DNA from: Acidithiobacillus thiooxidans ATCC 19377
Lineage (GTDB): Bacteria > Pseudomonadota > Gammaproteobacteria > Acidithiobacillales > Acidithiobacillaceae
Reading direction: 5' to 3'
Length of the DNA: 64,000 bases
Assembly: GCF_009662475.1 (NCBI RefSeq)
Contig: NZ_CP045571.1
Coordinates: forward strand, 1,548,501 to 1,612,500
The notes under the pieces are model-generated. The model saw nothing but the letters and a program-made list of their open reading frames with translations, did no database searches and had not been told where the DNA came from. The position numbers and the translations under genes were made by a program. Shown here in pieces: positions 1 to 64,000 of the stretch (positions within the stretch are counted from its first letter, which is position 1; each line of letters opens with the position of its first letter).

Positions 1-585
1 GTCATCGACACCCACATTCACGCGGATCACCTATCTGGCGGGCGGGCCTTGGCGGAACGGGTTGGCGCACCGTACTGCATGCACGAAAGCGATGTAGACT
101 TGGTGCAGTTTGCGATTCGCGGCCTTCACGACGGCGAAGTCCTGAAAACTGGAAATGTCGTAACGCAAGTGCTCTACACCCCCGGCCATACCCTGGACAG
201 CCTCTGTCTTCTGGTCAGCGATCGGCGGAGAAGTGCCGACCCCTGGTTTGCCCTAACCGGTGACACGCTCTTTGTTGGCGGAGTGGGACGCCCCGATCTG
301 GGTGGAACGCCGGAGGAAATGGCGGGAAAACTCTTCGACAGCCTTCACCAAAAACTGCTCACCCTGCCCGATGACTTGGAGATTTTCCCGGGGCACGCGG
401 CCGGGAGCGTCTGCGGTGCGGGCCTGTCCGGGAAGCCCTCTTCGACTCTGGGTTTTGAAAAACGTTGGGACCCTTACCTCACCATGAAGCGCGAGGCTTT
501 CGTTCGTTCGCTTACCGCGGACATTCCCGAAAAGCCCGCCGATATGGCGCGCATGGTTGCCATCAATCTGGGGAAAGCAGCATGA
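1..585 (+). CDS. MBL-fold hydrolase, persulfide dioxygenase-like (5' partial)
   Basis: The reading frame is open from base 1, so the N-terminus lies outside the window. The first codons read THIHADH, the HxHxDH metal-binding signature of metallo-beta-lactamase folds. A TPGHT motif follows, then GDTLFVGGVGRPDLGG, which is typical of the ETHE1/persulfide dioxygenase branch, and a PGH motif near the end. Family members oxidise glutathione persulfide to sulfite in the cytoplasm using one iron. The stop codon overlaps the ArsR start (ATGA), so the two are co-translated. The DsrE-like and OsmC neighbours support a role in sulfane-sulfur handling. A glyoxalase II-type hydrolase is the main alternative. 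Confidence 0.85.
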   Translation, partial: VIDTHIHADHLSGGRALAERVGAPYCMHESDVDLVQFAIRGLHDGEVLKTGNVVTQVLYTPGHTLDSLCLLVSDRRRSADPWFALTGDTLFVGGVGRPDLGGTPEEMAGKLFDSLHQKLLTLPDDLEIFPGHAAGSVCGAGLSGKPSSTLGFEKRWDPYLTMKREAFVRSLTADIPEKPADMARMVAINLGKAA

Positions 586-941
586 AGAACGATACGGTTC
601 GGTATGCGCTATTTTCTGAGGTATTTGCCGCCCTGGCGCACCCAAAACGCCTGGAAATCATCCATTATCTGGGCGAGGGACAGAAAAATGCCGGTGAATT
701 GGCAGAACTCATCAGCCTCTCCAAAGCCAACCTTTCCCAGCACCTGAGCGTACTGAAAGCTCGGGGCTTGGTGCATTGCGAAAAGTGCGGGACCTTCTGT
801 CACTATCGTCTAACCAGCCCCAAGGTTTTGGAAACGTGCGAGATCGTCCGCGATCTCATCCTGGACCAAATGCAGACCACTACCCAGCTTCAAGAGGCAT
901 TAGCGACGGTGGTGCCTCTACGCAAGGAGCATCAGGGATGA
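582..941 (+). CDS. ArsR-family HTH transcriptional regulator
   Basis: A 119-residue winged-helix repressor. ALAHPKRLEIIHYLGEG and the recognition helix region SKANLSQHLSVLKARGLV are typical of ArsR/SmtB proteins. A cysteine cluster (HCEKCGTFCH, about residues 66-75) sits in the wing and could sense metal or reactive sulfur. The ATG overlaps the stop of the upstream hydrolase, and its own stop overlaps the MFS start, giving a tight three-gene unit. By analogy with SqrR/BigR-type ArsR proteins beside persulfide enzymes it may respond to persulfides, but the ligand is inferred only from context. Confidence 0.88.
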   Translation: MKNDTVRYALFSEVFAALAHPKRLEIIHYLGEGQKNAGELAELISLSKANLSQHLSVLKARGLVHCEKCGTFCHYRLTSPKVLETCEIVRDLILDQMQTTTQLQEALATVVPLRKEHQG

Positions 942-2209
942 ACTCCGGGTCTCAGGAGACCGCGACCTATACTCGAGGAATTGGCGTCAATCGAGGTCAG
1001 TTCCTCCTGCAAACGGTTCAGGTCTTTTTCGTAGGCTTGATCATCGGCATGGAGAGAAATGTCCTTCCCGCCATGAGTCACCGTTTTGGCGTAGATAGCC
1101 ACGCCTTCCTTTTTCTCGCCTCCTTTGTGATTTCCTTTGGCCTGGTAAAAGGGGCTCTAAACTTTGTCGCCGGCGGGCTATCCGATCGAATCGGTCGCAG
1201 GCGGGTGTTATTCCTGGGCTGGTTGGCGGGGATTCCTATTCCGCTAATGATCTTTTTTGCTCCCAACTGGTGGTGGATCATCGCCGCCAATGTCTTTTTG
1301 GGGGTAAACCAGGCCTTTACCTGGACCATGACCGTCACGAGCCAAATCGATCTAGCCGATAACCACCAGCGCGGCCTTGCGGTCGGCATCAATGAGGCAG
1401 TGGGGTATATCGCGGTAGGTTTGGCGGGCCTCGCAACGGGCTATCTTGCCGTCGTCTACGGTCCCCGTTGGACACTGTTGGCTTTCGGACTCGTGGTCAT
1501 TGCGCTTGCGCTACTCCTGCTATTGGGGATCCAGGATACTATCCATTGGGTTCGCGCAGAGCATGCACAGCGTCAGCCATCGACCGAAACCTCAAAGACG
1601 GCTTCTCAGGCCAGCACCTGGGCGACTTTCCTGCACGTTTCTTTTCGGGACGCCACCTATCGGGCCCTCTGCCAGGGTGGGGTCGCCAACAAGATTGCCG
1701 ATACCCTAGTTTGGGTCCTCTTCCCGGTCTTTTTCCGTTTTCACGGCTTGAGCGTCGTGCAAATCGGCTGGATCACCGGTATCTATGCGATGGTCTGGGG
1801 GCTCGGTCAATTTGGGACCGGACATCTAGCGGATCGCATCGGTCGCAGACCGCCCATCCTGGCAGGCTTCGCCCTGCTGGCTGCGGGGCTTGCAGGCACT
1901 GCGCTGGTCGGCCACTTCACCGCGTGGATTGCTACGGCGGCGGTCATGGGCCTGGGCATGGCCCTTCTCTATCCCAACCTGATCGCCGCCATGTCCGATG
2001 TGGCACCCCCTCTGGAACGCGGCCGGATCCTTGGCACCTATCGGTACTGGCGCGATACGGGCTACGCCATTGGCGGACTGATTCTCGGTCTGGTCGCCCA
2101 GTGGAGCGATAAAATTCTGCCGGCAATCTGGCTGACAGCAGCCATTGTTGCCATATCGGGTATATGGATTGCTTTTGCCGTCCAGGAAACCCACCCTCGC
2201 AGCCTCTAG
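938..2209 (+). CDS. MFS transporter
   Basis: A 423-residue inner-membrane carrier with about 12 hydrophobic segments in two halves. Each half carries an MFS motif-A-like loop, GGLSDRIGRRRVLF in the first and GHLADRIGRRPPIL in the second. A polar linker (about residues 190-220) separates the halves. The start overlaps the ArsR stop, so expression is coupled to the regulator. The substrate cannot be read from the sequence. The persulfide hydrolase and ArsR context suggests export of an inhibitory sulfur or metal(loid) compound, but this is only inference. Confidence 0.85.
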   Translation: MNSGSQETATYTRGIGVNRGQFLLQTVQVFFVGLIIGMERNVLPAMSHRFGVDSHAFLFLASFVISFGLVKGALNFVAGGLSDRIGRRRVLFLGWLAGIPIPLMIFFAPNWWWIIAANVFLGVNQAFTWTMTVTSQIDLADNHQRGLAVGINEAVGYIAVGLAGLATGYLAVVYGPRWTLLAFGLVVIALALLLLLGIQDTIHWVRAEHAQRQPSTETSKTASQASTWATFLHVSFRDATYRALCQGGVANKIADTLVWVLFPVFFRFHGLSVVQIGWITGIYAMVWGLGQFGTGHLADRIGRRPPILAGFALLAAGLAGTALVGHFTAWIATAAVMGLGMALLYPNLIAAMSDVAPPLERGRILGTYRYWRDTGYAIGGLILGLVAQWSDKILPAIWLTAAIVAISGIWIAFAVQETHPRSL

Positions 2210-2224
2210 AATGGGAGCATACTC

Positions 2225-2563
2225 ATGACCCAAGCTTTAATTATCCTGCATGCGGGTCCAGACTTGGAAAACCCCCGCGCCGATACGGCGGTACGACTCG
2301 CCGGGGCCATGTTGGCAGACAATAAGGACGTCCGATTGTTTCTTGCGGGACAAGGGGTACAACTTCTGCGACCCAGTCCTATGGCCAACGACAGCACCCG
2401 CGCGTTGCTGGGGGAATTGCTGGAATTGGGCCTGGAGGTCCAGTGCTGCGGAAGCTCTTTAAAAGCGCAAGCCATGGAAACATTGCCGCCTGGAGTCCAC
2501 AAAAGCTCCATGAAAGGTCTCTCTACCTGGATCAGCGCGGCAGACGAAATCGTGTGTTTCTGA
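2225..2563 (+). CDS. DsrE/DsrF-like small protein
   Basis: A 112-residue protein with an alternating beta/alpha pattern. It starts with a hydrophobic strand (ALIILHAGPDLENPRADTAV), like DsrE-family sulfur-relay proteins. A Cys-Cys pair (LEVQCCGSSLKAQ, about residues 75-80) lies where DsrE-type proteins carry their reactive cysteine. It begins 15 bp after the MFS stop with a GGGAG ribosome site. Family members carry persulfide sulfur between enzymes, which fits the persulfide dioxygenase-like gene upstream. The exact subfamily is not resolved. Confidence 0.7.
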   Translation: MTQALIILHAGPDLENPRADTAVRLAGAMLADNKDVRLFLAGQGVQLLRPSPMANDSTRALLGELLELGLEVQCCGSSLKAQAMETLPPGVHKSSMKGLSTWISAADEIVCF

Positions 2564-2637
2564 CGGGGAACCATTCAAGGATTTCTAACTCCAAAAATTA
2601 ACAACTTCCTAAACCAACAAAATCTGGAGGAACGATC

Positions 2638-3201
2638 ATGACGCAACAGCATCCCAACGGAGTGGACGTACAGAAGCTCGTGGCCACCATTGAGGCCGTA
2701 AAAAATGATCCTGCCTTGGCCGCATTTCAGTTCCGTGCCCGCACAGAATGGCACTCTGGAGCCCATGTACAAACTCATATTCAGAGCTTCCACGGTGTCA
2801 AACAGGAAGATCAATCGCGACAACAGCCCTTTGTGTTGGAAGGTGATGAGCCGCCCGTATTGCTCGGCAGTAATCAGGGGGCCAATGCGGTTGAATTATT
2901 ACTCGCTGGTCTAACAGCCTGCCTTTCGGTGGGGATCGCCTACAATGCTGCCGCACGGGGTATTGCCATCGAAGCGATGAGGCTGGATGTCACCGGTGAC
3001 ATCGACTTGCACGGCTTTTTGGGTCTGTCGGAAACGATTCGAGCGGGATGCCACGACATCAACATTGCCTGTCACATGAAAAGCGACGCATCGGATTCAG
3101 CCATCGCAGATCTGCTCGACCACGTTCAAAAAACATCGCCGGTCACGGACATGGTGCGTCATCCCACGCCCGTGCATGTGAAGTTTGTGCGCGAAATCTG
3201 A
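2638..3201 (+). CDS. OsmC family protein
   Basis: A 187-residue protein with the OsmC core: GANAVELLLAGLTACLSVG holds the first reactive cysteine, and the C-terminal strand has the TSPVTDM region. A strong GGAGG site precedes the ATG. In OsmC/Ohr peroxidases the second cysteine normally lies just before the PV pair. Here that position is Thr-Ser, so the classical two-cysteine peroxidase pair is not visible, although two other cysteines (GCHDINIAC) occur. It may therefore act on another thiol substrate. It closes the sulfur/thiol gene group upstream of dsbD. Confidence 0.83.
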   Translation: MTQQHPNGVDVQKLVATIEAVKNDPALAAFQFRARTEWHSGAHVQTHIQSFHGVKQEDQSRQQPFVLEGDEPPVLLGSNQGANAVELLLAGLTACLSVGIAYNAAARGIAIEAMRLDVTGDIDLHGFLGLSETIRAGCHDINIACHMKSDASDSAIADLLDHVQKTSPVTDMVRHPTPVHVKFVREI

Positions 3202-3300
3202 ACGCGTGTCGCACCTTCTGGCATGTTTTCTGCCTTTACAATGAGAATTCAAGCCGCAGTGGGCGGTTTGATAAATTTACTGTGGTGATTTGGAGTGCAG

Positions 3301-5256
3301 ATGTTGCTTGAGTTTTTAGGTGGTCCTTTTCAGAAACGACCGCAGCGTATGCGGAAAACCAGACAGCGATCCCTCCCCCTTCTTTTATGGTTCTGGCCGT
3401 TACTGGCCGCTATGTTGCTCCCATCTCAGCCGGCATGGGCCAATGCGCCTTTTTTGTCCCCGATGGCGAGTGCTTCACCGTTTCTGGCGCCGGCCAAGGC
3501 CTTTCGCTTCAAAGCGCACATGGCGCCCAACAATATTGTGGTTCTTCAATGGATCGCGGCGCCGAAGTACCACCTCTACCGTAACCGCATCACGGTACAC
3601 CTTACACCGTCATCCGCGCAGCTAGGACCTTATACCTTGCCACCGGGCAAACCCATGCACATTCCAGGAGTGGGCACACTGGCTGTGTATGAAGGAGACA
3701 CCACCACCATTCGGGTACCCGTGCATTTCACCGGCAGTCCGCCAAAACATATCCAGGTGACCAGCAGTTTTCAGGGTTGTGCCAATGCCGGAGTGTGTTA
3801 CCCATTGGAGACCAAGGCCTATACGCTCATACCGACAGCCGTCACTCGCAACACGGCCACAATGGCCACGACATCCAGTACGCCTCCACACCCAACCGCA
3901 TCGCCAGCGATGCAAATCCATCCGGCACGCGCATCCGGTCAATACAGCCAGTTCGCTGCTGGATTAAATGGTTCAGAGATTCCCCTCACGCTCTTGTTGT
4001 TTTTTATCGCCGGATTGGGCTTGGCCTTCACACCCTGCATTTTCCCGATGATTCCAATTTTGTCGTCGCTCGTGGTTGGTCATGGGGACGCACAGATGAC
4101 GACTCGACAATCGCGTAGGCACGCATTCTGGATTTCATTGGCCTATGTGCTCGGTATGGCACTCACCTATGCGGTGGCCGGCGTGGCCGCTGCCGTAACA
4201 GGCTCCTACCTGCAGGCATTTTTCCAAAATCCCTGGGTGTTGAGCGGATTCAGTGCGCTGTTTGTGCTGCTGGCACTTTCCATGTTTGGCTTTTATGAAT
4301 TGCAGATGCCAACGGCCATACAATCGCGCCTCTCCCGGTATGGGAAAGGGGGACACTTTTCCAGCGCCTTTATTATGGGCATCCTGTCTGCCCTGATTGT
4401 TGGCCCCTGCGTGGCAGCACCGCTGGCCGGCGCTTTGCTATTCATTGCCCACACCGGCAACCTGCTCCTGGGCGGGATAGCCTTGTTCCTTCTGGCACTG
4501 GGGATGGGCGTTCCGTTACTGGTTATTGGCACCTCGGCCGGACATTTTCTACCGAAGGCCGGTGCCTGGATGAATGGCGTTAAAGCCATTTTTGGGGTCG
4601 TCTTGCTTGGGGTGGCCATCTGGTTTCTATCCCGAATCCTACCCGGTCCGCTTACGCTCGCATTGTGGGCAGCTCTGGCTATCATTTCCAGTGTGTACAT
4701 GGGGGCATTCCATTCTGCTTCCAACGCGCAAAACCGTGAGCATGGCGGCTGGAAACACTTTGCGCAGGGATTCGGATTGCTGGTCTTTGCGTATGGCATC
4801 GCACTGGGCATAGGGGCATTGGCTGGCGGTACTCTGGTGCTTGAACCTTTGGCGCCTTTTGTCGATCGGGACGTGACAGCAACCACTCCGCAGAACGCAA
4901 CCCCCCACTTCACAATGGTTCGCAGCCTGTCTCAATTACAAGCCGCACTGACCGCTGCAAAAGGGCATCCGGTGTTGGTGGACTTTTGGGCAAAGTGGTG
5001 CGTTGAGTGCCAGCGTATGGACGTCGAAACCTACGATAATCCACGCGTTGAGCACGCCTTGCAGCCTCTAACCCTGATTCGGGTGGATGTCACCGCCAGT
5101 AATGCTGCGTCCAGAGAACTGTTGCATCATTTTCAGCTTTTCGGACCGCCGGCCGTTTTGCTGGTCAATCCAGATGGGCGCATGGTTGCGCAATATGAAG
5201 GTTATGAAGGACCAGAAACGTTGCTACAGCATCTGCAACAAAAGCTGGTCAATTGA
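3301..5256 (+). CDS. dsbD: Thiol:disulfide interchange protein DsbD
   Basis: About 651 residues with all three DsbD parts. The periplasmic N-domain has the Cys pair GCANAGVCYP (about residue 158). An eight-helix membrane domain follows, with CIFPMIPI (about 245) and GPCVAAPL (about 367) supplying the transmembrane cysteines. The C-terminal thioredoxin domain has WCVEC (about 565). It moves electrons from cytoplasmic thioredoxin to periplasmic Dsb isomerases. The ATG at 3301 has GGAG five bases upstream. The ATG at 3349 would give a more classical signal peptide (charged start, hydrophobic core, Ala-Trp-Ala end) but lacks a clear ribosome site. Two DsbG-like genes follow, its likely partners. 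Confidence 0.95.
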   Translation: MLLEFLGGPFQKRPQRMRKTRQRSLPLLLWFWPLLAAMLLPSQPAWANAPFLSPMASASPFLAPAKAFRFKAHMAPNNIVVLQWIAAPKYHLYRNRITVHLTPSSAQLGPYTLPPGKPMHIPGVGTLAVYEGDTTTIRVPVHFTGSPPKHIQVTSSFQGCANAGVCYPLETKAYTLIPTAVTRNTATMATTSSTPPHPTASPAMQIHPARASGQYSQFAAGLNGSEIPLTLLLFFIAGLGLAFTPCIFPMIPILSSLVVGHGDAQMTTRQSRRHAFWISLAYVLGMALTYAVAGVAAAVTGSYLQAFFQNPWVLSGFSALFVLLALSMFGFYELQMPTAIQSRLSRYGKGGHFSSAFIMGILSALIVGPCVAAPLAGALLFIAHTGNLLLGGIALFLLALGMGVPLLVIGTSAGHFLPKAGAWMNGVKAIFGVVLLGVAIWFLSRILPGPLTLALWAALAIISSVYMGAFHSASNAQNREHGGWKHFAQGFGLLVFAYGIALGIGALAGGTLVLEPLAPFVDRDVTATTPQNATPHFTMVRSLSQLQAALTAAKGHPVLVDFWAKWCVECQRMDVETYDNPRVEHALQPLTLIRVDVTASNAASRELLHHFQLFGPPAVLLVNPDGRMVAQYEGYEGPETLLQHLQQKLVN

Positions 5257-5297
5257 TGACGGATCATTATCCCTAAGAACCTGATGAGGAAATTCCT

Positions 5298-5903
5298 ATG
5301 CACCACATTGTAAAACGAACAAAGGTATTCGGTATTTTAGTCGGTGTCCTGTGGGCAGGAGCGGCCATGGCAACGACTGCACTTCCGCCTTTACCCAAAA
5401 TGTCTCAAAACAGTTATTGGAAGGATATAGGTCAGCGCCTGACCTATATCCAGGAGGGACACAAAGGTCCTGTCATTTATGATTTTTTTGATCCAAATTG
5501 TCCCTATTGTCACAGCATGTATGACGAAGAGCAGTCACTGATCAAGGCAGGCCAACTTACCGTAAGGTATGTTCCAGTCGCTTACCTGATGCCCAGCAGC
5601 ACGCCCGAGGCCGCTGCTCTACTGCAGTCTTCGGATCGCGTCGCCACACTGCAGCATTTTGAAGCGCTGGCGGGAAAAAGTTTCGCAGCACCGATGACGG
5701 CCAGCGGCCCGGTTGGCTTACCTCAGGCCAAAGCAACAGCCCCCACGATTCAGGCTCTGAAGACCAATATGGCTATACTGCAGACCACCCATTCCATGGG
5801 CGTACCAGCCATACTGTATGAGCACAAAAATGGCAGCACAGGATTAATTCCGGGCATGGTCTCCCATGGGGAACTGCTGACTATGCTCCCGAATCTGAAA
5901 TGA
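5298..5903 (+). CDS. DsbC/DsbG-like periplasmic thiol-disulfide protein (copy 1)
   Basis: 201 residues with a signal peptide (charged start, hydrophobic core, end near GAAMA) and the thioredoxin-fold signature DPNCPYCH of DsbG/DsbC. The cis-proline loop is GVPAIL. It is shorter than E. coli DsbG because the N-terminal dimerisation domain is missing, so only the catalytic domain is present. It lies 41 bp after dsbD, the expected electron donor, and is followed by a close paralogue, so tandem duplication is likely. It probably reduces or isomerises disulfides in the periplasm, perhaps of the Cys-containing peptide encoded downstream. Confidence 0.88.
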   Translation: MHHIVKRTKVFGILVGVLWAGAAMATTALPPLPKMSQNSYWKDIGQRLTYIQEGHKGPVIYDFFDPNCPYCHSMYDEEQSLIKAGQLTVRYVPVAYLMPSSTPEAAALLQSSDRVATLQHFEALAGKSFAAPMTASGPVGLPQAKATAPTIQALKTNMAILQTTHSMGVPAILYEHKNGSTGLIPGMVSHGELLTMLPNLK

Positions 5904-5928
5904 ACGACGTACAGGAGAATCCGTAGGC

Positions 5929-6546
5929 ATGAAAAACCGCTTCAGAACAAAAGCCCAGAAATGGCTATTTACCGGAATACTGGGTTGTAGCTTGTTGCTA
6001 TCTGGTATGCCTTTCGCCATTGCGCAGACTCCGACCGCACCACCCAAGAAAATGACGGCAGCCATTCTCTGGAACCAAATTCTGGCCCATCACATCACCT
6101 ACATTCAAGAAGGGCATAGCGGTCCCGTGATCTATGATTTTCAAGACCCCAATTGCCCCTACTGTCATGTCATGTATGAGCATGAAGCACCCCTGATCAA
6201 AGCGGGAAAGCTCACAGTGCGCTATGTTCCCGTTGCGTTCCTGACACCCCAGAGTCCCGCAGAAGCGGCCGCCTGGCTCCAGTCACCCCATCCCTTGAGG
6301 GCGTTAAAACACTTCGAGACTATTGTGGGTCCTGCACTTCGCAGTGGTAGCTACCGCCAGCTGCCCAAGGCCACCCCCACGGCCAAAACGACAGCAGAAT
6401 TAAAACAGAACCTCGACATGATGAGTGCTCTGGGCTTTGAGGGGACTCCAGCCATCCTTTATCGGGTTAAAAACGGGCAACTGGGTCGCATTCCAGGAAT
6501 GATTTCAGAAAAGCAGCTCACCGAATTGTTGCCGCATTTGCAATAA
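5929..6546 (+). CDS. DsbC/DsbG-like periplasmic thiol-disulfide protein (copy 2)
   Basis: 205 residues and clearly a paralogue of the gene just upstream. It shares TYIQEGH, GPVIYDF, DPNCPYCH and RYVPVA, in the same order. An N-terminal signal peptide ends near AIA. The active site is Cys-Pro-Tyr-Cys and the cis-proline loop is GTPAIL. Like copy 1 it lacks the DsbG dimerisation domain. It starts 25 bp after copy 1 with an AGGAGAA site. The divergence between the two outside the core suggests different clients. Confidence 0.88.
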   Translation: MKNRFRTKAQKWLFTGILGCSLLLSGMPFAIAQTPTAPPKKMTAAILWNQILAHHITYIQEGHSGPVIYDFQDPNCPYCHVMYEHEAPLIKAGKLTVRYVPVAFLTPQSPAEAAAWLQSPHPLRALKHFETIVGPALRSGSYRQLPKATPTAKTTAELKQNLDMMSALGFEGTPAILYRVKNGQLGRIPGMISEKQLTELLPHLQ

Positions 6547-6612
6547 AATTTGCGTGGCTGATCGCCATGCAAAGAAGTCGTTATATCATGTCTGATGACA
6601 AGGAGATTGAAG

Positions 6613-6879
6613 ATGTATAACCAAGATCAGCGTAACGTAGCAAAAACTATTGCTGGAGCCTTTCTGGCCAGTTGTCTGGCCGGCGGCACCATGGTAACAG
6701 TCGCTCATGCAGAGACCATGATGAACCCACCCGCGGCGAAAACCCAGTCCAATGCCAAAGCCGGTGGAGGAATGATGCGTAATGGCTGCAGTGGCAAAAG
6801 CCATACACAAAAGAAAAAGGACTCCATGATGGGTCATGGGTGTAGTAGCAAGACCCAAACGCACAAGTCCGGCATGTAA
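6613..6879 (+). CDS. Bufferin-like Cys-containing RiPP precursor
   Basis: An 88-residue exported peptide. I chose the ATG at 6613 because AAGGAGA lies seven bases before it; an in-frame ATG at 6595 has none. Residues 1-33 are a long signal-type leader (charged start, hydrophobic core, end VAHA). The mature part is rich in Met, Lys, Ser and Gly and holds an imperfect 18-residue repeat. Its units are MMRNGCSGKSHTQKK (54-68) and MMGHGCSSKTQTHKS (72-86), each with one cysteine (C59, C77). The DUF692 and DUF2063 genes directly downstream identify it as the substrate of an MNIO enzyme, as in bufferin operons. The GCSxK core differs from the bufferin and EGKCG-type cores known to me. Confidence 0.75.
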   Translation: MYNQDQRNVAKTIAGAFLASCLAGGTMVTVAHAETMMNPPAAKTQSNAKAGGGMMRNGCSGKSHTQKKKDSMMGHGCSSKTQTHKSGM

Positions 6880-6891
6880 CCAATCGGTCCT

Positions 6892-6914
6892 CCGGGTCTC
6901 TAGAAGAGATCCGG
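6892..6914 (+). promoter_or_regulatory. Intercistronic hairpin between precursor and modifying-enzyme genes
   Basis: CCGGGTCTCT, loop AGA, then AGAGATCCGG forms a 10-bp stem with one G-U pair. It sits 13 bp after the precursor stop and before the DUF692 start. No T tract follows, so it is not a full intrinsic terminator. Such a stem could stabilise the short precursor transcript or partly attenuate read-through, giving more precursor than enzyme. Confidence 0.65.
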
Positions 6915-6935
6915 TACCTCCCGGGTAGAAAAGAC

Positions 6936-7760
6936 ATGACCGCGAACCTCCCCATGGGGATTGGTCTACGTGCCCCGCACGTGGATGAAGTCCTCGATAC
7001 CAAACCGGATATCGGGGCATGTGAGGTGTATAGCGAAGATTACATGAGTGCGGGAGTTTCCTGGCTTAATGCGCTGGATCACATTCGCTCTGCTTATCCC
7101 CTAAGTCTTCATGGCGTTGGTCTGTCCATTGCTTCTGCAGACAGCCTGAATATGAATTATCTGCGCAGGCTGCGCGCCCTGATCGATCGATATGAGCCAT
7201 TACGAGTATCGGATCATCTCGCTTGGTGTTCCCTGAATAATCGCTATTTCAGTGATCAGTATCCCGTTCCACGGCGGCGCTTTGTTTTAAGACATCTGGT
7301 ATCGCGTGTGCATAAGGTCCAGGATTTTCTGAGACGACCAATTTTATTGGAAAATATTGCCACCTATCTGAAACCTGATTGGGCGGACGAATATTCGGAA
7401 ACGGATTTTCTGATCGAGTTGGTAGAACAAGCGGGGTGCGAGCTGCTGCTGGATGTTGAGAACCTATCCATCAATGTTCTGAATCATGGTGGGGATCCAG
7501 CTACCTTTATCGAAAGTTTACCCCGGAATGCCGTGACAGAAATTCATTTGGCCGGCGGCGAACAGGTTACTCTGAATGGATCCACTGTACATGTCGACAC
7601 GCACAGCCGCGAACCCAGCCCTGCGACCCAGAGCCTGTTCCGCCAAGCCAGTGATCGCTTTCCCAACGCGCTCCGCATATTGGAGTGGGATGCTGACCTG
7701 CCGGCATTACCGATCTTGTTAGCGACAGCCCAATGCTGTGTCTCCGGTATGATCCAATGA
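6936..7760 (+). CDS. bufB: MNIO-type RiPP modification enzyme (DUF692, BufB-like)
   Basis: 274 residues with the DUF692 motifs in order: GIGLRAPH, SLHGVGLSI, SDHLAW, ILLENIATY (about 136), LLLDVENLSIN (about 170), EIHLAGG (about 201), DTHS and LEWD. DUF692 proteins are TIM-barrel enzymes with two or three irons that oxidatively remodel cysteines in RiPP precursors. Here the usual DxNN iron motif reads DVEN, a small variation. The gene lies between the Cys precursor and a DUF2063 gene and its stop overlaps the latter's start (ATGA). The likely substrate is the GCSxK peptide upstream. Confidence 0.92.
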   Translation: MTANLPMGIGLRAPHVDEVLDTKPDIGACEVYSEDYMSAGVSWLNALDHIRSAYPLSLHGVGLSIASADSLNMNYLRRLRALIDRYEPLRVSDHLAWCSLNNRYFSDQYPVPRRRFVLRHLVSRVHKVQDFLRRPILLENIATYLKPDWADEYSETDFLIELVEQAGCELLLDVENLSINVLNHGGDPATFIESLPRNAVTEIHLAGGEQVTLNGSTVHVDTHSREPSPATQSLFRQASDRFPNALRILEWDADLPALPILLATAQCCVSGMIQ

Positions 7761-8560
7761 AGGACGATAGCCTCATGCTGCGTCAATGGCAGCGTCAATG
7801 GATAGCGCGACTACAGAAGGTGGGCCCGTCGGTTGGAGCGCTGCCTGAAGACTCCTTGATGGCCCAACATCAGTCAGCTTTTCGCATCTATCAAAACAAT
7901 ATTCAACAGCGTCTTACCGAATCTCTGGCGTTTATTTATCCCGCCCTGCTCACAGCGATGGGTGAGGAGTTATTCGCTGAACTGGTCAGTACCTTTATCG
8001 CCGCAGATCTACCCACTGATCCGGATCTCATGCGGTATGGTGAGCACTTGGCATCCTTTCTGACCGTCCAGGGCGGAGTCCACTACGACAGAATCCAGCA
8101 TGACTTTGCAGGTCTCGCGCGCCTGGAGTGGTTTTTCCATATGAGCGCCTTTGTCTATGAGCATCCTTTTGATCTGTATGAATCTGGTGCGCCTATTCCT
8201 CTAGGGAACCTGTCAGGGAAAACCCTCTATCTGGATCAACAACCCCCGCTGTTACGTACAAGCAAACCAATCATAATGTCTGTGATCTTACATCATGATG
8301 TGGAGTTAGAATCTCTGGGTGAGGATGCCAATGACGCACCCACTATATTTGGAATTTGTGCGGTGAACCATCCTGGATGGCCCCGTTTCTTGGCCCTGTC
8401 GGCAGGTGAATATGCGTTCATTCGACTGCTCACGCGTGTTGGCAATTCGCTGGAAGATGCGCTGTTGTGGGGGCTGTATAGCCAGCCAGATGGAAGATTT
8501 AATCTCATCCTTCAGGGCTTTCAAAACGGAGGAATCCTGAGTATCCGGCCATCTGAATAA
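7757..8560 (+). CDS. bufC: DUF2063 partner protein of MNIO enzyme (BufC-like)
   Basis: 267 residues. The N-terminal half has the DUF2063 pattern: FRIYQNNIQQRLTESLAFIY, then MGEELFAELVSTFI, LPTDPDLMRYGEHLASFL and HDFAGLARLEWF. In characterised systems this protein binds the precursor leader and delivers it to the DUF692 enzyme, acting as an RRE-like recognition subunit. The ATG overlaps the DUF692 stop. No export gene follows, consistent with the precursor carrying its own signal peptide. An IS element begins 56 bp after the stop and may have separated this operon from genes once downstream. Confidence 0.9.
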   Translation: MKDDSLMLRQWQRQWIARLQKVGPSVGALPEDSLMAQHQSAFRIYQNNIQQRLTESLAFIYPALLTAMGEELFAELVSTFIAADLPTDPDLMRYGEHLASFLTVQGGVHYDRIQHDFAGLARLEWFFHMSAFVYEHPFDLYESGAPIPLGNLSGKTLYLDQQPPLLRTSKPIIMSVILHHDVELESLGEDANDAPTIFGICAVNHPGWPRFLALSAGEYAFIRLLTRVGNSLEDALLWGLYSQPDGRFNLILQGFQNGGILSIRPSE

Positions 8561-8616
8561 GCTCTGATTCTTTACCCACGCTTTTTAAAAGGAGATAAAA
8601 GTATTTTCCAATCCAT

Positions 8617-9998
8617 AAATGAGTCTGGGAAGTGGTTGTAGAGAATGCCCTGTCAACCGGTTTTTGGGGGCCGTCCATGGATCGTTTTGAATAGTCTTTG
8701 ACGGGCCTTCTGGAGCTGGTCCGCCGCCTGATTGTCGCTGATCTGGTAAGCGAGCTGGTCGAGTATTTCAAAGGTTACGCCGGGTTTCAAATAGCTTTCT
8801 GCCTGGGGCAATGATTTGAGCTTGTCATAGGGCGTCATCATGTTCTCATAGGGGTAGAGTTTACGTTGTTTGCCTTTGGCATCAGTGTGGGTTTCCGGGA
8901 AGAAGCAGGGACGGTGGAAGTTGATATAGGGATTGAGGTGCTGTTGGTTGAAGGCGTTGATCAGTGCCGCCCAGCGTTGAGGAATATGGCTGTACCCGAA
9001 CAGCTTTCTCACCACAGTGCCGTTTTTGCTTTCGGCCAGGGCGTTGTCATTGGAATGACGTGAGCGGGACTTAGTGAACTCGATGCGCAGTTTCTCCAGC
9101 AGCCCAGCGACCCGTCTGTTGATGTATTCCGAGCCGTTGTCGGAGTGGAAGCCGAGCAAGGTAAACGGGAAACTGTCCAACAGCTGCTCCAGAGCCGGAA
9201 TAAGGTGGTGCTCGCTAATTTTCTCGACGCTCACGACGATCTCGAACTGGGTGTGTTCATCCACCGCGTTGATGTGATAAACGCCTTTCTGTTTGTCCAG
9301 GTCGCCTTGATGGACCGTATCGATGCGGATATAGCCGGGCTGGCCGTTGGGCTGGGGTTTGCGCCGCTCGCCGATGGTTGATGCTTTGGGTCGGGTCTTT
9401 GCAAAGTGGCAGCGCTGGCGGGTATAGGTGGTGGATTTTCTCAGGTTATACAGGTGGCTCACGGAGATCGCGGCCAGCCGCTCGTACTCGGCCTGACCGA
9501 AGACCGTGCAGGCCCGTTCACACAGCTTCTTGATGGCCTGACCGCAGGGCGTGTCGTGGCGCTCATCCATCGCCGCCAGCAGGCGGATATCCTCGGCGGT
9601 GTACTGGTGCTGGAAACCAGCCACCGTGCGCTGGCGGCGCTGTAACCGACCGTGTTGGCGATACTGGGCAATCAGCCGGGTGATCTGCTGACGGGAGTAA
9701 CCACTGACCTTCATCAGATAGCGGATCACCACCCCTCTGGCGGGGCGGGGCAACGTCACATACCGGAACTTGACCAGTTCCCCCTGAATCCAGCGGTAGC
9801 AAGTGTCCTTGTCGCCCATGACCGAAAAGGCCACCGCCTGGGTACCGGACAGAAAGGTCTCGAGTTGTTCAATCGTTTTTAACTCTTCAAGTTTCATGAT
9901 GGCTTTCATCCCTCCATCATGAACGGAACCCAATTCCGTTGCAGCTCACTCCAGACGCATTTCATGTTAGAAACACGTTCCACCCTTCAGACTCATTT
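8617..9998 (-). mobile_element. Insertion sequence with DDE (integrase-core) transposase
   Basis: About 1.38 kb. The left end AAATGAGTCTG (8617-8627) is the inverted match of CAGACTCATTT (9988-9998), and the similarity extends inward over a purine run and GTGG. A second, related copy, CAGACGCATTT, lies 36 bp further in (9952-9962). The right side therefore has two candidate ends or transposase-binding sites. I could not define a target duplication with confidence. The element separates the bufferin-like operon from the third DsbG-like gene. Confidence 0.7.
8653..9897 (-). CDS. DDE integrase-core transposase
   Basis: About 414 residues. A helix-turn-helix region near the N-terminus (SGYSRQQITRLIAQYRQHG) is followed by an rve-type catalytic core. 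The likely catalytic residues are Asp in RIDTVHQGD, Asp in GFHSDNGSEY and Glu in NDNALAESKNG. The gene looks intact. Several starts are possible; I take the ATG at 9897, with GGAGGG some 12 bases upstream, although an ATG at 9909 is also in frame. The IS family is not certain; it resembles IS481/IS3-type integrase cores. Confidence 0.85.
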   Translation of the reverse strand: MKLEELKTIEQLETFLSGTQAVAFSVMGDKDTCYRWIQGELVKFRYVTLPRPARGVVIRYLMKVSGYSRQQITRLIAQYRQHGRLQRRQRTVAGFQHQYTAEDIRLLAAMDERHDTPCGQAIKKLCERACTVFGQAEYERLAAISVSHLYNLRKSTTYTRQRCHFAKTRPKASTIGERRKPQPNGQPGYIRIDTVHQGDLDKQKGVYHINAVDEHTQFEIVVSVEKISEHHLIPALEQLLDSFPFTLLGFHSDNGSEYINRRVAGLLEKLRIEFTKSRSRHSNDNALAESKNGTVVRKLFGYSHIPQRWAALINAFNQQHLNPYINFHRPCFFPETHTDAKGKQRKLYPYENMMTPYDKLKSLPQAESYLKPGVTFEILDQLAYQISDNQAADQLQKARQRLFKTIHGRPPKTG

Positions 9999-10019
9999 CA
10001 TATTGGACAAGGCTATAAA

Positions 10020-10658
10020 ATGCGGAAACAGAATTTTCTTGGTATGCTTTGCATGCTCCTCCTTGCAGCCTTGCCAGTGCCGTCCATGGCAGCAATAAAC
10101 TCTGCTGCACATGCCCCGGCGCAGACCCGAGCGGCATTCACACACAGTGTCCGGGCATTTAGGAAATTACCTAGACCATGGTCTCCAAGTGCTATCGCGA
10201 TCGCCCTGAAACGCGCGGATACGTTTTGGATTGGACACCACGGTCCAGAATTGATCGCCTTTATGGACCCCAATTGTATCTGGTGCCATAGGTTCTATGA
10301 AAAGGCATTGCCGCTGATTCATACTGGAAAACTCCATTTGCGCGTGGTGTTAGTGGGTTTCCTGAAGCCCAGCAGTGCGGCTAAGGCAGAAGCAGTCCTC
10401 ATGGCAAAACACCCAACGCAAGCCATGGCTTTTGATGAGTCTCATTTTAATGTGATCACTGAAGAAGGCGGAATACATCCCGCAGTCAACGCCCCAGTGT
10501 CCATTCGTCGGGCGGTACACCGCAACACCCAATTGCTGATTCGCACGGGAGAAGAGGCTACCCCCACACTGCTGTATCGGACCAGACAGAAACAGTGGGT
10601 CATCCAGCATGGTTTGGGGCCCCATGGTCTCCAGGAAATCATGGCGACGATTTCCTGA
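10020..10658 (+). CDS. DsbC/DsbG-like periplasmic thiol-disulfide protein (copy 3)
   Basis: 212 residues. The signal peptide has a charged start (MRKQNFLG) and an end near SMAA. The active site is DPNCIWCHRFYE. FDESHFNV and TEEGGI distinguish it from copies 1 and 2 and match the fourth copy at 20.6 kb. The cis-proline region is ATPTLL. I chose the ATG at 10020, preceded by AAGG, because upstream codons lie inside the IS end. The IS just upstream has probably replaced or displaced its promoter. Confidence 0.86.
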   Translation: MRKQNFLGMLCMLLLAALPVPSMAAINSAAHAPAQTRAAFTHSVRAFRKLPRPWSPSAIAIALKRADTFWIGHHGPELIAFMDPNCIWCHRFYEKALPLIHTGKLHLRVVLVGFLKPSSAAKAEAVLMAKHPTQAMAFDESHFNVITEEGGIHPAVNAPVSIRRAVHRNTQLLIRTGEEATPTLLYRTRQKQWVIQHGLGPHGLQEIMATIS

Positions 10659-10664
10659 GTGGGT

Positions 10665-12163
10665 ATGGCGTTCTCCCGATTGGTGTGGATTGCCGGTTTG
10701 GTTCTTGGTGCCTGTTGGCCACTGGCATTTGCCCCCTTTGACCAATCGTATCTGGCGATCATTTTACTGGTGGGTTTATTTGCGATAGCGGATCGCGCAT
10801 CACCGCGCCTTGCTGCGTGGACAGGATTCACCTTCGGCTTATCTGCCTTTGCTGTGGGCATATATTGGCTCGCAATTCCGCTGCACAATTTTGCCCATAT
10901 GGACTGGGTACTATCCGGCACAGCAGTCTTATTGCTGGCGTTTTATTGCGCATTATATCCAGCGCTCGCTCTATGGATTGCGAGGAAATGGTGGCCACGA
11001 AAGGGTCTGTTTGCACTTCCATTTGTCTGGGTGCTTTCCGAATGGCTACGCGCACATCTTTTTACGGGATTTCCCTGGTTGGCCACCGGGTATAGCCAGA
11101 CCTGGAGTATTCTAGGGGGGTGGGCTCCGTTACTAGGTCAGTATGGTGTCGGACTGGCTACGGCCTGCGTAGCCTCTCTGATCCTATTGCTCTACCGCCA
11201 TCGGTCCGAGCGCCGCATGGTCATGAGTACGGTCGGTGCAATAACGCTTCTGTACGCGGGGGGTGCCGTCAGTGCGGAGATTCAATGGACCCGGCCCATG
11301 CCCCATCCTCTTTCGGTTCGGCTAATTCAAGGGGATATTCCAGTCACGGAAAAATGGAATACCCATCAACTTGATGCCGTGCTGAATCGGTATGTGAAAC
11401 TCATTCTCGCCACACCGAGAGGTACCATGCTGGATGTCTTGCCGGAGACGGCGTTTCCCGTTTTTCAAACGCAGATCCCGGATTTACTTCATGGCTTACA
11501 GGTGTGGTCTGCGCATCATCATACGCAGATTATTCTGGGTATCGTTCAATATGCGCGTCGGCGCTATTACAACGCGGCTTTGGACATTGATGGTACGTCT
11601 CCTAGTGGTATCGCAAACAGCATTTAGTGCCTTTTGGTGAATATATCCCCTTTCCGCACTTGCTAGGTCCTTTGGTACATCATTTTCTCCCTGGCTTGGG
11701 TAGTTTTACACCTGGAAATGGGTCCTCTACATTGCATGTGGATGGTCTGCGGGATGGTATGACGATTTGCTATGAGGAATCCTTTTCACGAGATGTCCGG
11801 AAAGGAGTAGTGGAAGGGGCAACATTTCTAACGAATATTAGTGATTACTCCTGGTTTGGGCATAGCACTGCGTTACCGCAGAGTCTTCAAATGGCTGCCA
11901 TGCAAGCACGGGAAGAGGAGAAACCGGATATTCGCGCTACAAATACCGGAGTGACTGCAATCATTTCGCCAAACGGGAGAGTGCAAGCGAAGCTTCCGGA
12001 GTTTGTTAGCGGAGCCTTGAATGGGAAAATAAACCCGAGAAAAGGAAAAACACCATTTGGAATGTTAGGTGACTTGCCATTCTTAATTATCTGCCTTTTT
12101 GCTCTGATTATTCAGGCCTTTCGTCCGATCCAGCGGACAGGCGTGGAGAATGACGTGCAATAA
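10665..12163 (+). pseudogene. lnt: Apolipoprotein N-acyltransferase, frameshifted
   Basis: Two overlapping reading frames together make a full-length Lnt of about 500 residues. The first part (to 11625) has the N-terminal membrane helices, LRAHLFTGFPW and the catalytic Glu in LPETAFP. The second frame resumes at WYRKQHLVPFGEY (from 11606), which holds the catalytic Lys, and continues to the catalytic Cys in MTICYEES and a last membrane helix. The frame changes between about 11603 and 11609, probably by a one-base indel. Lnt adds the third acyl chain to lipoproteins in the inner membrane. As read, the protein would lose Lys and Cys. A sequencing error is possible because every motif is otherwise preserved. 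Confidence 0.85.
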
Positions 12164-12469
12164 ACTCACACAACAGATGAGCCAGCGGATAGACTACCAC
12201 CATGTATGTTGACTGGGGACCGGATTCTTTTAGGCGCGATTGGGGGAACAGGCAACCTTCGCAGGATTAAGAGTAATGCAAAATTCGAGTTAAATTCAAC
12301 GTCCGCTTTCAGTCTATACCAGTCTTAGCGCAGTTGGTAGAAGAAGGGATCCGCAAGTTGTGGAATTATCCCAGTCCAACCAGCCCGCACCTACATTTCA
12401 GGAACGTTGTGCCCACTTTTCAACCAAGGGCTACCCGATCAATCGAGCTTTCGCATCCTAGGAGACCAG
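12164..12469. other. Intergenic stretch without a recognisable gene
   Basis: About 300 bp between the broken lnt and an IS3 remnant. Short open frames here show no family motif and codon use is irregular. It is probably decayed mobile DNA. Confidence 0.5.
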
Positions 12470-12670
12470 GTGCTCCCAACTAGATTTTGCAAATAGCCGT
12501 TTATTCTCTACTTCCATCTCTGCCACAGCACGCGCTCCAGGAGCACCCGCAAGGTGCCTTTGGGCACCGAAATCCGCTGTGAAGCTTCCTGCAACGTGAT
12601 CCCCTGCGCCAAAACCAATTTGACGGCTTAGGCCCGAAACTCTGCCGTATAGCTCTGAACTTTTCCCCAT
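12470..12670 (-). pseudogene. IS3-family OrfA remnant
   Basis: Reading from 12669, the minus strand gives WGKVQSYTAEFRA, an in-frame stop, then AVKLVLAQGITLQEASQRIS and PKGTLRVLL. This is the HTH of IS3-type OrfA. After another stop and a frame change, MEVENKRL resembles the OrfA leucine-zipper end. At least two stops and one frameshift are needed, and no OrfB is present, so this is a dead fragment beside the recombinase module. Confidence 0.72.
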
Positions 12671-12730
12671 AAAATCGTCCCCAATCCATTATATCCAATC
12701 GGGAGTGTCCACAATAATCAGGGTACCTCA

Positions 12731-13204
12731 TCACTCGCTATCCTGGTTGACCATGTGCAACTTATCGCGCTCCTTCAGCAGATTCTCTCGCCGCTGAGCT
12801 TCCTTTCGCCATCGCTCCGCCTCACGTTCTGCTCGTTGACGTGCCAGAAAATGAGCTGCCTGACCACTCAGAGCAGCATGCAGCTTGATCTTCAGGTCCG
12901 CCACGTCTTCCCGAAGACGAGAGATCACCTCACTCGCGGTCCTTGGCGCAGCAACCTCACCAGGGCGCATCAACTGCAACACTCTGACCCTTTGTGACTG
13001 ATATTGACACTTTGCGTGTGCGATCAAAGTCCGCGAGTGTTTAGCCTCTTTGGCAACCGTCGAAAAGTTGATTTGCAGGCGCCCCTCTGCAGCAAGTCGC
13101 TTCAGCAGAGGGTCCTTTGGTTTCTTCTTTTCCAGACGGTCGATCGCATCGTCAAAATCCTTTTCGATGACTGCCTTGGGAGGCCGTTTTCTAGTGCCTG
13201 ACAT
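12731..13204 (-). CDS. TnpC-like small coiled-coil protein (DUF6262-like)
   Basis: 157 residues. I chose the ATG at 13204, which overlaps the upstream recombinase stop by 14 bp. Upstream codons in this frame are only the shadow of that gene. The N-terminal half is charged and helical and includes VAKEAKHSRTLIAH, which resembles a small HTH. The C-terminal half is a long Arg/Glu-rich coiled coil (SRLREDVADLKIKL, then ARQRAEREAERW). Tn554 TnpC has the same position and character and influences orientation and efficiency of transposition. The assignment rests on position and composition. Confidence 0.68.
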   Translation of the reverse strand: MSGTRKRPPKAVIEKDFDDAIDRLEKKKPKDPLLKRLAAEGRLQINFSTVAKEAKHSRTLIAHAKCQYQSQRVRVLQLMRPGEVAAPRTASEVISRLREDVADLKIKLHAALSGQAAHFLARQRAEREAERWRKEAQRRENLLKERDKLHMVNQDSE

Positions 13205-15356
13205 CGACGAGTTCCTGTTCCACGCGCAGATCCAACGAAGCGGTATTGATCCCCAGGCGCTCCAGGAGCTTTTTTGCCACTGAAGCCCGCATAGCCGCCA
13301 CGCGGAACATGCTGCCCTGCCCTCGCGCCTCGGCTTGCTGATGTGCCACGGCATTAGTGACATACCGTTCCTGCCAGAACCCAACGTGGCGCAAGTCCAG
13401 AATGAAGCAGTCGCAACCCGCACAGAGTGACGGTTCTCGCGTAGTGAAGTTAGGGATGGGTAGTCCAATTGGGTGTGTCCCCGCTGCCTTATGGCAACCC
13501 ATCTTCTCCGGGTTCATCGGGAAGCAATTACCAGGCGGGGCAAACCACATGTGCAAGCTGTTATCCCGAACGAAGCGCATCACGCGCCGCCAACCTACTT
13601 CCAAACCCGCACCCTCGACCAACTTGCGCACCTCATCGATCCCTTCCTCAAGTTGGGCGCCCATCTTTCCGGCGACCTTTGTCCGGCCGGTCGCCATTTC
13701 ATACATTTGCATGGCCGTAAGTTGGGATGCCATGGCATTGATCGGTTCGATCTGGATTCGATTGCTCCCCCAGTAGCCACCTTCCGTGATAGCCATGGCC
13801 ACGTGGTGGTATTGGCGCTGAACGGCCGGCAGCAGACGCGGATCAATGGACAACGCGAACTGCGCATAGGTCTTGCGAAACTGGTGTGGCCGGATGATGC
13901 GACCCTTCGACTCGCGCCAAGGTATGAGGTCATTCTCGGAAATTCGGTGTGCAGATTCGTCCGGCAAGCCGGACAGATCTACCCACCGCTCAATGAACTT
14001 CTTGACAAAAGCGTTCAGCCGGGCGGTGTTGAAGAGGGTGACTCCCGTTTTCTTCCAGGCAAAGGACATCCCGGAATTGATGGTGATCAACAGTCGATCT
14101 ATTTCGGCAAGTTTGCGTTCATGTGCGTACAGCCTGTCAAGCACGAGCATGGCACGGACCGGAAGGGGGATTTCGTCGCCGCCTTTCGGCCGCATTCCGA
14201 GCAACCAGTCTACATCACGCGGAACCTCTTCCTCCTTGCTCAGCTCGGATCGAAGCACGAATGCTTCATTGAGCCCCGACGATGTCTCGACGATACGGAC
14301 CCCATGCGGTAGACCGGTTTCCGGATCAACGCCTGCGCGCAAAGCACATATCTCGCTTGCACGCATGCCAGTTGAGGATTGGATTGTGATACACGCAGCC
14401 CCCGTAATAGCAACAACCAACTGTCGGACCCGTAATATCGCACCCGACTCTCTATTTTTTTTAATCTTGCATTTGCTCAAAGGGGCATACCACGCCCCAG
14501 ACTCACCATCAAGGACAGATAATTCATAGTCATGTAGAGCAGCGTTAATGCGCATTAGGTGAGTACCCTGAGACTGCCCAGGTCCTTTAGGGTGGGTTCC
14601 GATTCGGTGGTAGGCCTCCTCGATTTTTTCACGCGCCTCCAAGACAACTTCAGCAGGGGCTCCAAGAAACCATGCCGCCTTGTTCACCAGTGGAATGGCC
14701 ACTTCGTCTGGCAAAGGCCGGATCCAACCCCGCGCCTCGGTGATGATCCGCCTGACAATCGAGTTGGCACCTTTCTCGTCAATCCAAGGCCGTTCCGGCA
14801 TCGGTGAAATGCCCGCTTCTTCCAGAGCTTGGCGCTGCCGCCAGAGCAGGTCAATGATTTTCAGAGGCCTATAGGCTGCTCCTTCCCCGATAACCTCTTC
14901 GTCATCTACGTTTACGGCGATAATCGACGGCAGATCATCTATGAACGCGGCAACGAACTCCTTGTCCACATTTTTTGGCCAAATCTGCCCACGTTCGACC
15001 ATCCACGGCACGACTACCCGAAGACCCTGCGTCAACAGACCGCCATTCCCAGTTTTATATGCCTTTGCCTTGTCTCGGGGATCAACAAACAGACTCCAGA
15101 CAAATCTTCGTAGCCATCCAAGTAATTGAGAATGCTCCGAGTTAAGGAGGTTTCGCCCATCTGGCAACTCCATATCCCAAGTCACTTTAGCTGCCAAGGG
15201 GCGCTGGCCGATGCTCGGATTATCCAGCCACCAGATCGGATCCCTCCAGCAACTCCTCGAGGACACCCAGACCCCATCCAGTTCAACTTCCGGGCGGAGG
15301 TGGAACGGAGCACTCGAGCTTGTACGAATGATTTCTGCAGTCAACATATTCATCAC
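13191..15356 (-). CDS. Large tyrosine recombinase (third recombinase of module)
   Basis: 721 residues. Tyrosine-recombinase boxes are visible in the C-terminal half. GMRASEICALRAG gives the first Arg, RPHQFRKTYAQF gives HxxR, and a following segment YHHVAMAITEGGYWGS offers the late His and the Tyr nucleophile. A Cys-rich tail (MGCHKAAG, LCAGCDCF) probably binds zinc. The start overlaps the end of the 661-residue gene by four bases (ATGA), so the proteins are co-translated. Its length is much greater than phage integrases and fits the large-recombinase class of multi-recombinase elements. Confidence 0.82.
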   Translation of the reverse strand: MMNMLTAEIIRTSSSAPFHLRPEVELDGVWVSSRSCWRDPIWWLDNPSIGQRPLAAKVTWDMELPDGRNLLNSEHSQLLGWLRRFVWSLFVDPRDKAKAYKTGNGGLLTQGLRVVVPWMVERGQIWPKNVDKEFVAAFIDDLPSIIAVNVDDEEVIGEGAAYRPLKIIDLLWRQRQALEEAGISPMPERPWIDEKGANSIVRRIITEARGWIRPLPDEVAIPLVNKAAWFLGAPAEVVLEAREKIEEAYHRIGTHPKGPGQSQGTHLMRINAALHDYELSVLDGESGAWYAPLSKCKIKKNRESGAILRVRQLVVAITGAACITIQSSTGMRASEICALRAGVDPETGLPHGVRIVETSSGLNEAFVLRSELSKEEEVPRDVDWLLGMRPKGGDEIPLPVRAMLVLDRLYAHERKLAEIDRLLITINSGMSFAWKKTGVTLFNTARLNAFVKKFIERWVDLSGLPDESAHRISENDLIPWRESKGRIIRPHQFRKTYAQFALSIDPRLLPAVQRQYHHVAMAITEGGYWGSNRIQIEPINAMASQLTAMQMYEMATGRTKVAGKMGAQLEEGIDEVRKLVEGAGLEVGWRRVMRFVRDNSLHMWFAPPGNCFPMNPEKMGCHKAAGTHPIGLPIPNFTTREPSLCAGCDCFILDLRHVGFWQERYVTNAVAHQQAEARGQGSMFRVAAMRASVAKKLLERLGINTASLDLRVEQELVDVRH

Positions 15357-17338
15357 TCCACCGCCGGCAGAATCACATGGAAGCGCTTGGCCGAGTCCAT
15401 GACGTCGGCTGGTACATGCTTCAGTAGTGCATCGAGATCAACGAGCACACGGACGTAACGCTCTACCCAAGCCTCACCGGCGATCCGACCTTGTGCATCA
15501 AAAATCGCCGTCCGCAAAGACAGGTACAACGCGACAGCTCCGGGATCATGGATGTCAGCTGCCGCCAATGGACAGGAGGGGCATTGACCGTAAGCAGCGC
15601 ACAACCGATTCTTGCGCTGCATCGGCCATGGCGAATCGTAGGGATCGAAACAATGGAACCCCGGTGTGGCAGCGCCACGATCCATGCGCGGTGTGAGCCG
15701 GCGTCGACGCGGATCGATCTTCCCGTCCGATCTGAACCATCGTTCCATGAAGAGCATGGCGTGCCCAAGCCACTCGGCTTCCCGCCACCGTGTTCCATTA
15801 CTAACATAATGCATATCCGTAGTCCGAACATCCTTGTGTCCAAGAACCTGACTTGACACCACGATGCCCTTACGGAAGGCAACTTCGTCGCCGATTGTTG
15901 CCCTGATCTGGCTGAGCTTAAACGGCGGGAGTCCATAATCCTCGCAGAACTCCACCAGACCGCGTCGCCACATGCAATCGGAGTAAGATATTCCTCTGTC
16001 ATTCCCACCAAATCCCCGGCCCGCAGTATTGGTTCCATGAAACCGGTTAAAAAGGAACACCCGGTCCTTCAGGGAATGGCTGACAGTCGTGCGCACCAGC
16101 TTCGTTAAGCGTTTAAGAAGATCTAAGACCGGCTCAATGCGAGCCGCCGGAATCGGGACCAGCGGATCTTCGCTTGCTCGCCACTTGGTCCCACTCAATC
16201 GAATCACTGGCTGACCGAGCAGGTCTCCAGGATTGATATCTGACCACTCCAACTCAAACAATGTCGTCGGATTCATAGCGGACTCGATAGCTAGGAAAAC
16301 AACCAGTGGCACGAGGTCGCGGGCATCTGGATAGAGGATTTCCTTAAGCTGCACGATCCTATGCGCTTTCCTGCTACAGTGAAAGTAGCGATACAAATCT
16401 GGATTACGTTCTTTCAATACGCTCAAAGACGGGAGGCCTTCGGGGTAATTCTGAGCGATATAAGCCGCGCACGTGGCCAGATCGAAAAGATCGAAATCCT
16501 CTGCAGCAAGCCTTGCGCGCCCCTCCCGCAACAACTGCTCTGACTTCTCTATTCTTGCGCGAAGCGCATCAACATCCTTGGCCACCGCGTTATCGATTGC
16601 CTGCAATGCTTCATACGACAATCTTTCTCGTGGTGTGGTTCGCGTTTCAACATTATCCCAAGTGACGTTCGGTCTTGCATCAAAGGCAACTCGTGCCAAT
16701 CGACTGAATTCTGGAACCGACTTCAATGCTTCCATCACAACAACCAATGCCCCGAAGGTCGTCGCCCTGGTTTTCGGATGAATAGCCTTTCCATGTCTCT
16801 GATCAATCTTCGTGTCAAGCCACTGCTTGAACTGATTCCATAAAGGACGATCCATTTCTTCGAGAGTGATGTGTAACAGATCGTTTTCCTGCAAGAAGAC
16901 TAAAAATCCAACCTGAAGCTCGGATCTACGCCCTATGATCGTCTTCTGGCGCTTACCAACACCATAAATCCGGAAACCCTCAGCTAGCGGCTTGGCTAGG
17001 TGGGGTGCCAGTCCCAGAAACGAAAGGTCTAAAACGTAGGGCTCACGATCAGGACCCGGAAACTCAACGCGGATATCGTGAAAGTCATTACTGAAATGGA
17101 GTTTGGTTTGCTTTAGACGAGCCGCCCCTAGATCTACAACGTTCGCGGTCTCTTCCGACTTCCTACGGATCTGAGCAGCGACAGAAGCAGCCGAAGTTGG
17201 CTTACGCTTGACCTCTGCGCGTCGCGGAAGAGTGGCATTAGATCCTGGTCGGTCGTCGTGTGCGATGGTGGCTGACTTTGCTAGCATCGAGGCTTTGGCA
17301 ACAGTGCTTGCAGGGGATCGCTTCTTATTCTTGGCCAT
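15353..17338 (-). CDS. TnpB-like large tyrosine recombinase
   Basis: 661 residues with a basic N-terminal tail, a SAM-like DNA-binding region and a recombinase C-half. LSQIRATIGDE corresponds to HxxR with Ser for His. VLGHKDVRTTDMHYV carries the late His and the Tyr. The first box reads SAMNPTTLFELEW, so the usual catalytic Arg of box I is replaced by Asn. A Cys cluster (CAAYGQCPSCP) follows. It abuts the 410-residue gene with a 4-bp gap. It is probably a partner in synapsis with altered catalysis. The missing Arg would need checking by alignment. Confidence 0.8.
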   Translation of the reverse strand: MAKNKKRSPASTVAKASMLAKSATIAHDDRPGSNATLPRRAEVKRKPTSAASVAAQIRRKSEETANVVDLGAARLKQTKLHFSNDFHDIRVEFPGPDREPYVLDLSFLGLAPHLAKPLAEGFRIYGVGKRQKTIIGRRSELQVGFLVFLQENDLLHITLEEMDRPLWNQFKQWLDTKIDQRHGKAIHPKTRATTFGALVVVMEALKSVPEFSRLARVAFDARPNVTWDNVETRTTPRERLSYEALQAIDNAVAKDVDALRARIEKSEQLLREGRARLAAEDFDLFDLATCAAYIAQNYPEGLPSLSVLKERNPDLYRYFHCSRKAHRIVQLKEILYPDARDLVPLVVFLAIESAMNPTTLFELEWSDINPGDLLGQPVIRLSGTKWRASEDPLVPIPAARIEPVLDLLKRLTKLVRTTVSHSLKDRVFLFNRFHGTNTAGRGFGGNDRGISYSDCMWRRGLVEFCEDYGLPPFKLSQIRATIGDEVAFRKGIVVSSQVLGHKDVRTTDMHYVSNGTRWREAEWLGHAMLFMERWFRSDGKIDPRRRRLTPRMDRGAATPGFHCFDPYDSPWPMQRKNRLCAAYGQCPSCPLAAADIHDPGAVALYLSLRTAIFDAQGRIAGEAWVERYVRVLVDLDALLKHVPADVMDSAKRFHVILPAVE

Positions 17339-17342
17339 TGCC

Positions 17343-18575
17343 CTATTCCAAGCCTACAAGAGATCTAATGTCCTGTTGGCCACGAGGGCCAAACAACTGG
17401 ACAAACTTCAGGTAAGTCCGAATAGTCGTTTCCATCTGCTCATGACCAAGTTGCGCCTGGATCACCTTCCATGGTTCCGAATTCCCATTCCCCACCTCGA
17501 TCCAATAGGTGTAAACGGCATAGGTGTGCCGGAGATCGTGCACGCAGTGATTGGCAACCGAAACCTGCGTCGTTATGCCGGTGTCTGGATCAATGCGTTG
17601 CTTCAACCGCATCAAGCCTGCGAAAATGCAGGCATCTCCGACGATCGTCTCGAACCGCCGCGGGGTGAAAGGTGATCCTGGATCTGGTGAACGCGTACCT
17701 GCCAGAAATAGGACTTTGGGCGCCCGCCTTCCTTTCTTGCGCCCCAGTTCCAGCGTTCGTGCCCGCTCTCCTTGCATGTATTGGAGCGTATCTGCGATCA
17801 ACCAGTTCGGCACGGCGACATTTCGCGCCACATTGCCTTTGCCAATCACTTCAACGGCTTGCTGGGAGAAGGGGGATTCCCCATCAGGATGCATCGCAAG
17901 GAACTGATACGGATTGAGGGTCATGATCTCCGAAAGGCGGAGGCCAACCGCCCAACCCCAATCCGCCATAAGTCTGTCTCTGCTTGGGCGCAGGTCCCCT
18001 ACTTCCCGCTCCGTTGCAGAGGGACCAAGCACCGCCAGGAACTTCCTTAGTTCTCCGGTCTGGAACGGTCGGATTGCATTTTTCTTAGCGCGTCGAGAGG
18101 GCACCAACCGCGAGGCGTCCGATAGAGTACCGAGCGATTCTTCCGAGGCTGATTTTGATTTCAACCCATCAGCGCTGCAAATATCCCCGAAGTACGCTTT
18201 GTGCCGCCGGGCGTAATCGTAGAAAGCAATAACCGGCTGCATGTAAGCGATGATCGTCCCGCTGCTGTAGGTGTCGCCCGTCACGGGACTGATAGCCGTG
18301 GACAAGCCATCTCGGAAATCAATCAAATCATCCTGAGATGCAGTCCGCCAATCAACGTTAGCCTCCAAACACCAGTTAAACCAAAACATCAATGCGCTAG
18401 CAACATTTTTCCAGGTTCGCGGCGACGACCGGGATCCCGATTGGCAGTACTCGTCGTTAAGGAACGCGGTCGCTTCCTCGAACAGTAGTTGTTCTGGCTC
18501 CCAGAACAAACTCGGCTGCCCCACCTTCAGGCCTCCGAAGTCCCGAGTGATGTGAACCGCCACGCCACCGTTCAT
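17343..18575 (-). CDS. TnpA-like tyrosine recombinase
   Basis: 410 residues with a complete catalytic set: AVGLRLSEIMTLN (Arg), VHDLRHTYAVY (HxxR), QLGHEQMETTIRTYLKF (His and Tyr). The N-terminal third is the SAM-like core-binding domain (KNVASALMFWFNWCL). It is the first gene of the operon, with GGGG some 8 bases before the ATG and a promoter 35-60 bp upstream. It is likely the main strand-exchange enzyme of the module. Confidence 0.88.
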   Translation of the reverse strand: MNGGVAVHITRDFGGLKVGQPSLFWEPEQLLFEEATAFLNDEYCQSGSRSSPRTWKNVASALMFWFNWCLEANVDWRTASQDDLIDFRDGLSTAISPVTGDTYSSGTIIAYMQPVIAFYDYARRHKAYFGDICSADGLKSKSASEESLGTLSDASRLVPSRRAKKNAIRPFQTGELRKFLAVLGPSATEREVGDLRPSRDRLMADWGWAVGLRLSEIMTLNPYQFLAMHPDGESPFSQQAVEVIGKGNVARNVAVPNWLIADTLQYMQGERARTLELGRKKGRRAPKVLFLAGTRSPDPGSPFTPRRFETIVGDACIFAGLMRLKQRIDPDTGITTQVSVANHCVHDLRHTYAVYTYWIEVGNGNSEPWKVIQAQLGHEQMETTIRTYLKFVQLFGPRGQQDIRSLVGLE

Positions 18576-18608
18576 TATCCAAGCCCCAATTTATTTGGTC
18601 AGTACATC

Positions 18609-18637
18609 TTTATACGCCAATAACACACTAATATCAA
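18609..18637 (-). promoter_or_regulatory. Sigma70-type promoter of left recombinase module
   Basis: On the minus strand TTGATA is followed by a 17-bp spacer and TATAAA, 34 bp before the first recombinase ATG. Both hexamers are near consensus with ideal spacing. Confidence 0.75.
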
Positions 18638-18742
18638 TCATATTATTATTATAAAGTGAACGCATTTCTGCGTCCGTTCCCTTCATTCTACGCGGATGAA
18701 GATTACCCGTCTGGACGAGCAGGCCAGGTCAGTTTTGAATGT

Positions 18743-18997
18743 TCATATTGCGACGTCGTAATCGCCTATCACAAAGAGGGTTTTTTGTTTCAGAACACAT
18801 TCCGCGACCAGATGGGCGGCTTTTTCCAAATCGCGCATGCTCCCCGGTTGTTCCAAGGCACGCAGCAAAAGGGCCACCGATTCCGGTTCAGCCACCCCGC
18901 GACCCGCCAGTATGCGGGCAATAACGGGGTGGATACCGGATTGTATCAGCCGCTGAACGGCCTCTGCATCCGGACGCCGATACTGAATAATGGGCAT
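18743..18997 (-). pseudogene. recJ: RecJ exonuclease, 5' fragment only
   Basis: 84 residues matching the RecJ N-terminus. The fragment begins MPIIQYRRPDAEAV and ends VIGDYDV just where RecJ proteins continue into the DHH-family motif DYDVDG. After DYDV the frame reads Ala-Ile-stop. The fragment therefore stops inside the first catalytic motif and cannot be active. The break at about 18747 coincides with the right edge of the recombinase module, so the module, or a rearrangement it caused, cut the gene. The rest of recJ is not in the window. The 54-residue gene ends 9 bp upstream on the same strand. Confidence 0.8.
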
Positions 18998-19006
18998 TTT
19001 CGGTGA

Positions 19007-19171
19007 TTAGCGTAAAGGAATGACGGGCGCCGGTTTTTCTGAGCGGGCCGGCTGAAGCGCGCGGACATATTCCTCACCTAATAATTTTTCGAGTAAGGCG
19101 AACTCTGCGTCGCGGTCTTTTTTAGCCGCTTCGAAAGAGAGTGGTTGTTGGGTCCTGTTGTCTTTTTCCAT
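19007..19171 (-). CDS. Small hypothetical protein (54 aa)
   Basis: A 54-codon frame with ATG at 19171 and AAGGA upstream. It begins MEKDNRTQQPLSFEAAKKD and ends PAPVIPLR. It is highly charged and probably helical, with no membrane segment or cysteine. It fits precisely between the flanking genes, ending nine bases before recJ and beginning 40 bp after the 95-residue gene, which supports a real gene. No function is recognisable. Confidence 0.55.
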   Translation of the reverse strand: MEKDNRTQQPLSFEAAKKDRDAEFALLEKLLGEEYVRALQPARSEKPAPVIPLR

Positions 19172-19210
19172 GATGCATTATTCCTTGTGTGATTGATAAT
19201 AATCATGTTA

Positions 19211-19498
19211 TCACAGCCCAATAGGCTCCCCGAGTGAAGCATCTACGGCGCTTTCTTCTTCGCTCTGTCGCAGATAGGCATGTATCCAGTGATCATTTAG
19301 CAATGGACCATGCCGAACCATGCAGGCCAGCAACTTATCGACAGCGGCAGGCAACGCCGCCAATACCCACGCATGCACCTGCTCATCGTGGGCGTAAATC
19401 TCAATCAGCGCGCCCATGGCGACTGCATAGCCCGAGGGCAAATCCCCATTTTCCACATGCGCAAAAATTCGTTCGGCGATTTTTTGGATATCCGCCAA
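19211..19498 (-). CDS. Small hypothetical protein (95 aa, TTG start)
   Basis: I chose a TTG start at 19498 because AAAGGAGG lies six bases before it. Codons further upstream overlap another small gene. The product begins ADIQKIAERIFAHVENGD, is mostly helical and acidic at the end, and has one cysteine. It overlaps or touches the 49-residue membrane protein gene, so translation is likely coupled. Function unknown. Confidence 0.6.
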   Translation of the reverse strand: MADIQKIAERIFAHVENGDLPSGYAVAMGALIEIYAHDEQVHAWVLAALPAAVDKLLACMVRHGPLLNDHWIHAYLRQSEEESAVDASLGEPIGL

Positions 19499-19499
19499 T

Positions 19500-19649
19500 T
19501 CAGTCCTCCTTTTTTTCTGTTTCCCAAACGCCCTGCATTTCTTCCTGTTCGATGCGATAAGCTTCGCTGAGCACAAAGATGGACAAGGAAATATAGCTGG
19601 CCACGAGCAAGGTCATGCCCATCAACAGCAGCAAAATGAACCAGATCAT
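19500..19649 (-). CDS. Small single-pass membrane protein (49 aa)
   Basis: A 49-codon gene. The ATG at 19649 overlaps the stop of the HAD gene (ATGA). The first 30 residues are one long hydrophobic helix (MIWFILLLLMGMTLLVASYI...). A short acidic tail of about 20 residues (ending ETEKKED) follows. The gene is placed in a tight operon with coupled starts on both sides. Position, overlap and composition support it; the role is unknown. Confidence 0.6.
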   Translation of the reverse strand: MIWFILLLLMGMTLLVASYISLSIFVLSEAYRIEQEEMQGVWETEKKED

Positions 19650-20242
19650 GGCAACATGGATTCCAATAACAAGGGAAAATCCAAAGCGGCATCCAGCACG
19701 GTCACCCCATCGGCGGGCGCATCCGCATCCTGATAGCCCTGGCAGAGCCAGGCACTCACCGGAACATGGAAAGCCGCCAGATTGACATTGCCGACACGAT
19801 CATCAAGAAAGGCCCGCGCCCCGAGTGCGCGCAGTACCGACAAGCGCTGCTCTGGTGAGGCTTTCGCCCCGAGCAATCGCAGATTCTTTTCAGGAATCAG
19901 GTCCCCCAGGGTCAATGCCCGTTCCCGAAAAAAGGCGGGGTCCACATTGGTAATGGCAAAGACCTCGCAACCCATCGCTTTTAGGGTACCCACCAACTCC
20001 CAGGCGTTGGGATACGGGTCAACCCGTCCAAACCAGCCATCGGCATGAAAGGCGTCCCAGACCTGCCGAACATTCTCCGGCGACAAGCCAAATCGTGTAG
20101 CTAAATCCCAGGTATTTTTCTTTCGGATCACCGCATGTTGCAGCGTTTCTTCGGCACACTGTTTCCAGGCTTGCTCGAAGTTGAGCAGAACCCCGTCCAC
20201 ATCTAACACAACCGGCGGCTTATGTTGCCGCGAAATTATCAT
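19646..20242 (-). CDS. HAD-superfamily hydrolase (nucleotidase-like)
   Basis: 198 residues. HAD motif I is VVLDVDGVLLNF (Asp-x-Asp), motif II AITNVD, and the late acidic motif FLDDRVGN. The helical cap between motifs I and II resembles 5'(3')-deoxyribonucleotidase-type HAD proteins, so a phosphatase on nucleotides or a small phosphoester is likely. It is part of the minus-strand run of accessory genes. Substrate not determinable. Confidence 0.78.
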   Translation of the reverse strand: MIISRQHKPPVVLDVDGVLLNFEQAWKQCAEETLQHAVIRKKNTWDLATRFGLSPENVRQVWDAFHADGWFGRVDPYPNAWELVGTLKAMGCEVFAITNVDPAFFRERALTLGDLIPEKNLRLLGAKASPEQRLSVLRALGARAFLDDRVGNVNLAAFHVPVSAWLCQGYQDADAPADGVTVLDAALDFPLLLESMLP

Positions 20243-20421
20243 GGCTAACCATCCTTGTTTTTACATTCTTAAGAAAATCTGGCGCTTAAATCCAGTTCTT
20301 ATGCCTGATATTTCAATCCGCACCCGACATCCCCCGAGCGAAACGGCCTGGAAGAGCTGAAGCCTCTCCCAAGTCCAATCACCCCTGAATATGGAGATGT
20401 CAAAGCGGAGTTTGTTTTGGA

Positions 20422-20610
20422 TTAATCCACACGCGGAAGATCTTCCGGCCAGAGTTCTCCCTCTTCCAAAATCGGACGATAGTTCTGAAGCAAGGTCTGC
20501 ATATTCACATCAAATTCGATATCAAACTCGCCCTTTAAGGTCACGGTTTGGCTATCTTTGACGCAGACAAATCCGTAGTTTTTTTCACCATCGTGTCTTT
20601 CAAAGCGCAT
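20422..20610 (-). CDS. Small hypothetical protein (62 aa)
   Basis: 62 residues, acidic, beta-rich start (MRFERHDGEKNYGFVCV), ending ELWPEDLPRVD. A GGGGGT site lies 5 bases before the ATG. It starts 3 bp after the stop of the DsbG-like gene, so the two are co-transcribed. No family recognised. Confidence 0.6.
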   Translation of the reverse strand: MRFERHDGEKNYGFVCVKDSQTVTLKGEFDIEFDVNMQTLLQNYRPILEEGELWPEDLPRVD

Positions 20611-20613
20611 GAT

Positions 20614-21456
20614 TTACCCCCGGCAGCTTCCCGTCGGCAACAAATCGCCGATAGATCCATCCTGAATCTGCTTCAGGTGGTCTGGCGCGACCCCATGCCA
20701 CAAGACGGGTTTTCCATCTTTCCGACAAACCATCACCGTCGGCGTGGCGATTTCACCCGTTCGCGCCAAAAGATGGGTATTGGCTTCTATGCGTGCCGTT
20801 GCCGGTACTTTCAGGTTCTTCGCCGGCGTGATACCGCCTTCTTCCGTATGGACATTAAAATGTGCTTCATCAAATGCCCAGGCCTTGGCCGGGTCCTTGG
20901 CCGATAGAATAGCAACGGCTTTGAGCAGACTGGACGGCTTCAAAAAGGCTACCGGTACGACTTTGATACGGAGCTTGCCCGCTTTCAATTCCGGCAAAAC
21001 TGCTTCATAGAACTTGTGGCAAAAAATGCAATTCGGATCCATGAAAGCAGCCACCATGGGACCACCATGACCCAACACAAAGCCCGGTGCGGCGACGGCC
21101 TGATTTAACACTTGCGCAACGGGTAAAGGCTTGGGCACCAAACCGAGCTTTTCTGCCATTTCGGTATTCAGCATTTTCCCGTTGGCGGCAATCACCGGCC
21201 CGGGTATCAAGTATTTTCCATCCAGGCCAAAAGCTAAACTTTTCTGCCCGGTAGCTGTTTCTGCCAGGATTGCCGTCAACCCATGGACACCCGTCGGCAG
21301 GGTTTTGACCAAATGCAATCGCTGATGGGACAGCTTTTGGATGAGCGGACCATAATCAGGCACGGCCGCCTGTGCAGAAACAGCCACTACACCGCCCATA
21401 ACCAACGCCGTAGATAATGCGCCCAAAAAAGCTTTACGAATTTCTTTATGTGACAT
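20614..21456 (-). CDS. DsbC/DsbG-like periplasmic thiol-disulfide protein (copy 4)
   Basis: 280 residues, the only copy in the window with both the N-terminal dimerisation region and the catalytic domain. The signal peptide ends near SAQAA. The active site is DPNCIFCHKFYE, and FLKPSS, FDEAHFNV and TEEGGI are shared with copy 3 at 10 kb. The cis-proline loop is ATPTVM. ATG at 21456 has GAGG upstream. DsbC homologues often accompany conjugation systems to fold pilus or channel proteins. Here it sits among small accessory genes with no recognised transfer gene beside it. Confidence 0.88.
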   Translation of the reverse strand: MSHKEIRKAFLGALSTALVMGGVVAVSAQAAVPDYGPLIQKLSHQRLHLVKTLPTGVHGLTAILAETATGQKSLAFGLDGKYLIPGPVIAANGKMLNTEMAEKLGLVPKPLPVAQVLNQAVAAPGFVLGHGGPMVAAFMDPNCIFCHKFYEAVLPELKAGKLRIKVVPVAFLKPSSLLKAVAILSAKDPAKAWAFDEAHFNVHTEEGGITPAKNLKVPATARIEANTHLLARTGEIATPTVMVCRKDGKPVLWHGVAPDHLKQIQDGSIGDLLPTGSCRG

Positions 21457-21479
21457 TATGTACCTCACAATTTAACCGA

Positions 21480-21707
21480 TTATTTAACATCCAGATGCAG
21501 ACGCTCCAATTCTGTGGCGATATCCGCCGCCACTTCACTGACTAACTCGTAGTCATCGATAATATCGACGAGCAGCCGAATGCTTTCTGGACTCCCTGAG
21601 ACCAGCAAGAATTCCCCACTTCTCGGGTCCTTGTACATAAACGTTTCTTCACCCCTCGCTTCGGTAGCGTCGATGAATTGCTGATTATCCGTGCTGATAT
21701 CAGCCAT
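21480..21707 (-). CDS. Small acidic hypothetical protein (75 aa)
   Basis: 75 residues, acidic, with GEETFMYKDPRSGEFLLV and a helical end rich in Glu and Leu. Its ATG overlaps the end of the preceding gene by 8 bp, suggesting coupling. No known motif. Confidence 0.6.
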   Translation of the reverse strand: MADISTDNQQFIDATEARGEETFMYKDPRSGEFLLVSGSPESIRLLVDIIDDYELVSEVAADIATELERLHLDVK

Positions 21708-22167
21708 GCATGAACCCTGTTGGATTCCGCTTTTTTTCCGGGAAGGGTATCCAACCCATCACTTCAGAATCATGAATCCAGTAGGTATCCGAAGCATTGG
21801 CAGCGCGCCAACTGCAATCTTCGGCATGATACCGGGCCTGCAGCCAGCCGAATTCTGGCGCGGGGAATTTACCATAAAGATTTTTGACCCATATCAGGAC
21901 CGTTTCCTGGTCCTTTGGACGCTCTTGTGAGGATGTTTTGTGTGGTTGAGCCGGTAGTGGCATCCAGTACGAGGCCATATCAAAAGGCCAGTGCTCGATA
22001 TTCATGCTACCAAACCAAATCCATTCGCCATCTTCCGGATAATCCGAACTTTGGCGTAAACAGGCCTCTATCACACCCAAGGTATCTATGAAAATAAGCA
22101 CCGGATCCTTTCCGATGGTTTTAGCCAATTCTGGCGTTAAAGGGGTTAAACGATTCCAATGCCCCAT
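21700..22167 (-). CDS. DUF551-like hypothetical protein
   Basis: 155 residues with many Trp and Pro. YPEDGEWIWFG and SYWMPLPAQP resemble the short repeat of DUF551 proteins of phages and mobile elements. A second similar unit (GWLQARY, then VMGWIPFPE) follows. No signal peptide. The function of the family is unknown. Confidence 0.55.
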   Translation of the reverse strand: MGHWNRLTPLTPELAKTIGKDPVLIFIDTLGVIEACLRQSSDYPEDGEWIWFGSMNIEHWPFDMASYWMPLPAQPHKTSSQERPKDQETVLIWVKNLYGKFPAPEFGWLQARYHAEDCSWRAANASDTYWIHDSEVMGWIPFPEKKRNPTGFMHG

Positions 22168-22242
22168 CTAATACCTCCTCTATACTCGGCAGGAAATAGC
22201 CGACCACCACCACCGGTGATCGGTTTATAGGCGGTACGACGC

Positions 22243-23109
22243 TTAAAAGTTGTAACGGATACCCGCATCCATACCGAAACGGTTGGTGGAGCTCGCAGGT
22301 TCCATGAAGTATTTACCCATTGCCCCGCCGGTATAGGTAAAGTGGGTGAAGCTCAAACCACCAAAGACACTAAACGGACCATCAATGCGATAATTGGCAG
22401 ACAGCCCCAGCTTTTCTTCACCACTGGTTCCAAACTTCGCGCTGGGTGCCGAAATGCCGGTAATATGCGGCGTCATGCCACCCCCGGTAACCGCCAGCAC
22501 TTCCGCATCCGCAGACAACACCATGCGTGGCGTCATCTGGTACTGGAACAAGGCACCGACACCCGCCAAGGGCGAGCTGTAATCTTCGATTTCCTGTCCG
22601 CCCGTAATCAGCAGATTGCGATGCCACGACTGGAAACCCGCTGCGACATACGGGGTGATGGCCATGTGGGGAGATAACCAGAATCCGTAACCAATCTTGC
22701 CCAACAAACGCTGCGTCGTGGCCCGGTCGGTCGTATAAGCAGGGGCGCCCGTTTCCAGATTGGCCCCGTCATAATGAATACCACCGGAATTGTAGGCATA
22801 GCCCAAATGCAGGTAGATATTCTGGTGGTCCATATAACTACCGGCCACCTTGAACCCCGGCATCCAACCGGACTCAGTATCCGAAGGACCCGGATTGATG
22901 TGTTCCTGGTAGTTCATCAGCGTGCCATCCGCTGCGATGGAAACACTGTTATTGAGCGCAAAAATCGATGAATGCGAACCCATGGACGGTGCCGGATGCT
23001 TATTGAGTCCCCAAACGCCGGCATCGGCTACGGCGACCCCAGACAACGAAATGGCCAAGAATGCTGCTGTTGCTATGGGTAAACTTAACCTGTTTTTTTT
23101 GATCGACAT
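22243..23109 (-). CDS. Outer-membrane beta-barrel protein
   Basis: 288 residues with a signal peptide (KKNRLSLPIATAAFLAIS, end near VADA). Alternating aromatic and glycine-rich strands follow (YLHLGYAYN, AITPYVAAGF), ending in RYNF. A terminal Phe is the signal for outer-membrane barrel assembly. Size and strand number suggest an eight-stranded OmpW-like or porin-family barrel. ATG at 23109 with GAGG upstream. The gene begins about 100 bp from the IS21 left end, so the IS may affect its promoter. Confidence 0.75.
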   Translation of the reverse strand: MSIKKNRLSLPIATAAFLAISLSGVAVADAGVWGLNKHPAPSMGSHSSIFALNNSVSIAADGTLMNYQEHINPGPSDTESGWMPGFKVAGSYMDHQNIYLHLGYAYNSGGIHYDGANLETGAPAYTTDRATTQRLLGKIGYGFWLSPHMAITPYVAAGFQSWHRNLLITGGQEIEDYSSPLAGVGALFQYQMTPRMVLSADAEVLAVTGGGMTPHITGISAPSAKFGTSGEEKLGLSANYRIDGPFSVFGGLSFTHFTYTGGAMGKYFMEPASSTNRFGMDAGIRYNF

Positions 23110-23206
23110 CTTCAAATCCTCGTGTTTATCGTAGATGAGCTTTCAGATTATCACACGATTTTTGCGCGTTATTATTTTTGAAAAGTGGCTTTTTTCGCGT
23201 TTATTC

Positions 23207-23214
23207 TGACAAGC
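23207..23214. repeat. IS21 target-site duplication, left copy
   Basis: TGACAAGC directly abuts the left terminal inverted repeat. The same 8 bp abut the right end at 25605. Confidence 0.9.
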
Positions 23215-23319
23215 TGTTAAACAGCGTGCAAAAGTTGCCAGAATTGGGTGGAAAACAGCGTTTAATTTGACCACCTGATAACCTGCCGGATTTGCCGGGA
23301 GGAACCTGGAGTGATTTGC

Positions 23320-24827
23320 ATGGAAACCATAGCCAAAGTGCGCCGTCTGTATCATCTGGACAAAGAGACGGTCAGTCATATTTCTCGAAAAATGAATTTA
23401 TCGCGTGCTACGGTGCGCAAGTATCTGGATCATGTCGGAGATGAACCGAAGTACCCCCAGCGGAAATCCCGACCACGGCCGCAATTGGGAGCTTTTGAGG
23501 CGATCCTGCAGCAATGGCTGGAGACGGATGCGCACTTACCGCGCAAGCAGAAGCGGACCGCACGCAGACTGTTCGAGGGTTTGCAGAAGGCAGGATACCA
23601 GGGGGCCTATGACAGCATTCAACGCTGGGTGAAGGCATGGAAGGCGAACGTTCGCCCTGGTCTGCACCAAGCCTTTGTTCCCCTGAGTTTCCGTCCCGGT
23701 GAAGCGTATCAGTTTGACTGGAGCAGCGAGACGGTGATTCTGGATGGGGTGGCCATGGCGATCAAGGTCGCCCACTTTCGCCTGACTTACAGCCGGATGT
23801 CCTTTGTCCGGGCCTATCCCAGAGAAACCCAGGAGATGGTCTTCGCCGCCCATCAGGAAGCTTTTCTGGCCTTTGAAGGGGTCCCTGAGCGGGGTATTTA
23901 CGATAACCCCAAGACCATTGTGGACGTGGTTTATCATCGTTCCCACAAAGGTCAGGAACGGGATTTCAATCGGCGCTTCCTGGCCCTCATGAACCATTAT
24001 CTGATTCGGCCCACCGCCTGCACGGTCGCTGCCGGATGGGAGAAGGGACAGGTCGAGAATCAGGTCGGCAATATCCGCGAATGGTTTTTACCCCGCTTCC
24101 GCGCTTTGAAACACTGGATCAGCTGAACGCCTGGCTCTGGGAACGCTGTCAGGAGCGGGCACAGAATCATGCACACCCCGAGCAGAAGACGCGGACGATC
24201 TGGGCGGTCTTCCAGGAAGAGAAAGCGCTGCTGCGCCCCTTTCAAGCCACCTTCGATGGCTATGTGGAGGACCGGGTGCGGGTCAAATCGACCTGCCTGA
24301 TATCGGTGGACCGTAATCACTACAGCGTACCCGCAGAATGGGCAGGAGAATGGGTGCGGGCACGGCGCTATGTGGATCGTATCGTGGTATTGATGGAAAG
24401 TGCGGTGATTGCCACCCATGCACGGCGCATGGGGCGGGACAAGACCATCACGGACCCGCAGCACTACCTGCAGGTTCTGGAGCGTAAGCCGGGGGCTTTA
24501 CGTAATGGCTTGCCCTTCCAGAAGCTACCGCGTGCCATCACCCTGGTGCAGGAGCATCTCCAGGCTAAAGCCGGTGGAGATAAGGCCTTTGTGGAAGTCT
24601 TACTGGCGGCCAGAGACCATGGCATGGACATACTGGAGACTGCCTGCGCCATGGCCCTGGAGCAGAAAACCGTTACCGTCACGGTAATCCTCAATCTGGT
24701 ACACCGTCTGACGCACCCGCTGCCACCATCCCCGCAGCAGACTCCAGAAGCCCTGCATCTCAAAGAAGAGCCAACGGCGGATTGCAGTCGCTACGATACC
24801 TTGCGGGGGAAGCCTTATGTCCACTGA
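23320..24827 (+). pseudogene. istA: IS21 transposase IstA, frameshifted
   Basis: The first frame (to 24126) carries an N-terminal HTH (MNLSRATVRKYLDHV) and the DDE residues: Asp in QFDWSSE, Asp in YDNPKTIVD, Glu in EKGQVENQVGN. The reading frame shifts at about 24090, after IREWF. The second frame continues PRFETLDQLNAWLWERC with the C-terminal half, ending over istB. One base change restores a protein of about 500 residues. Without correction the C-terminal domain is lost. It could also be a sequencing error. Confidence 0.85.
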
Positions 24828-25551
24828 ACTGACCCTCTCTCTCAAGGATCTGCATCTGTATGGCATGGCGACCGCCTACCAGGAATGGGTCGCGCAACCC
24901 GGGCCGGTCACAGAGCCGGTTTCCTGGCTGACCAGCCTGATTGATGCCGAAAAACAGGACCGCCATTACCGCAGTCTGCGTTACCAAAGACGTATAGCCC
25001 GGTTCCCCCTGCAGCGCAGTCTGGATGAGTTTGACTTCACGGAAAGCCCCTTGGCCGAAGAACACCTGCGCACGCTGGCCCAAGGGGGATACCTGGAGTC
25101 TGCCCATAATCTCATTCTTGTGGGTGGTACAGGGACCGGGAAAACCCATCTGGCCCTGGCGTTAGGTCATGCCGCCATCGACCAGAGCAAGCGGGTACGC
25201 TGGTATAACGTAGTCGATCTCGTCAACTCTCTGGAACAGGAGAAAACCCGTGGCCAGGGCGGCCGCCTCGTCAGAACCCTGCAGAGCCTGGACCTCGTCA
25301 TCCTCGACGAATTGGGCTACTTGCCCTTCTCGGAGTCGGGAGGCGCCTTGCTCTTCCATCTGATCAGCAAACTCTACGAACAGACCGCGCTGATTATCAC
25401 CACCAACCTCTCCTTCGGAGAATGGGTGAAGATCTTCGGAGACGCCAAAATGACCACGGCGCTTCTCGATCGACTGACCCACCACTGCGATATTCTGGAG
25501 ACCGGAAACGATTCTTACCGGTTCAAAAAACGTCGCAGCCACCCCCTCTAA
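24817..25551 (+). CDS. istB: IS21 helper ATPase IstB
   Basis: 244 residues, AAA+ ATPase. Walker A is [14 protein letters not shown] (about residue 105), Walker B is [12 protein letters not shown], and the sensor region reads LIITTNLSF. The start overlaps the istA end by 11 bp, the usual IS21 arrangement. IstB multimers remodel target DNA and recruit IstA. Intact. Confidence 0.95.
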
Positions 25552-25604
25552 AACTGGTCAAAAATAGACGCTGTTACCTGGTCATTTTTAAACGCTGTTT
25601 GACA

Positions 25605-25612
25605 TGACAAGC
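25605..25612. repeat. IS21 target-site duplication, right copy
   Basis: TGACAAGC immediately follows the right inverted repeat and matches the left copy exactly. Confidence 0.9.
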
Positions 25613-25804
25613 CAATGGCGATAGCACGGTTCTGTCCAAACTACAAAAAAACGATCTATTTTTGTAACTAATTATCCCGTATGTATATATTTGTCTTTGT
25701 CGCTTATGGAAGCGCTATCTTTTTCGTGGATGACTGATTTCCGCTAAAAATGATGCCATCTCCAAAAATGCCGTTAGGCACGGGCAGCCTTTTTTAGAAA
25801 ACGA

Positions 25805-26584
25805 TCAGAATCCATAATCTCCGATGACTTGAGTGCGCTTCAAGGCGGCAGCATGCGGTCCATCACGGCGTTCGCATTCGTGCCAATTCTTGAGTTCTGA
25901 AGTCAAATAACCCAGCCAATAACAGCCTTCCTCAGAATCGCAATCCCCATCCACACAAATGGATGACAAACAAACGCCCCGCCCATCCATTCGGGTAACC
26001 AGCAAGTGTTTGAGCAGGGATGTCAACCGATGGAATACACGCACACCCAATGCCGCCCCGAATCCTTTTCCCCGATAGCTCGGTAAAACATAGATAAGAT
26101 CGATGGTCACCCTCAGCGAACCATCAAAAGCGGGACAACGGTCCTTTTTCTTTTCCGCGTAAAAATCATGGAAACGAATAGCCAGCCAGTAATCCACAAA
26201 GCCCACAATTTGCCCGTTTATGCCGCCCTCACGCACCACCATGCATTCATCAAAAATGCCAACCACATCATCATCTTCACGATAAACATCCGGCTTTTGT
26301 ACGGCAGACCAGCCACCAGGGGCCTTCTTTTGATTAATAACCGACCAGGTTTCCGTCAGGAGATGCGCATATTTTTTGTGGCTTTTCCCCAAGGTCTGAT
26401 GATCCTGAAAAACTGATTGCCGAAACTTTTCCCATGTAGAGCGCCCGGCAAAAGCTCTCAGCTGTGATGCAGAGGGACATTCCTCCCCACAGTGAATATA
26501 GGATTGCCAACGCTTCTCTGGCGGAATCGAGAAAAAAGGCCGAATAACCGCAAACGCATCGGTAACAGATTCTTCACTAGACAT
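25805..26584 (-). CDS. GNAT-like N-acetyltransferase
   Basis: 259 residues. The C-terminal half has the acetyl-CoA signature IDLIYVLPSYRGKGFGAALG (Arg/Gln-x-x-Gly-x-Gly type) preceded by a beta strand. The N-terminal 120 residues are not recognised. ATG at 26584 with GGGG upstream. Some toxin-antitoxin systems use GNAT toxins, but those are shorter and paired with an RHH antitoxin that is not seen here. Substrate unknown. Confidence 0.65.
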   Translation of the reverse strand: MSSEESVTDAFAVIRPFFSIPPEKRWQSYIHCGEECPSASQLRAFAGRSTWEKFRQSVFQDHQTLGKSHKKYAHLLTETWSVINQKKAPGGWSAVQKPDVYREDDDVVGIFDECMVVREGGINGQIVGFVDYWLAIRFHDFYAEKKKDRCPAFDGSLRVTIDLIYVLPSYRGKGFGAALGVRVFHRLTSLLKHLLVTRMDGRGVCLSSICVDGDCDSEEGCYWLGYLTSELKNWHECERRDGPHAAALKRTQVIGDYGF

Positions 26585-26627
26585 ATCACCAACCCCTATA
26601 CAACATAAGCACCCAATCACCCGCTTT

Positions 26628-26918
26628 TCAGCCTGGGCAACCCCCCGTATCTGCCATCTCCCGCAATGCGTTTCGCGTGCGACGTAAATCTTTGCGCACT
26701 GCCAACACTTGCGATTTCACGAAAGCGGTTGCGCCCTGCTCTTGCCCGGCTTTCTCTGCTAATTGCGCCAAAATTAACCAGTAGATTTTCATGGAACGGG
26801 CCACACTTTGGCAGGCATAAGGTTCTGCGCCATCCCGTTCTGCATCATCAGCATATATCCGGACCGTATTGGCCAGCGCAGACCAGCAGGCCGCACTTTG
26901 GGCGGCGTGCATCCCCAT
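26628..26918 (-). CDS. Small helical hypothetical protein (96 aa)
   Basis: 96 residues, Ala-rich and helical, with four cysteines (for example ACWSAL and YACQSV). It lies 43 bp upstream of the GNAT gene on the same strand, so it may be its partner. No family recognised. Confidence 0.5.
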   Translation of the reverse strand: MGMHAAQSAACWSALANTVRIYADDAERDGAEPYACQSVARSMKIYWLILAQLAEKAGQEQGATAFVKSQVLAVRKDLRRTRNALREMADTGGCPG

Positions 26919-27557
26919 ACAATGCGCAGCGGATTTCCTTACAATATTGCCAATAATTTTTACAATATCTGGCGATACATTTTCAACATCTTGTTTATAA
27001 AAATAAAATAGCGTTCAACCTTTTGCGTTTCCTGCATCAAATGCAGGTTTCCCGCGTTCGTCATTCCCATATTGGAAATTCTCACCAATCCGAGTATCAC
27101 CCATAGGTTCAAGGAGTTGGAAGATTCTCATGTTTACAGGTTGATTTGATGGCTTTGTGCATGTTTTTTTCATTTAATGATGTTTACACTCTCTTTACGA
27201 AACATATCTTCATGGTGTACAGTATCGATATGGGCATTTCCACTTTCCGGAGATTGCAAACGCATCATGGTCACCCGCAAGCTGAGATCCATCCCCGAGT
27301 CGCACCAGGGCGCGACTGCGGTACCGCCAGTCTTTCGTCTGCCCGACAAGGACGAGGTGCCAGGGCTCCGTCAAGCTCGCCAGATATAGTAGCAGAGGTT
27401 TTCGCCACTGATTTTAATGGTGGTTTGAAGGGACTATAGTTGGTGGAAATGCGGCATTTTCAGGCGATTTTGGGTGCAGAATCGTGAATGGGGTGGCTGG
27501 CGGACGCAGCTCGCCCTCCGGAGCTATTCTCGGATAGGTAAACCCCGTGGTGGCGCC
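26919..27557. other. AT-rich intergenic region and ISAs1 flank
   Basis: About 640 bp without a convincing gene. A short frame at 27267-27389 (+) starts MVTRKLRSIPESHQG and ends in a charged tail, which distantly recalls small antitoxins, but there is no ribosome site and no partner. The last 100 bp probably belong to the ISAs1-type element downstream. Confidence 0.45.
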
Positions 27558-29313
27558 TCAGTATCCGAGTTGGCGGAGCGTTTTGTGCGCGCTGGCGGCG
27601 AAATCCCGGCACGCTTTGGCGATATTCTTGACGCCAGTGAGACGCATAATGCTCATGGCCAGTTCGCGCAAGGTCGCCATCATATGGGGACCGTTCTGGG
27701 TACGGACTTGGGAGAGGTCCTCGTGGAAAGTCACATCGCGGACATGATGGTTCCGGTTTTCAATTTCCCAGTGACCACGGGCCAAGCCCAACAGATTTTC
27801 GGGCGTGGCACGATCCGGGGTCAGGCTGGTGAGTCCGAAGGCATAATCATCCCGAATCGTGCCCTCTTTGCTGTTGATGGTGGAGCGTTGGATCAGGAAA
27901 GCTTGTCCGACATGCGGAAAATGGAGGCCGGTTGCCCGGGTGGCGACAATGATTTTGCGGTATTCAAAGCGGCCATGCCCGACCTCTGTGGTTTCAGCGT
28001 TGAGGGGGAAAATCGCCCCAAGGGAGGCACGTCAGACGGTCGCGGAGTTTGCGTTGATTGCCTTTGACGGCGGTGAAGAGATAATCGGCTTTCTTGTCTT
28101 CGACGAGGAAGCGGGCGGTCTCCCGCTGGGTATGCAGGGCATCGGCGGTGACGACCTTGCCCGCGATGTTGACGTCCTGGAGCAGGTTGCGCAGTTCTGG
28201 AATTTCGTTGGTTTTCCGGGCGGTTTGTTTTTGCGCGATGGTGACCCCCTGTCCATGCAGGAAGGCGCTGAGCAGATGCACTTGAGCGCCCTCTGCGCGT
28301 ACGGCCCCTTTGAGGACTTTGCCATCGACGGCCACCGCTTCAAAGCCAGCCGTACCCAGTAGCCAGGCGCCGATCGCCGCATCCAGCGCCTCCACATCGG
28401 CCCCTTGCAAGACGCGCCGGATGGTCGGTTCGGAGGGGGCGACGTAGCGTTTGGTTTTGGGATCGAATCGGGCGCGGATGCGCTTCAGTTGGGCCTGGGT
28501 CAGCCGACCGGCCCACTCGGCGATGGCGGCATAACTTTCGGCCTGCGTCAGGACGGAGGCCACGGCCACCGTCAGGATGGCCGGGAGGGGATGCTGCTTG
28601 CCCAGTTTGCTGCGGGTATCGGGAAGGCGGAAAAAGATTTGGCGCAAGCCTTCCATTTGCGCGTCGCTCAACGTCACGGTTTGCATGGGGGTATGGGTCC
28701 ATTCGAGTTGGGGCTGCGGCTGGGCCAACCAGGCCCGCGCCTGTGGATGGAGAGGAAAGAGCAGAAGACGTTTAGGTTGGCCGTGGTGGACATAGCCACC
28801 ACCGGGACGGCGGGCGAAGCCCTTGGTTCCGCCGACATCCACCCAGTTGGCGGCCCGGTAGCAGGCACCGGTAAAACGGGGGGATTCCACAAAGGTCTCG
28901 GCCAGCACGATGGGATGCCCATAGACGGATTGCCAGTCCGCAGAGAGCCTGTGCAGGTTCAGCGCCATAATACGGGACGCCAGATTCGGGAAGGATTCTC
29001 CGGGCAGGATCAGAAAACGGGCATTGTTGGCGATGAGATGCAAGCGCTGGCGGCGCAAGATCCAGGACCAGCCGATCCACCGATCCCGCGCCTGGCATTG
29101 AAAAGCGGCGGCATGCCAGCCCAGTAACGCCACCCAGCGACCATCGAGCGTAGCCACATAGCGCAGGTTACGGCCCGCCAACGTGCGAAAGCCCCGGTAG
29201 TGATACGTTTGCATCAGCGTATTCCAGCGTTCCCGCTCCGTGGGCAGGATGGGTCGCACCTGAACACGGTGCAGGCTGGCTTGCTGCTTTTCGGTGAGAG
29301 TTGGGACTTCCAT
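27558..29313 (-). pseudogene. DUF4338 (DruA-like)-ISAs1 transposase fusion, frameshifted
   Basis: Two joined parts. The N-terminal 220 residues match the DUF4338 domain also found in Druantia DruA (HLIANNARFLILPG, LAETFVESPRFTGACYRAAN). The C-terminal part is an ISAs1-type transposase (PDTRSKLGKQHPLPAIL, AVDGKVLKGA, TADALHTQRETA). At about 28010 the frame breaks after LPWGD. The next frame resumes with GHGRFEYRKI and continues to GHWEIENRNHHVRDVTF and a stop at 27558. The transposase is therefore broken. The flanks have related AATGCGG sequences, but I could not fix the IS ends. Confidence 0.82.
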
Positions 29314-29361
29314 GCGGCAAAAGCTACCGCATTCATCCTGAGAAGTCCAGAAAAACCCTTT

Positions 29362-30462
29362 GTGCTACTTCATCAGCAGCTTAGATGGAAGGTTGACAGG
29401 GCCCTGGACGAGGTGCTGTTTCGGGAAATGCTGGAAGCCTACGTCACCAGACGCCGGGGTGCGCTGCGGCATCAGCACAAGAGCGTGGATCGAGATACCC
29501 GCATCATCCTGGAGTTCCTTCAGTTCAGTGGCAAGGCGCCGTGGTACTGGACCGAAGAAGGCTTTGAAAAGTGGAGTTATGAGATCGGCGTGGTACGCAC
29601 CCTGGCCGTGAGTTCCCAGCGGCACTACCAGGGTGCAATCCGGGGTTTTCTCGCCTACCTTATAGAGAACGTCAAATTCCGCAATGTCGTACGCCGGGAA
29701 TACGGCGTCGATCTGGTGCAGATCTGCCATCCAGAGAACTGCATCCCCCATATTTCCGAGCGGGAACTGACCCGCGAACGGCCGGCACTAACCCATGCGG
29801 AGATCAACCAGTTTTTTAACGCTTATGATACTGCCATTACGGAAGCCGCCCGCTTTAAGACTAAGGACCTGCGCCCCCTGCAGCGGGACAAGGCGATGTT
29901 TTATCTGACCTATGCGGCGGGGCTGCGGGCTTCCGAAATCATCGGGTTGAATGTCTCTTCCTTCCAGCCCAATCCGAACATCCCCGAATTAGGGGAATAC
30001 GGGTTTATTTCTGCCTGGGGTAAGGGCAGCCGGGGCAGTGGCCCGAAGCATCGGATGGTACCGGTCACACATTTACCCGTTTCTGCCTTGCTGGCGTGGT
30101 ACATTCAGGAAATACGCCCGCTGTTTATGGACATGTCAGATGCCAATGACCAGGCGCTTTTTTTCTCGGAGCGTGGCCGCCGCATCGCCTTATCGACCTT
30201 TGAGGCGCGTTTTCAGCATGGAATCGCCCTGGCCGGACTGGAGGATCGGGGGTTTACGCCGCATTGCCTCCGGCACTCTTCGGTCACGCATGAGGATCTG
30301 CGCTTCAGTGGGGAAATGGTACGCCGCAAGCACGGGCACACCTATCAGGCGACAACCCAGGGATATATGCACCACCCCGATGAATTCGTAAACGAGGAAA
30401 TCACCCGAGCGATAGGCTCACAACTGGACGCTTTACTGGGCAAGGATAAGGATAAGGAATGA
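29362..30462 (+). CDS. Tyrosine recombinase, 5' end disturbed by IS
   Basis: About 366 residues with a full catalytic set: AAGLRASEIIGLN (Arg), TPHCLRHSSVTH (HxxR), KHGHTYQATTQGYMHH (His and Tyr). I take the GTG at 29362. Open frame continues upstream, but that part is the transposase gene read backwards, so the original N-terminus was probably cut by the ISAs1 insertion. The stop overlaps the HTH gene (ATGA). It is the first gene of a three-gene set that differs from the two larger recombinase modules in this window. Confidence 0.8.
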   Translation: MLLHQQLRWKVDRALDEVLFREMLEAYVTRRRGALRHQHKSVDRDTRIILEFLQFSGKAPWYWTEEGFEKWSYEIGVVRTLAVSSQRHYQGAIRGFLAYLIENVKFRNVVRREYGVDLVQICHPENCIPHISERELTRERPALTHAEINQFFNAYDTAITEAARFKTKDLRPLQRDKAMFYLTYAAGLRASEIIGLNVSSFQPNPNIPELGEYGFISAWGKGSRGSGPKHRMVPVTHLPVSALLAWYIQEIRPLFMDMSDANDQALFFSERGRRIALSTFEARFQHGIALAGLEDRGFTPHCLRHSSVTHEDLRFSGEMVRRKHGHTYQATTQGYMHHPDEFVNEEITRAIGSQLDALLGKDKDKE

Positions 30463-30896
30463 GTAGATTGGCGACACTCAATGCACTGGAATGGCGCGTG
30501 CGCGTGATGATGGCCGAACGCCACATCAAAACCATTACCGAACTGCGCAAGCAATTGGAGGAGGTGGGGGTCGAGATTTCCACGACACAACTCAGTCGGA
30601 TAGTGGATGCCCTTCCGACCCGCCTCAGCTCGGAAGTCCTGGCGGGACTGACGACGGTTTTGCGTTGTGATATCGGCGATCTGATACGGGTAGCCCGGCG
30701 CCGTCCACCGCCCACGGAACAGGACGCTGATGACCGTCACCCTTCTGACACCGTTTCCAACGCGCGCTCCACCGACGACGCGACACCGGATTCATCGCCC
30801 AAACGAGGGATACGCCGGACGCGGGAACCGATAAGCGCGAATGTCACAGGACCAAAAGTCACGGCCCTCCCCATCCCTGAGCGGCCCAAACGTTGA
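30459..30896 (+). CDS. Small Cro/C1-type HTH protein
   Basis: 145 residues. The first 75 form a Cro/XRE-like HTH (MMAERHIKTITELRKQLEE, then STTQLSRIVDALP, then LRCDIGDLIRV). The remaining 70 are a disordered, Pro/Ser/Asp-rich tail. It overlaps the recombinase stop by four bases and ends 9 bp before the zinc-ribbon gene, so the three are one operon. It may act as a directionality or regulatory factor of the recombinase set. Confidence 0.72.
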   Translation: MSRLATLNALEWRVRVMMAERHIKTITELRKQLEEVGVEISTTQLSRIVDALPTRLSSEVLAGLTTVLRCDIGDLIRVARRRPPPTEQDADDRHPSDTVSNARSTDDATPDSSPKRGIRRTREPISANVTGPKVTALPIPERPKR

Positions 30897-30905
30897 GCAC
30901 CAACC

Positions 30906-32714
30906 ATGACTCCCGGCAAAGCGCATAAAACCTGCGGCTGTTGTGGTCGGTCGATGGCCAAGGCCGTCGCCGTAACGGACGGCGTGGCCTATTGCGCGAC
31001 CTGCTATGCCCGCGAGTTCAAAAAAGTGCCTTGCGCCAAGTGCGGAAAAACCATGCGTTCGCTGGGCGGTAAAACACCGGCGACCTGTCGTTCCTGCAAG
31101 GCCCAGGATCGGCACTGTGTCCGTTGTGGTAAACCCGTGCCCCGCGCCGGCCTAACAGTAGAGGAAGGGGTGGTGTGCCCCTCGTGTGTACGTTATTACA
31201 AAGAACCCCAGCCTTGCGCGGTCTGTGGACAGAAAAGCCTGCGGCTCTCTCGGGATTTTCAGGAGGGGTTCACGGAGCCCGTCTGCAACCATTGTCGGTG
31301 CAAAAGTTATATTACCTGTCCTTCCTGTGGCAAACATCGGCGTCCGGTCGGGCCGGATGGACAGGGGCGCATTGTCTGCAAGCAATGCCTGGAACGCGCA
31401 GGCCCCTTCATCTGCCCGCAATGCGGTCACGAAGGTCGTGCCCACAGCAAAACCCGCTGCGAGGCGTGCTACTGGAAAGATGCCGTCGACAAGCGCATGC
31501 ATAGTATCGTAGCACTCTTGTCCCGTCCCTGGGCCAAAGAAGCCTTCTCAGGGTTTACGCTGGAATTGCGGGAACGCGTCGGTGCCCAGCCAGCGGCTAT
31601 ACGCCTGGAAAAGTATTTTTTGTACTTCGCGAAGCTCGATACACTGTTCACCGCCCCCGGCGACATCACCGCCGAAAAGCTCATTATGGCTCTGGGGCGG
31701 GAAGGATTGCGCCGTTACGCGGTGCCACAGAGTTATCTGATACGCCATGGCATCGTACCCGCCTTTAGCGATGAAACCCTGCAGGCGGCCAGCGCCGAAG
31801 CCGCGCAGATCGCATTACTGACTGCATCCGAAGGTCAGTGGTATTCGGGGTTGCTACGGCGTTTTCACGCGCACCTTGCAGAAATCAACGCCCGCTACCG
31901 GACCCGGGGGTGGCAAGGCAAGCAACAGCGTTTTGTACCGCGCACTGTGACCACTGCGCTACGGGCGGCGAAAATATTTCTGGATTTTCTGGAGGTCGGC
32001 CCGGCGGCGGGGGTACAACAGATTCAGCAGATGCAACTGGACCGTTTTTTGGTGGAGCACCCCGGTTATCGGGATAATATCCGCGCCTTCGTGCGTTTTC
32101 TGAATCGCAAGGAAAAACTCTTCCGCAAACTCAAGATCGAGTCGGTGCAACGCAATCTGCCCAAAGGCCTCATTCTGGATCGGGATCGCTATGCCAGCCT
32201 GCTCCGCACCTGGTTCAACCCCGCAGACGATGTACTCAAGGCCTCCTTGATCAGCACGCTCATGCTGCTGTATGCACAACCCGCCAAACGTCTCGTCCGG
32301 TTGCGCTTAACCGATCTTGCGCAGGGTGCCACGGATGGGATGTATCGGGTGATTTTCGGGCACACCGAGATTACCCTGGACCCGCGCGTGGGCCATCTCC
32401 TGGCCCGCTATTTGGAGCGGCGTCGCGCGCTGGCGACCATGGAAGAGACCGATGCCACCGACTGGCTCTTTCCGGGACGTCGGCATGGTGGCCACCTGCA
32501 TGAAGCCATTGTCAGCTATTACCTCAAAAAACAGGGGGTGACGGCGGATAGTCTCTTTACGACCGCCATCTACTACGCCTATCTCGGCGGGCTGCGCCAC
32601 CCCAAGGTGTTGGTCAAGGCATTTGGGATCACCGACTACACGGCCGTTAAATATCTGGAGATGATTGATCCGCGTCTGACTGCCGAGGTGGAGGCCAGAG
32701 TTGCCAGCCGATAG
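30906..32714 (+). CDS. Zinc-ribbon protein with degenerate tyrosine-recombinase fold
   Basis: 602 residues. The first 200 contain about 12 CxxC pairs (CGCC, CATC, CAKC, CRSC, CVRC, CPSC, CAVC, CNHC, CPSC, CKQC, CPQC, CEAC), enough for roughly six zinc ribbons. Residues 300-600 look like a recombinase: a SAM-like helical domain, then LLYAQPAKRLVRLRLTDL in the box I position and DYTAVKYLEM at the end. I see no HxxR box; the corresponding segment reads FTTAIYYAYLGG. It is probably a catalytically reduced partner of the recombinase two genes upstream. Confidence 0.7.
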   Translation: MTPGKAHKTCGCCGRSMAKAVAVTDGVAYCATCYAREFKKVPCAKCGKTMRSLGGKTPATCRSCKAQDRHCVRCGKPVPRAGLTVEEGVVCPSCVRYYKEPQPCAVCGQKSLRLSRDFQEGFTEPVCNHCRCKSYITCPSCGKHRRPVGPDGQGRIVCKQCLERAGPFICPQCGHEGRAHSKTRCEACYWKDAVDKRMHSIVALLSRPWAKEAFSGFTLELRERVGAQPAAIRLEKYFLYFAKLDTLFTAPGDITAEKLIMALGREGLRRYAVPQSYLIRHGIVPAFSDETLQAASAEAAQIALLTASEGQWYSGLLRRFHAHLAEINARYRTRGWQGKQQRFVPRTVTTALRAAKIFLDFLEVGPAAGVQQIQQMQLDRFLVEHPGYRDNIRAFVRFLNRKEKLFRKLKIESVQRNLPKGLILDRDRYASLLRTWFNPADDVLKASLISTLMLLYAQPAKRLVRLRLTDLAQGATDGMYRVIFGHTEITLDPRVGHLLARYLERRRALATMEETDATDWLFPGRRHGGHLHEAIVSYYLKKQGVTADSLFTTAIYYAYLGGLRHPKVLVKAFGITDYTAVKYLEMIDPRLTAEVEARVASR

Positions 32715-32970
32715 GACGTGGTGGCTGTATCTGATCGAGTGCCGGGGTGGCGGCATATACACCGGCATCGCGCTGGATGTCGAAAAACGCTATCAGCAGC
32801 ATGTGACCGGCAAGGGGGCCAGATATACGCGCATGAATCCACCGGTACGACTGCTCGCCCGCCGAGCCTATCCTGACCATCGGAGTGCGGCGCAAGCAGA
32901 ACGGCAAATCAAGCAGTTAGCACCGCTGGAAAAAAGACAATTGGCCATCGCCTTGCACAATCACGGATGA
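32701..32970 (+). CDS. GIY-YIG nuclease-family protein (UPF0213-like)
   Basis: 89 residues with WLYLIECRGGGIYTGIA (the GIY-YIG strands), DVEKRYQQHVTGKGARYT and a terminal helix ending QIKQLAPLEKRQLA. Size and motifs match the short UPF0213/YhbQ group. The TTG start at 32701 lies inside the end of the zinc-ribbon gene (14-bp overlap); no ATG or GTG is available upstream of the motif. Biochemical role of the group is poorly known. Confidence 0.82.
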   Translation: MPADRTWWLYLIECRGGGIYTGIALDVEKRYQQHVTGKGARYTRMNPPVRLLARRAYPDHRSAAQAERQIKQLAPLEKRQLAIALHNHG

Positions 32971-33140
32971 CCTCTATTGGGCAAATCAGAATTAGACAGC
33001 GAGCCCCGTAATCTCTGTCAGCAATGCTGCATCAGCTTTCTTTCCCTATGCAGCATGAGTCGCAATGCGTGTTAGGATTACAAAATTACTGCCAAAAAAA
33101 CGATATATTCTCCAAGGGAAATTTTGGGCGGTATACTGTA

Positions 33141-33169
33141 TTGATCTTAATTGTTTTTTGTGTTATACT
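33141..33169 (+). promoter_or_regulatory. Sigma70-type promoter of AT-rich cassette
   Basis: TTGATC, 17-bp spacer, TATACT, in strongly AT-rich DNA about 80 bp before the 59-residue gene. The long leader has an AGGAG site at 33234. Confidence 0.72.
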
Positions 33170-33251
33170 GTCCTCTGTTTATGTTGGGTTATTGGCAGTT
33201 AATTTAACTCATCGACTAGTCGTTTTTCTATTTAGGAGAGGTATATATATC

Positions 33252-33431
33252 ATGACGAACATTGAATTAGCAAAAAGGAGACTTTTCGACCACAGCGCTT
33301 TAGACCTATCGAATTTCAAGATTTATCCTGGGACAAGTCGTGATGTAACCCCGGACAAATTCGCAGAGGAGATTAACAAGATGTTATCTCAGATAGATGC
33401 GGAAGACTTTGAGGAAATGCATTTGGAGTAA
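33252..33431 (+). CDS. Small hypothetical protein (59 aa), first gene of two-gene cassette
   Basis: 59 residues starting MTNIELAKRRLFDHSALDL, acidic at the end (DAEDFEEMHLE). The ATG follows an AGGAG at about 13 bases. Open frame continues upstream but lies over the promoter, so it is excluded. The gene is 3 bp before the 191-residue gene, suggesting a coupled pair like an antitoxin or adaptor with its effector. No family recognised. GC content is lower than in the flanking recombinase genes, a sign of separate origin. Confidence 0.6.
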   Translation: MTNIELAKRRLFDHSALDLSNFKIYPGTSRDVTPDKFAEEINKMLSQIDAEDFEEMHLE

Positions 33432-33434
33432 CTC

Positions 33435-34010
33435 ATGCCTTCGGACTATAAAAAGCTGTACGAATTCTGCCAAGAACTAACGCCAGATATACGGCGTAAC
33501 GACATAAAAAACAAGGTGTTAGATATTTGCGATCAAAGAAGCGTTCGTGTAATAATAACCACCATGAATACAGCTATAATGAGGGGCGCGTTTTTAGGGC
33601 CGAAATCAGGGCATCCCTACGTTGAAAATTCCGGGGTGCCTTACATAGTCCTCGCCAGAGGATTAAATTATTGCTGGGAGCGCTTTATTTTTATCAAGGA
33701 ACTGATGCATTTCTTTGATAAGGAAGAAGAGAAAACAACAAGCGTAGTTTTTGAACCGCTATTAGATTCATTTTCCTCGCCGTCTTCGTTAGAGGAACGC
33801 TCCCCCATTTATCTCTCCGAAATAAAGGCAGTCTGGATGGCAATTGCTTGCTTTTGCCCAGAAGAAAATCGACTAAAGTTAAAAAATGACCTTTTAAACG
33901 GGCATATAGATGAATATGGAATTGCGCTGAAGCTCAAAATGCCAGCGCAGCATATCAGGCACCTGATGTCCGATAAGTTCGAAGCCATTATAGGCAGTTT
34001 GACCGAGTGA
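33435..34010 (+). CDS. ImmA/IrrE-like protein with degenerate metallopeptidase motif
   Basis: 191 residues. The central segment RFIFIKELMHFFD aligns with the RFTLAHELGH motif of ImmA/IrrE (DUF955) peptidases, but the first His of HExxH is Lys (KELMH). Glu and the second His remain. The C-terminal part has an HTH-like stretch (YGIALKLKMPAQHIRHLM), as in phage ImmA-type proteins. With the small gene before it, this could be an antirepressor-like or toxin-antitoxin unit. Whether it can still bind zinc is doubtful. Confidence 0.6.
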   Translation: MPSDYKKLYEFCQELTPDIRRNDIKNKVLDICDQRSVRVIITTMNTAIMRGAFLGPKSGHPYVENSGVPYIVLARGLNYCWERFIFIKELMHFFDKEEEKTTSVVFEPLLDSFSSPSSLEERSPIYLSEIKAVWMAIACFCPEENRLKLKNDLLNGHIDEYGIALKLKMPAQHIRHLMSDKFEAIIGSLTE

Positions 34011-34031
34011 CAACCGCTCAGGCTACAACAG

Positions 34032-34844
34032 CTAGGCAGCGAGTTCCCGTAACTTCTGCGAGGCGCCGCTGGATGTGATGTTCACCAATTGCGCCAACTC
34101 CTCCAACTCCTCAGCATAGATTTTATTGACCTTGGGGATGGTCTGGGTGAATACGATACATCGTTCTTTTACCAGAAACCCAGACTCTACGGCCCGCTGG
34201 AAACTGAGCAGGGCATCATTGACCTTTTGCTGGATGTCTTTCTTCGCTCCATGAAACGCAATGGTTTTGAATCCCATGCGCGGTTCTTCCGTGATGGCGT
34301 ACGGAAAGGTAGTGATAAACGGCTTGGCCCCTGGCAAATCAAAGGACACTTCAACCTCTCGGGAGAAGCCCTTGCGATACACCAGTTCCGACGTGAGTAA
34401 GGCATCCTCAATCCATTCAGAGAAGGGTTTCTCTGGCGGCTTAGTCATCGTGCCGATCAGTCGATCTTCAAGGCTATCCAGCATAATCTTCACATCGTGG
34501 AATTCCGGCCATTCCTCGGTGCGCGGTGCGGTTGCCACAATTTGTCGTTCCTGTGCAGCAAGGCTGGCAAACAACGTATCAACGAGGGGGCTTTCGGAGC
34601 TCCAGGCGCCGTCCCAGGTGGCGAGGTCTTGTAACCACTGCAACCACTCCCCGAACACCCAGTGCTCCTGAATCTGGCGAGGCGCGATCGCCCGATAATA
34701 ATTCAGATCAATGAAACCATTCCGCTTCATTCCGATGGCGCGCACATGGGTCTGGCCCGCGGCCCTAGCCAACAGCGCGAAGTTGCGGCCCTCCTGGCGC
34801 TCTGGATGCTCTCGATACTGCAAGAGGCGGTATTCCACGATCAT
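34032..34844 (-). CDS. Partner protein of HipA-like kinase (DUF3037-like N-terminus)
   Basis: 270 residues. The N-terminus (VEYRLLQYREHPERQEGRNFALL) resembles the start of DUF3037 proteins, which are often next to HipA-like kinase genes. The rest is unrecognised and mostly alpha/beta. Its ATG overlaps the kinase stop by four bases, so the pair is translationally coupled. It could be an antitoxin-like or regulatory partner. The family link is weak. Confidence 0.5.
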   Translation of the reverse strand: MIVEYRLLQYREHPERQEGRNFALLARAAGQTHVRAIGMKRNGFIDLNYYRAIAPRQIQEHWVFGEWLQWLQDLATWDGAWSSESPLVDTLFASLAAQERQIVATAPRTEEWPEFHDVKIMLDSLEDRLIGTMTKPPEKPFSEWIEDALLTSELVYRKGFSREVEVSFDLPGAKPFITTFPYAITEEPRMGFKTIAFHGAKKDIQQKVNDALLSFQRAVESGFLVKERCIVFTQTIPKVNKIYAEELEELAQLVNITSSGASQKLRELAA

Positions 34845-35560
34845 GGGCGACTCCTGATGAAACTGGCATACCCCTGCACGATGGCGGGAAGTGCTGCTTT
34901 CCGCTTAATCATTGCGTCAGCGAGGAATTGTTGCAACTCTTCGGACACAGCACGGAAGGGTTTACCCATCCCGCAGCACTCCCGGATATAGCCATCAGGC
35001 AATGCCACGATGCGGCTGATCCAGCCTTCCAGGAAAACAGCCTGGACACGCCCATAAAAGGGATGGCGACGCACGATGAGTTCCCCCTCGGCCAATTTAC
35101 GGATGCTATTCGTCGGATTGCTTTCGACCCCAAGCAGGGCATGGCTGTGATCGAAAGCGGCGAAGAACCGCACATGAGGAGTGACCAGGGCCGCCTTCAG
35201 ATTGCGGGCGCGGTCGCCATTACCAATGAAGAGGTCGTAGGCCAGCAGGGCCGCTACCCGCTGAGGATAGCGTTGCGCCACAGAATCCAGCTGGTTTTCC
35301 AGCACATCGGGCAGATTGATGCCGGGCGAGTGCAGCATCAGGCTCGCGTAGGTGGGACCGTCGCCGGTGCTGGTGAGCACGCCATCGGCCACCGGCACAT
35401 GCAGCGTCTGAGCCAGCCGCAAGGCCACATACTCGTTGTAGACGCAGTGTGGGGCTTCTTCTCCGTCGAATTTAAGAGTGGCGCCCAGGGTACAGAGGGC
35501 CGGCGCGGTAATACCCGATTTGCGGGTACTGGAGATACGGCGAATTTTATATGTTTCCAT
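34841..35560 (-). CDS. HipA-like serine/threonine kinase
   Basis: 239 residues. LLAYDLFIGNGDRARNLKAAL matches the HipA catalytic loop (NxDRxxxN), and FFAAFDHSHALLG matches the metal-binding Asp segment. It is shorter than E. coli HipA (440) and resembles single-domain HipA-like kinases. I take the ATG at 35560; an in-frame GTG at 35578 is also possible. HipA toxins phosphorylate tRNA synthetases or other targets. No HipB-type HTH lies beside it; instead a 270-residue protein follows in the operon. A tandem 9-bp repeat sits about 140 bp upstream. Confidence 0.72.
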   Translation of the reverse strand: METYKIRRISSTRKSGITAPALCTLGATLKFDGEEAPHCVYNEYVALRLAQTLHVPVADGVLTSTGDGPTYASLMLHSPGINLPDVLENQLDSVAQRYPQRVAALLAYDLFIGNGDRARNLKAALVTPHVRFFAAFDHSHALLGVESNPTNSIRKLAEGELIVRRHPFYGRVQAVFLEGWISRIVALPDGYIRECCGMGKPFRAVSEELQQFLADAMIKRKAALPAIVQGYASFIRSRP

Positions 35561-35701
35561 CACGGCATCTTGCCCCACACCTCCAATCCCGTACTTTGCT
35601 TATGCGTGAATATAACCGCCAACAAACTAAACCGCCGAGCAGCAGTACCGCGATACGACACTGAATTCCGGCACTAATTCTGCTACTGGAAACATATCCA
35701 T

Positions 35702-35746
35702 CTCTACCATCTCTACCATCTCTACCATCTCTACCATCTCTACCAA
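35702..35746. repeat. Five tandem 9-bp repeats (CTCTACCAT)
   Basis: Five consecutive units, the last with one change (CTCTACCAA). The array is upstream of the HipA-like gene and downstream of the MFS gene. On the minus strand it reads GATGGTAGA repeats and keeps a frame open, but no gene is supported. It could be an iteron-like operator or a variable-number repeat. Confidence 0.85.
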
Positions 35747-35867
35747 CTAGGCCACACCTAAAGCGCCCGCATGCCAAGAGAGTTTCCCAGTCTACTAGAC
35801 CCGCCCGCCAGAGGATTTTGTAGAATTATAAAGCCAATGAGTATCCCAGACATAGATGCCACTCTGT

Positions 35868-37250
35868 CTATCGGTGAAGACGGAGCATACTTGCGAAGGA
35901 TGAGATTGCAGATATGGCGCAGGCAAGACCAAACACATAGATAATGAAATGCATACCCGAACTATCGGCTAGGCGACCGTTTAAAAGAACAATAACCATA
36001 GCGACTATCGCGGCACCAATAGACTGTCCAGCAGTTCTGGCGGTCGATAGAACGCCAGAAGCTGTGACTGCTCGATTCTTCGTTACATTCAAGAACATTT
36101 CTTTGTTGTTTGGCGGAAGAAAAAAGCCGTACCCAATCCCACAAGCCGTTATGCGCCAAAGAAAGTTTCCGACTTCGGCATTCTTTGGAAGCAAAACAAA
36201 TGATCCTAGCGCCAGACAGAAGACTACTATACCTGCTGTAGATATTTTCGTTGGGTTAAACCGATTAGAAAGCCTTCCAGCTATTGGGGCACATATGGCT
36301 ACAGCAATAGGCCACGGCGTAATAATGAAAGCTGACTTCAGGACGCTATACGAGTATGTGTGTTGCAATACAAACGGCAGGGCAACCAGGGCTATCCCTT
36401 GAGATACGAACATCGTGACAGATGAGATAACTGCAAATGAATATCGGCGGGACCAGAAGATGTCCAGAGGCAGAAGTGGATTTTTTGTCTTTACCTGTAT
36501 GAAAACGAACGCGCCCAGCAGCACAACAGAGGTGATCAATGATAATAGGACGATACTACTGTTCCACCGACCTATTCGATCGACAGTAACCACCATCAAA
36601 CCAAATGCAGTCGCAGAGGTGATGGCGCCTAGCCAGTCAAAGCCCTTTTCAGTCCGTGAGTCAGTTCCCAAGGCTGTAAATGACAAGGTAATGGCAACCA
36701 CCCCAAGAGGGATATTGATGTAGAATAGCCACGGCCAGGAGAGATATGAAATGATCAAGCCGCCCAATGCTGGCCCAATAGCCGTGCCAACAGCGAACGC
36801 CAAAGCATTGAGCCCGAATATGGTTCCTAACGAACTGGGTGGAAATATCACGCGATACATACCAAGACCGACACTTATCATCACCGCATAGCTGATCCCC
36901 TGAATGACCCTCATGGCGACTAGCATGGTGAAAGTTGACGATAGGCCGCAGCCTAGCGATGAGAGAGTAAACAAGACCATTCCTACTGTATAGAAACGTC
37001 GTTCCCCTACCCTCGACCCTAGTGACGCACTAATCAGCATTGTTGCTGCGCTAGCCACTAGATACCCGTTAGCAACCCAAATTATGGATGCGGGATCCAC
37101 CTGCAATGCATGAGAAATGGATGGCAAAGCGATATTGACAATAGAGCTATCTATAGCCGACATCAATACGCCTATCAAAACAGCCGTCGCTGCAAAATAA
37201 CGCCGAGGAAGTTCAAAACCAAGTTCATCTGAATCAGCATTTAACGACAT
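35868..37250 (-). CDS. MFS drug-type transporter (DHA2/EmrB-QacA group)
   Basis: 460 residues with about 14 hydrophobic segments. The start region SAIDSSIVNIALPSI is the DHA2 motif D1. GSRVGERRFYTVG corresponds to motif A and AIGPALGGLIISY to motif C. Its ATG overlaps the end of the GAPDH-like gene by 17 bp, so it is the last gene of a prpD-type operon. The likely role is export of a product or substrate of that pathway. Substrate unknown. Confidence 0.85.
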   Translation of the reverse strand: MSLNADSDELGFELPRRYFAATAVLIGVLMSAIDSSIVNIALPSISHALQVDPASIIWVANGYLVASAATMLISASLGSRVGERRFYTVGMVLFTLSSLGCGLSSTFTMLVAMRVIQGISYAVMISVGLGMYRVIFPPSSLGTIFGLNALAFAVGTAIGPALGGLIISYLSWPWLFYINIPLGVVAITLSFTALGTDSRTEKGFDWLGAITSATAFGLMVVTVDRIGRWNSSIVLLSLITSVVLLGAFVFIQVKTKNPLLPLDIFWSRRYSFAVISSVTMFVSQGIALVALPFVLQHTYSYSVLKSAFIITPWPIAVAICAPIAGRLSNRFNPTKISTAGIVVFCLALGSFVLLPKNAEVGNFLWRITACGIGYGFFLPPNNKEMFLNVTKNRAVTASGVLSTARTAGQSIGAAIVAMVIVLLNGRLADSSGMHFIIYVFGLACAISAISSFASMLRLHR

Positions 37251-38046
37251 ATTGTGATTCCGTTGTAATGTCTGTAAGAGATACGGTATTTACCAACGGC
37301 GCCCAAGGCATCACCTTGTGTTGGCTCTGAGTGATTTGGGAAAAACTCGGGCGTAGGTTATCCCGGACATCTTGCATGCGGCCTTCGAAAGAGCGGGTGC
37401 CGAGTACTCCGTTGGGCGTGTCAGGATGCACGATGTCCGTTTCTATCGACACAATATTTTTGGCGTTGAGATCAATGGACTGAAGAGCTTCGATTATCAC
37501 GCGCAGAGAGGCGTGCATTCCAGTCGTTTGGCAAGAACCAAGGCAGTATGTGCCTACGCCAACAACTTTGCGATTAATTGTAGGGATGTCATTCTCTGAA
37601 AGATCAGCCAGACAACCGTAGATGCTCGGCAAATCATTTGCCTCAGCAACCCCTAAAATGGTGCCCGCCAACCCATTCAACTTGAGCGCAACGGGGCTTT
37701 TCTCTGCAATATCGGTCTTGTTGGTTGCTAGAAAAGCGATATCGAAATGTTCTGATATATCCGGATTGTCCATTCGGAGGTCATAAAAATAAAAACGGAT
37801 GCCCCGACCTTGAATTCTCAACATGTTGTCATTCATGACCTCGATCTGGGATTGTATGCCGGGACGTGCTATAGCCAGTCGTGCGACGATGCCATCAATC
37901 GGACGTAGGCTAGCATAATGTTTATCGGTCGGAGGCGCATTGGTAATAACAGCAGTAATTTCGAAGCCATCCTTTTCTGGGATGTTGTCTATGAGAAGGT
38001 TGGACCCTATCTCAGCACCACAACCAACAAGAATTGCTGTTTTCAT
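37234..38046 (-). CDS. GAPDH-like NAD(P)-dependent dehydrogenase
   Basis: 270 residues. The N-terminal strand AILVGCGAEIGSNLL is a nucleotide-binding loop. GTYCLGSCQTTGMHASLRVI corresponds to the catalytic SCTTN segment of glyceraldehyde-3-phosphate dehydrogenases, with the Cys kept. FEGRMQDVRDNLRPS resembles the later GAPDH motif. It is about 60 residues shorter than true GAPDH and the Asn after TT is Gly, so the substrate probably differs. It sits between prpD and an MFS gene and overlaps the latter, which suggests a small catabolic or biosynthetic pathway. Confidence 0.6.
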   Translation of the reverse strand: MKTAILVGCGAEIGSNLLIDNIPEKDGFEITAVITNAPPTDKHYASLRPIDGIVARLAIARPGIQSQIEVMNDNMLRIQGRGIRFYFYDLRMDNPDISEHFDIAFLATNKTDIAEKSPVALKLNGLAGTILGVAEANDLPSIYGCLADLSENDIPTINRKVVGVGTYCLGSCQTTGMHASLRVIIEALQSIDLNAKNIVSIETDIVHPDTPNGVLGTRSFEGRMQDVRDNLRPSFSQITQSQHKVMPWAPLVNTVSLTDITTESQYVVKC

Positions 38047-38087
38047 ATAATTAATCCTAGATAGAAAAACGAATCCTGCTATATATA

Positions 38088-39521
38088 TTAGATATTTCTG
38101 ATGGAGAACAGATGAAGAAAGTCAATGATTGACATATCGTCGAGTTTTGTCGCTGTGGTCATTATATCCACCAACTCATCAGATTTGACATTAACCGAAC
38201 TTCCTGAAACATTCTTGCGGAACTTTTTGATTAGGGCTGGAAAGCAGTCATTACGCCGCCTGACGTGTCCGAGTGGGTATTCGATAACCTCAGAAATCTC
38301 TTCCGCCATTCCCGTACACTTCAAGTGAAGGGCGTTCGGAATCGCTCGTTTCTCAGGGTCGTAATAACTCTCAGTGAAGCTGATCCGCTCGATACAGTTA
38401 ATTTTGTCACGCAGAGAGTGAATCTGAGGGTCAGAAGCCATAGGTTCATGAAAATCGTTAATGGTTAAATCGCCTGTGCAGAGAGCAACAGCAATCATAT
38501 ACTGAAGGCAATGATCACGATCAGCTGAATTGTTAAGCGTGCCCGACTTGTCAATGATCTGAATTGCTGGGCGCGTCGTTTCAACGCGGATATATTCGAT
38601 TTGCGCTATCGATGAGCCGACAGCTTCTATCCTCTCTCGAAGCCGTATTGCCGCTTCTACTGCCGTCTGTGCATGGTACTCTGCAGGGTTTGGTACCTTG
38701 AAAAGGATGTTCCTGATAACAAAATCTGACAGATCACGCGGGAGAGTAAGTGCGTTGCCCCTAAGAACTGCATCGTTAAACCCCCAGCGTTTCGTGGTCA
38801 GCGCTGTCGGATAGCCCATTTCGCCTGTTTGCGCGAATAGCGCCAGTTGAATGCCTCGTGCCGTTGCGTCCCCCGCTGCCCAAGACTTGCGGGTACCGGC
38901 ATTGGGTGCATGGCGATACGTTCGGAGGGGATGGCCATCTATGACAGCATTAGAAAGTGCGCTTAGCGCTTGCTCCTTCGGAAGATTCAGGAGTTTCGAT
39001 GCCGCAATTGTCGATGCAATCTTCACCAGAACAACATGATCGATTCCAAGTGCATTGAAACAGTTTTCTAAGCACAGGATTCCATGAATCTCATAAGCTC
39101 GCACAATCATATTCAGTACATCGGCCATGTTGATCGGGTTGACATCATCCCTTTGGAGATTCTGCCAAGCGGCAGCGGCTAGGATCGCACCCAAGTTATC
39201 TGATGGGTGACCCCATTCTTGAGCGAGCCAAGTATCATTGAACTCCAGCCAGCGGACCATGGAACCTATGTGGAAAGAGGCTTCTATTGGGCCTAGTTGG
39301 ATCGATGTACCTATGACTGGAACTCCTTGGTCGTTTTTGCTTAACTGCGCGCTACCAAGTAGCTTCATACAGTCACGATCCTCTGATGCGGCGATCGCAC
39401 AGCCAATTGAGTCCATTAGACAGAAGCGCGCCATGCCAAGAGTATCTTCATTAAAGCTTGACTGGCTATAAGCGTAATCAATTAATGCGCCCATAACTTC
39501 ATCAAATTTTGTATCCGTCAT
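38088..39521 (-). CDS. MmgE/PrpD family protein (2-methylcitrate dehydratase-like)
   Basis: 477 residues. Family motifs are clear: LDxxGCAI-type start (MDSIGCAIAAS), GHPSDNLGAILAAA, RKSWAAGDATARGIQLA, KVPNPAEYHAQTAVEAA and NSADRDHCLQYMIAVAL. The length matches PrpD (about 480). Family members dehydrate 2-methylcitrate; the same fold includes cis-aconitate decarboxylase. Neither prpB nor prpC is next to it, so the propionate cycle is not supported and another hydroxyacid substrate is likely. It heads a three-gene minus-strand operon. Confidence 0.88.
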   Translation of the reverse strand: MTDTKFDEVMGALIDYAYSQSSFNEDTLGMARFCLMDSIGCAIAASEDRDCMKLLGSAQLSKNDQGVPVIGTSIQLGPIEASFHIGSMVRWLEFNDTWLAQEWGHPSDNLGAILAAAAWQNLQRDDVNPINMADVLNMIVRAYEIHGILCLENCFNALGIDHVVLVKIASTIAASKLLNLPKEQALSALSNAVIDGHPLRTYRHAPNAGTRKSWAAGDATARGIQLALFAQTGEMGYPTALTTKRWGFNDAVLRGNALTLPRDLSDFVIRNILFKVPNPAEYHAQTAVEAAIRLRERIEAVGSSIAQIEYIRVETTRPAIQIIDKSGTLNNSADRDHCLQYMIAVALCTGDLTINDFHEPMASDPQIHSLRDKINCIERISFTESYYDPEKRAIPNALHLKCTGMAEEISEVIEYPLGHVRRRNDCFPALIKKFRKNVSGSSVNVKSDELVDIMTTATKLDDMSIIDFLHLFSIRNI

Positions 39522-39775
39522 GCTAATCCTTGATAAATCAAAGCCACAGTTTGAAAAGTTCAGAAATAAAAAAAACGGAGGCCGACCTCACGCTAATGGT
39601 TGTGATCAATGAGTAAGATTAAACTCTATACTGTGGCACAGCATAGTGCTAACGAATAATGTTGGCATGATCATCGAAATAATCGATGGCAGAAGGGGTT
39701 TTGTAGGTTCCTCGCTATTTTGAGTAGCTAAAAGGTAGAACTGTGGTCATGACGATGTGTTGACAAGAGACTGAG

Positions 39776-39960
39776 ATGAACCAAGAACATTTGCTCTCTC
39801 TTGCCCTGGGGTTTGTGCCACCGTGGCTGGTAGACCGAGTGACTTTTTCGGTGCAGTGAAAGCGGCTGGACCTGCACGTCGACTTTTTTCTCGCGGCAAC
39901 CGGTTCCCTTGCTCCGTCTGCGGTCAGGAGTGTCCCATCTGGAGCAAGTGCGCTCCATGC
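39776..39960 (+). pseudogene. ISL3-family transposase N-terminal remnant
   Basis: The frame from the ATG reads EHLLSLALGFVPPWLVDRV, then a stop, then KRLDLHVDFF. A shift to the next frame gives SRGNRFPCSVCGQECPIW, the zinc-finger start of ISL3 transposases. The rest of the transposase is absent. It has one stop and one frameshift. Confidence 0.68.
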
Positions 39961-40003
39961 CCGCCAGCCTACACACACTCTAATTCACCATTCGGGCCGT
40001 GGT

Positions 40004-40037
40004 TCGCAATATCTGAGCATTCGCAATATCTGAGCAT
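40004..40037. repeat. 17-bp tandem duplication
   Basis: TTCGCAATATCTGAGCA occurs twice in direct succession, followed by the partial copy TTCGC. It lies in decayed IS DNA; significance unknown. Confidence 0.85.
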
Positions 40038-40196
40038 TCGCTATACGGAAGTAACCGCTAACTGAGCGGAGTATTTTTCCGGGTCGGGCGGGCGGGGGTG
40101 AAACGCTTACAGATTCTGATCTGGGGGCGAGACATGGCAGCGGAAACGGGCAGGAAGCGTAGGGTAAGCAATGGGATGGACTGAGCGAGGTGGTTT

Positions 40197-40300
40197 GGCG
40201 GCAGGCGGCGAGCGGGCTGTGCGTGGCTGAGTTTTGCCGGCGCGAGCAGGTGAGCACGGGGAGTTTCTTCCGCTGGCGTGTATTGCTGGCGGGGGCGCCC
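40197..40300 (+). pseudogene. IS66-type TnpA fragment
   Basis: About 35 codons read EVVWRQAASGLCVAEFCRRE, then STGSFFRWR, matching the HTH of IS66 OrfA proteins. It is directly joined to an IS3 fragment, so one element has inserted or recombined into the other. Confidence 0.6.
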
Positions 40301-40326
40301 TCCGAGACAAACAGGCCGCCTGGCAA

Positions 40327-40632
40327 GTACGTCCCTGGCTTATCGGTTGCATATGGAACGACTGGCTGATGCGGGCATTGCTGCCTCTGTCGGAAGCGCC
40401 GGGGACAGCTACGACAATGCCCTGGCAGACCATCAACGGGCTCTACAAAGTGGAAGTGATCCATCATCTGGGGCCTTGGAAAAGTCGTGCGGCCGTGGAG
40501 ATGGCCACTCTGGAATGGGTGCATTGGTACAATCACCATCGTCTCCTCGGACCATTAGGGTATACCCCTCCCGCAGAAGCTGAGGCAAACTATCAGGCGC
40601 AGTTGCTGCAGCAAGCCACCAAGGCGGCTTGA
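40327..40632 (+). pseudogene. IS3-family OrfB C-terminal remnant
   Basis: The first frame gives MERLADAGIAASVGS and GDSYDNALAD (the catalytic Asn/Glu region of IS3). At about 40425 the frame changes to TINGLYKVEVIHHLGPW, EWVHWYNHHRLLGPLGY and a stop at 40632. The break removes the catalytic Glu codon (ALAET normally). Only the last third of OrfB remains. Confidence 0.75.
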
Positions 40633-40783
40633 GGAACAAAAAACACCTTCCACGATATAGGGGGCGGTTCAGTTGGTCATACGGTGAATCAATGAGTTAT
40701 TATGGGCTTTGCCGGAGCGTTGTGGCCGCTGCGTCAGCACTTCCCCAAGGGAACGGACAGTTAGTAGATGCGAGAGGACTGGG

Positions 40784-41668
40784 ATGAACATAAATGAAAT
40801 CAAGGCATTTATAGCGGTCGTAGAAACTCGGAGCATAACCCAGGCGGCGATTCGTCTAAATCGGGTTCAATCGAGCATCTCTCATAGGATAAAGAACTTA
40901 GAAAACAGCCTTGGCGTTAGCCTTTTGGATCGACAGATAGATGGAATTATCCCAACGGCACAAGGAAAAGTTTTATATGACTATGCAATACAGATATTGA
41001 ACCTTGTGCAGGACTGCCAGAACAAAATCATTTCCCAAAGAGATTACGAAAGTATTAGGCTTGGTCTAATTGAGTGTCTTCCACCATACATCGTCAATTC
41101 CCTTATAGACCTAATATACACTTATGGTCACCGGATAGACATCTCTGTCGGCAATACGATCAACCTACTTGAAGCGTATAACAAGAATGAATTAGATATG
41201 GTTATTGTTGGTTCTGGTTTTTCACATACAGATCATGGTTGTCGAGTACCACTGTTCTCTGACGACCTTGTCGTCGTAACCGAAAAATCAGCTCAACCGA
41301 TTGATGAATTTTGTGATCTTGATAAAAGAATATTTTTAATAAGCAGCAGGAAAGCAGCGTCGTTGAGGAATTTTAACATTTTATTTGAAGAAACGGGGAT
41401 CGCGCCTAGGCAAATTGTCGAGTGTGGATCATACCCCATACTTTTTTCCAATATTGCCTCAGGGAAAGGTGTTTCCTTGGTCCTACGCTGCTCTATCAGC
41501 CGAGCGACGCATGACCAAATCAAGATCCATAATCTTCATGGCAGATTTAGCAAATTCCAGATCGAGCTTCTGTATCGTAAAAATCTCCCATATCTAGACG
41601 TCCCGAAGCTTCGCAAACTGATCGTATCTATTTTTCAGGATAAACGGCTGACACACATAGGATATTGA
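40784..41668 (+). CDS. LysR-family transcriptional regulator
   Basis: 294 residues. The N-terminal winged HTH is INEIKAFIAVVETRSITQAA through RVQSSISHRIKNLE, SLGVSLLDR and the linker helix. The effector domain follows with the usual alpha/beta pattern (KNELDMVIVGSG). I take the ATG at 40784 with GAGGACTGGG upstream; codons before it come from IS debris. LysR regulators normally sit divergent to their targets. The nearest metabolic operon is prpD-gap-like-MFS on the other strand, now about 1.2 kb away because of IS remnants, so it is the likely target. Confidence 0.85.
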   Translation: MNINEIKAFIAVVETRSITQAAIRLNRVQSSISHRIKNLENSLGVSLLDRQIDGIIPTAQGKVLYDYAIQILNLVQDCQNKIISQRDYESIRLGLIECLPPYIVNSLIDLIYTYGHRIDISVGNTINLLEAYNKNELDMVIVGSGFSHTDHGCRVPLFSDDLVVVTEKSAQPIDEFCDLDKRIFLISSRKAASLRNFNILFEETGIAPRQIVECGSYPILFSNIASGKGVSLVLRCSISRATHDQIKIHNLHGRFSKFQIELLYRKNLPYLDVPKLRKLIVSIFQDKRLTHIGY

Positions 41669-41733
41669 TTGCAATAAAAGCGGCTCAGTTACTCCATTCA
41701 TCAACCGAGGAACCTTATGAACTGATCATGAGC

Positions 41734-42149
41734 ATGAAAAATAGTCGTAGTCTAGAAGTATCTGGGAGGGATGCATATACCAGCAGTTTAGCTTTGCGGT
41801 TAGCGAGTTCGAAGAAATTATCTCTTCCATTCGCATCATGAACCCCCTATTCTCTCATGATGGGGGACTCGCTCACACACCGCTCCCAGTCGCATTCTCT
41901 GGTTGGCGTAATCGGTCCACAGACGATGTCTCATATGGTGGCGACTCCGCAACTGTGACCCACGTTTTTTATCTTCCCCCCGAGGTGCTGCGCTGGACCG
42001 GTGACGGTAAAACCTCCGGCGAGATCGCCAACATCCTGCAAATCTCAGAGCGCACGGTAAATTTTCATACCAGCAAAGCCATCACCAAGCTGCAGGTGAA
42101 CAACAAAACCGCAGCAGTTCTCCAAGCCTCTATGCTGGGTCTTCTGTGA
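41734..42149 (+). pseudogene. Decayed LuxR-type regulator
   Basis: The start MKNSRSLEV continues, after a frame change, as IYQQFSFAVSEFEEIISSI, resembling a LuxR-type N-terminus. The middle (autoinducer domain) is almost wholly missing. The C-terminal HTH is preserved: EVLRWTGDGKTSGEIANIL and ISERTVNFH, ending LQASMLGLL. Because most of the sensor domain is deleted it cannot respond to acyl-homoserine lactone. It may still produce a short DNA-binding protein from the ATG at 41838. Confidence 0.7.
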
Positions 42150-42464
42150 TTCCGACCTGTGACACTGCGCAACTACAAGCACCCCAATCTCCTTCTGTGT
42201 TTTTGTCCTGTTTGCCCCTCTGCCCCCGGAGGTAATATTGGAAGATTCCGCCCAATATTGTAATTTCCCAGTATTTTGACCAGCATATCGCTCTCTCGAC
42301 CATTTTTGCCACCACGAAAAACCGGTCTCACTGACCAGTTCCATGCTTTGGGGTGTTACAAAATCGCCGGACACGGAAGCCATGGAAGGGAAAGAAAAGC
42401 CTCCGACAAGTATACCGACGAGGAGAATAGCTACCCTTTTTTTCGATATCCACATAACATCCAT
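42045..42464 (-). CDS. Putative small exported protein
   Basis: An open frame of about 139 codons. It starts with a convincing signal peptide (WISKKRVAILLVGILVGGFS, ending SMASV). The region after it (SWWQKWSRERYAG) has no recognisable motif, and the last 35 codons run antisense to the LuxR remnant. Start choice is unclear (ATGs at 42479, 42464, 42455). It may be a real small secreted protein or chance. Confidence 0.35.
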   Translation of the reverse strand: MDVMWISKKRVAILLVGILVGGFSFPSMASVSGDFVTPQSMELVSETGFSWWQKWSRERYAGQNTGKLQYWAESSNITSGGRGANRTKTQKEIGVLVVAQCHRSESQKTQHRGLENCCGFVVHLQLGDGFAGMKIYRAL

Positions 42465-42585
42465 CCCATAACGGCGCATTAAAGAAAAAAATAATCATCA
42501 CGTTGCATGGAAATAACCCGCAAAATAATTGTCTTATCCCGTAACAGATCATATGATAAAGGAAAGTTCCACAGGACGGGGTAAC

Positions 42586-45009
42586 ATGCTATCTGAAAAG
42601 CAGGTACAAAAGATTCCGATAAACGGGTCATTTTCCGGTTTATTCCAAGCGGGAACCACCTCTTATTCTGTAAACGGCTTGGCGGTATCGGACCACCCGC
42701 TGCAAAAGCGCAATGATCAATGGCGTGACAGTTTATTGCGGGCCGTGTTTACCTTACCCATGCGTTACGCGGACCGCCGCACGCTCTGGAACATCCCGGA
42801 ATTTGAAGAAGACACCAAAGTCTATGTCAAAGGAACGGTCATCAGTAAGCGGACGGTCCACAGCAAAAAGGGTCCGTTTCTGGATGTCCGTCTCAAAGAC
42901 ACACTGGGGCACGAGTTTCAAATCCTCTGGTTTAATTTTCGCGCCTATCAGGAAAAAATCCTGCAAACCGGCAATCAGCATATCTTTGCGGGAAAGCCCA
43001 AAAGGAAAAACGCCTTGTGGACCTTATTCAATCCGGAAGTGCTGTCTGCCGCCGATATGGGCAGTATTCAACCTATCTACCGCAAGGAAGGCAAAGAACA
43101 TTCGGAACAGGTCAAAAAACGGATTCGTCTCCTGATTAAGGAAAGTGCGACATTTATTCCCGCACTGTTTCCGGCGTATTTGAATCAGGTACTGCAGTTG
43201 CTGGATCTCCCGGCTCTGGAAACGGCGCTGCGTGACACCCACTGGCCGAGCGACCTGGAAAGCGCCTATCTGGCCCATAACAGTCTGAAAGTCGCAGAAA
43301 TGCTCTGGCATATGGAAACCATGACGCAGCACCCCGCCAGTCGGGTCACGGCTATCCGTCCGGTCCTGCAATTTTCCCAAGCCCAGCAACAACGCCTGCT
43401 AGAAGCGTTGCCCTTCCCGCTTTCCGCTTCCCAACAAAAAGCTTGGGCAGGTATACAGCAATGCCTCAGCCAGCCCCGCGCCCAGGACCTGCTCATTCTG
43501 GGCGGCGTCGGCTCGGGGAAAAGTGCGCTGGCTTTTCTGGCTGCCCTGGCTCAGGCTACCGCAGCTACCGGACCGAACCAGGTACTGTTGATTGCGCCAA
43601 CGGTCATTCTCGCCAGCCAACTTTATGAAAATCTGCTTGGTATCGCCGCCACACTCGGATTGGGCGTGGGGCTCTATGGTCGGGACAAGTATGCATCCGA
43701 TACCCTTACTCATACCCGCCTATGGGTCGGTACTCATGGGTTACTCACGACGGTGAACAACTGGGATGACATAGGGCTCGTGGTCATGGACGAAGAGCAC
43801 CGCTTTGGCAAGGAAATCAAAAATCTGCCCGCGCATGTGCATCGTATCCTCATGTCCGCAACTCCTATCCCGAACACTCTGGCGCAACAACGCTTCGGTG
43901 CCATGCAACTGTTCCGCATCCGCAATGACCATCATCAAAGATCCGTACACAGTACGGTCTTACCCCGCAATGCGCCACAGGCAGCGATGGAACAGGTCCA
44001 GAAAACCCTGCTGCGCCAGCGGAAGGCCATCGTGGTGTATGCGGCCGTCCAGGAGCGGGAAAGTCTCACCCTGCCGGAACAGTTTTACTTTCTGCATCCG
44101 CAACTACCGGGCGATCAGGCGATTCGCATTGAAGCCCGTCACATCCATCCGGATCTCGACCCACAGCAACCCATCGAAACGGGTAAGCTGGCCCGGGTAT
44201 TACTGCCCTATAGTGAAAACTTGGCGCGCCAAAACCCGCAGGTTATCGAGCGGTTTTACCGGCTGAACAAAACCTTTTCCGCCAAGAAAATTCTCGAGGG
44301 TGCGGACCAACTGGAACTGATAGAACAAGACCTCCTGCTCTACGACAAAGACCAGCCCGACCGTTTCTTCCTCGCACCCATCAGCTGGTTACGCAAAGGC
44401 AAAAATGGTGCGCTCAGTACCAAAGCCATTCTATCGGCCTGCCAGCAAGAGGCCTTGCCCGCCATGCCGGTTTTACGCGGGGCGCAGTTGCTGCAGGGGA
44501 AAAGCCTGGAATCTTCCCGAACCTTTTGGGAACAGAAATTCCCTGGAAAAACGGCTTTTCTGCATGGACAAATGACGGATAGTGAAAAGGCCGCCGCCCT
44601 GGAAGGGTTTCGCTCAGGCCAAACGCCCCTGCTGATTGCAAGCAATATTGTCGAGGTCGGTATCGACGTGCCCGGCGCGGAAACCGTGGTGGTGGCCGAT
44701 GCTGACCGCATGGGGGTCGCCAGTCTCGTGCAAATTCGTGGGCGCGTAGGCCGCCACGGAGAACCGGGTTACTGTTTCTTTTTGGGTTCTGCACGAGATC
44801 GTGACGCCATGCAACGGCTCGAAAAAATTGCCCGCGAAGAGAATGATGAGCATCTGGCTATTCAGGATTTTCTCGAACGCGGTTTCGGAAGTGCCGGCCA
44901 GGCCCAATCCGGGAATGCCGCGCGCCTGTTCCGTCTGCCCAGAGACGCCCGTTTATTTTTGAAAGTCGCGCAAATCCGTGCATCCGTGAACAACGCTACC
45001 CAAGCCTAA
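42586..45009 (+). CDS. RecG-like SF2 DNA helicase, with insertion in second RecA domain
   Basis: 807 residues from the ATG at 42586 (AGGACGGGG upstream). The N-terminal 200 residues include an OB-fold wedge (TKVYVKGTVISKRTVHSKKG). Motor motifs: Walker A GGVGSGKS (about 306), DEEHRFG (about 401), SATPIPNTLA (about 423) and QIRGRVGRHGEPG (about 715). RecG remodels stalled forks. Compared with RecG there is an extra stretch of about 140 residues between IVVYAAVQE and FLHGQM inside the second RecA domain. It is probably a mobile-element paralogue rather than the chromosomal recG. Confidence 0.8.
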   Translation: MLSEKQVQKIPINGSFSGLFQAGTTSYSVNGLAVSDHPLQKRNDQWRDSLLRAVFTLPMRYADRRTLWNIPEFEEDTKVYVKGTVISKRTVHSKKGPFLDVRLKDTLGHEFQILWFNFRAYQEKILQTGNQHIFAGKPKRKNALWTLFNPEVLSAADMGSIQPIYRKEGKEHSEQVKKRIRLLIKESATFIPALFPAYLNQVLQLLDLPALETALRDTHWPSDLESAYLAHNSLKVAEMLWHMETMTQHPASRVTAIRPVLQFSQAQQQRLLEALPFPLSASQQKAWAGIQQCLSQPRAQDLLILGGVGSGKSALAFLAALAQATAATGPNQVLLIAPTVILASQLYENLLGIAATLGLGVGLYGRDKYASDTLTHTRLWVGTHGLLTTVNNWDDIGLVVMDEEHRFGKEIKNLPAHVHRILMSATPIPNTLAQQRFGAMQLFRIRNDHHQRSVHSTVLPRNAPQAAMEQVQKTLLRQRKAIVVYAAVQERESLTLPEQFYFLHPQLPGDQAIRIEARHIHPDLDPQQPIETGKLARVLLPYSENLARQNPQVIERFYRLNKTFSAKKILEGADQLELIEQDLLLYDKDQPDRFFLAPISWLRKGKNGALSTKAILSACQQEALPAMPVLRGAQLLQGKSLESSRTFWEQKFPGKTAFLHGQMTDSEKAAALEGFRSGQTPLLIASNIVEVGIDVPGAETVVVADADRMGVASLVQIRGRVGRHGEPGYCFFLGSARDRDAMQRLEKIAREENDEHLAIQDFLERGFGSAGQAQSGNAARLFRLPRDARLFLKVAQIRASVNNATQA

Positions 45010-45238
45010 TAGCTATTGGATGGCGCTTTGTCTTTGGCGAGCGCCGGTGTATTGGTGCCCAATTTATTGGTTGACCCGGGACCCAAAGGTTCAGTGAAAT
45101 GTCCCGATAGAGATCGGCTGTGCTGGGATTCTTCACGCTGGTTTATCCTCACGAAATATTGCAGAATCAACCCTGCAGCATTGACAAAACATCGGACGAA
45201 TATTCACAACTGATCAATGGTTCTGTATCATTGTGAAT

Positions 45239-46567
45239 ATGGATGAATTACCAATTACCCAGGCACTAACCTGCAAGCTGAAATTGCTGTTAACTAAAGA
45301 GCAAGCGGAAGTGGTGCGCAGCACGGCGTTGGCTTACCGTGCTGCCCTGAATCACGCATCCGTCGTGGCTTTTGCCAACGGCAAAATGTCGCAGGGTATG
45401 AAACTGCAGACGCTGGTGTACCAAGATTTGCGGGAGAAATTCGGACTGCCTTCTCAAATGGCCTGTAACGCGCCCAGGCAGGTAGCAGCGGCGTACAAAA
45501 CCCTCTGGGAGCGTGCCAAATCCAATGCTGCCAATAAGACAAAAGGCGGTACAAAACGGCGCTACAAAGGGCTCGACAAGGCCCCGAAGTTCACCGCCAT
45601 GACCGTGACCTTGAACCATCGCCGGGATTGGGCTTTGGGGAAAGAACAAACGGTCAGCATCGGTACTTTGCAGGGCCGCATCCGGTGCCGATACGAAGGA
45701 TGGAGCCGTCACCTGGAGTGGTTGGAATACACGCTGGCCCACGGAATCACTCTAGGTGCCGCCAAGCTCTGGCAAGATCCCGGAACCAAAGCATGGTACC
45801 TGCTGGTTTCCGTAGAAAAGGCGCTGGACAGTAAAGCTATGGATAGTATCACCACCGTCAAGGGTGTGGATTTGAACCGTCGAAACATCGCAGTCGAATC
45901 CAGCACACGGGGAAAATGTCGTTTTTATCCTGGTGGGCACCAGAGGCATCTGGCCGAACGTGCCGCCAGCACACGGAGTGCGTTGCAAACGAAGGGCACT
46001 CGCGGAGCCAATGCGGTTTTGAGGAAACTGGCCCTGCGAGAAAGACGGCTGAATGCAGATACAGCGCACTACGTCAGTAAGGCCATCGCTGAGCCACACG
46101 CGATGGTCGGTTTGGAGTGGTTGAAAGACATCCGTGATCGTACCGAGCGTCGTCACTCAAAGAAGACTTCGGTGAAACGGCGTAAGGCCAACCGCAGAGT
46201 CAGCAGTTGGAGTTTTGCGGAGGTGCAGGCCAAAACCGCGTACAAAACCCGTTTGTCGGGTGGCGTACCGATTTGGGTCGATGCAGATTACACGAGTCAG
46301 ACATGTCCAATATGCGGACATATTGGACGAGAGAATAGGCCAAATAACGGCTTACTCTTTATCTGTGCAAAATGTGGTCATACACTTCATGCCGATTTAG
46401 TGGCAAGCAGGAATATCAATATGAGAACGCTTCTTGTCCGGCAGGTCTGGGCAAGGACGGGGCGATTGTCAGCCGTCCCTGAAGCATCGGGCAACGAAAC
46501 CAAAGCTGCAGACCTGCAAAGGTATGCGGAACTGAGGTGGAGCCTGAGTGCAAGTTCCGTCCTTTAG
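45239..46567 (+). CDS. tnpB: IS200/IS605-family TnpB RNA-guided nuclease
   Basis: 442 residues. The RuvC-like core is intact: Asp in VKGVDLNRRNIAVE, Glu in MVGLEWLKDIRD, Asp in HTLHADLVASRNI. A zinc finger CPICGH...CAKCGH lies before the last Asp. TnpB proteins cut DNA guided by an RNA from the element's right end, and help retain the transposon. No tnpA (Y1 transposase) is present, so the copy is non-autonomous. ATG at 45239 is preferred to GTG at 45233. The right-end hairpin overlaps the 3' end. Confidence 0.9.
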   Translation: MDELPITQALTCKLKLLLTKEQAEVVRSTALAYRAALNHASVVAFANGKMSQGMKLQTLVYQDLREKFGLPSQMACNAPRQVAAAYKTLWERAKSNAANKTKGGTKRRYKGLDKAPKFTAMTVTLNHRRDWALGKEQTVSIGTLQGRIRCRYEGWSRHLEWLEYTLAHGITLGAAKLWQDPGTKAWYLLVSVEKALDSKAMDSITTVKGVDLNRRNIAVESSTRGKCRFYPGGHQRHLAERAASTRSALQTKGTRGANAVLRKLALRERRLNADTAHYVSKAIAEPHAMVGLEWLKDIRDRTERRHSKKTSVKRRKANRRVSSWSFAEVQAKTAYKTRLSGGVPIWVDADYTSQTCPICGHIGRENRPNNGLLFICAKCGHTLHADLVASRNINMRTLLVRQVWARTGRLSAVPEASGNETKAADLQRYAELRWSLSASSVL

Positions 46568-46582
46568 GTCGGATCTGTTGAC
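46552..46582 (+). ncRNA. Right-end hairpin of TnpB element (guide-RNA scaffold end)
   Basis: CCGTCC-TTTA-GGTCGG forms a stem with one T-T mismatch, ending in GTTGAC, at the tnpB stop. In TnpB elements the guide RNA overlaps the tnpB 3' end and extends past the right end. The start of the RNA cannot be placed from sequence. Bases after 46582 would form the guide. Confidence 0.6.
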
Positions 46583-46637
46583 GGGTTGTGGTTTTGCAGA
46601 AGTTTCATAAGCGAATTTTAACAGATAGGCTTACTTC

Positions 46638-49600
46638 ATGTCCGTCCACAATAACTTCCAGGGTGCCCACGCTGCCGTCATCGGCCTCGTCGAGCAGTTT
46701 GAAAAAAACCTGCAACACTATTTAAGCTCAAACTACAATGAACAGGAAGTCAGAAAAGATTTCCTGGACAAGTTTTTCATGGCGCTTGGTTGGGATGTCA
46801 ATCATGAGACACAGACCAATCCCTATGAACAAGAGGTCAAGATTGAAAAGAGCGTAACAACTGGCTCTGCGAAACGCAGAGCCGATTACTCTTTTTCTTT
46901 GCCTCCTCAATTCACCAATCGTCCCCGATTTTTTGTTGAGGCCAAGCGGCCACAACAGGATATTGCGACGCCAGACAACTACTTCCAGTCCATTCGTTAT
47001 AGCTGGAGCCATCAATTACCGCTGGTGGTTTTGACCGACTTCCATAGCTTCCACATCATTGACAGTCGGTATCGCCCCGACATCAAAACGGCATTGCTCC
47101 GAAAGTTGGCGGTATACAGCTACCGCGAATACCGCGATCCGGAAGTGTTTGCCAAGATTTATTGGCTGTTCTCAAGAGAGGCAGCTCTTGGGGATGCGAT
47201 CAGAAAGTATGGAGATACGCTCGAAAAAACAACATCTACTAACAAGCAATTGGGTTTGTTCTCTGGTGGATACCAAAACATCGACGATGCCTTTTTGGAA
47301 CAGCTTGACCAATACCGCGAGGAACTTGCTCGATCATTCAAGCGGCACAATCCTCAATTAGACAGCGAACAGTTAACCGAAGTAGTCCAGCGCCTCTTGG
47401 ATCGTTTGGTATTCACTCGATTTCTTGAAGATAAGCTCATTGAGCCGAATCCAATCATCAGTCAACTTGGCACCAAGAAATCGGCATGGAAACAGTTCAT
47501 CAGTGAATGCGACAGGCTGGACAAGCAGTACAACGGAGTCGTTTACAAGCACCATGCAATTCTCGATTCACCGAAATTGGTTGTTGATGATGCCGCATTC
47601 TTGGGAATCTGCGACGATCTAACAGACCCCGCATCTCCCTATGACTTCAATGCCATCCCGGTTGAAATTCTCGGAAGAATTTACGAACGTTTTCTGGGCA
47701 AGATCATTGTCGCCACCGCCAAGCGAGTAAGGGTGGAGGAAAAACCAGACGTCCGCAAAGCTGGGGGTGTCTTTTACACGCCTGATTACATCGTTGCTCA
47801 CATGGTGGATCAGTCCATCGGCCCCAAAGTTAAAGGCAAATCTCCCGAGGAGATTCTTTCCATCAGGGTTATTGATACGTCATGTGGAAGCGGGTCATTT
47901 CTTATTGGGGCCTATGGATACATATTGACAGAGCTTGCCCGCACTTATGCGGACAACCCCAGGCGGGCCAAAAAGAACGATATTGTTATGCGCGATGGCA
48001 TCGTGCATCTCTCAATCCACAAAAAACGTGAAATTCTGATCAAGTGCATATTCGGGATTGACATTGACGCGCAGGCGATAGAAGTGACCCAGTTGTCGCT
48101 ATATCTCAAGCTATTGGAAGACGAGACAACCGACAGCGCACAGACCCAGCAGTTGGAATTGGCAGCCGCACTGCTGCCGTCGCTCAATCAAAACATCATC
48201 GTTGGCAACGCATTGATTTCACCCATTGATGATGACCTGTCCACCATCGATCTCTATGACACACTCAAGGCTATTGATATCCATAGAACTTTTCCACAGG
48301 TCATGCAGCGTGATGGCGGATTCGATCTCGTTATCGGAAACCCTCCGTACATCAAGGAATACACTAACCGCGAAGCCTTTGACAACATCCGCAACTCGCC
48401 CTATTACCAGGGTAAGATGGACATTTGGTACATGTTTGCCTGCCGCGCGCTGGATATTCTGAAGCCAGAAACCGGCACTTTGGCATTTATTGCGACCAAC
48501 AACTGGACGACCAATTTCGGCGCGAAACGGTTGCGTGGAAAAGTAAGCAAGGATGCACGTATTGAACAGCTAATTGATTTTGGAGACTTTAAGGTTTTCA
48601 AGGAAGCAGGGATCCAGACCATGATTCTGATCGCCAAGCGGTCGAGCAAGCCCGATTCTTATGGTTTTGATTACCGAATTTTGGGCGGCGAGAAACGCAC
48701 TTTGGCAGACGCACAGGGCTTATTGGAGAAATCGGATATTGCCAATGTCACCTACCTATCGCCGGAATTCAATCGCGCTAGGCTTGGCGACTCAACGTAC
48801 ACTTTTTCTGACGCCGCAACCGAAAAACTCTTATTGAAAATAGCACATTGTTCAAATTTTACATTAAACGGCGATGATGAAGTCGCTCAGGGAATAGTGT
48901 CGCCTCAAGACTTTGTGAATAAAAAGTCGCAAGCCGTGTTGGGCTCTAAATTTTCAGTTGGACAGGGCATTTTTAATCTCACTCAAAGCGAAGTGGACGC
49001 GCTGATGCTTTCAGCGGAGGAAAAGCGATTAATCAAGCCGTTTTACACAACACGAGAACTCGGTCGATATTGGGAAGATCCTGAAAATCAATTATGGATT
49101 ATTTATACGGATTCATCGTTCAAAAACCCTGCATCTCTGAAGTCGTACCCCAATCTTAAGGCGCACCTGGATCAGTTCAGGAAAATTATCACATCCGATA
49201 ACAAGCCGTATGGCCTGCATCGCGCACGCGACGAAAGGTTTTTCAAAGGCGAAAAAATCATCTCTGCCCGTAAGTGCGCTCAACCAACATTCACATACAC
49301 GGATGGTGATTGCTACGTTTCTCAAACCTTTAATGTCATCAAAACCGCCCGAATCAACCAAAAGTATTTAGCGGCGTTACTAAACTCCAAAGTGGTACGA
49401 TATTGGTTGCAGCACAAGGGGAAGATGCAAGGCAAACAATTTCAAGTGGATAAGGAGCCACTACTTGCTATTCCACTCGTCGCGCCGACAAGTGCAGAGC
49501 AGCAGCGTATTGCCAGGCTTGTTGATCTGATTTTGCAGGCGTCCCAGAAGCGGCATATCGAAGTCCTGGATTCTCATCGTGACCGGTATCAACAAATCAT

Positions 49601-49685
49601 CGACCAGACGGATGCCAAAATTCAAGAGGCCGTTTACAATTACTACAAACTGACTCAGTCTGACATTGATCTAATCAATAATTAG
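46638..49685 (+). CDS. Type IIG restriction-modification enzyme (Eco57I-like)
   Basis: 1015 residues combining nuclease, methylase and specificity parts. The nuclease: RRADYSFSL then FFVEAKRP (Asp...ExK, about residue 100). The methylase: GGVFYTPDYIVAHMV (about 376), IDTSCGSGSFLIGA (about 412, SAM binding) and IGNPPYIKEY (about 567, N6-adenine NPPY). A TaqI-type C-terminal region (YLAALLNSKVVRYWL, LLAIPLVAPTSAEQQRIARL) recognises DNA. One polypeptide therefore cuts and methylates. No separate partner is needed. All key residues are visible, so it is probably active. Confidence 0.93.
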   Translation: MSVHNNFQGAHAAVIGLVEQFEKNLQHYLSSNYNEQEVRKDFLDKFFMALGWDVNHETQTNPYEQEVKIEKSVTTGSAKRRADYSFSLPPQFTNRPRFFVEAKRPQQDIATPDNYFQSIRYSWSHQLPLVVLTDFHSFHIIDSRYRPDIKTALLRKLAVYSYREYRDPEVFAKIYWLFSREAALGDAIRKYGDTLEKTTSTNKQLGLFSGGYQNIDDAFLEQLDQYREELARSFKRHNPQLDSEQLTEVVQRLLDRLVFTRFLEDKLIEPNPIISQLGTKKSAWKQFISECDRLDKQYNGVVYKHHAILDSPKLVVDDAAFLGICDDLTDPASPYDFNAIPVEILGRIYERFLGKIIVATAKRVRVEEKPDVRKAGGVFYTPDYIVAHMVDQSIGPKVKGKSPEEILSIRVIDTSCGSGSFLIGAYGYILTELARTYADNPRRAKKNDIVMRDGIVHLSIHKKREILIKCIFGIDIDAQAIEVTQLSLYLKLLEDETTDSAQTQQLELAAALLPSLNQNIIVGNALISPIDDDLSTIDLYDTLKAIDIHRTFPQVMQRDGGFDLVIGNPPYIKEYTNREAFDNIRNSPYYQGKMDIWYMFACRALDILKPETGTLAFIATNNWTTNFGAKRLRGKVSKDARIEQLIDFGDFKVFKEAGIQTMILIAKRSSKPDSYGFDYRILGGEKRTLADAQGLLEKSDIANVTYLSPEFNRARLGDSTYTFSDAATEKLLLKIAHCSNFTLNGDDEVAQGIVSPQDFVNKKSQAVLGSKFSVGQGIFNLTQSEVDALMLSAEEKRLIKPFYTTRELGRYWEDPENQLWIIYTDSSFKNPASLKSYPNLKAHLDQFRKIITSDNKPYGLHRARDERFFKGEKIISARKCAQPTFTYTDGDCYVSQTFNVIKTARINQKYLAALLNSKVVRYWLQHKGKMQGKQFQVDKEPLLAIPLVAPTSAEQQRIARLVDLILQASQKRHIEVLDSHRDRYQQIIDQTDAKIQEAVYNYYKLTQSDIDLINN

Positions 49686-49910
49686 ATTGTTCCTGACCGA
49701 AAATATAATTGCCTTTAATAAACAGCGTGTTATAATGCGCTCTACCGTTTGATGTAGCCGATTTTGCGATGCGACGATTCTCTTTTTATGCCTTTTTAGG
49801 ATTATGATGCGGTTATCCATTAAAAACATGGGCGTTTTTCAAGACCTGTTACAAACGTAGCGGGTTGATTACCGCTTTCCCTGGTCAACCGAGCCTGCGT
49901 ACTGCCTTGC

Positions 49911-49941
49911 AAGCTCCGCCCTTCAGGGCGGGGTAGTTGAC
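49911..49941 (+). repeat. Solo IS200/IS605-type right-end hairpin
   Basis: CCGCCC-TTCA-GGGCGG stem, bounded by AAGCT and AGTTGAC. It aligns with the right end of the TnpB element at 46552 (AAGTTCCG...GTTGAC), but no tnpB precedes it. Likely a remnant or a small non-autonomous element between the type IIG gene and the DUF559 gene. Confidence 0.7.
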
Positions 49942-49947
49942 CCCATT

Positions 49948-50370
49948 CTACATCTGCAGCGCCTGCTCAATCTGCTCGATAATTTTGTCCATATCTTTGC
50001 GGATATCTTTCGCCGTGTAGTGCAGGATACGCCAACCGTTCAGAACCAGCAGATTACGCCGTTCTCTATCGCTCTGGTGATCCCGCAAAAACTTACCGTG
50101 ATACTGCCAGCCGTCTGCTTCAATCCCCAAAAGATGAGATGGAAAAGCAATGTCGATGAGAAACTTGCGATTTGCCAGTGGCTTGTACTCCCGGCGAGCA
50201 TTGGGCCATCGTCGATAAATCACCGGCCACAGAATGGCTTCAATCGGGGAACATTCTACTGAACAAGATTTTTTCGATGCTCGCGCACGGCGCGGAGGCT
50301 GTATAGATTGTGCATTGATAGCGCGTTGACATGATGTTGGTAACTGCCGGGGACTGCGGACTCTGAGCAT
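49948..50370 (-). CDS. DUF559 / Vsr-like PD-(D/E)XK nuclease
   Basis: 140 residues from the ATG at 50370; the frame is open further to a GTG at 50484 but that part has no motif. The core SPIEAILWPVIYRRW, FLIDIAFPSHLLGIEADGWQ (Asp...Glu-x-Asp) and RERRNLLVLNGWRILHYTAKDI matches DUF559 proteins, relatives of the Vsr mismatch endonuclease. It lies beside restriction-modification genes, as such proteins often do. Biological role unknown. Confidence 0.82.
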   Translation of the reverse strand: MLRVRSPRQLPTSCQRAINAQSIQPPRRARASKKSCSVECSPIEAILWPVIYRRWPNARREYKPLANRKFLIDIAFPSHLLGIEADGWQYHGKFLRDHQSDRERRNLLVLNGWRILHYTAKDIRKDMDKIIEQIEQALQM

Positions 50371-50506
50371 GCGTATCCATTTTCCAATGTGAATTGAGCT
50401 TAATATGGCATGCGCTTTAACGCAGTCGGTGAAGAATAACCGCCTTTTTTCGTGTTTTTTTAGAATTCTTTTTAAACAACCCACGGGACAGACTGCGTGT
50501 TAATGT

Positions 50507-50763
50507 CTACTTCGGACGATGCCCCATGAGCGCCTTGGCCAGAATAGCATTATCAACTTGGGGAGATGGCGAATACATCCGGGAAGTAGCGACCGGTGAA
50601 GATACAGAGTGCTTTGCCGCATGGGATGCAGGAAAAATGTAATAGAACGCGAAAATACCAAAAGCAATAGCACCGATCCACGCAAGAATGACAGGCAGCA
50701 TGACAAGAAGAAACGCAAGTCACCACTTTTACCAGATGTAGACGTGTCCGAAACATCATCCAT
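50507..50763 (-). pseudogene. Small membrane protein, apparently frameshifted
   Basis: A strong GGAGG lies before the ATG at 50763, and the first 15 codons (MDDVSDTSTSGKSGD) look real. A change to the next frame at about 50715 would continue LAFLLVMLPVILAWIGA, a membrane helix, and end KALMGHRPK at 50507. In the first frame the product turns into Arg-rich non-membrane sequence. The helix part also has its own ATG at 50701 (64 residues). Either a one-base indel, or two starts. Confidence 0.5.
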
Positions 50764-50892
50764 AACTCACCTCCAATAGGAAATTAACATTTTTGGTCAA
50801 CTAACTGGATCAATATATTCAATATATCATGGCCTACCCAGTCAGTTGCTAACAGGCATTACGGAAACGCCATCCATCACACACCTTAATTT

Positions 50893-51264
50893 TTAATCAG
50901 CGTGTCGGGCTGTCCCACGGTAACCTACGGAATTGAAGCGCCGATTGAGATGCGCAAGCATGGTAACGCAAATGCTTTTTGCCGTTAATGAATCCGGATA
51001 TCCAGAAATCAATGTGATAGCCTCCGGATCCTCTGATTGGACAATGCGTTTCAGTGTATCCGCATCTGCAAGTACCGCATTCGCACGTTCTTGCAGTTGC
51101 GGAAATCCCCAAGTTTCGCCCTGTTTTTTGTCCATGTCAGAAATGATCGCTGCCGTTAATCGGCGCGCCCCAATCACCCAAAATGGATCTTCGCCATTGT
51201 TTGGAATGAGTTGCCGTGCCAAGCTCTCAGCATGATGTTGTGTGGATTGATTGATGTTCTCCAT
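50893..51264 (-). CDS. Conjugation ATPase-like fragment (TraD/VirD4-type)
   Basis: 123 residues from the ATG at 51264, which follows AGGAG. NNGEDPFWVIGARRLTAAII resembles the D-x-FW-x-x-GA segment of type IV coupling proteins; the rest (SGYPDSLTAKSICVTMLAHL) is helical. No Walker motifs are present, so it would be a fragment or a small accessory protein. The family link is tentative. Confidence 0.4.
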   Translation of the reverse strand: MENINQSTQHHAESLARQLIPNNGEDPFWVIGARRLTAAIISDMDKKQGETWGFPQLQERANAVLADADTLKRIVQSEDPEAITLISGYPDSLTAKSICVTMLAHLNRRFNSVGYRGTARHAD

Positions 51265-51462
51265 AAAAACTCCTGTGCAGTGTGCATACGTCATTGGGCA
51301 GTCAGGACCGGATAAATCAGCAGTCCACGGAAGCCTGTACAGATTCACACACAACAAAGGAGGAATGGTTTGAAATAACCGCTTCTTTTCTCGTTTTTTT
51401 CCAAGTAGTGATGCGGCCCGCGCCTTTGTGCCATGACGCAGCTGCACTTACCTGAATGTGCG

Positions 51463-51496
51463 GAAAACCCCGGCGTTCAGGGCGGGAGGAAGTTAA
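51463..51496 (+). repeat. Second solo IS200/IS605-type right-end hairpin
   Basis: CCCCGGCGTTCAGGGCGGG followed by AGGAAGTTAAC, the common right-end layout of TnpB elements. The stop codon of the adjacent minus-strand membrane gene lies within it, so the element end has supplied that gene's last codons. Confidence 0.6.
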
Positions 51497-52230
51497 CGGA
51501 AGCCAAATGACCGCATATCTTCTAAAAAAACCGATACCGGATAGGTCATATTTGGCGCCGTTTTCCACGGCCCGAAGGCCATGTAAATACCGATGATATT
51601 GAAGGACAAGAAAAAAATGACAACGAGTATGATTGCGCCCATCAAAAGCTCTGGAACATTATTACCCTGATAGAAGATTAACAGGAATGCCGCAAATATG
51701 GCCCAGCGTGACTCACTATCGAATCGTGTCAGAAAACCGTCCGATCCCATGGGGAATGCCCACAATGAAGGACTACCACGTTTCCTAAGTGATGCAGACA
51801 ATGCACTGCCATAGGCTGCGGCCTGGGCCTTGTCGCCAAAGAGGCGTTCTATGGCTGCCGATCTTCGGCGAGCCAATAGAGATCGCCATTTCCCCAAATA
51901 CAAGACCAACAGCGGAAACAAGCTACCCATAACTGCCGGCAAAATATACCCATTAAGACTTATCGGAATCCGCTCTCCATGCGCACCAAACCAAGCAGCG
52001 GTTAGAACGATGATCCCTGCCAACAAATTGCCGCATACCCCAACGATCAGGATCAGCGTGTCCAGCCACGGCAAGTACAGTCCAGAGCCGTAGACCTCAC
52101 GCAAATAACGCAAAACACGTTGCCCACGCATGTCCTGAGAATCTCTGTGCTGTATCCAGTAGGCCAAAACGTCTGTTACGCCGATATTCGCAAATCCGCG
52201 TCTCCAAAAAATCGGGTAAGTAAATTCCAT
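51493..52230 (-). CDS. Multi-pass membrane protein, unknown function
   Basis: 245 residues with three or four membrane helices (TLILIVGVCGNLLAGIIVLT, ILPAVMGSLFPLLVLYL, then AIILVVIFFLSFNIIGIYM). A cytoplasmic basic loop (LLARRRSAAIERLFGDKAQA) lies between them. The C-terminus ends inside an IS605-like end. The N-terminus begins 14 bp after the ISL3-type transposase, so both ends may have been altered. Possibly part of a lost transfer system. Confidence 0.6.
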   Translation of the reverse strand: MEFTYPIFWRRGFANIGVTDVLAYWIQHRDSQDMRGQRVLRYLREVYGSGLYLPWLDTLILIVGVCGNLLAGIIVLTAAWFGAHGERIPISLNGYILPAVMGSLFPLLVLYLGKWRSLLARRRSAAIERLFGDKAQAAAYGSALSASLRKRGSPSLWAFPMGSDGFLTRFDSESRWAIFAAFLLIFYQGNNVPELLMGAIILVVIFFLSFNIIGIYMAFGPWKTAPNMTYPVSVFLEDMRSFGFR

Positions 52231-52243
52231 GATGGATCTGCCA

Positions 52244-53575
52244 TCACAGCAGCCCGTCCTCAGCCAGCCTCAGCAAAGTGGATATGTCCACGCCTACGCT
52301 GATTTCGCCGACAGCCTCTTCCGTTGATCTGGACGGTTCGCACACTGCAAGCGAGTAGCGGTTATCCATCTCCACAGGCTTCGGACGGGCATAAAGTCTC
52401 TTCTTCTTGTGCCCGGCATGATTGGTCAGGAATATCCGCGACCGCAGCACCTCGAAGCTGTAGCCCCGGCCCATGCGGTTGGCGACGCGGATCAGATTAT
52501 TGGCTGACTCCGCACAGGCGTTGGTCAATCCCCAATCGAAGTAGGCCAGAATCTCATCCCGCCAGTTGTGGAATGCAGTGATCAGCGGCTGGTACGCGGT
52601 TTTCGTCTCCGGCGCCAGGCTATTTTCCCATTGCCCCTGAAGATGCAGTGCCTCTTCCTTGCTTCCTGCGTCATAGAGGGCATAGAAGGCTTCCTTGATG
52701 TTGTAGGCCGCTTCCAATTCCGGCAGATTCCTGAGCCAACCGGACAGCATGAGAGCGGCTTCAGGTCTCAGGTCTTTTGGGCGCATGAGCAGCAGCTTGC
52801 GGTCTTTCATCAGGGTGCGGCGCTGCCTGGCGGTCATGGCCGCCCCGAGACTTTTCCGCATCTGGTCCAGCGCGGCATTCGCCATTTTGAGGACGTGGAA
52901 CTTATCCACGACGACACCGGCATCCGGTAGCACTTCACGCACGGCGTCCCGGTACGGCCGCCACATGTCTATCGTGACACACCGGATGCGCTCACGGTCC
53001 GGCAGACCAGAGAGATACCGGACGACGCTTTTCTTGTCGCGGTTATCCAGCATCTCGATGACCAAGCAGCCTTTTGTATTAGTAAATACCGCTCGTGGCC
53101 TGCGGATGAGGTGGATTTCGTCAATGCCCATGAACTGCGGCGTCTCGATCTTCAGGGCCGCACCCAGTTTCGCTGAATGGTCATTAAAGACGGCCTTGAC
53201 CGTCATGTTGCTGACCCCGGTTTCTTCGGCGAGTTGGGCAAACGTCTTGCGGGCGGAATGCTCGCCCAGCCAGTTCACCAGGCGGGTGGTCATGCGCCGC
53301 TTTTCATCCACGGCGGGCAAGGGCTCGTAGAACGTCTTGCGGCAGTCCTTGCAGCGGTAACGGCGCGTGTCGATACTGATGCCCACACGTTTACCGTGAA
53401 TAGGCAGGTCATGGATCAGTTGCTCACGGTGGCCGTACCGGACCATATCTGCGCCGCAGCAGTGTATGCAGGCGGCGGGAGGCGCGATGGTTTCCGCCCG
53501 GATGTGGTAGTCCGGACCGGAATCATCGACTTGCAGGACGCGGTATTCGGGAAGGTTCAGGATGTTGGGGAGCAT
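52244..53575 (-). CDS. ISL3-family transposase
   Basis: 443 residues, intact. The zinc finger CIHCCGAD is followed by YRCKDCRKTFYEPLP. An HTH follows (VSNMTVKAVF). The DDE domain has FMGIDEIHL, DMWRPYRDAVREVLP and VDKFHVLKMAN, and the late Glu in NACAESANNLIRVANRMGRG. The gene starts only 3 bp after the restriction endonuclease stop and ends 13 bp before the membrane gene. I could not find terminal inverted repeats, so either the ends lie within neighbouring genes or the gene is stranded. Confidence 0.92.
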   Translation of the reverse strand: MLPNILNLPEYRVLQVDDSGPDYHIRAETIAPPAACIHCCGADMVRYGHREQLIHDLPIHGKRVGISIDTRRYRCKDCRKTFYEPLPAVDEKRRMTTRLVNWLGEHSARKTFAQLAEETGVSNMTVKAVFNDHSAKLGAALKIETPQFMGIDEIHLIRRPRAVFTNTKGCLVIEMLDNRDKKSVVRYLSGLPDRERIRCVTIDMWRPYRDAVREVLPDAGVVVDKFHVLKMANAALDQMRKSLGAAMTARQRRTLMKDRKLLLMRPKDLRPEAALMLSGWLRNLPELEAAYNIKEAFYALYDAGSKEEALHLQGQWENSLAPETKTAYQPLITAFHNWRDEILAYFDWGLTNACAESANNLIRVANRMGRGYSFEVLRSRIFLTNHAGHKKKRLYARPKPVEMDNRYSLAVCEPSRSTEEAVGEISVGVDISTLLRLAEDGLL

Positions 53576-53578
53576 GGA

Positions 53579-54319
53579 TTATGGCTTTGGGATGTCCAAC
53601 ATAGTACTTATCATTTCCCAAGCATCCATTCCCCCGCAAATGGGCGTGATAGCCTGATACAATGCGCCGTCTTGATCGCTGCGGATGCTCCCATTGTGTT
53701 GCAGAGCTTCGCGGCTAGATCCGCCGACAATATATCCGGCAACCTCGTTGACATCTAACTGATTTTCAAACACGGCGACATCTGGCCAATTGTCTTCACG
53801 GGCCAAGTCTTTGGGACGCAAATGGTACATGACCTGCCAATACCAGTCGCGGGGAGTTTCGGCTGGTTTATTAGCGGAAACATACCACCCATAAATCGAC
53901 ATTTTCTGGATGATCTTATTTGGTTTCCCTAATCTATAGGAAAATGAAGAGCGTACTTCTATTTCTTCTATGCCTGACGCGGTTTCGAGCGTTAAATCAT
54001 ACGGATCAGGATGCTGGAATCCATCTGTTCGGTCGCTATCGTATTCATGAACAGTGTAACGTGAGGATAACTTGTATTTCCTTATCGCCCTTTGGATCAA
54101 CTGGAATACTGCTGCATCGGCTAGCTTTCCGGCAATTATACGGTTTCTGATTATCTCTGGTGATCGTTTTACCCCGCCGGGGCTATGAATATTGATGTAG
54201 TGCATCTTGCTATCAGCAATAGCCTGAGCCGCATTGATGTCGTCTGCATCAAAATCCACTTTGACGACAACGTATTTTGGTCGTCCCGTACACCCCCAAT
54301 TGGGATCGCTGAACTTCAT
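53579..54319 (-). CDS. Putative type II restriction endonuclease
   Basis: 246 residues next to, and overlapping by one base, a DNA methyltransferase. A candidate PD-(D/E)XK core is PDPYDLTLETASGIEEIEVR (Asp, then Glu-x-Val-Arg). The rest is unrecognised. Position and size are those expected for the cognate endonuclease. The C-terminus ends directly at the ISL3 transposase gene and may be altered by its insertion, so activity is uncertain. Confidence 0.65.
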   Translation of the reverse strand: MKFSDPNWGCTGRPKYVVVKVDFDADDINAAQAIADSKMHYINIHSPGGVKRSPEIIRNRIIAGKLADAAVFQLIQRAIRKYKLSSRYTVHEYDSDRTDGFQHPDPYDLTLETASGIEEIEVRSSFSYRLGKPNKIIQKMSIYGWYVSANKPAETPRDWYWQVMYHLRPKDLAREDNWPDVAVFENQLDVNEVAGYIVGGSSREALQHNGSIRSDQDGALYQAITPICGGMDAWEMISTMLDIPKP

Positions 54320-55479
54320 TAAGCAATCGCCAGAACGGGTTGCTTATTGCTTCGAACAGGAGTGCTTTTGATGTTGATTTCATACGAACAGTCCGGGAAA
54401 TGGGCCTCAAGACGTTTTCGTAAAAGACCCACGGCAAGAGCAGACTGATCAATGGCAATCCACTTTCGCCCCATCTTTTGCGCAGCATGTGTGGACGTGC
54501 CACATCCTGCGAACGGATCCAGCACCACATCACCCATCCGACTGCTGGCGGCGATAATGCGCTCCAGGAGCGCTAATGGCTTCTGTGTTGGATAGCCAAG
54601 GCGTTCTGCTGCGGTATGGCATAGCGGTGGAATATCCAACCAAAGTCCTGGACACGGGGTACCTTTCTGCTCGTGGAGATAACGCTTTAGATAAGGCCGC
54701 CCCGTAGAGCTCCAGGTAAGCCGATCTTCAGCGTCCAGTCTCTCAACCTTATCGCGGACCATTCGCCAACCCCATTCCGGGCGGTATCCTTTATATTCAT
54801 ACGCCAAGTTCGGGCGTGGCCCCATGGACGCGGTTCGGATGATTTCATGGAGCCGATAGCGCCCACGGGCATCCTCAAACCGGTAAAACTTGCGCACATA
54901 TTCTGGGTCGTGCGCCAAATATACGGGATTCCACGTAAAACCACGGCCTGCGTAGAACAGTAATGTGTCATGGATGTGTGCCCACTTCTTGCTGTCGTTA
55001 TGGCTGCTGGTGCGCTTCCATACAATTTCGTTACGAAAATTCTCGGCGCCCAAAATAGCATCCATAATGACTCTCAGATAACTACTAGCGGAAGCATCAC
55101 AGTGTAAGTACAAGCTCCCGCTGGTCTTCAACACACGACGGAGCTCCAGCAGTCGCACACCCATCATGACCAGGTATGCCGCTAGGCCATTGTTGCGCAG
55201 CCCGTTGGCCAATGCACCGAGTAGATCTGCCAAGGTTGCATTACGAGTCCTGAGATCATCCAGTATTCGCTTGGACTCACTGGTCCACTCCCAGGTGTCC
55301 ACGAACGCAGTGACGCTATTGCATGCCCGGCCAGGAATTGAATCAGCGGACACATAGCTATAGTCGGCATCAGAGGCAAATGGCGGGTCCAGATAGATCA
55401 GGTCGATACTTCGATCTGCTATGTGGTTGCGTATGACTTGCAGGTTGTCGCCAAGGTAGAGCTTGTTGTCGTTACGCAT
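54319..55479 (-). CDS. DNA adenine/cytosine-N4 methyltransferase (type II)
   Basis: 386 residues. The catalytic motif IV is IYLDPPFAS near the N-terminus (about residue 30). The SAM-binding motif I is VLDPFAGCGTSTHAA near the C-terminus, the order of the beta class. LHCDASASSYLRVIMD and GYPTQKPLALLERII are typical of this group. It would protect host DNA from the downstream endonuclease. The specificity cannot be read. Confidence 0.92.
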   Translation of the reverse strand: MRNDNKLYLGDNLQVIRNHIADRSIDLIYLDPPFASDADYSYVSADSIPGRACNSVTAFVDTWEWTSESKRILDDLRTRNATLADLLGALANGLRNNGLAAYLVMMGVRLLELRRVLKTSGSLYLHCDASASSYLRVIMDAILGAENFRNEIVWKRTSSHNDSKKWAHIHDTLLFYAGRGFTWNPVYLAHDPEYVRKFYRFEDARGRYRLHEIIRTASMGPRPNLAYEYKGYRPEWGWRMVRDKVERLDAEDRLTWSSTGRPYLKRYLHEQKGTPCPGLWLDIPPLCHTAAERLGYPTQKPLALLERIIAASSRMGDVVLDPFAGCGTSTHAAQKMGRKWIAIDQSALAVGLLRKRLEAHFPDCSYEINIKSTPVRSNKQPVLAIA

Positions 55480-55701
55480 TACGGTCGCCTCAATCCATCA
55501 CGAAACTGAATTTTAAGGTAGACTACACAAGGCGGGCTGTCAACCACGAATCTTAATTTTTAACCACTGTGCCGGGTGGGTCTATGGCGAGCAGATCCAT
55601 CACGAAATTTACTGACCCAAAAAATCCAAAGCAAAAATATCAGTAATGGTAAATATCCGAGAGCATTGTGTATCATTGTTCGATCCTATGGTCCAACTCC
55701 G

Positions 55702-57798
55702 TTACCACCAATCGCCATCACTTCCCGTCTCTGACCCAACCAGCTTGCGACTTGACGCCTGCACCAATCGTGCAGCATCCCCCAACAAATGCGCCGGGAT
55801 TTCCTGCACAAACCGGGAAACAAAATGGCTATCCAGACCATCTTCGGCCTCGTCATCCCCGGCATCTTGCGTGTACCCGAAGCTCTGGCGGTTTCTTACG
55901 CACGACAAAAATAAAGAAAACTTGGAACGCGTCACAGCCACATAAAACAGCCGCCGTTCTTCCTCCAGATTGCAAAATCCGCTTTGCGTGATTTTTGGGA
56001 ATTCCCCATCTTCTAACCCCAACAAAAAAACATACGGAAACTCTAGGCCCTTGGCTTTATGCACGGTCATCAGACTGACCGTTTCGCCCTCTTTTTTCTT
56101 TTGACCGCCCTGATCCGAATTCAGTACGGCATCTGCCAGAAACTCGCTCAACAAATCCCCCGGCGTTCTGGCCAGGCTTTCCATATGCAATCCCGTCGCG
56201 CGCATTTCGTGATGAAACACACCCGCCGCAATGACCAGTTCTTGAAGGTTTTCCGCGCATTCTTCGCCGCGTTCTTTCGCAGCCGTAATGTAATATTGTT
56301 CGAGTTTCGTGAGCGCCAACATTTTTTTGACCAGAACCACCAGACCCTCCGCCTCGTAAACCTGGCGGAGGCGATGGACTATTTGCACAAATGACTGAAT
56401 AGATGCCTTTTTATCCGAGTGCAAAACATCCCACAGCGCGACCCCCTGCTTTTGTGCCATCGTTTTCCATTGCTCTATGGTCTTGGCGCCTACGCCGCGC
56501 CGTGGGGCGGCGATGGCTCGGAAAAGCGCCATTTCATCCAGCGGGTTTTGCACCAGTCGCAACCACGCCAGGGCATCTTTTATCTCGCGTCGCTGGAAGA
56601 AATTCAGGCCGCCATAGATCCGGTAAGGAATATCCCGGAACACCAGGGCTTTTTCGATACCGCGAGAAAGCATGTTTTTTCGATAGAGCACGACGATATC
56701 CGCCGGAGGAATCCCATCAGCCAGGAGATTGCGGATCCGATCGGCAATGGCGCCGGCTTCGGCTTCTGCATCGGCAAAAATATCCAACTGAAACGACCCG
56801 ACATCCTGGCGCTCGGTCCAAAGCCGCTTACCGATACGATTGGGATTATTCGCAATCACGGCGTTAGCGGCATCTAAAATCGTGGACGTACACCGATAAT
56901 TCTGTTCGAGCCGAACCAGGTGGTTGGGCGTGTACCTTTTCAAAAAGCTTTGCATAATGCCCGCATCCGCGCCACGCCAGCCGTAGATGCTCTGGTCATC
57001 GTCCCCGACCACAAACGTCGGGACAGAATGCCCGGTACCGGTTAGATGCCCGATAAACTCCACCTGGATAGGGTTGGTATCCTGAAATTCATCGACCAGG
57101 ACCATGCGTAAATGCTGGTGAAACACTGCGGCCACTTCGGGATGATGGCGCAACACAAAATTGCTTTGCAAAACCAAATCCGCAAAATCCAGCGCCTGGC
57201 TGCGTTTCTTTTCCGCTTCATACGCGGCATATAGCATCCGGGTAAAATTGGCGCTTGCTGTTTTTTGGACAGGAACATCGTTGACGTACAGACCCTGTTC
57301 TTTCCATTGCGAAATCACAAAGTAATGATCTTTGGGCTTCTCGACTTTTAAATCGGTATCTGGAAACCGGTCTTTCATCACGCGGCGCAGCAAAGCCACG
57401 GCCTCGTCTTCATCCATGGGGGCCGCTGTTTCGCAACGTTCCAGACCTATGTGATGCCCGAATTTCCGCAGGAACTTGAGGCCCAGGCTATGAAATGTCC
57501 CCAACCGAATTTTCCCGGCGGCTTCCTCACCGACCAGGCGGGCAATGCGCTCTTTGATTTCCTTAGCGGCTTTGTTGGTAAACGTCACGGCTACAATCGC
57601 ATACGGTTCCATTCCGCCGCGAATCGCATAAGCAATTCGATGTGTCAACACGTTGGTTTTTCCAGTGCCCGCACCTGCAAGAATGGCTCCGTGACTGTCC
57701 ATAGGCAAAGTAACCGCTTCGCGTTGAGCGGGATTTAAATGTGCCAGCCACGCAGGTTCTTCGTAGAAGGTGGCCTGAGCGCCTGGATTATCCGGCAT
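55702..57798 (-). CDS. UvrD/Rep-like superfamily 1 DNA helicase
   Basis: 698 residues. Motifs: LNPAQREAV (Q motif), AILAGAGTGKTNVLTHRI (Walker A, about residue 40), TFTNKAAKEI, VDEFQDTNPIQ (motif II), GDDDQSIYGWRGA, LEQNYRC, VSLMTVHKAKGLEF and LFYVAVTRSK. All SF1A motifs are present, so it should be an active 3'-5' helicase. It is likely an additional UvrD copy carried by the island, possibly linked to defence or element replication. It is followed by two genes on the same strand that may form one unit. Confidence 0.93.
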   Translation of the reverse strand: MPDNPGAQATFYEEPAWLAHLNPAQREAVTLPMDSHGAILAGAGTGKTNVLTHRIAYAIRGGMEPYAIVAVTFTNKAAKEIKERIARLVGEEAAGKIRLGTFHSLGLKFLRKFGHHIGLERCETAAPMDEDEAVALLRRVMKDRFPDTDLKVEKPKDHYFVISQWKEQGLYVNDVPVQKTASANFTRMLYAAYEAEKKRSQALDFADLVLQSNFVLRHHPEVAAVFHQHLRMVLVDEFQDTNPIQVEFIGHLTGTGHSVPTFVVGDDDQSIYGWRGADAGIMQSFLKRYTPNHLVRLEQNYRCTSTILDAANAVIANNPNRIGKRLWTERQDVGSFQLDIFADAEAEAGAIADRIRNLLADGIPPADIVVLYRKNMLSRGIEKALVFRDIPYRIYGGLNFFQRREIKDALAWLRLVQNPLDEMALFRAIAAPRRGVGAKTIEQWKTMAQKQGVALWDVLHSDKKASIQSFVQIVHRLRQVYEAEGLVVLVKKMLALTKLEQYYITAAKERGEECAENLQELVIAAGVFHHEMRATGLHMESLARTPGDLLSEFLADAVLNSDQGGQKKKEGETVSLMTVHKAKGLEFPYVFLLGLEDGEFPKITQSGFCNLEEERRLFYVAVTRSKFSLFLSCVRNRQSFGYTQDAGDDEAEDGLDSHFVSRFVQEIPAHLLGDAARLVQASSRKLVGSETGSDGDWW

Positions 57799-57819
57799 TA
57801 AAATACTCCTTTGCGTCCC

Positions 57820-58422
57820 TCAAGAGGTCCGCTCTTTTGCAGGCAAAGACAAGCCCAAAATCGGCAACCAGAGATCCAGGCGGTTTAGTGTGAGCTTATG
57901 GGCTATTTTAGGATCACGCCCAGCCTTACAGAGCAGGGTTTCGGTATCCGCACAGAGTCGATTCATAATGCTGGAAACCTGATTAGAGAGATCATCCTGA
58001 ACAGGCACCGCGTATTGGTCTTCCGGCGTCTGGGCCGCATCAGAAAGCAGGTGATTTGGGAGATGGCAACTTAACACCATACGAATGTTTTCCGGATTCT
58101 TCGCATTCAAAAACCACAGCCAGTAAATCCACGACTGAGACAAATTACGAAAATAACGCACAAATTCCGGTATCTGGAAGTAAGCCCGCGTGTCTTCTTC
58201 GTATCCAGCGAAATACAAAACCAGCGCATCCCGGTTGGTCCAAAGATGTTTTTTCTGATTGATCTTTTTCAGGAATTGCCATGCCGGTTGAATGTCCCCT
58301 GACTCCACATCAGCGCGAGGAATAATGCATGGAATCAGGCCCGCCTGATGAAAGACCTGACGGATATTACCGTTATGGATTTTTTGGACGTTCCCCAAAA
58401 TAGGTTCTCCTAAAGCTGACAA
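57820..58422 (-). CDS. Hypothetical protein (200 aa) beside the helicase
   Basis: 200 residues. Trp/Tyr-rich centre (LSQSWIYWLWFLNAKNPENI), helical C-terminus. The first start is a TTG at 58422; a second TTG at 58398 has GGAG nearby. It lies between the helicase (21 bp away) and the deoxyribosyltransferase-like gene (8 bp away), so the three probably form one transcription unit. No family recognised. Confidence 0.6.
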   Translation of the reverse strand: MSALGEPILGNVQKIHNGNIRQVFHQAGLIPCIIPRADVESGDIQPAWQFLKKINQKKHLWTNRDALVLYFAGYEEDTRAYFQIPEFVRYFRNLSQSWIYWLWFLNAKNPENIRMVLSCHLPNHLLSDAAQTPEDQYAVPVQDDLSNQVSSIMNRLCADTETLLCKAGRDPKIAHKLTLNRLDLWLPILGLSLPAKERTS

Positions 58423-58430
58423 GAAAACGG

Positions 58431-59012
58431 TTATAAAAAAAGCCCATCAAAAATTTGCTGCACGGTTTCGAGGGCCTTTTCCACATCCTCACCTTGCATA
58501 TTATACATGCAAGCTTGCGCGATCATGAGATTGCAGGGCAAGTTGAAACGCTCAATGATGAATCCATCTGCACACAATAGTGCGCCATTTTCTGTGCGGG
58601 TGGCTTTTTCCGCCAGCCGCTCGCTGGGCGCTTTCACATCGCGGGAATAAGCTACAACCGGTTTCCCATGAGCGACCGCCAACGCAATTTCAAAAACGGT
58701 GCCAGCGTCCGGTTCTAACCCACGAAATGGGGTGATATTGGCCACTACCGCATCGGACTTTTTGATCTGTGCGACGCATTGGCGATAGATCTTATCAGCA
58801 TCGCTGAGAGATCCCATGCGGGTACTGCCGGGCATATCCATTTGGTCCAGATTCTGTTCAGGTGGAATCGGGAAAAGCGGTTCGAAATTCAAGCGTTCAC
58901 AAGCAGCAGAGACTCGCCGGGCAAAGTCCGGCCAATCCAGGCGGAATACGTCGGGTCCAGCAATGTATATTTGCTTTCTCTTTGAAACATTGTTCGGTTT
59001 TTTCTGAGTCAT
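58431..59012 (-). CDS. Nucleoside 2-deoxyribosyltransferase-like protein
   Basis: 193 residues. IYIAGPDVF at the start and AVVANITPFRG, EPDAGTVFEIALAVAHGKPVVAY in the centre are the family's ligand-binding loops (with the catalytic Glu in GTVFEIA). The enzymes cleave or exchange bases of deoxynucleosides, and the same fold includes NAD- or nucleotide-cleaving effectors in some defence systems. In the present context, next to a UvrD-like helicase and restriction genes, either salvage or a defence role is possible. Confidence 0.85.
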   Translation of the reverse strand: MTQKKPNNVSKRKQIYIAGPDVFRLDWPDFARRVSAACERLNFEPLFPIPPEQNLDQMDMPGSTRMGSLSDADKIYRQCVAQIKKSDAVVANITPFRGLEPDAGTVFEIALAVAHGKPVVAYSRDVKAPSERLAEKATRTENGALLCADGFIIERFNLPCNLMIAQACMYNMQGEDVEKALETVQQIFDGLFL

Positions 59013-59030
59013 ATTTCCCTCATCCCATCA

Positions 59031-59060
59031 AAAAATAAAAAAGCCCGCCAAATCGACGGG
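59031..59060 (-). terminator. Intrinsic terminator
   Basis: On the minus strand GCCCG, a nine-base loop and CGGGC are followed by TTTTTTATTTTTTG. It lies downstream of the 68-residue membrane gene and so ends transcription from the PLD side before the deoxyribosyltransferase-like operon. Confidence 0.75.
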
Positions 59061-59075
59061 CAATCGCCGCAAAAA

Positions 59076-59282
59076 CTACTCGGTTTCCAAGTCCAAAATC
59101 ATCCGATGGTGATCATATCGCAGCACAAAAAAAGCAAAGGCTACATAAATCAAACACACGTCAAATAGGACCATGTTGCCATGAATGGCATCACTAACCC
59201 CAACTCCAAGGCTCAGGCTGACGATAGTCATGCATGCCATCATGCGCAGCAAGCGGTGCAGCATGACTAGCTCTAAACGCAT
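59076..59282 (-). CDS. Small membrane protein (68 aa)
   Basis: 68 residues with two predicted helices (LLRMMACMTIVSLSLGVGV and MVLFDVCLIYVAFAFFVL) and a short basic/acidic tail. Its start is 3 bp after the PLD stop, so it is co-transcribed with it. Function unknown. Confidence 0.6.
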   Translation of the reverse strand: MRLELVMLHRLLRMMACMTIVSLSLGVGVSDAIHGNMVLFDVCLIYVAFAFFVLRYDHHRMILDLETE

Positions 59283-59284
59283 GG

Positions 59285-59890
59285 CTATCCAGCCGCTTGC
59301 CAGTCCCGATTAAATTGCGCTCGCAATTTTTGCAAATTAGCCGCATTGCGTATCATCAGGCCCATTTCCCGATTGTTCTCAAGGCTGGTCTGGGAAAAAT
59401 TTTCGGAGCCCACAAAGCCTAATTGCGATCCACAGAGCATCTTGGCGTGGATGTATGTAGGACGCACGGGCATTAAGCGCACCTGCACCCCATGCCGACG
59501 CAAATAGTCTACATCCTTTTTATCTTCCCAGCTGATGCTTGCCGGAAGAATTACTCGCGCTAAATGCCCTTTTGCGGCAATGGCATCCAAAGTGGGACGG
59601 TAAGGCCCCATTTCTTCGCTTTCGATATCAATCGGTCCAGGCTGGTTAATCACTTTCAATAATTGCGCAGCGGAAGTGCCTGGAGACAACACCAGGACCT
59701 GATGCGCATAGGCGGGTGCATGCCGATTATGCCAGTCGGCGTTAAAAACGGCATTGGCGGCAGAGACTATGCGAGGGTTTTTGGTGGTGACGAGATAATC
59801 CCGGTTCCGGTGAAAATCATCCCATCCATAATTCGCCGACCCGATTTCACACGCATGCAAGTCGCATTCAAACTTGGCATGGTATGTCAC
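59285..59890 (-). pseudogene. PLD-family nuclease, 5' truncated
   Basis: Two HKD motifs remain. The first is YHAKFECDL with GSANYGWDDFHRNRDYL, and the second IHAKMLCGS with GSENFSQTSLENNREM. In PLD nucleases well over 100 residues usually precede the first HKD motif, but here it starts immediately at a GTG (59890). The few extra in-frame codons upstream come from AT-rich DNA that carries the recombinase promoter. So the 5' end was cut at about 59890, at the left edge of the right recombinase module. A residual protein could still be made. Confidence 0.72.
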
Positions 59891-59900
59891 CCTATATTTG

Positions 59901-59928
59901 TTGACAACAAAGATAAAATATTTACAAT
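59901..59928 (+). promoter_or_regulatory. Sigma70-type promoter of right recombinase module
   Basis: TTGACA, 16-bp spacer, TACAAT, in AT-rich DNA, about 145 bp upstream of the first recombinase ATG. The long leader (59930-60071) contains no gene and may hold the recombination site. Confidence 0.72.
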
Positions 59929-60071
59929 AAATTACAAATATGAAATAGTAACCCTTAGAGAGAGGATTGGGCAAGACCCAATTCAGGTGTAGACGTAGGT
60001 TGGCATCCAGTTAGAAAAACCCCTTGGAAAGAGAGCCAAGGTAAGGAGATTATCTTTGTTGGGCACATTGC

Positions 60072-61202
60072 ATGAAACTTTTCTTTACCGATTCTACATG
60101 TAGCATTGAGGGTGTTGAGCGCCCCAATATTCCTTTTCTGTGCGATGCCCAGATGGAGTTGGTGAGTCCACCCAATCATTATCTGCGCTACATAGCGACA
60201 GTCAGAGGCAGAACGCGGTCGGCGAAAACCTGGCAAACTTACGGGTCGAACCTGCTGGAATATTTTGCCTTTCTGGAAGCAAACGGACTGGACTGGAATG
60301 CTGTCAGTCAGGGACAAATCGCAGCATGGAGGGATGCCATGCTGGAAAGGGGGTGTGCACGGAGCACAGTCAATCAAAGATTGCGGAGTGTGCACGCTTT
60401 TTATGACTGGTCCGTCAAATCGGGAACAGCCACGGTAGTACCCTTTTCCAAACAGGATATTTGGGTGGCCAAACCGCGAGGATTTCTGGCCCATGTGGAC
60501 GCCAAAGGGGGCCGTCTTGAGGTAAACGCACTAACCCTCAAGACCTACGATTGTAGACCCCAATTTCTATTATTGGAAAAGGCCATCCGTTTTCTGGAAG
60601 AGACCCGCCCACGACGGCTGCAATTGATGGGCTATCTCATGCTGTTGACGGGGATGAGACGGGAAGAAGTCACCGCTCTGGACTATCGGGTAGTCCCCAA
60701 TCCCGCAGGGCGGGATCCAGGAAAACAGATCCCGATGGTCCTGGATGCGAGCATGACACCGACGAAAGGCAACAAAACGCGAACCGTGATGTTGCCTTAT
60801 GATCTCGCAGTCGCCCTCCATGAATATTTTACATTCGTATGGCCCAAGCTGTTGGCCCTTCATAGAAAAAAATACAAAACTGAAACCACGCGTTTTTTTC
60901 TATCCAGAAAGGGGGATCCGCTCTCCATTAAGGGCGTCAATAATGCTTTTGCCAAAGTCAGTATGAAAACAGGTATACCCTGTCATCCACATCTCCTGCG
61001 GCATACCTATGGGACCTATGAACTTTTGCGCATGCTCCGAACCAAGGGAGAAAGTCAGGCATTGCTTTGGGTCAAGGATCGTATGGGGCACAGTTCCATT
61101 ACCACAACTGAACAATACATTCATGCTGCCGATCTGATTCAGCATGATGATATTGACGGTTACATAGCCGATGTCTGCAGGTCGTTGAGCCATGGCCATT
61201 AG
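60072..61202 (+). CDS. TnpA-like tyrosine recombinase
   Basis: 376 residues with all catalytic boxes: LTGMRREEVTALD (Arg), HPHLLRHTYGTYE (HxxR), VKDRMGHSSITTTEQYIHA (His and Tyr). The SAM-like N-terminal domain includes KTWQTYGSNLLEYFAFLE. It is the first gene of the right module, and its end overlaps the next gene by 11 bp. Tn554 TnpA (about 360 residues) is of similar length. Confidence 0.9.
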   Translation: MKLFFTDSTCSIEGVERPNIPFLCDAQMELVSPPNHYLRYIATVRGRTRSAKTWQTYGSNLLEYFAFLEANGLDWNAVSQGQIAAWRDAMLERGCARSTVNQRLRSVHAFYDWSVKSGTATVVPFSKQDIWVAKPRGFLAHVDAKGGRLEVNALTLKTYDCRPQFLLLEKAIRFLEETRPRRLQLMGYLMLLTGMRREEVTALDYRVVPNPAGRDPGKQIPMVLDASMTPTKGNKTRTVMLPYDLAVALHEYFTFVWPKLLALHRKKYKTETTRFFLSRKGDPLSIKGVNNAFAKVSMKTGIPCHPHLLRHTYGTYELLRMLRTKGESQALLWVKDRMGHSSITTTEQYIHAADLIQHDDIDGYIADVCRSLSHGH

Positions 61203-62841
61203 GCGGACGAAATTAGACCGGAAGGTGTCCCTGACAGAAAAGGACGGCGAGCTGATTGATCTGCCACCCGGTTGGGCTTTCACAATCCAGTGTCCCCATA
61301 TGGGCGAAGTCCATCTGGATTTTAACCGTTATCGGACGAATGGGAGGGAAGAGCTTGCTGAACAAATACGGGATGTTTTCTGGATGCTGCGCCATTCCTT
61401 GTCTGCAAAAAGCATTCAGACATATGAAAATATTGGCTTAAGACGCTTTTGGCTTTTTTTAGATGATTACGAACAAAATTACATTACAAATTTTAGCCAA
61501 ATTGATCGCCAGGTCGTTGATGATTTCTTGGTATGGTTAGGTCATAAAATATCTACAAAGGGAAAGAACAAAGGAAATAGTTTTCCTATAAATTCCCAAC
61601 AAAAAACATTTTATTTTGTTAAAAATATATTACTTAACTGCAAGAAATTAGATTTTAATGTCGCGAATAAGAAGTTAACATTTCCTGCAAATCCTTTTCC
61701 AAACTCTAATCGTAGTGCATTGCACCGTAAACCCTATTCACAAAATGAACAAAAACAGATTATCAATGCACTTAATGCAGATCTAAAAATAATCCATAGT
61801 GAAGACGCTAAAAAAATATCAGATTCCCAAATAATAGCCGTCCACTTGCTGATATTAGGGCTTGCAACTGGAAGAAACCTTAGCTGTTTATTGGATTTAC
61901 GGCACGATAGCATGCGATCACATCCAATGGATGGCCGCGACGTCCTGATAACTAAAAAACGTCGAGGTTATACAACATTGGCAACATCTCTGAGTAAAAA
62001 ATATGTGAAAAATGAACAAAAAAATATGGATACAATTCCTTCAAATATTAGTGAGCACTTCAACTTCTTTCGAAATTGGAGCAGATCCACCTATGGCGAT
62101 GCTCCAGAAGGATTACAGGGATATTTATTCCTTTGGCGTATAGCGCGTGACGAAAGAAAAGGGTTGCTCATCAAGTTGCAAGATTCGTCCGTAGGGAGAT
62201 TCGTGAAAACGTTTTCAAAGCGACACCGACTTCTGGACGACGAAGGAAAATTACTGAAACTCAATATATCGCGCCTGCGACCCACTATGGCCACGGATCT
62301 ATACCGGCGTACACGAGACGTGCGTCGTGTGCAGATGGCGCTAGGGCATGCGCAGGCCGATACCACGCTTCGATACTACGTCACACAACCCTTAGAATCA
62401 GAAAGAGATTATGCTTTTATAATTAATAGCATGGTGAATCAGTTCTCAAAGACGGAGGTAGAGGGTAAAGTCATGCTGGCAGCAGATGGTTCCGTGCCAC
62501 TGGAGAATATAAAAAATCTAATGAGTGGTGGATACAATACAGGGATAGCGCGGTGTCAAAATCCGTTTCGCGAAAACGAATCGGTGTGCAAGAAGTTTCT
62601 CACTTGTTTTCGTTGCCCCAATATGTGTGTTTTTGAGGATGATCTTTGGCGACTATTAAGCTTTTACTATAGGCTTTTAGCTGAACGTAGCAAAATCAAC
62701 CCCAACCATTGGGCCAAAACCTATGCGCCCATTATTCGACGCATAGATATAGATATTCTTCCAAACTTCTCCAGTTCTGTCGTCGCCTTAGCGAAGGAAA
62801 AAGCCCAAAAAGATCCACACCCTACCTGGCGGAGCGCTTAG
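61192..62841 (+). CDS. TnpB-like tyrosine recombinase
   Basis: 549 residues. Boxes: LATGRNLSCLLDL (Arg), ISRLRPTMATDLYRR (HxxR position, His not kept), VQMALGHAQADTTLRYYV (His and Tyr). A C-terminal Cys group (CKKFLTCFRCPNMCV) probably binds zinc, as in the large recombinases of the left module. The middle (61.4-62.1 kb) is notably AT-rich. It overlaps the upstream gene, and the next gene starts directly after its stop. Confidence 0.82.
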   Translation: MAIRRTKLDRKVSLTEKDGELIDLPPGWAFTIQCPHMGEVHLDFNRYRTNGREELAEQIRDVFWMLRHSLSAKSIQTYENIGLRRFWLFLDDYEQNYITNFSQIDRQVVDDFLVWLGHKISTKGKNKGNSFPINSQQKTFYFVKNILLNCKKLDFNVANKKLTFPANPFPNSNRSALHRKPYSQNEQKQIINALNADLKIIHSEDAKKISDSQIIAVHLLILGLATGRNLSCLLDLRHDSMRSHPMDGRDVLITKKRRGYTTLATSLSKKYVKNEQKNMDTIPSNISEHFNFFRNWSRSTYGDAPEGLQGYLFLWRIARDERKGLLIKLQDSSVGRFVKTFSKRHRLLDDEGKLLKLNISRLRPTMATDLYRRTRDVRRVQMALGHAQADTTLRYYVTQPLESERDYAFIINSMVNQFSKTEVEGKVMLAADGSVPLENIKNLMSGGYNTGIARCQNPFRENESVCKKFLTCFRCPNMCVFEDDLWRLLSFYYRLLAERSKINPNHWAKTYAPIIRRIDIDILPNFSSSVVALAKEKAQKDPHPTWRSA

Positions 62842-64000
62842 ATGGCAGCAGGAAATTTATCGTTTCGTGAATTTCGCGCATTGAGCCTGATTGAAAAGAT
62901 GAAAATACCTGTCTCTATGGATGTCGCTCGAGACGGTTCTTCAGTAGTGGTCAGCCGATTTGGCGATATTATATGGGACTTTTATCCGTTAATTCCACAA
63001 GATAATTTAAGCGAATCCGTAAAGAGAATATTATGGGATGTAGCCTTGCCGGATGGGAAAAGGTTGACTGATGCTGAATTTTTATCACTACTAATGGCCT
63101 CCAAGGAGTTTATATGGTCACTTTATGCTGAACCGGTAGAAGGGAAAAAGCGTCCTTCATTGCTTACAATAATTCACAAGCACGCTTATTTAAGGCATTT
63201 ATTGTACTGGATGACGAAAAATAAGATTCGTTCATTCTCAGAGTTGACTGGCCGCAGCATTGAATATTGTAATTATCTGAAGAACAAAAACAATAAACCA
63301 CTGAAGCCGGGAACTCTGCTAATGTATTTGGGTGTTGTTGAAGATTTATATAAACAACAAGATAAACTGAGTGATGCGATAAGAGCTCATCCATGGCCAT
63401 TGGAAACGACTTATTCTTTATCCGGCATACTTCAATCATCAAAAAACTACCGAATACCTTCGACAGAGTTTATTCCCGACGATTTTGCCGCTCTAATTGC
63501 TCAAAAAGCGATTGATTATGTTGTCAATAAATCTGATTATATATTGAAAATAGAAGAATTCTTTGATCCTTACGGGAAAATCAGCCCGTCAGACCAGTTG
63601 GAGTCATTAACAGCAAATATATCCGAGCCATACATTATAAGCACTAAAACCATTCTCAATAAAGAAAAAATATTATTGCGCACTGCTTGTTATATCATCA
63701 TTGCAATGTTTTCAGGAATACGCGATTCTGAAATAAAATCTCTTGAAACTGATTGTGTGATTCATAGACCAAGCAAAGATGGACTAGTAGATACGATCTG
63801 GATAAAAGGAATGATTTATAAAACTGGTCTGCGTCAAAAGTTATGGCAGGTACCGCCTATTGTAGAAACAGCAATTGATGTTTTGACTCGTTTATCGGAG
63901 CCATTGCGTTACATATTCGAACAGGAAGAGAAATATATAAAAGATCAATCAATTGAAAACCAAGGAATAATAAATATCGAACACAACAAAAGAATTAATA
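62842..64000 (+). CDS. Third tyrosine recombinase of right module (3' partial)
   Basis: The frame starts at the base after the preceding stop and stays open to the window end (386 codons). FSGIRDSEIKSLETDCV (about residue 292) is box I with its Arg. The HxxR and Tyr boxes are expected beyond the window. The N-terminal half (WDVALPDGKRLTDAEF) resembles the corresponding part of the 721-residue protein of the left module (WDMELPDGRNLL), which supports homology. AT-rich. Confidence 0.75.
   Translation, partial: MAAGNLSFREFRALSLIEKMKIPVSMDVARDGSSVVVSRFGDIIWDFYPLIPQDNLSESVKRILWDVALPDGKRLTDAEFLSLLMASKEFIWSLYAEPVEGKKRPSLLTIIHKHAYLRHLLYWMTKNKIRSFSELTGRSIEYCNYLKNKNNKPLKPGTLLMYLGVVEDLYKQQDKLSDAIRAHPWPLETTYSLSGILQSSKNYRIPSTEFIPDDFAALIAQKAIDYVVNKSDYILKIEEFFDPYGKISPSDQLESLTANISEPYIISTKTILNKEKILLRTACYIIIAMFSGIRDSEIKSLETDCVIHRPSKDGLVDTIWIKGMIYKTGLRQKLWQVPPIVETAIDVLTRLSEPLRYIFEQEEKYIKDQSIENQGIINIEHNKRIN

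Follow-up and report, generated by a model that had tools for sequence, protein, structure and literature searches.

Gene content of the locus

What kind of system is encoded by the genes at 29362-32970 of the window, the 64,000-nucleotide stretch of Acidithiobacillus thiooxidans ATCC 19377 analysed here? A preliminary description had recognised a trio of a tyrosine recombinase (YRec), a small HTH protein and a zinc-ribbon protein, and had proposed that they could form an undescribed class of mobile or rearrangement system. Open reading frames and Pfam matches bore out the trio, in which the zinc-ribbon protein (602 aa) is followed by a GIY-YIG nuclease, the four genes forming a single tight run. 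As had also been noted, the genes overlap or abut: the YRec frame ends at 30462, overlapping the HTH ATG at 30459; the HTH frame ends at 30896, ahead of the zinc-ribbon gene start at 30906; and the end of the latter at 32714 overlaps the GIY-YIG frame, which starts at 32701.

This order is that of Tsy. Faure et al. (2023, PMC10293859) described Tsy as a transposon from Zoogloea sp. LCSB751 (ZooTsy) with the order YRec-HTH-TnsF-GIY-YIG, which they reconstituted and whose transposition they showed in E. coli. There, TnsF is the target selector, the insertion site is the Walker B region of comM, and the GIY-YIG gene, on a branch near Tn7, is non-essential. Several traits of Tsy are found in the window: the YRec R-HxxR-H-Y catalytic set, which is also present in intact homologues, an HTH gene between YRec and TnsF, a multi-zinc TnsF, a downstream GIY-YIG gene, and no Tn7 genes when TnsB and TniQ were sought. 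Further traits of Tsy are a catalytically active TnsF with tandem core-binding domains and a C-terminal recombinase fold, on which see below, and transposition by way of a circular intermediate. The usual site comM, which we take as usual and not as defining, is not used by the window copy. Given that gene order and domains match and that a 94% identical sister splits comM, the trio and the GIY-YIG gene are, with high confidence, the core of a Tsy transposon that landed outside comM and whose YRec was cut by an insertion sequence (IS). The gene set is of a kind known since 2023, so that the term undescribed falls; the new details include the site outside comM and the IS-split recombinase.

Ends of the element and its insertion site

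Searching 17 genomes of the genus, we found TnsF matches in four, the window's own included. Presence is patchy, with full-length copies in two: the window's own and G371, whose copy is 94% identical. G375 and G381 carry shorter TnsF forms (open frames of 513-519 aa). The G371 copy splits comM just after Walker B (5' part at G371:C1:458729-459637, 3' part at 481323-481892), and the joined flanks give a full-length ComM of 503 aa (...GILFLDEMPEFPR...). Identity between the window and this sister copy starts exactly at the comM break (window 26935 = L019 8632). This left boundary, together with the matching right end, delimits the element (Table 1), whose ends could thus be mapped through another genome, as the preliminary description had suggested. 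The left end has a single match in its own genome. PMC10293859 quotes the ZooTsy end2 as ...AATCCCAGTC, to which the right end of the window element, ...TTTCCCAGTA, is similar.

Excision of the element in silico yields an uninterrupted target ORF of 170 codons, which, read from its sequence, appears to begin like a signal peptide. A search of the 17 genus genomes with its 3' fragment returned no sequence other than the fragment, plasmids gave no match to it, and a search of the other genus genomes with the left-flank DNA gave matches only in the first ~120 query bases, none of them adjoining the element. Since no uninterrupted target ORF was found, the empty site is read from the joined frame. 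Four comM-like query strings were tried against this target and rejected, shuffles being as good in 0.068, 0.087, 0.139 and 0.41 of cases; the target shows no significant Walker-B-like motif (shuffle fractions 0.07-0.41). The comM gene of the same genome is intact (2761852-2763321). Both the site outside comM and the want of such a motif weigh against the Tsy reading.

In the mechanism that we propose, YRec would cut and join DNA at the ends bearing CAATATT and CCCAGT, the HTH protein would assist or regulate it, and TnsF, with its zinc ribbons and degenerate recombinase fold, would take part in target choice; the window copy would have inserted into a small ORF of unknown function rather than into comM.

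Table 1. Features of the element and its target, with positions in the window
Feature	Position	Strand	Evidence or remark
Interrupted target ORF, 3' part	26628..26934	-	Joined frame; no Pfam family at cut-off
Whole Tsy element	26935..42273	+	15,339 bp; ends match the G371 sister copy in comM; joining the flanks makes the ORF whole in either genome
Left end (end1) and YRec leader, starts TTCCTTACAATATTGCC	26935..27266	+	90% identity to G371, beginning at the first base past comM
First 31 YRec codons, severed by the IS	27267..27359	+	Collinear with the intact G371 YRec
ISAs1-family IS	27360..29407	-	2,048 bp; ORF 27994-29313 on the minus strand; NF033564 1.2e-34, DruA 1.5e-26
YRec remainder (GLR, HCLRH, GH, Y), including the second duplication copy	29408..30462	+	Phage_integrase 1.8e-15 (Pfam); 91% identical to G371 YRec
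HTH protein, Cro/C1 type	30459..30896	+	HTH_26 2e-10 (Pfam)
TnsF	30906..32714	+	12-CxxC zinc-ribbon region (30933-31469), then a helical region and, at the C-terminus, a tyrosine-recombinase fold
GIY-YIG nuclease	32701..32970	+	PF01541 2.6e-13
Cargo ORF	33024..33431	+	No Pfam family
Cargo ORF	33435..34010	+	No Pfam family
DUF3037-like partner of the HipA-like protein	34032..34844	-	L057 homologue: 27% identity, E 3e-34
HipA-like protein	34841..35578	-	L057 homologue: 52% identity, E 3e-76; HipA families sub-threshold
Further cargo: MFS transporter, 270-aa ORF, MmgE/PrpD, 184-aa ORF, LysR regulator	35868..41668		
Right end (end2), ends ...AATTTCCCAGTA	42200..42273	+	Matches the G371 right end next to the comM 3' part (89% identity, E 3e-20)
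Interrupted target ORF, 5' part	42274..42479	-	Joins in frame with 26934-26628

Three other gene groups of the window may be recorded here. To the right of the element, a RecG-like helicase, a TnpB-like protein and an MmeI/Eco57I-like methylase gene stand in a row (42529-49685). Another set, of 410, 661 and 721 aa, lies at 13191-18575, where only the 410-aa member has an integrase match, below threshold, and at 6936-8560 a RiPP enzyme of the MbnB/TglH/ChrH type adjoins a DUF2063 protein.

An insertion sequence within the recombinase gene

The recombinase had at first been taken to start at 29362. This start is an artefact, since the position lies within an IS that splits YRec after codon 31, and the true first codons are found on the other side of the IS (Table 1). 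The IS has terminal repeats CCAGGGC..GTCAA and is flanked by the duplication ACGAGGTG at 27352-27359 and 29408-29415. Because YRec is severed from its first 31 codons, the window copy is probably poorly mobile or immobile. The severed part is poorly conserved among the aligned YRecs, and so a shorter protein, even a working one, may still be made. The ORF of the IS joins a DruA-like domain to an ISAs1 transposase, and the transposase frame apparently ends early, short of the left IS end.

Copies that carry a GIY-YIG gene

We compared 31 TnsF-bearing loci, among which GIY-YIG was found only in the window, L019, L057, L076 and, in part and at a contig edge, L077. The four others all abut comM at their left end, after Walker B in L057, L076 and L077; the window copy, in contrast, lies outside comM. 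A DUF3037-like/HipA-like gene pair follows the core in all four of these copies that can be assessed (window 34032-35578, L019 12635-14163, L057 8030-9591 and L076 12029-13572), L077 ending too early for this, and tblastn gave no match to the pair at the remaining compared loci, Variovorax included. Both names have sub-threshold Pfam support, that for DUF3037 coming from a match of the L057 homologue. The pair is possibly a conserved cargo or accessory module.

Distribution of TnsF and alternative readings

A tblastn search against plasmids returned 102 records with relatives. Of the eight examined first, three have TnsA, a DDE transposase and TniB upstream (with TniQ annotated in one of them), two have an HTH gene and an integrase immediately upstream, one has an integrase and one IS66, and one record is unannotated. 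In the family of G422, 3 of 74 genomes gave matches, two full-length (already found) and one partial, and 50 pattern matches in viral contigs included no relative. As judged by tblastn across the 31 loci, which include those that supplied the queries and hence self-matches, YRec, HTH and TnsF occur together in 15, so that the trio does recur as a unit. TnsF is accompanied by TnsB and/or TniQ in 12, three of which also have a partial YRec-like match, and by neither set in four (L010, L066, L068 and L082). The comparison leaves aside L018 and L071-L074, which have short flanks, and duplicate, shorter records of loci already included. A ComM match adjoining the trio was absent by tblastn from the Variovorax loci L004 and L080 and from the actinobacterial trios; L081 has a ComM-like match at 9341-10555, beyond its TnsF. 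L004 and L080 are two different YRec-HTH-TnsF trios on one Variovorax megaplasmid.

The window genes might be the remnant of a Tn7-like Tn6022 transposon that lost tnsABC-tniQ and kept TnsF. In plasmids of Acidovorax, Acinetobacter and Pseudomonas, TnsF homologues do come after Tn7-type genes, the shorter TnsF forms occur in the same genus, and an ORF outside the element (23311-24126) has a sub-threshold TnsD match (19.3 vs 32.4 bits). However, the window gave no tblastn match to TnsB or TniQ, the two Tn7 genes used as queries, it does have YRec, HTH and GIY-YIG, and the ends of the element agree with those of the sister in comM. Moreover, the window TnsF has a C-terminal part that Tn6022 TnsF lacks according to PMC10293859. 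We consider such a remnant very unlikely.

An undescribed class of rearrangement system could appeal to TnsF itself, for which no family of Pfam, PADLOC or PHROGs was matched at E up to 1, and to an insertion site that is not comM. The gene order is, however, the one given for ZooTsy in PMC10293859, which refutes the proposal in its strong form, and the 94% sister sits in comM; little credence is left to it. That these are host-domesticated recombinase genes and not a transposon is barely credible: YRec is interrupted, and the window's own genome gives one match to TnsF and one to the left end, but the ends are precise, ORFs are restored at two different sites, cargo lies between the ends, and presence is patchy, with no conservation at one locus seen across the genus.

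The recombinase fold of TnsF and the question of catalysis

We return to TnsF as a component of Tsy. The preliminary description had counted about 12 CxxC pairs; there are exactly 12, within residues 10-188, and all 24 cysteines are invariant in an alignment of three proteins, the most distant of which is 35% identical. A search of PDB sequences gave nine matches (E 0.013 to 0.077), to LIM, zinc-ribbon or TRIM25 entries, and NCBIfam a weak, sub-threshold match to XerD (E 0.0016, residues 392-545). Aligning the profile of nine TnsF proteins with that of eight tyrosine recombinases placed residues 322-601 on YRec (hhalign E 5e-8).

The AlphaFold model of TnsF is of moderate quality (mean pLDDT 75, pTM 0.48; about 34-71 in the C-terminal part), and its putative first core-binding domain is helical. 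Foldseek paired the model with XerH and XerA (E 6e-6 and 8e-6), and VIA gave a Z of 13.5 and an rmsd of 4.0 over 169 residues against 5jk0_B; residues 309-602 match XerH and other Xer proteins. Cre and the Tn1549 integrase are also matched, whole-model TM-scores being low (about 0.2), and so are YopR and MrpR, which we take to be regulators and not recombinases.

From the profile alignment we read the columns of the first Arg, HxxR, the third His and Tyr. In the window TnsF, the first Arg is replaced by P459, HxxR by D..F and the third His by I, while the Tyr column holds Y583; the suggestion that the recombinase-like domain lacks HxxR is confirmed, and no full catalytic site was found. With the trio also recurring in other genomes, neither of the outcomes that the preliminary description had named as refuting it came about. 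In all six aligned non-actinobacterial proteins (window, G371, L057, G422, G400 and Variovorax), Tyr is kept and HxxR and the third His are replaced; the first Arg is replaced in five of the six (P, T, R, Q, Q, T, the Arg being that of L057). Three actinobacterial TnsF-like proteins do not keep Tyr; where HxxR has its Arg, they too have Arg. TnsF thus appears to have the recombinase fold and to lack the usual catalytic set.

PMC10293859 calls Tsy TnsF catalytically active and its catalytic activity essential, and a ZooTnsF mutant, Y584F, was made, which fits the window Y583 by number only. The apparent loss of HxxR and the third His stands in tension with this account; in view of that reported requirement, we treat the two as a conflict and do not propose a correction. 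As a tentative and rather doubtful extension, based on alignment, Tsy TnsF might be a pseudo-recombinase, with Tyr and without HxxR and the third His, that serves YRec as a DNA-bound zinc-ribbon target selector; the loss of catalysis of Tn6022 TnsF might then have begun inside Tsy, and Tsy might use sites beyond comM. This doubt about the catalytic status of Tsy TnsF is relevant to the question of how TnsF was borrowed by Tn7-like elements for target selection.

Comparison with known systems

RIT and Tn554 TnpABC also combine a tyrosine recombinase with partner genes; these partners are not known to include an HTH protein, a zinc-ribbon TnsF or a GIY-YIG nuclease. The gamma-mobile-trio was considered and rejected, GmtY scoring 15.6 bits against an NCBIfam cut-off of 340. 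The actinobacterial plasmid trios L008, L009 and L081 share the order YRec-HTH-TnsF-like with the window, but have no GIY-YIG match, and the three actinobacterial proteins aligned differ from the window TnsF in the Tyr and HxxR-Arg columns.

Tn6022-like Tn7 transposons have a homologous TnsF with a multi-zinc N-terminus and target comM. They differ from the window in their TnsB and TniQ genes and in the C-terminal part of TnsF, which is longer here. At L020/L054 (G375:C1:2137693-2232555), the pieces of comM lie about 93 kb apart and TnsB, TniQ and TnsF are close to the 3' one, which likely makes this a large Tn6022-like element. In L023 (6771-8795), L058 and L059, a YRec-like stretch and zinc ribbons are joined to TniQ or stand beside it, an arrangement like the TniQ-TnsF fusion mentioned in PMC10293859.

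ZooTsy, as described in PMC10293859, shares with the window copy its gene order and the CCCAGT at end2, and sister copies of the window element sit, like it, in comM after Walker B. By contrast, the window copy lies outside comM, has an IS within YRec and carries the DUF3037-like/HipA-like pair downstream of the core; its TnsF, in our alignment, is without HxxR and the third His, whereas the paper calls Tsy TnsF active. What the locus adds is not a new class, but exact Tsy ends with restored target ORFs at two sites, comM and non-comM, within one genus.
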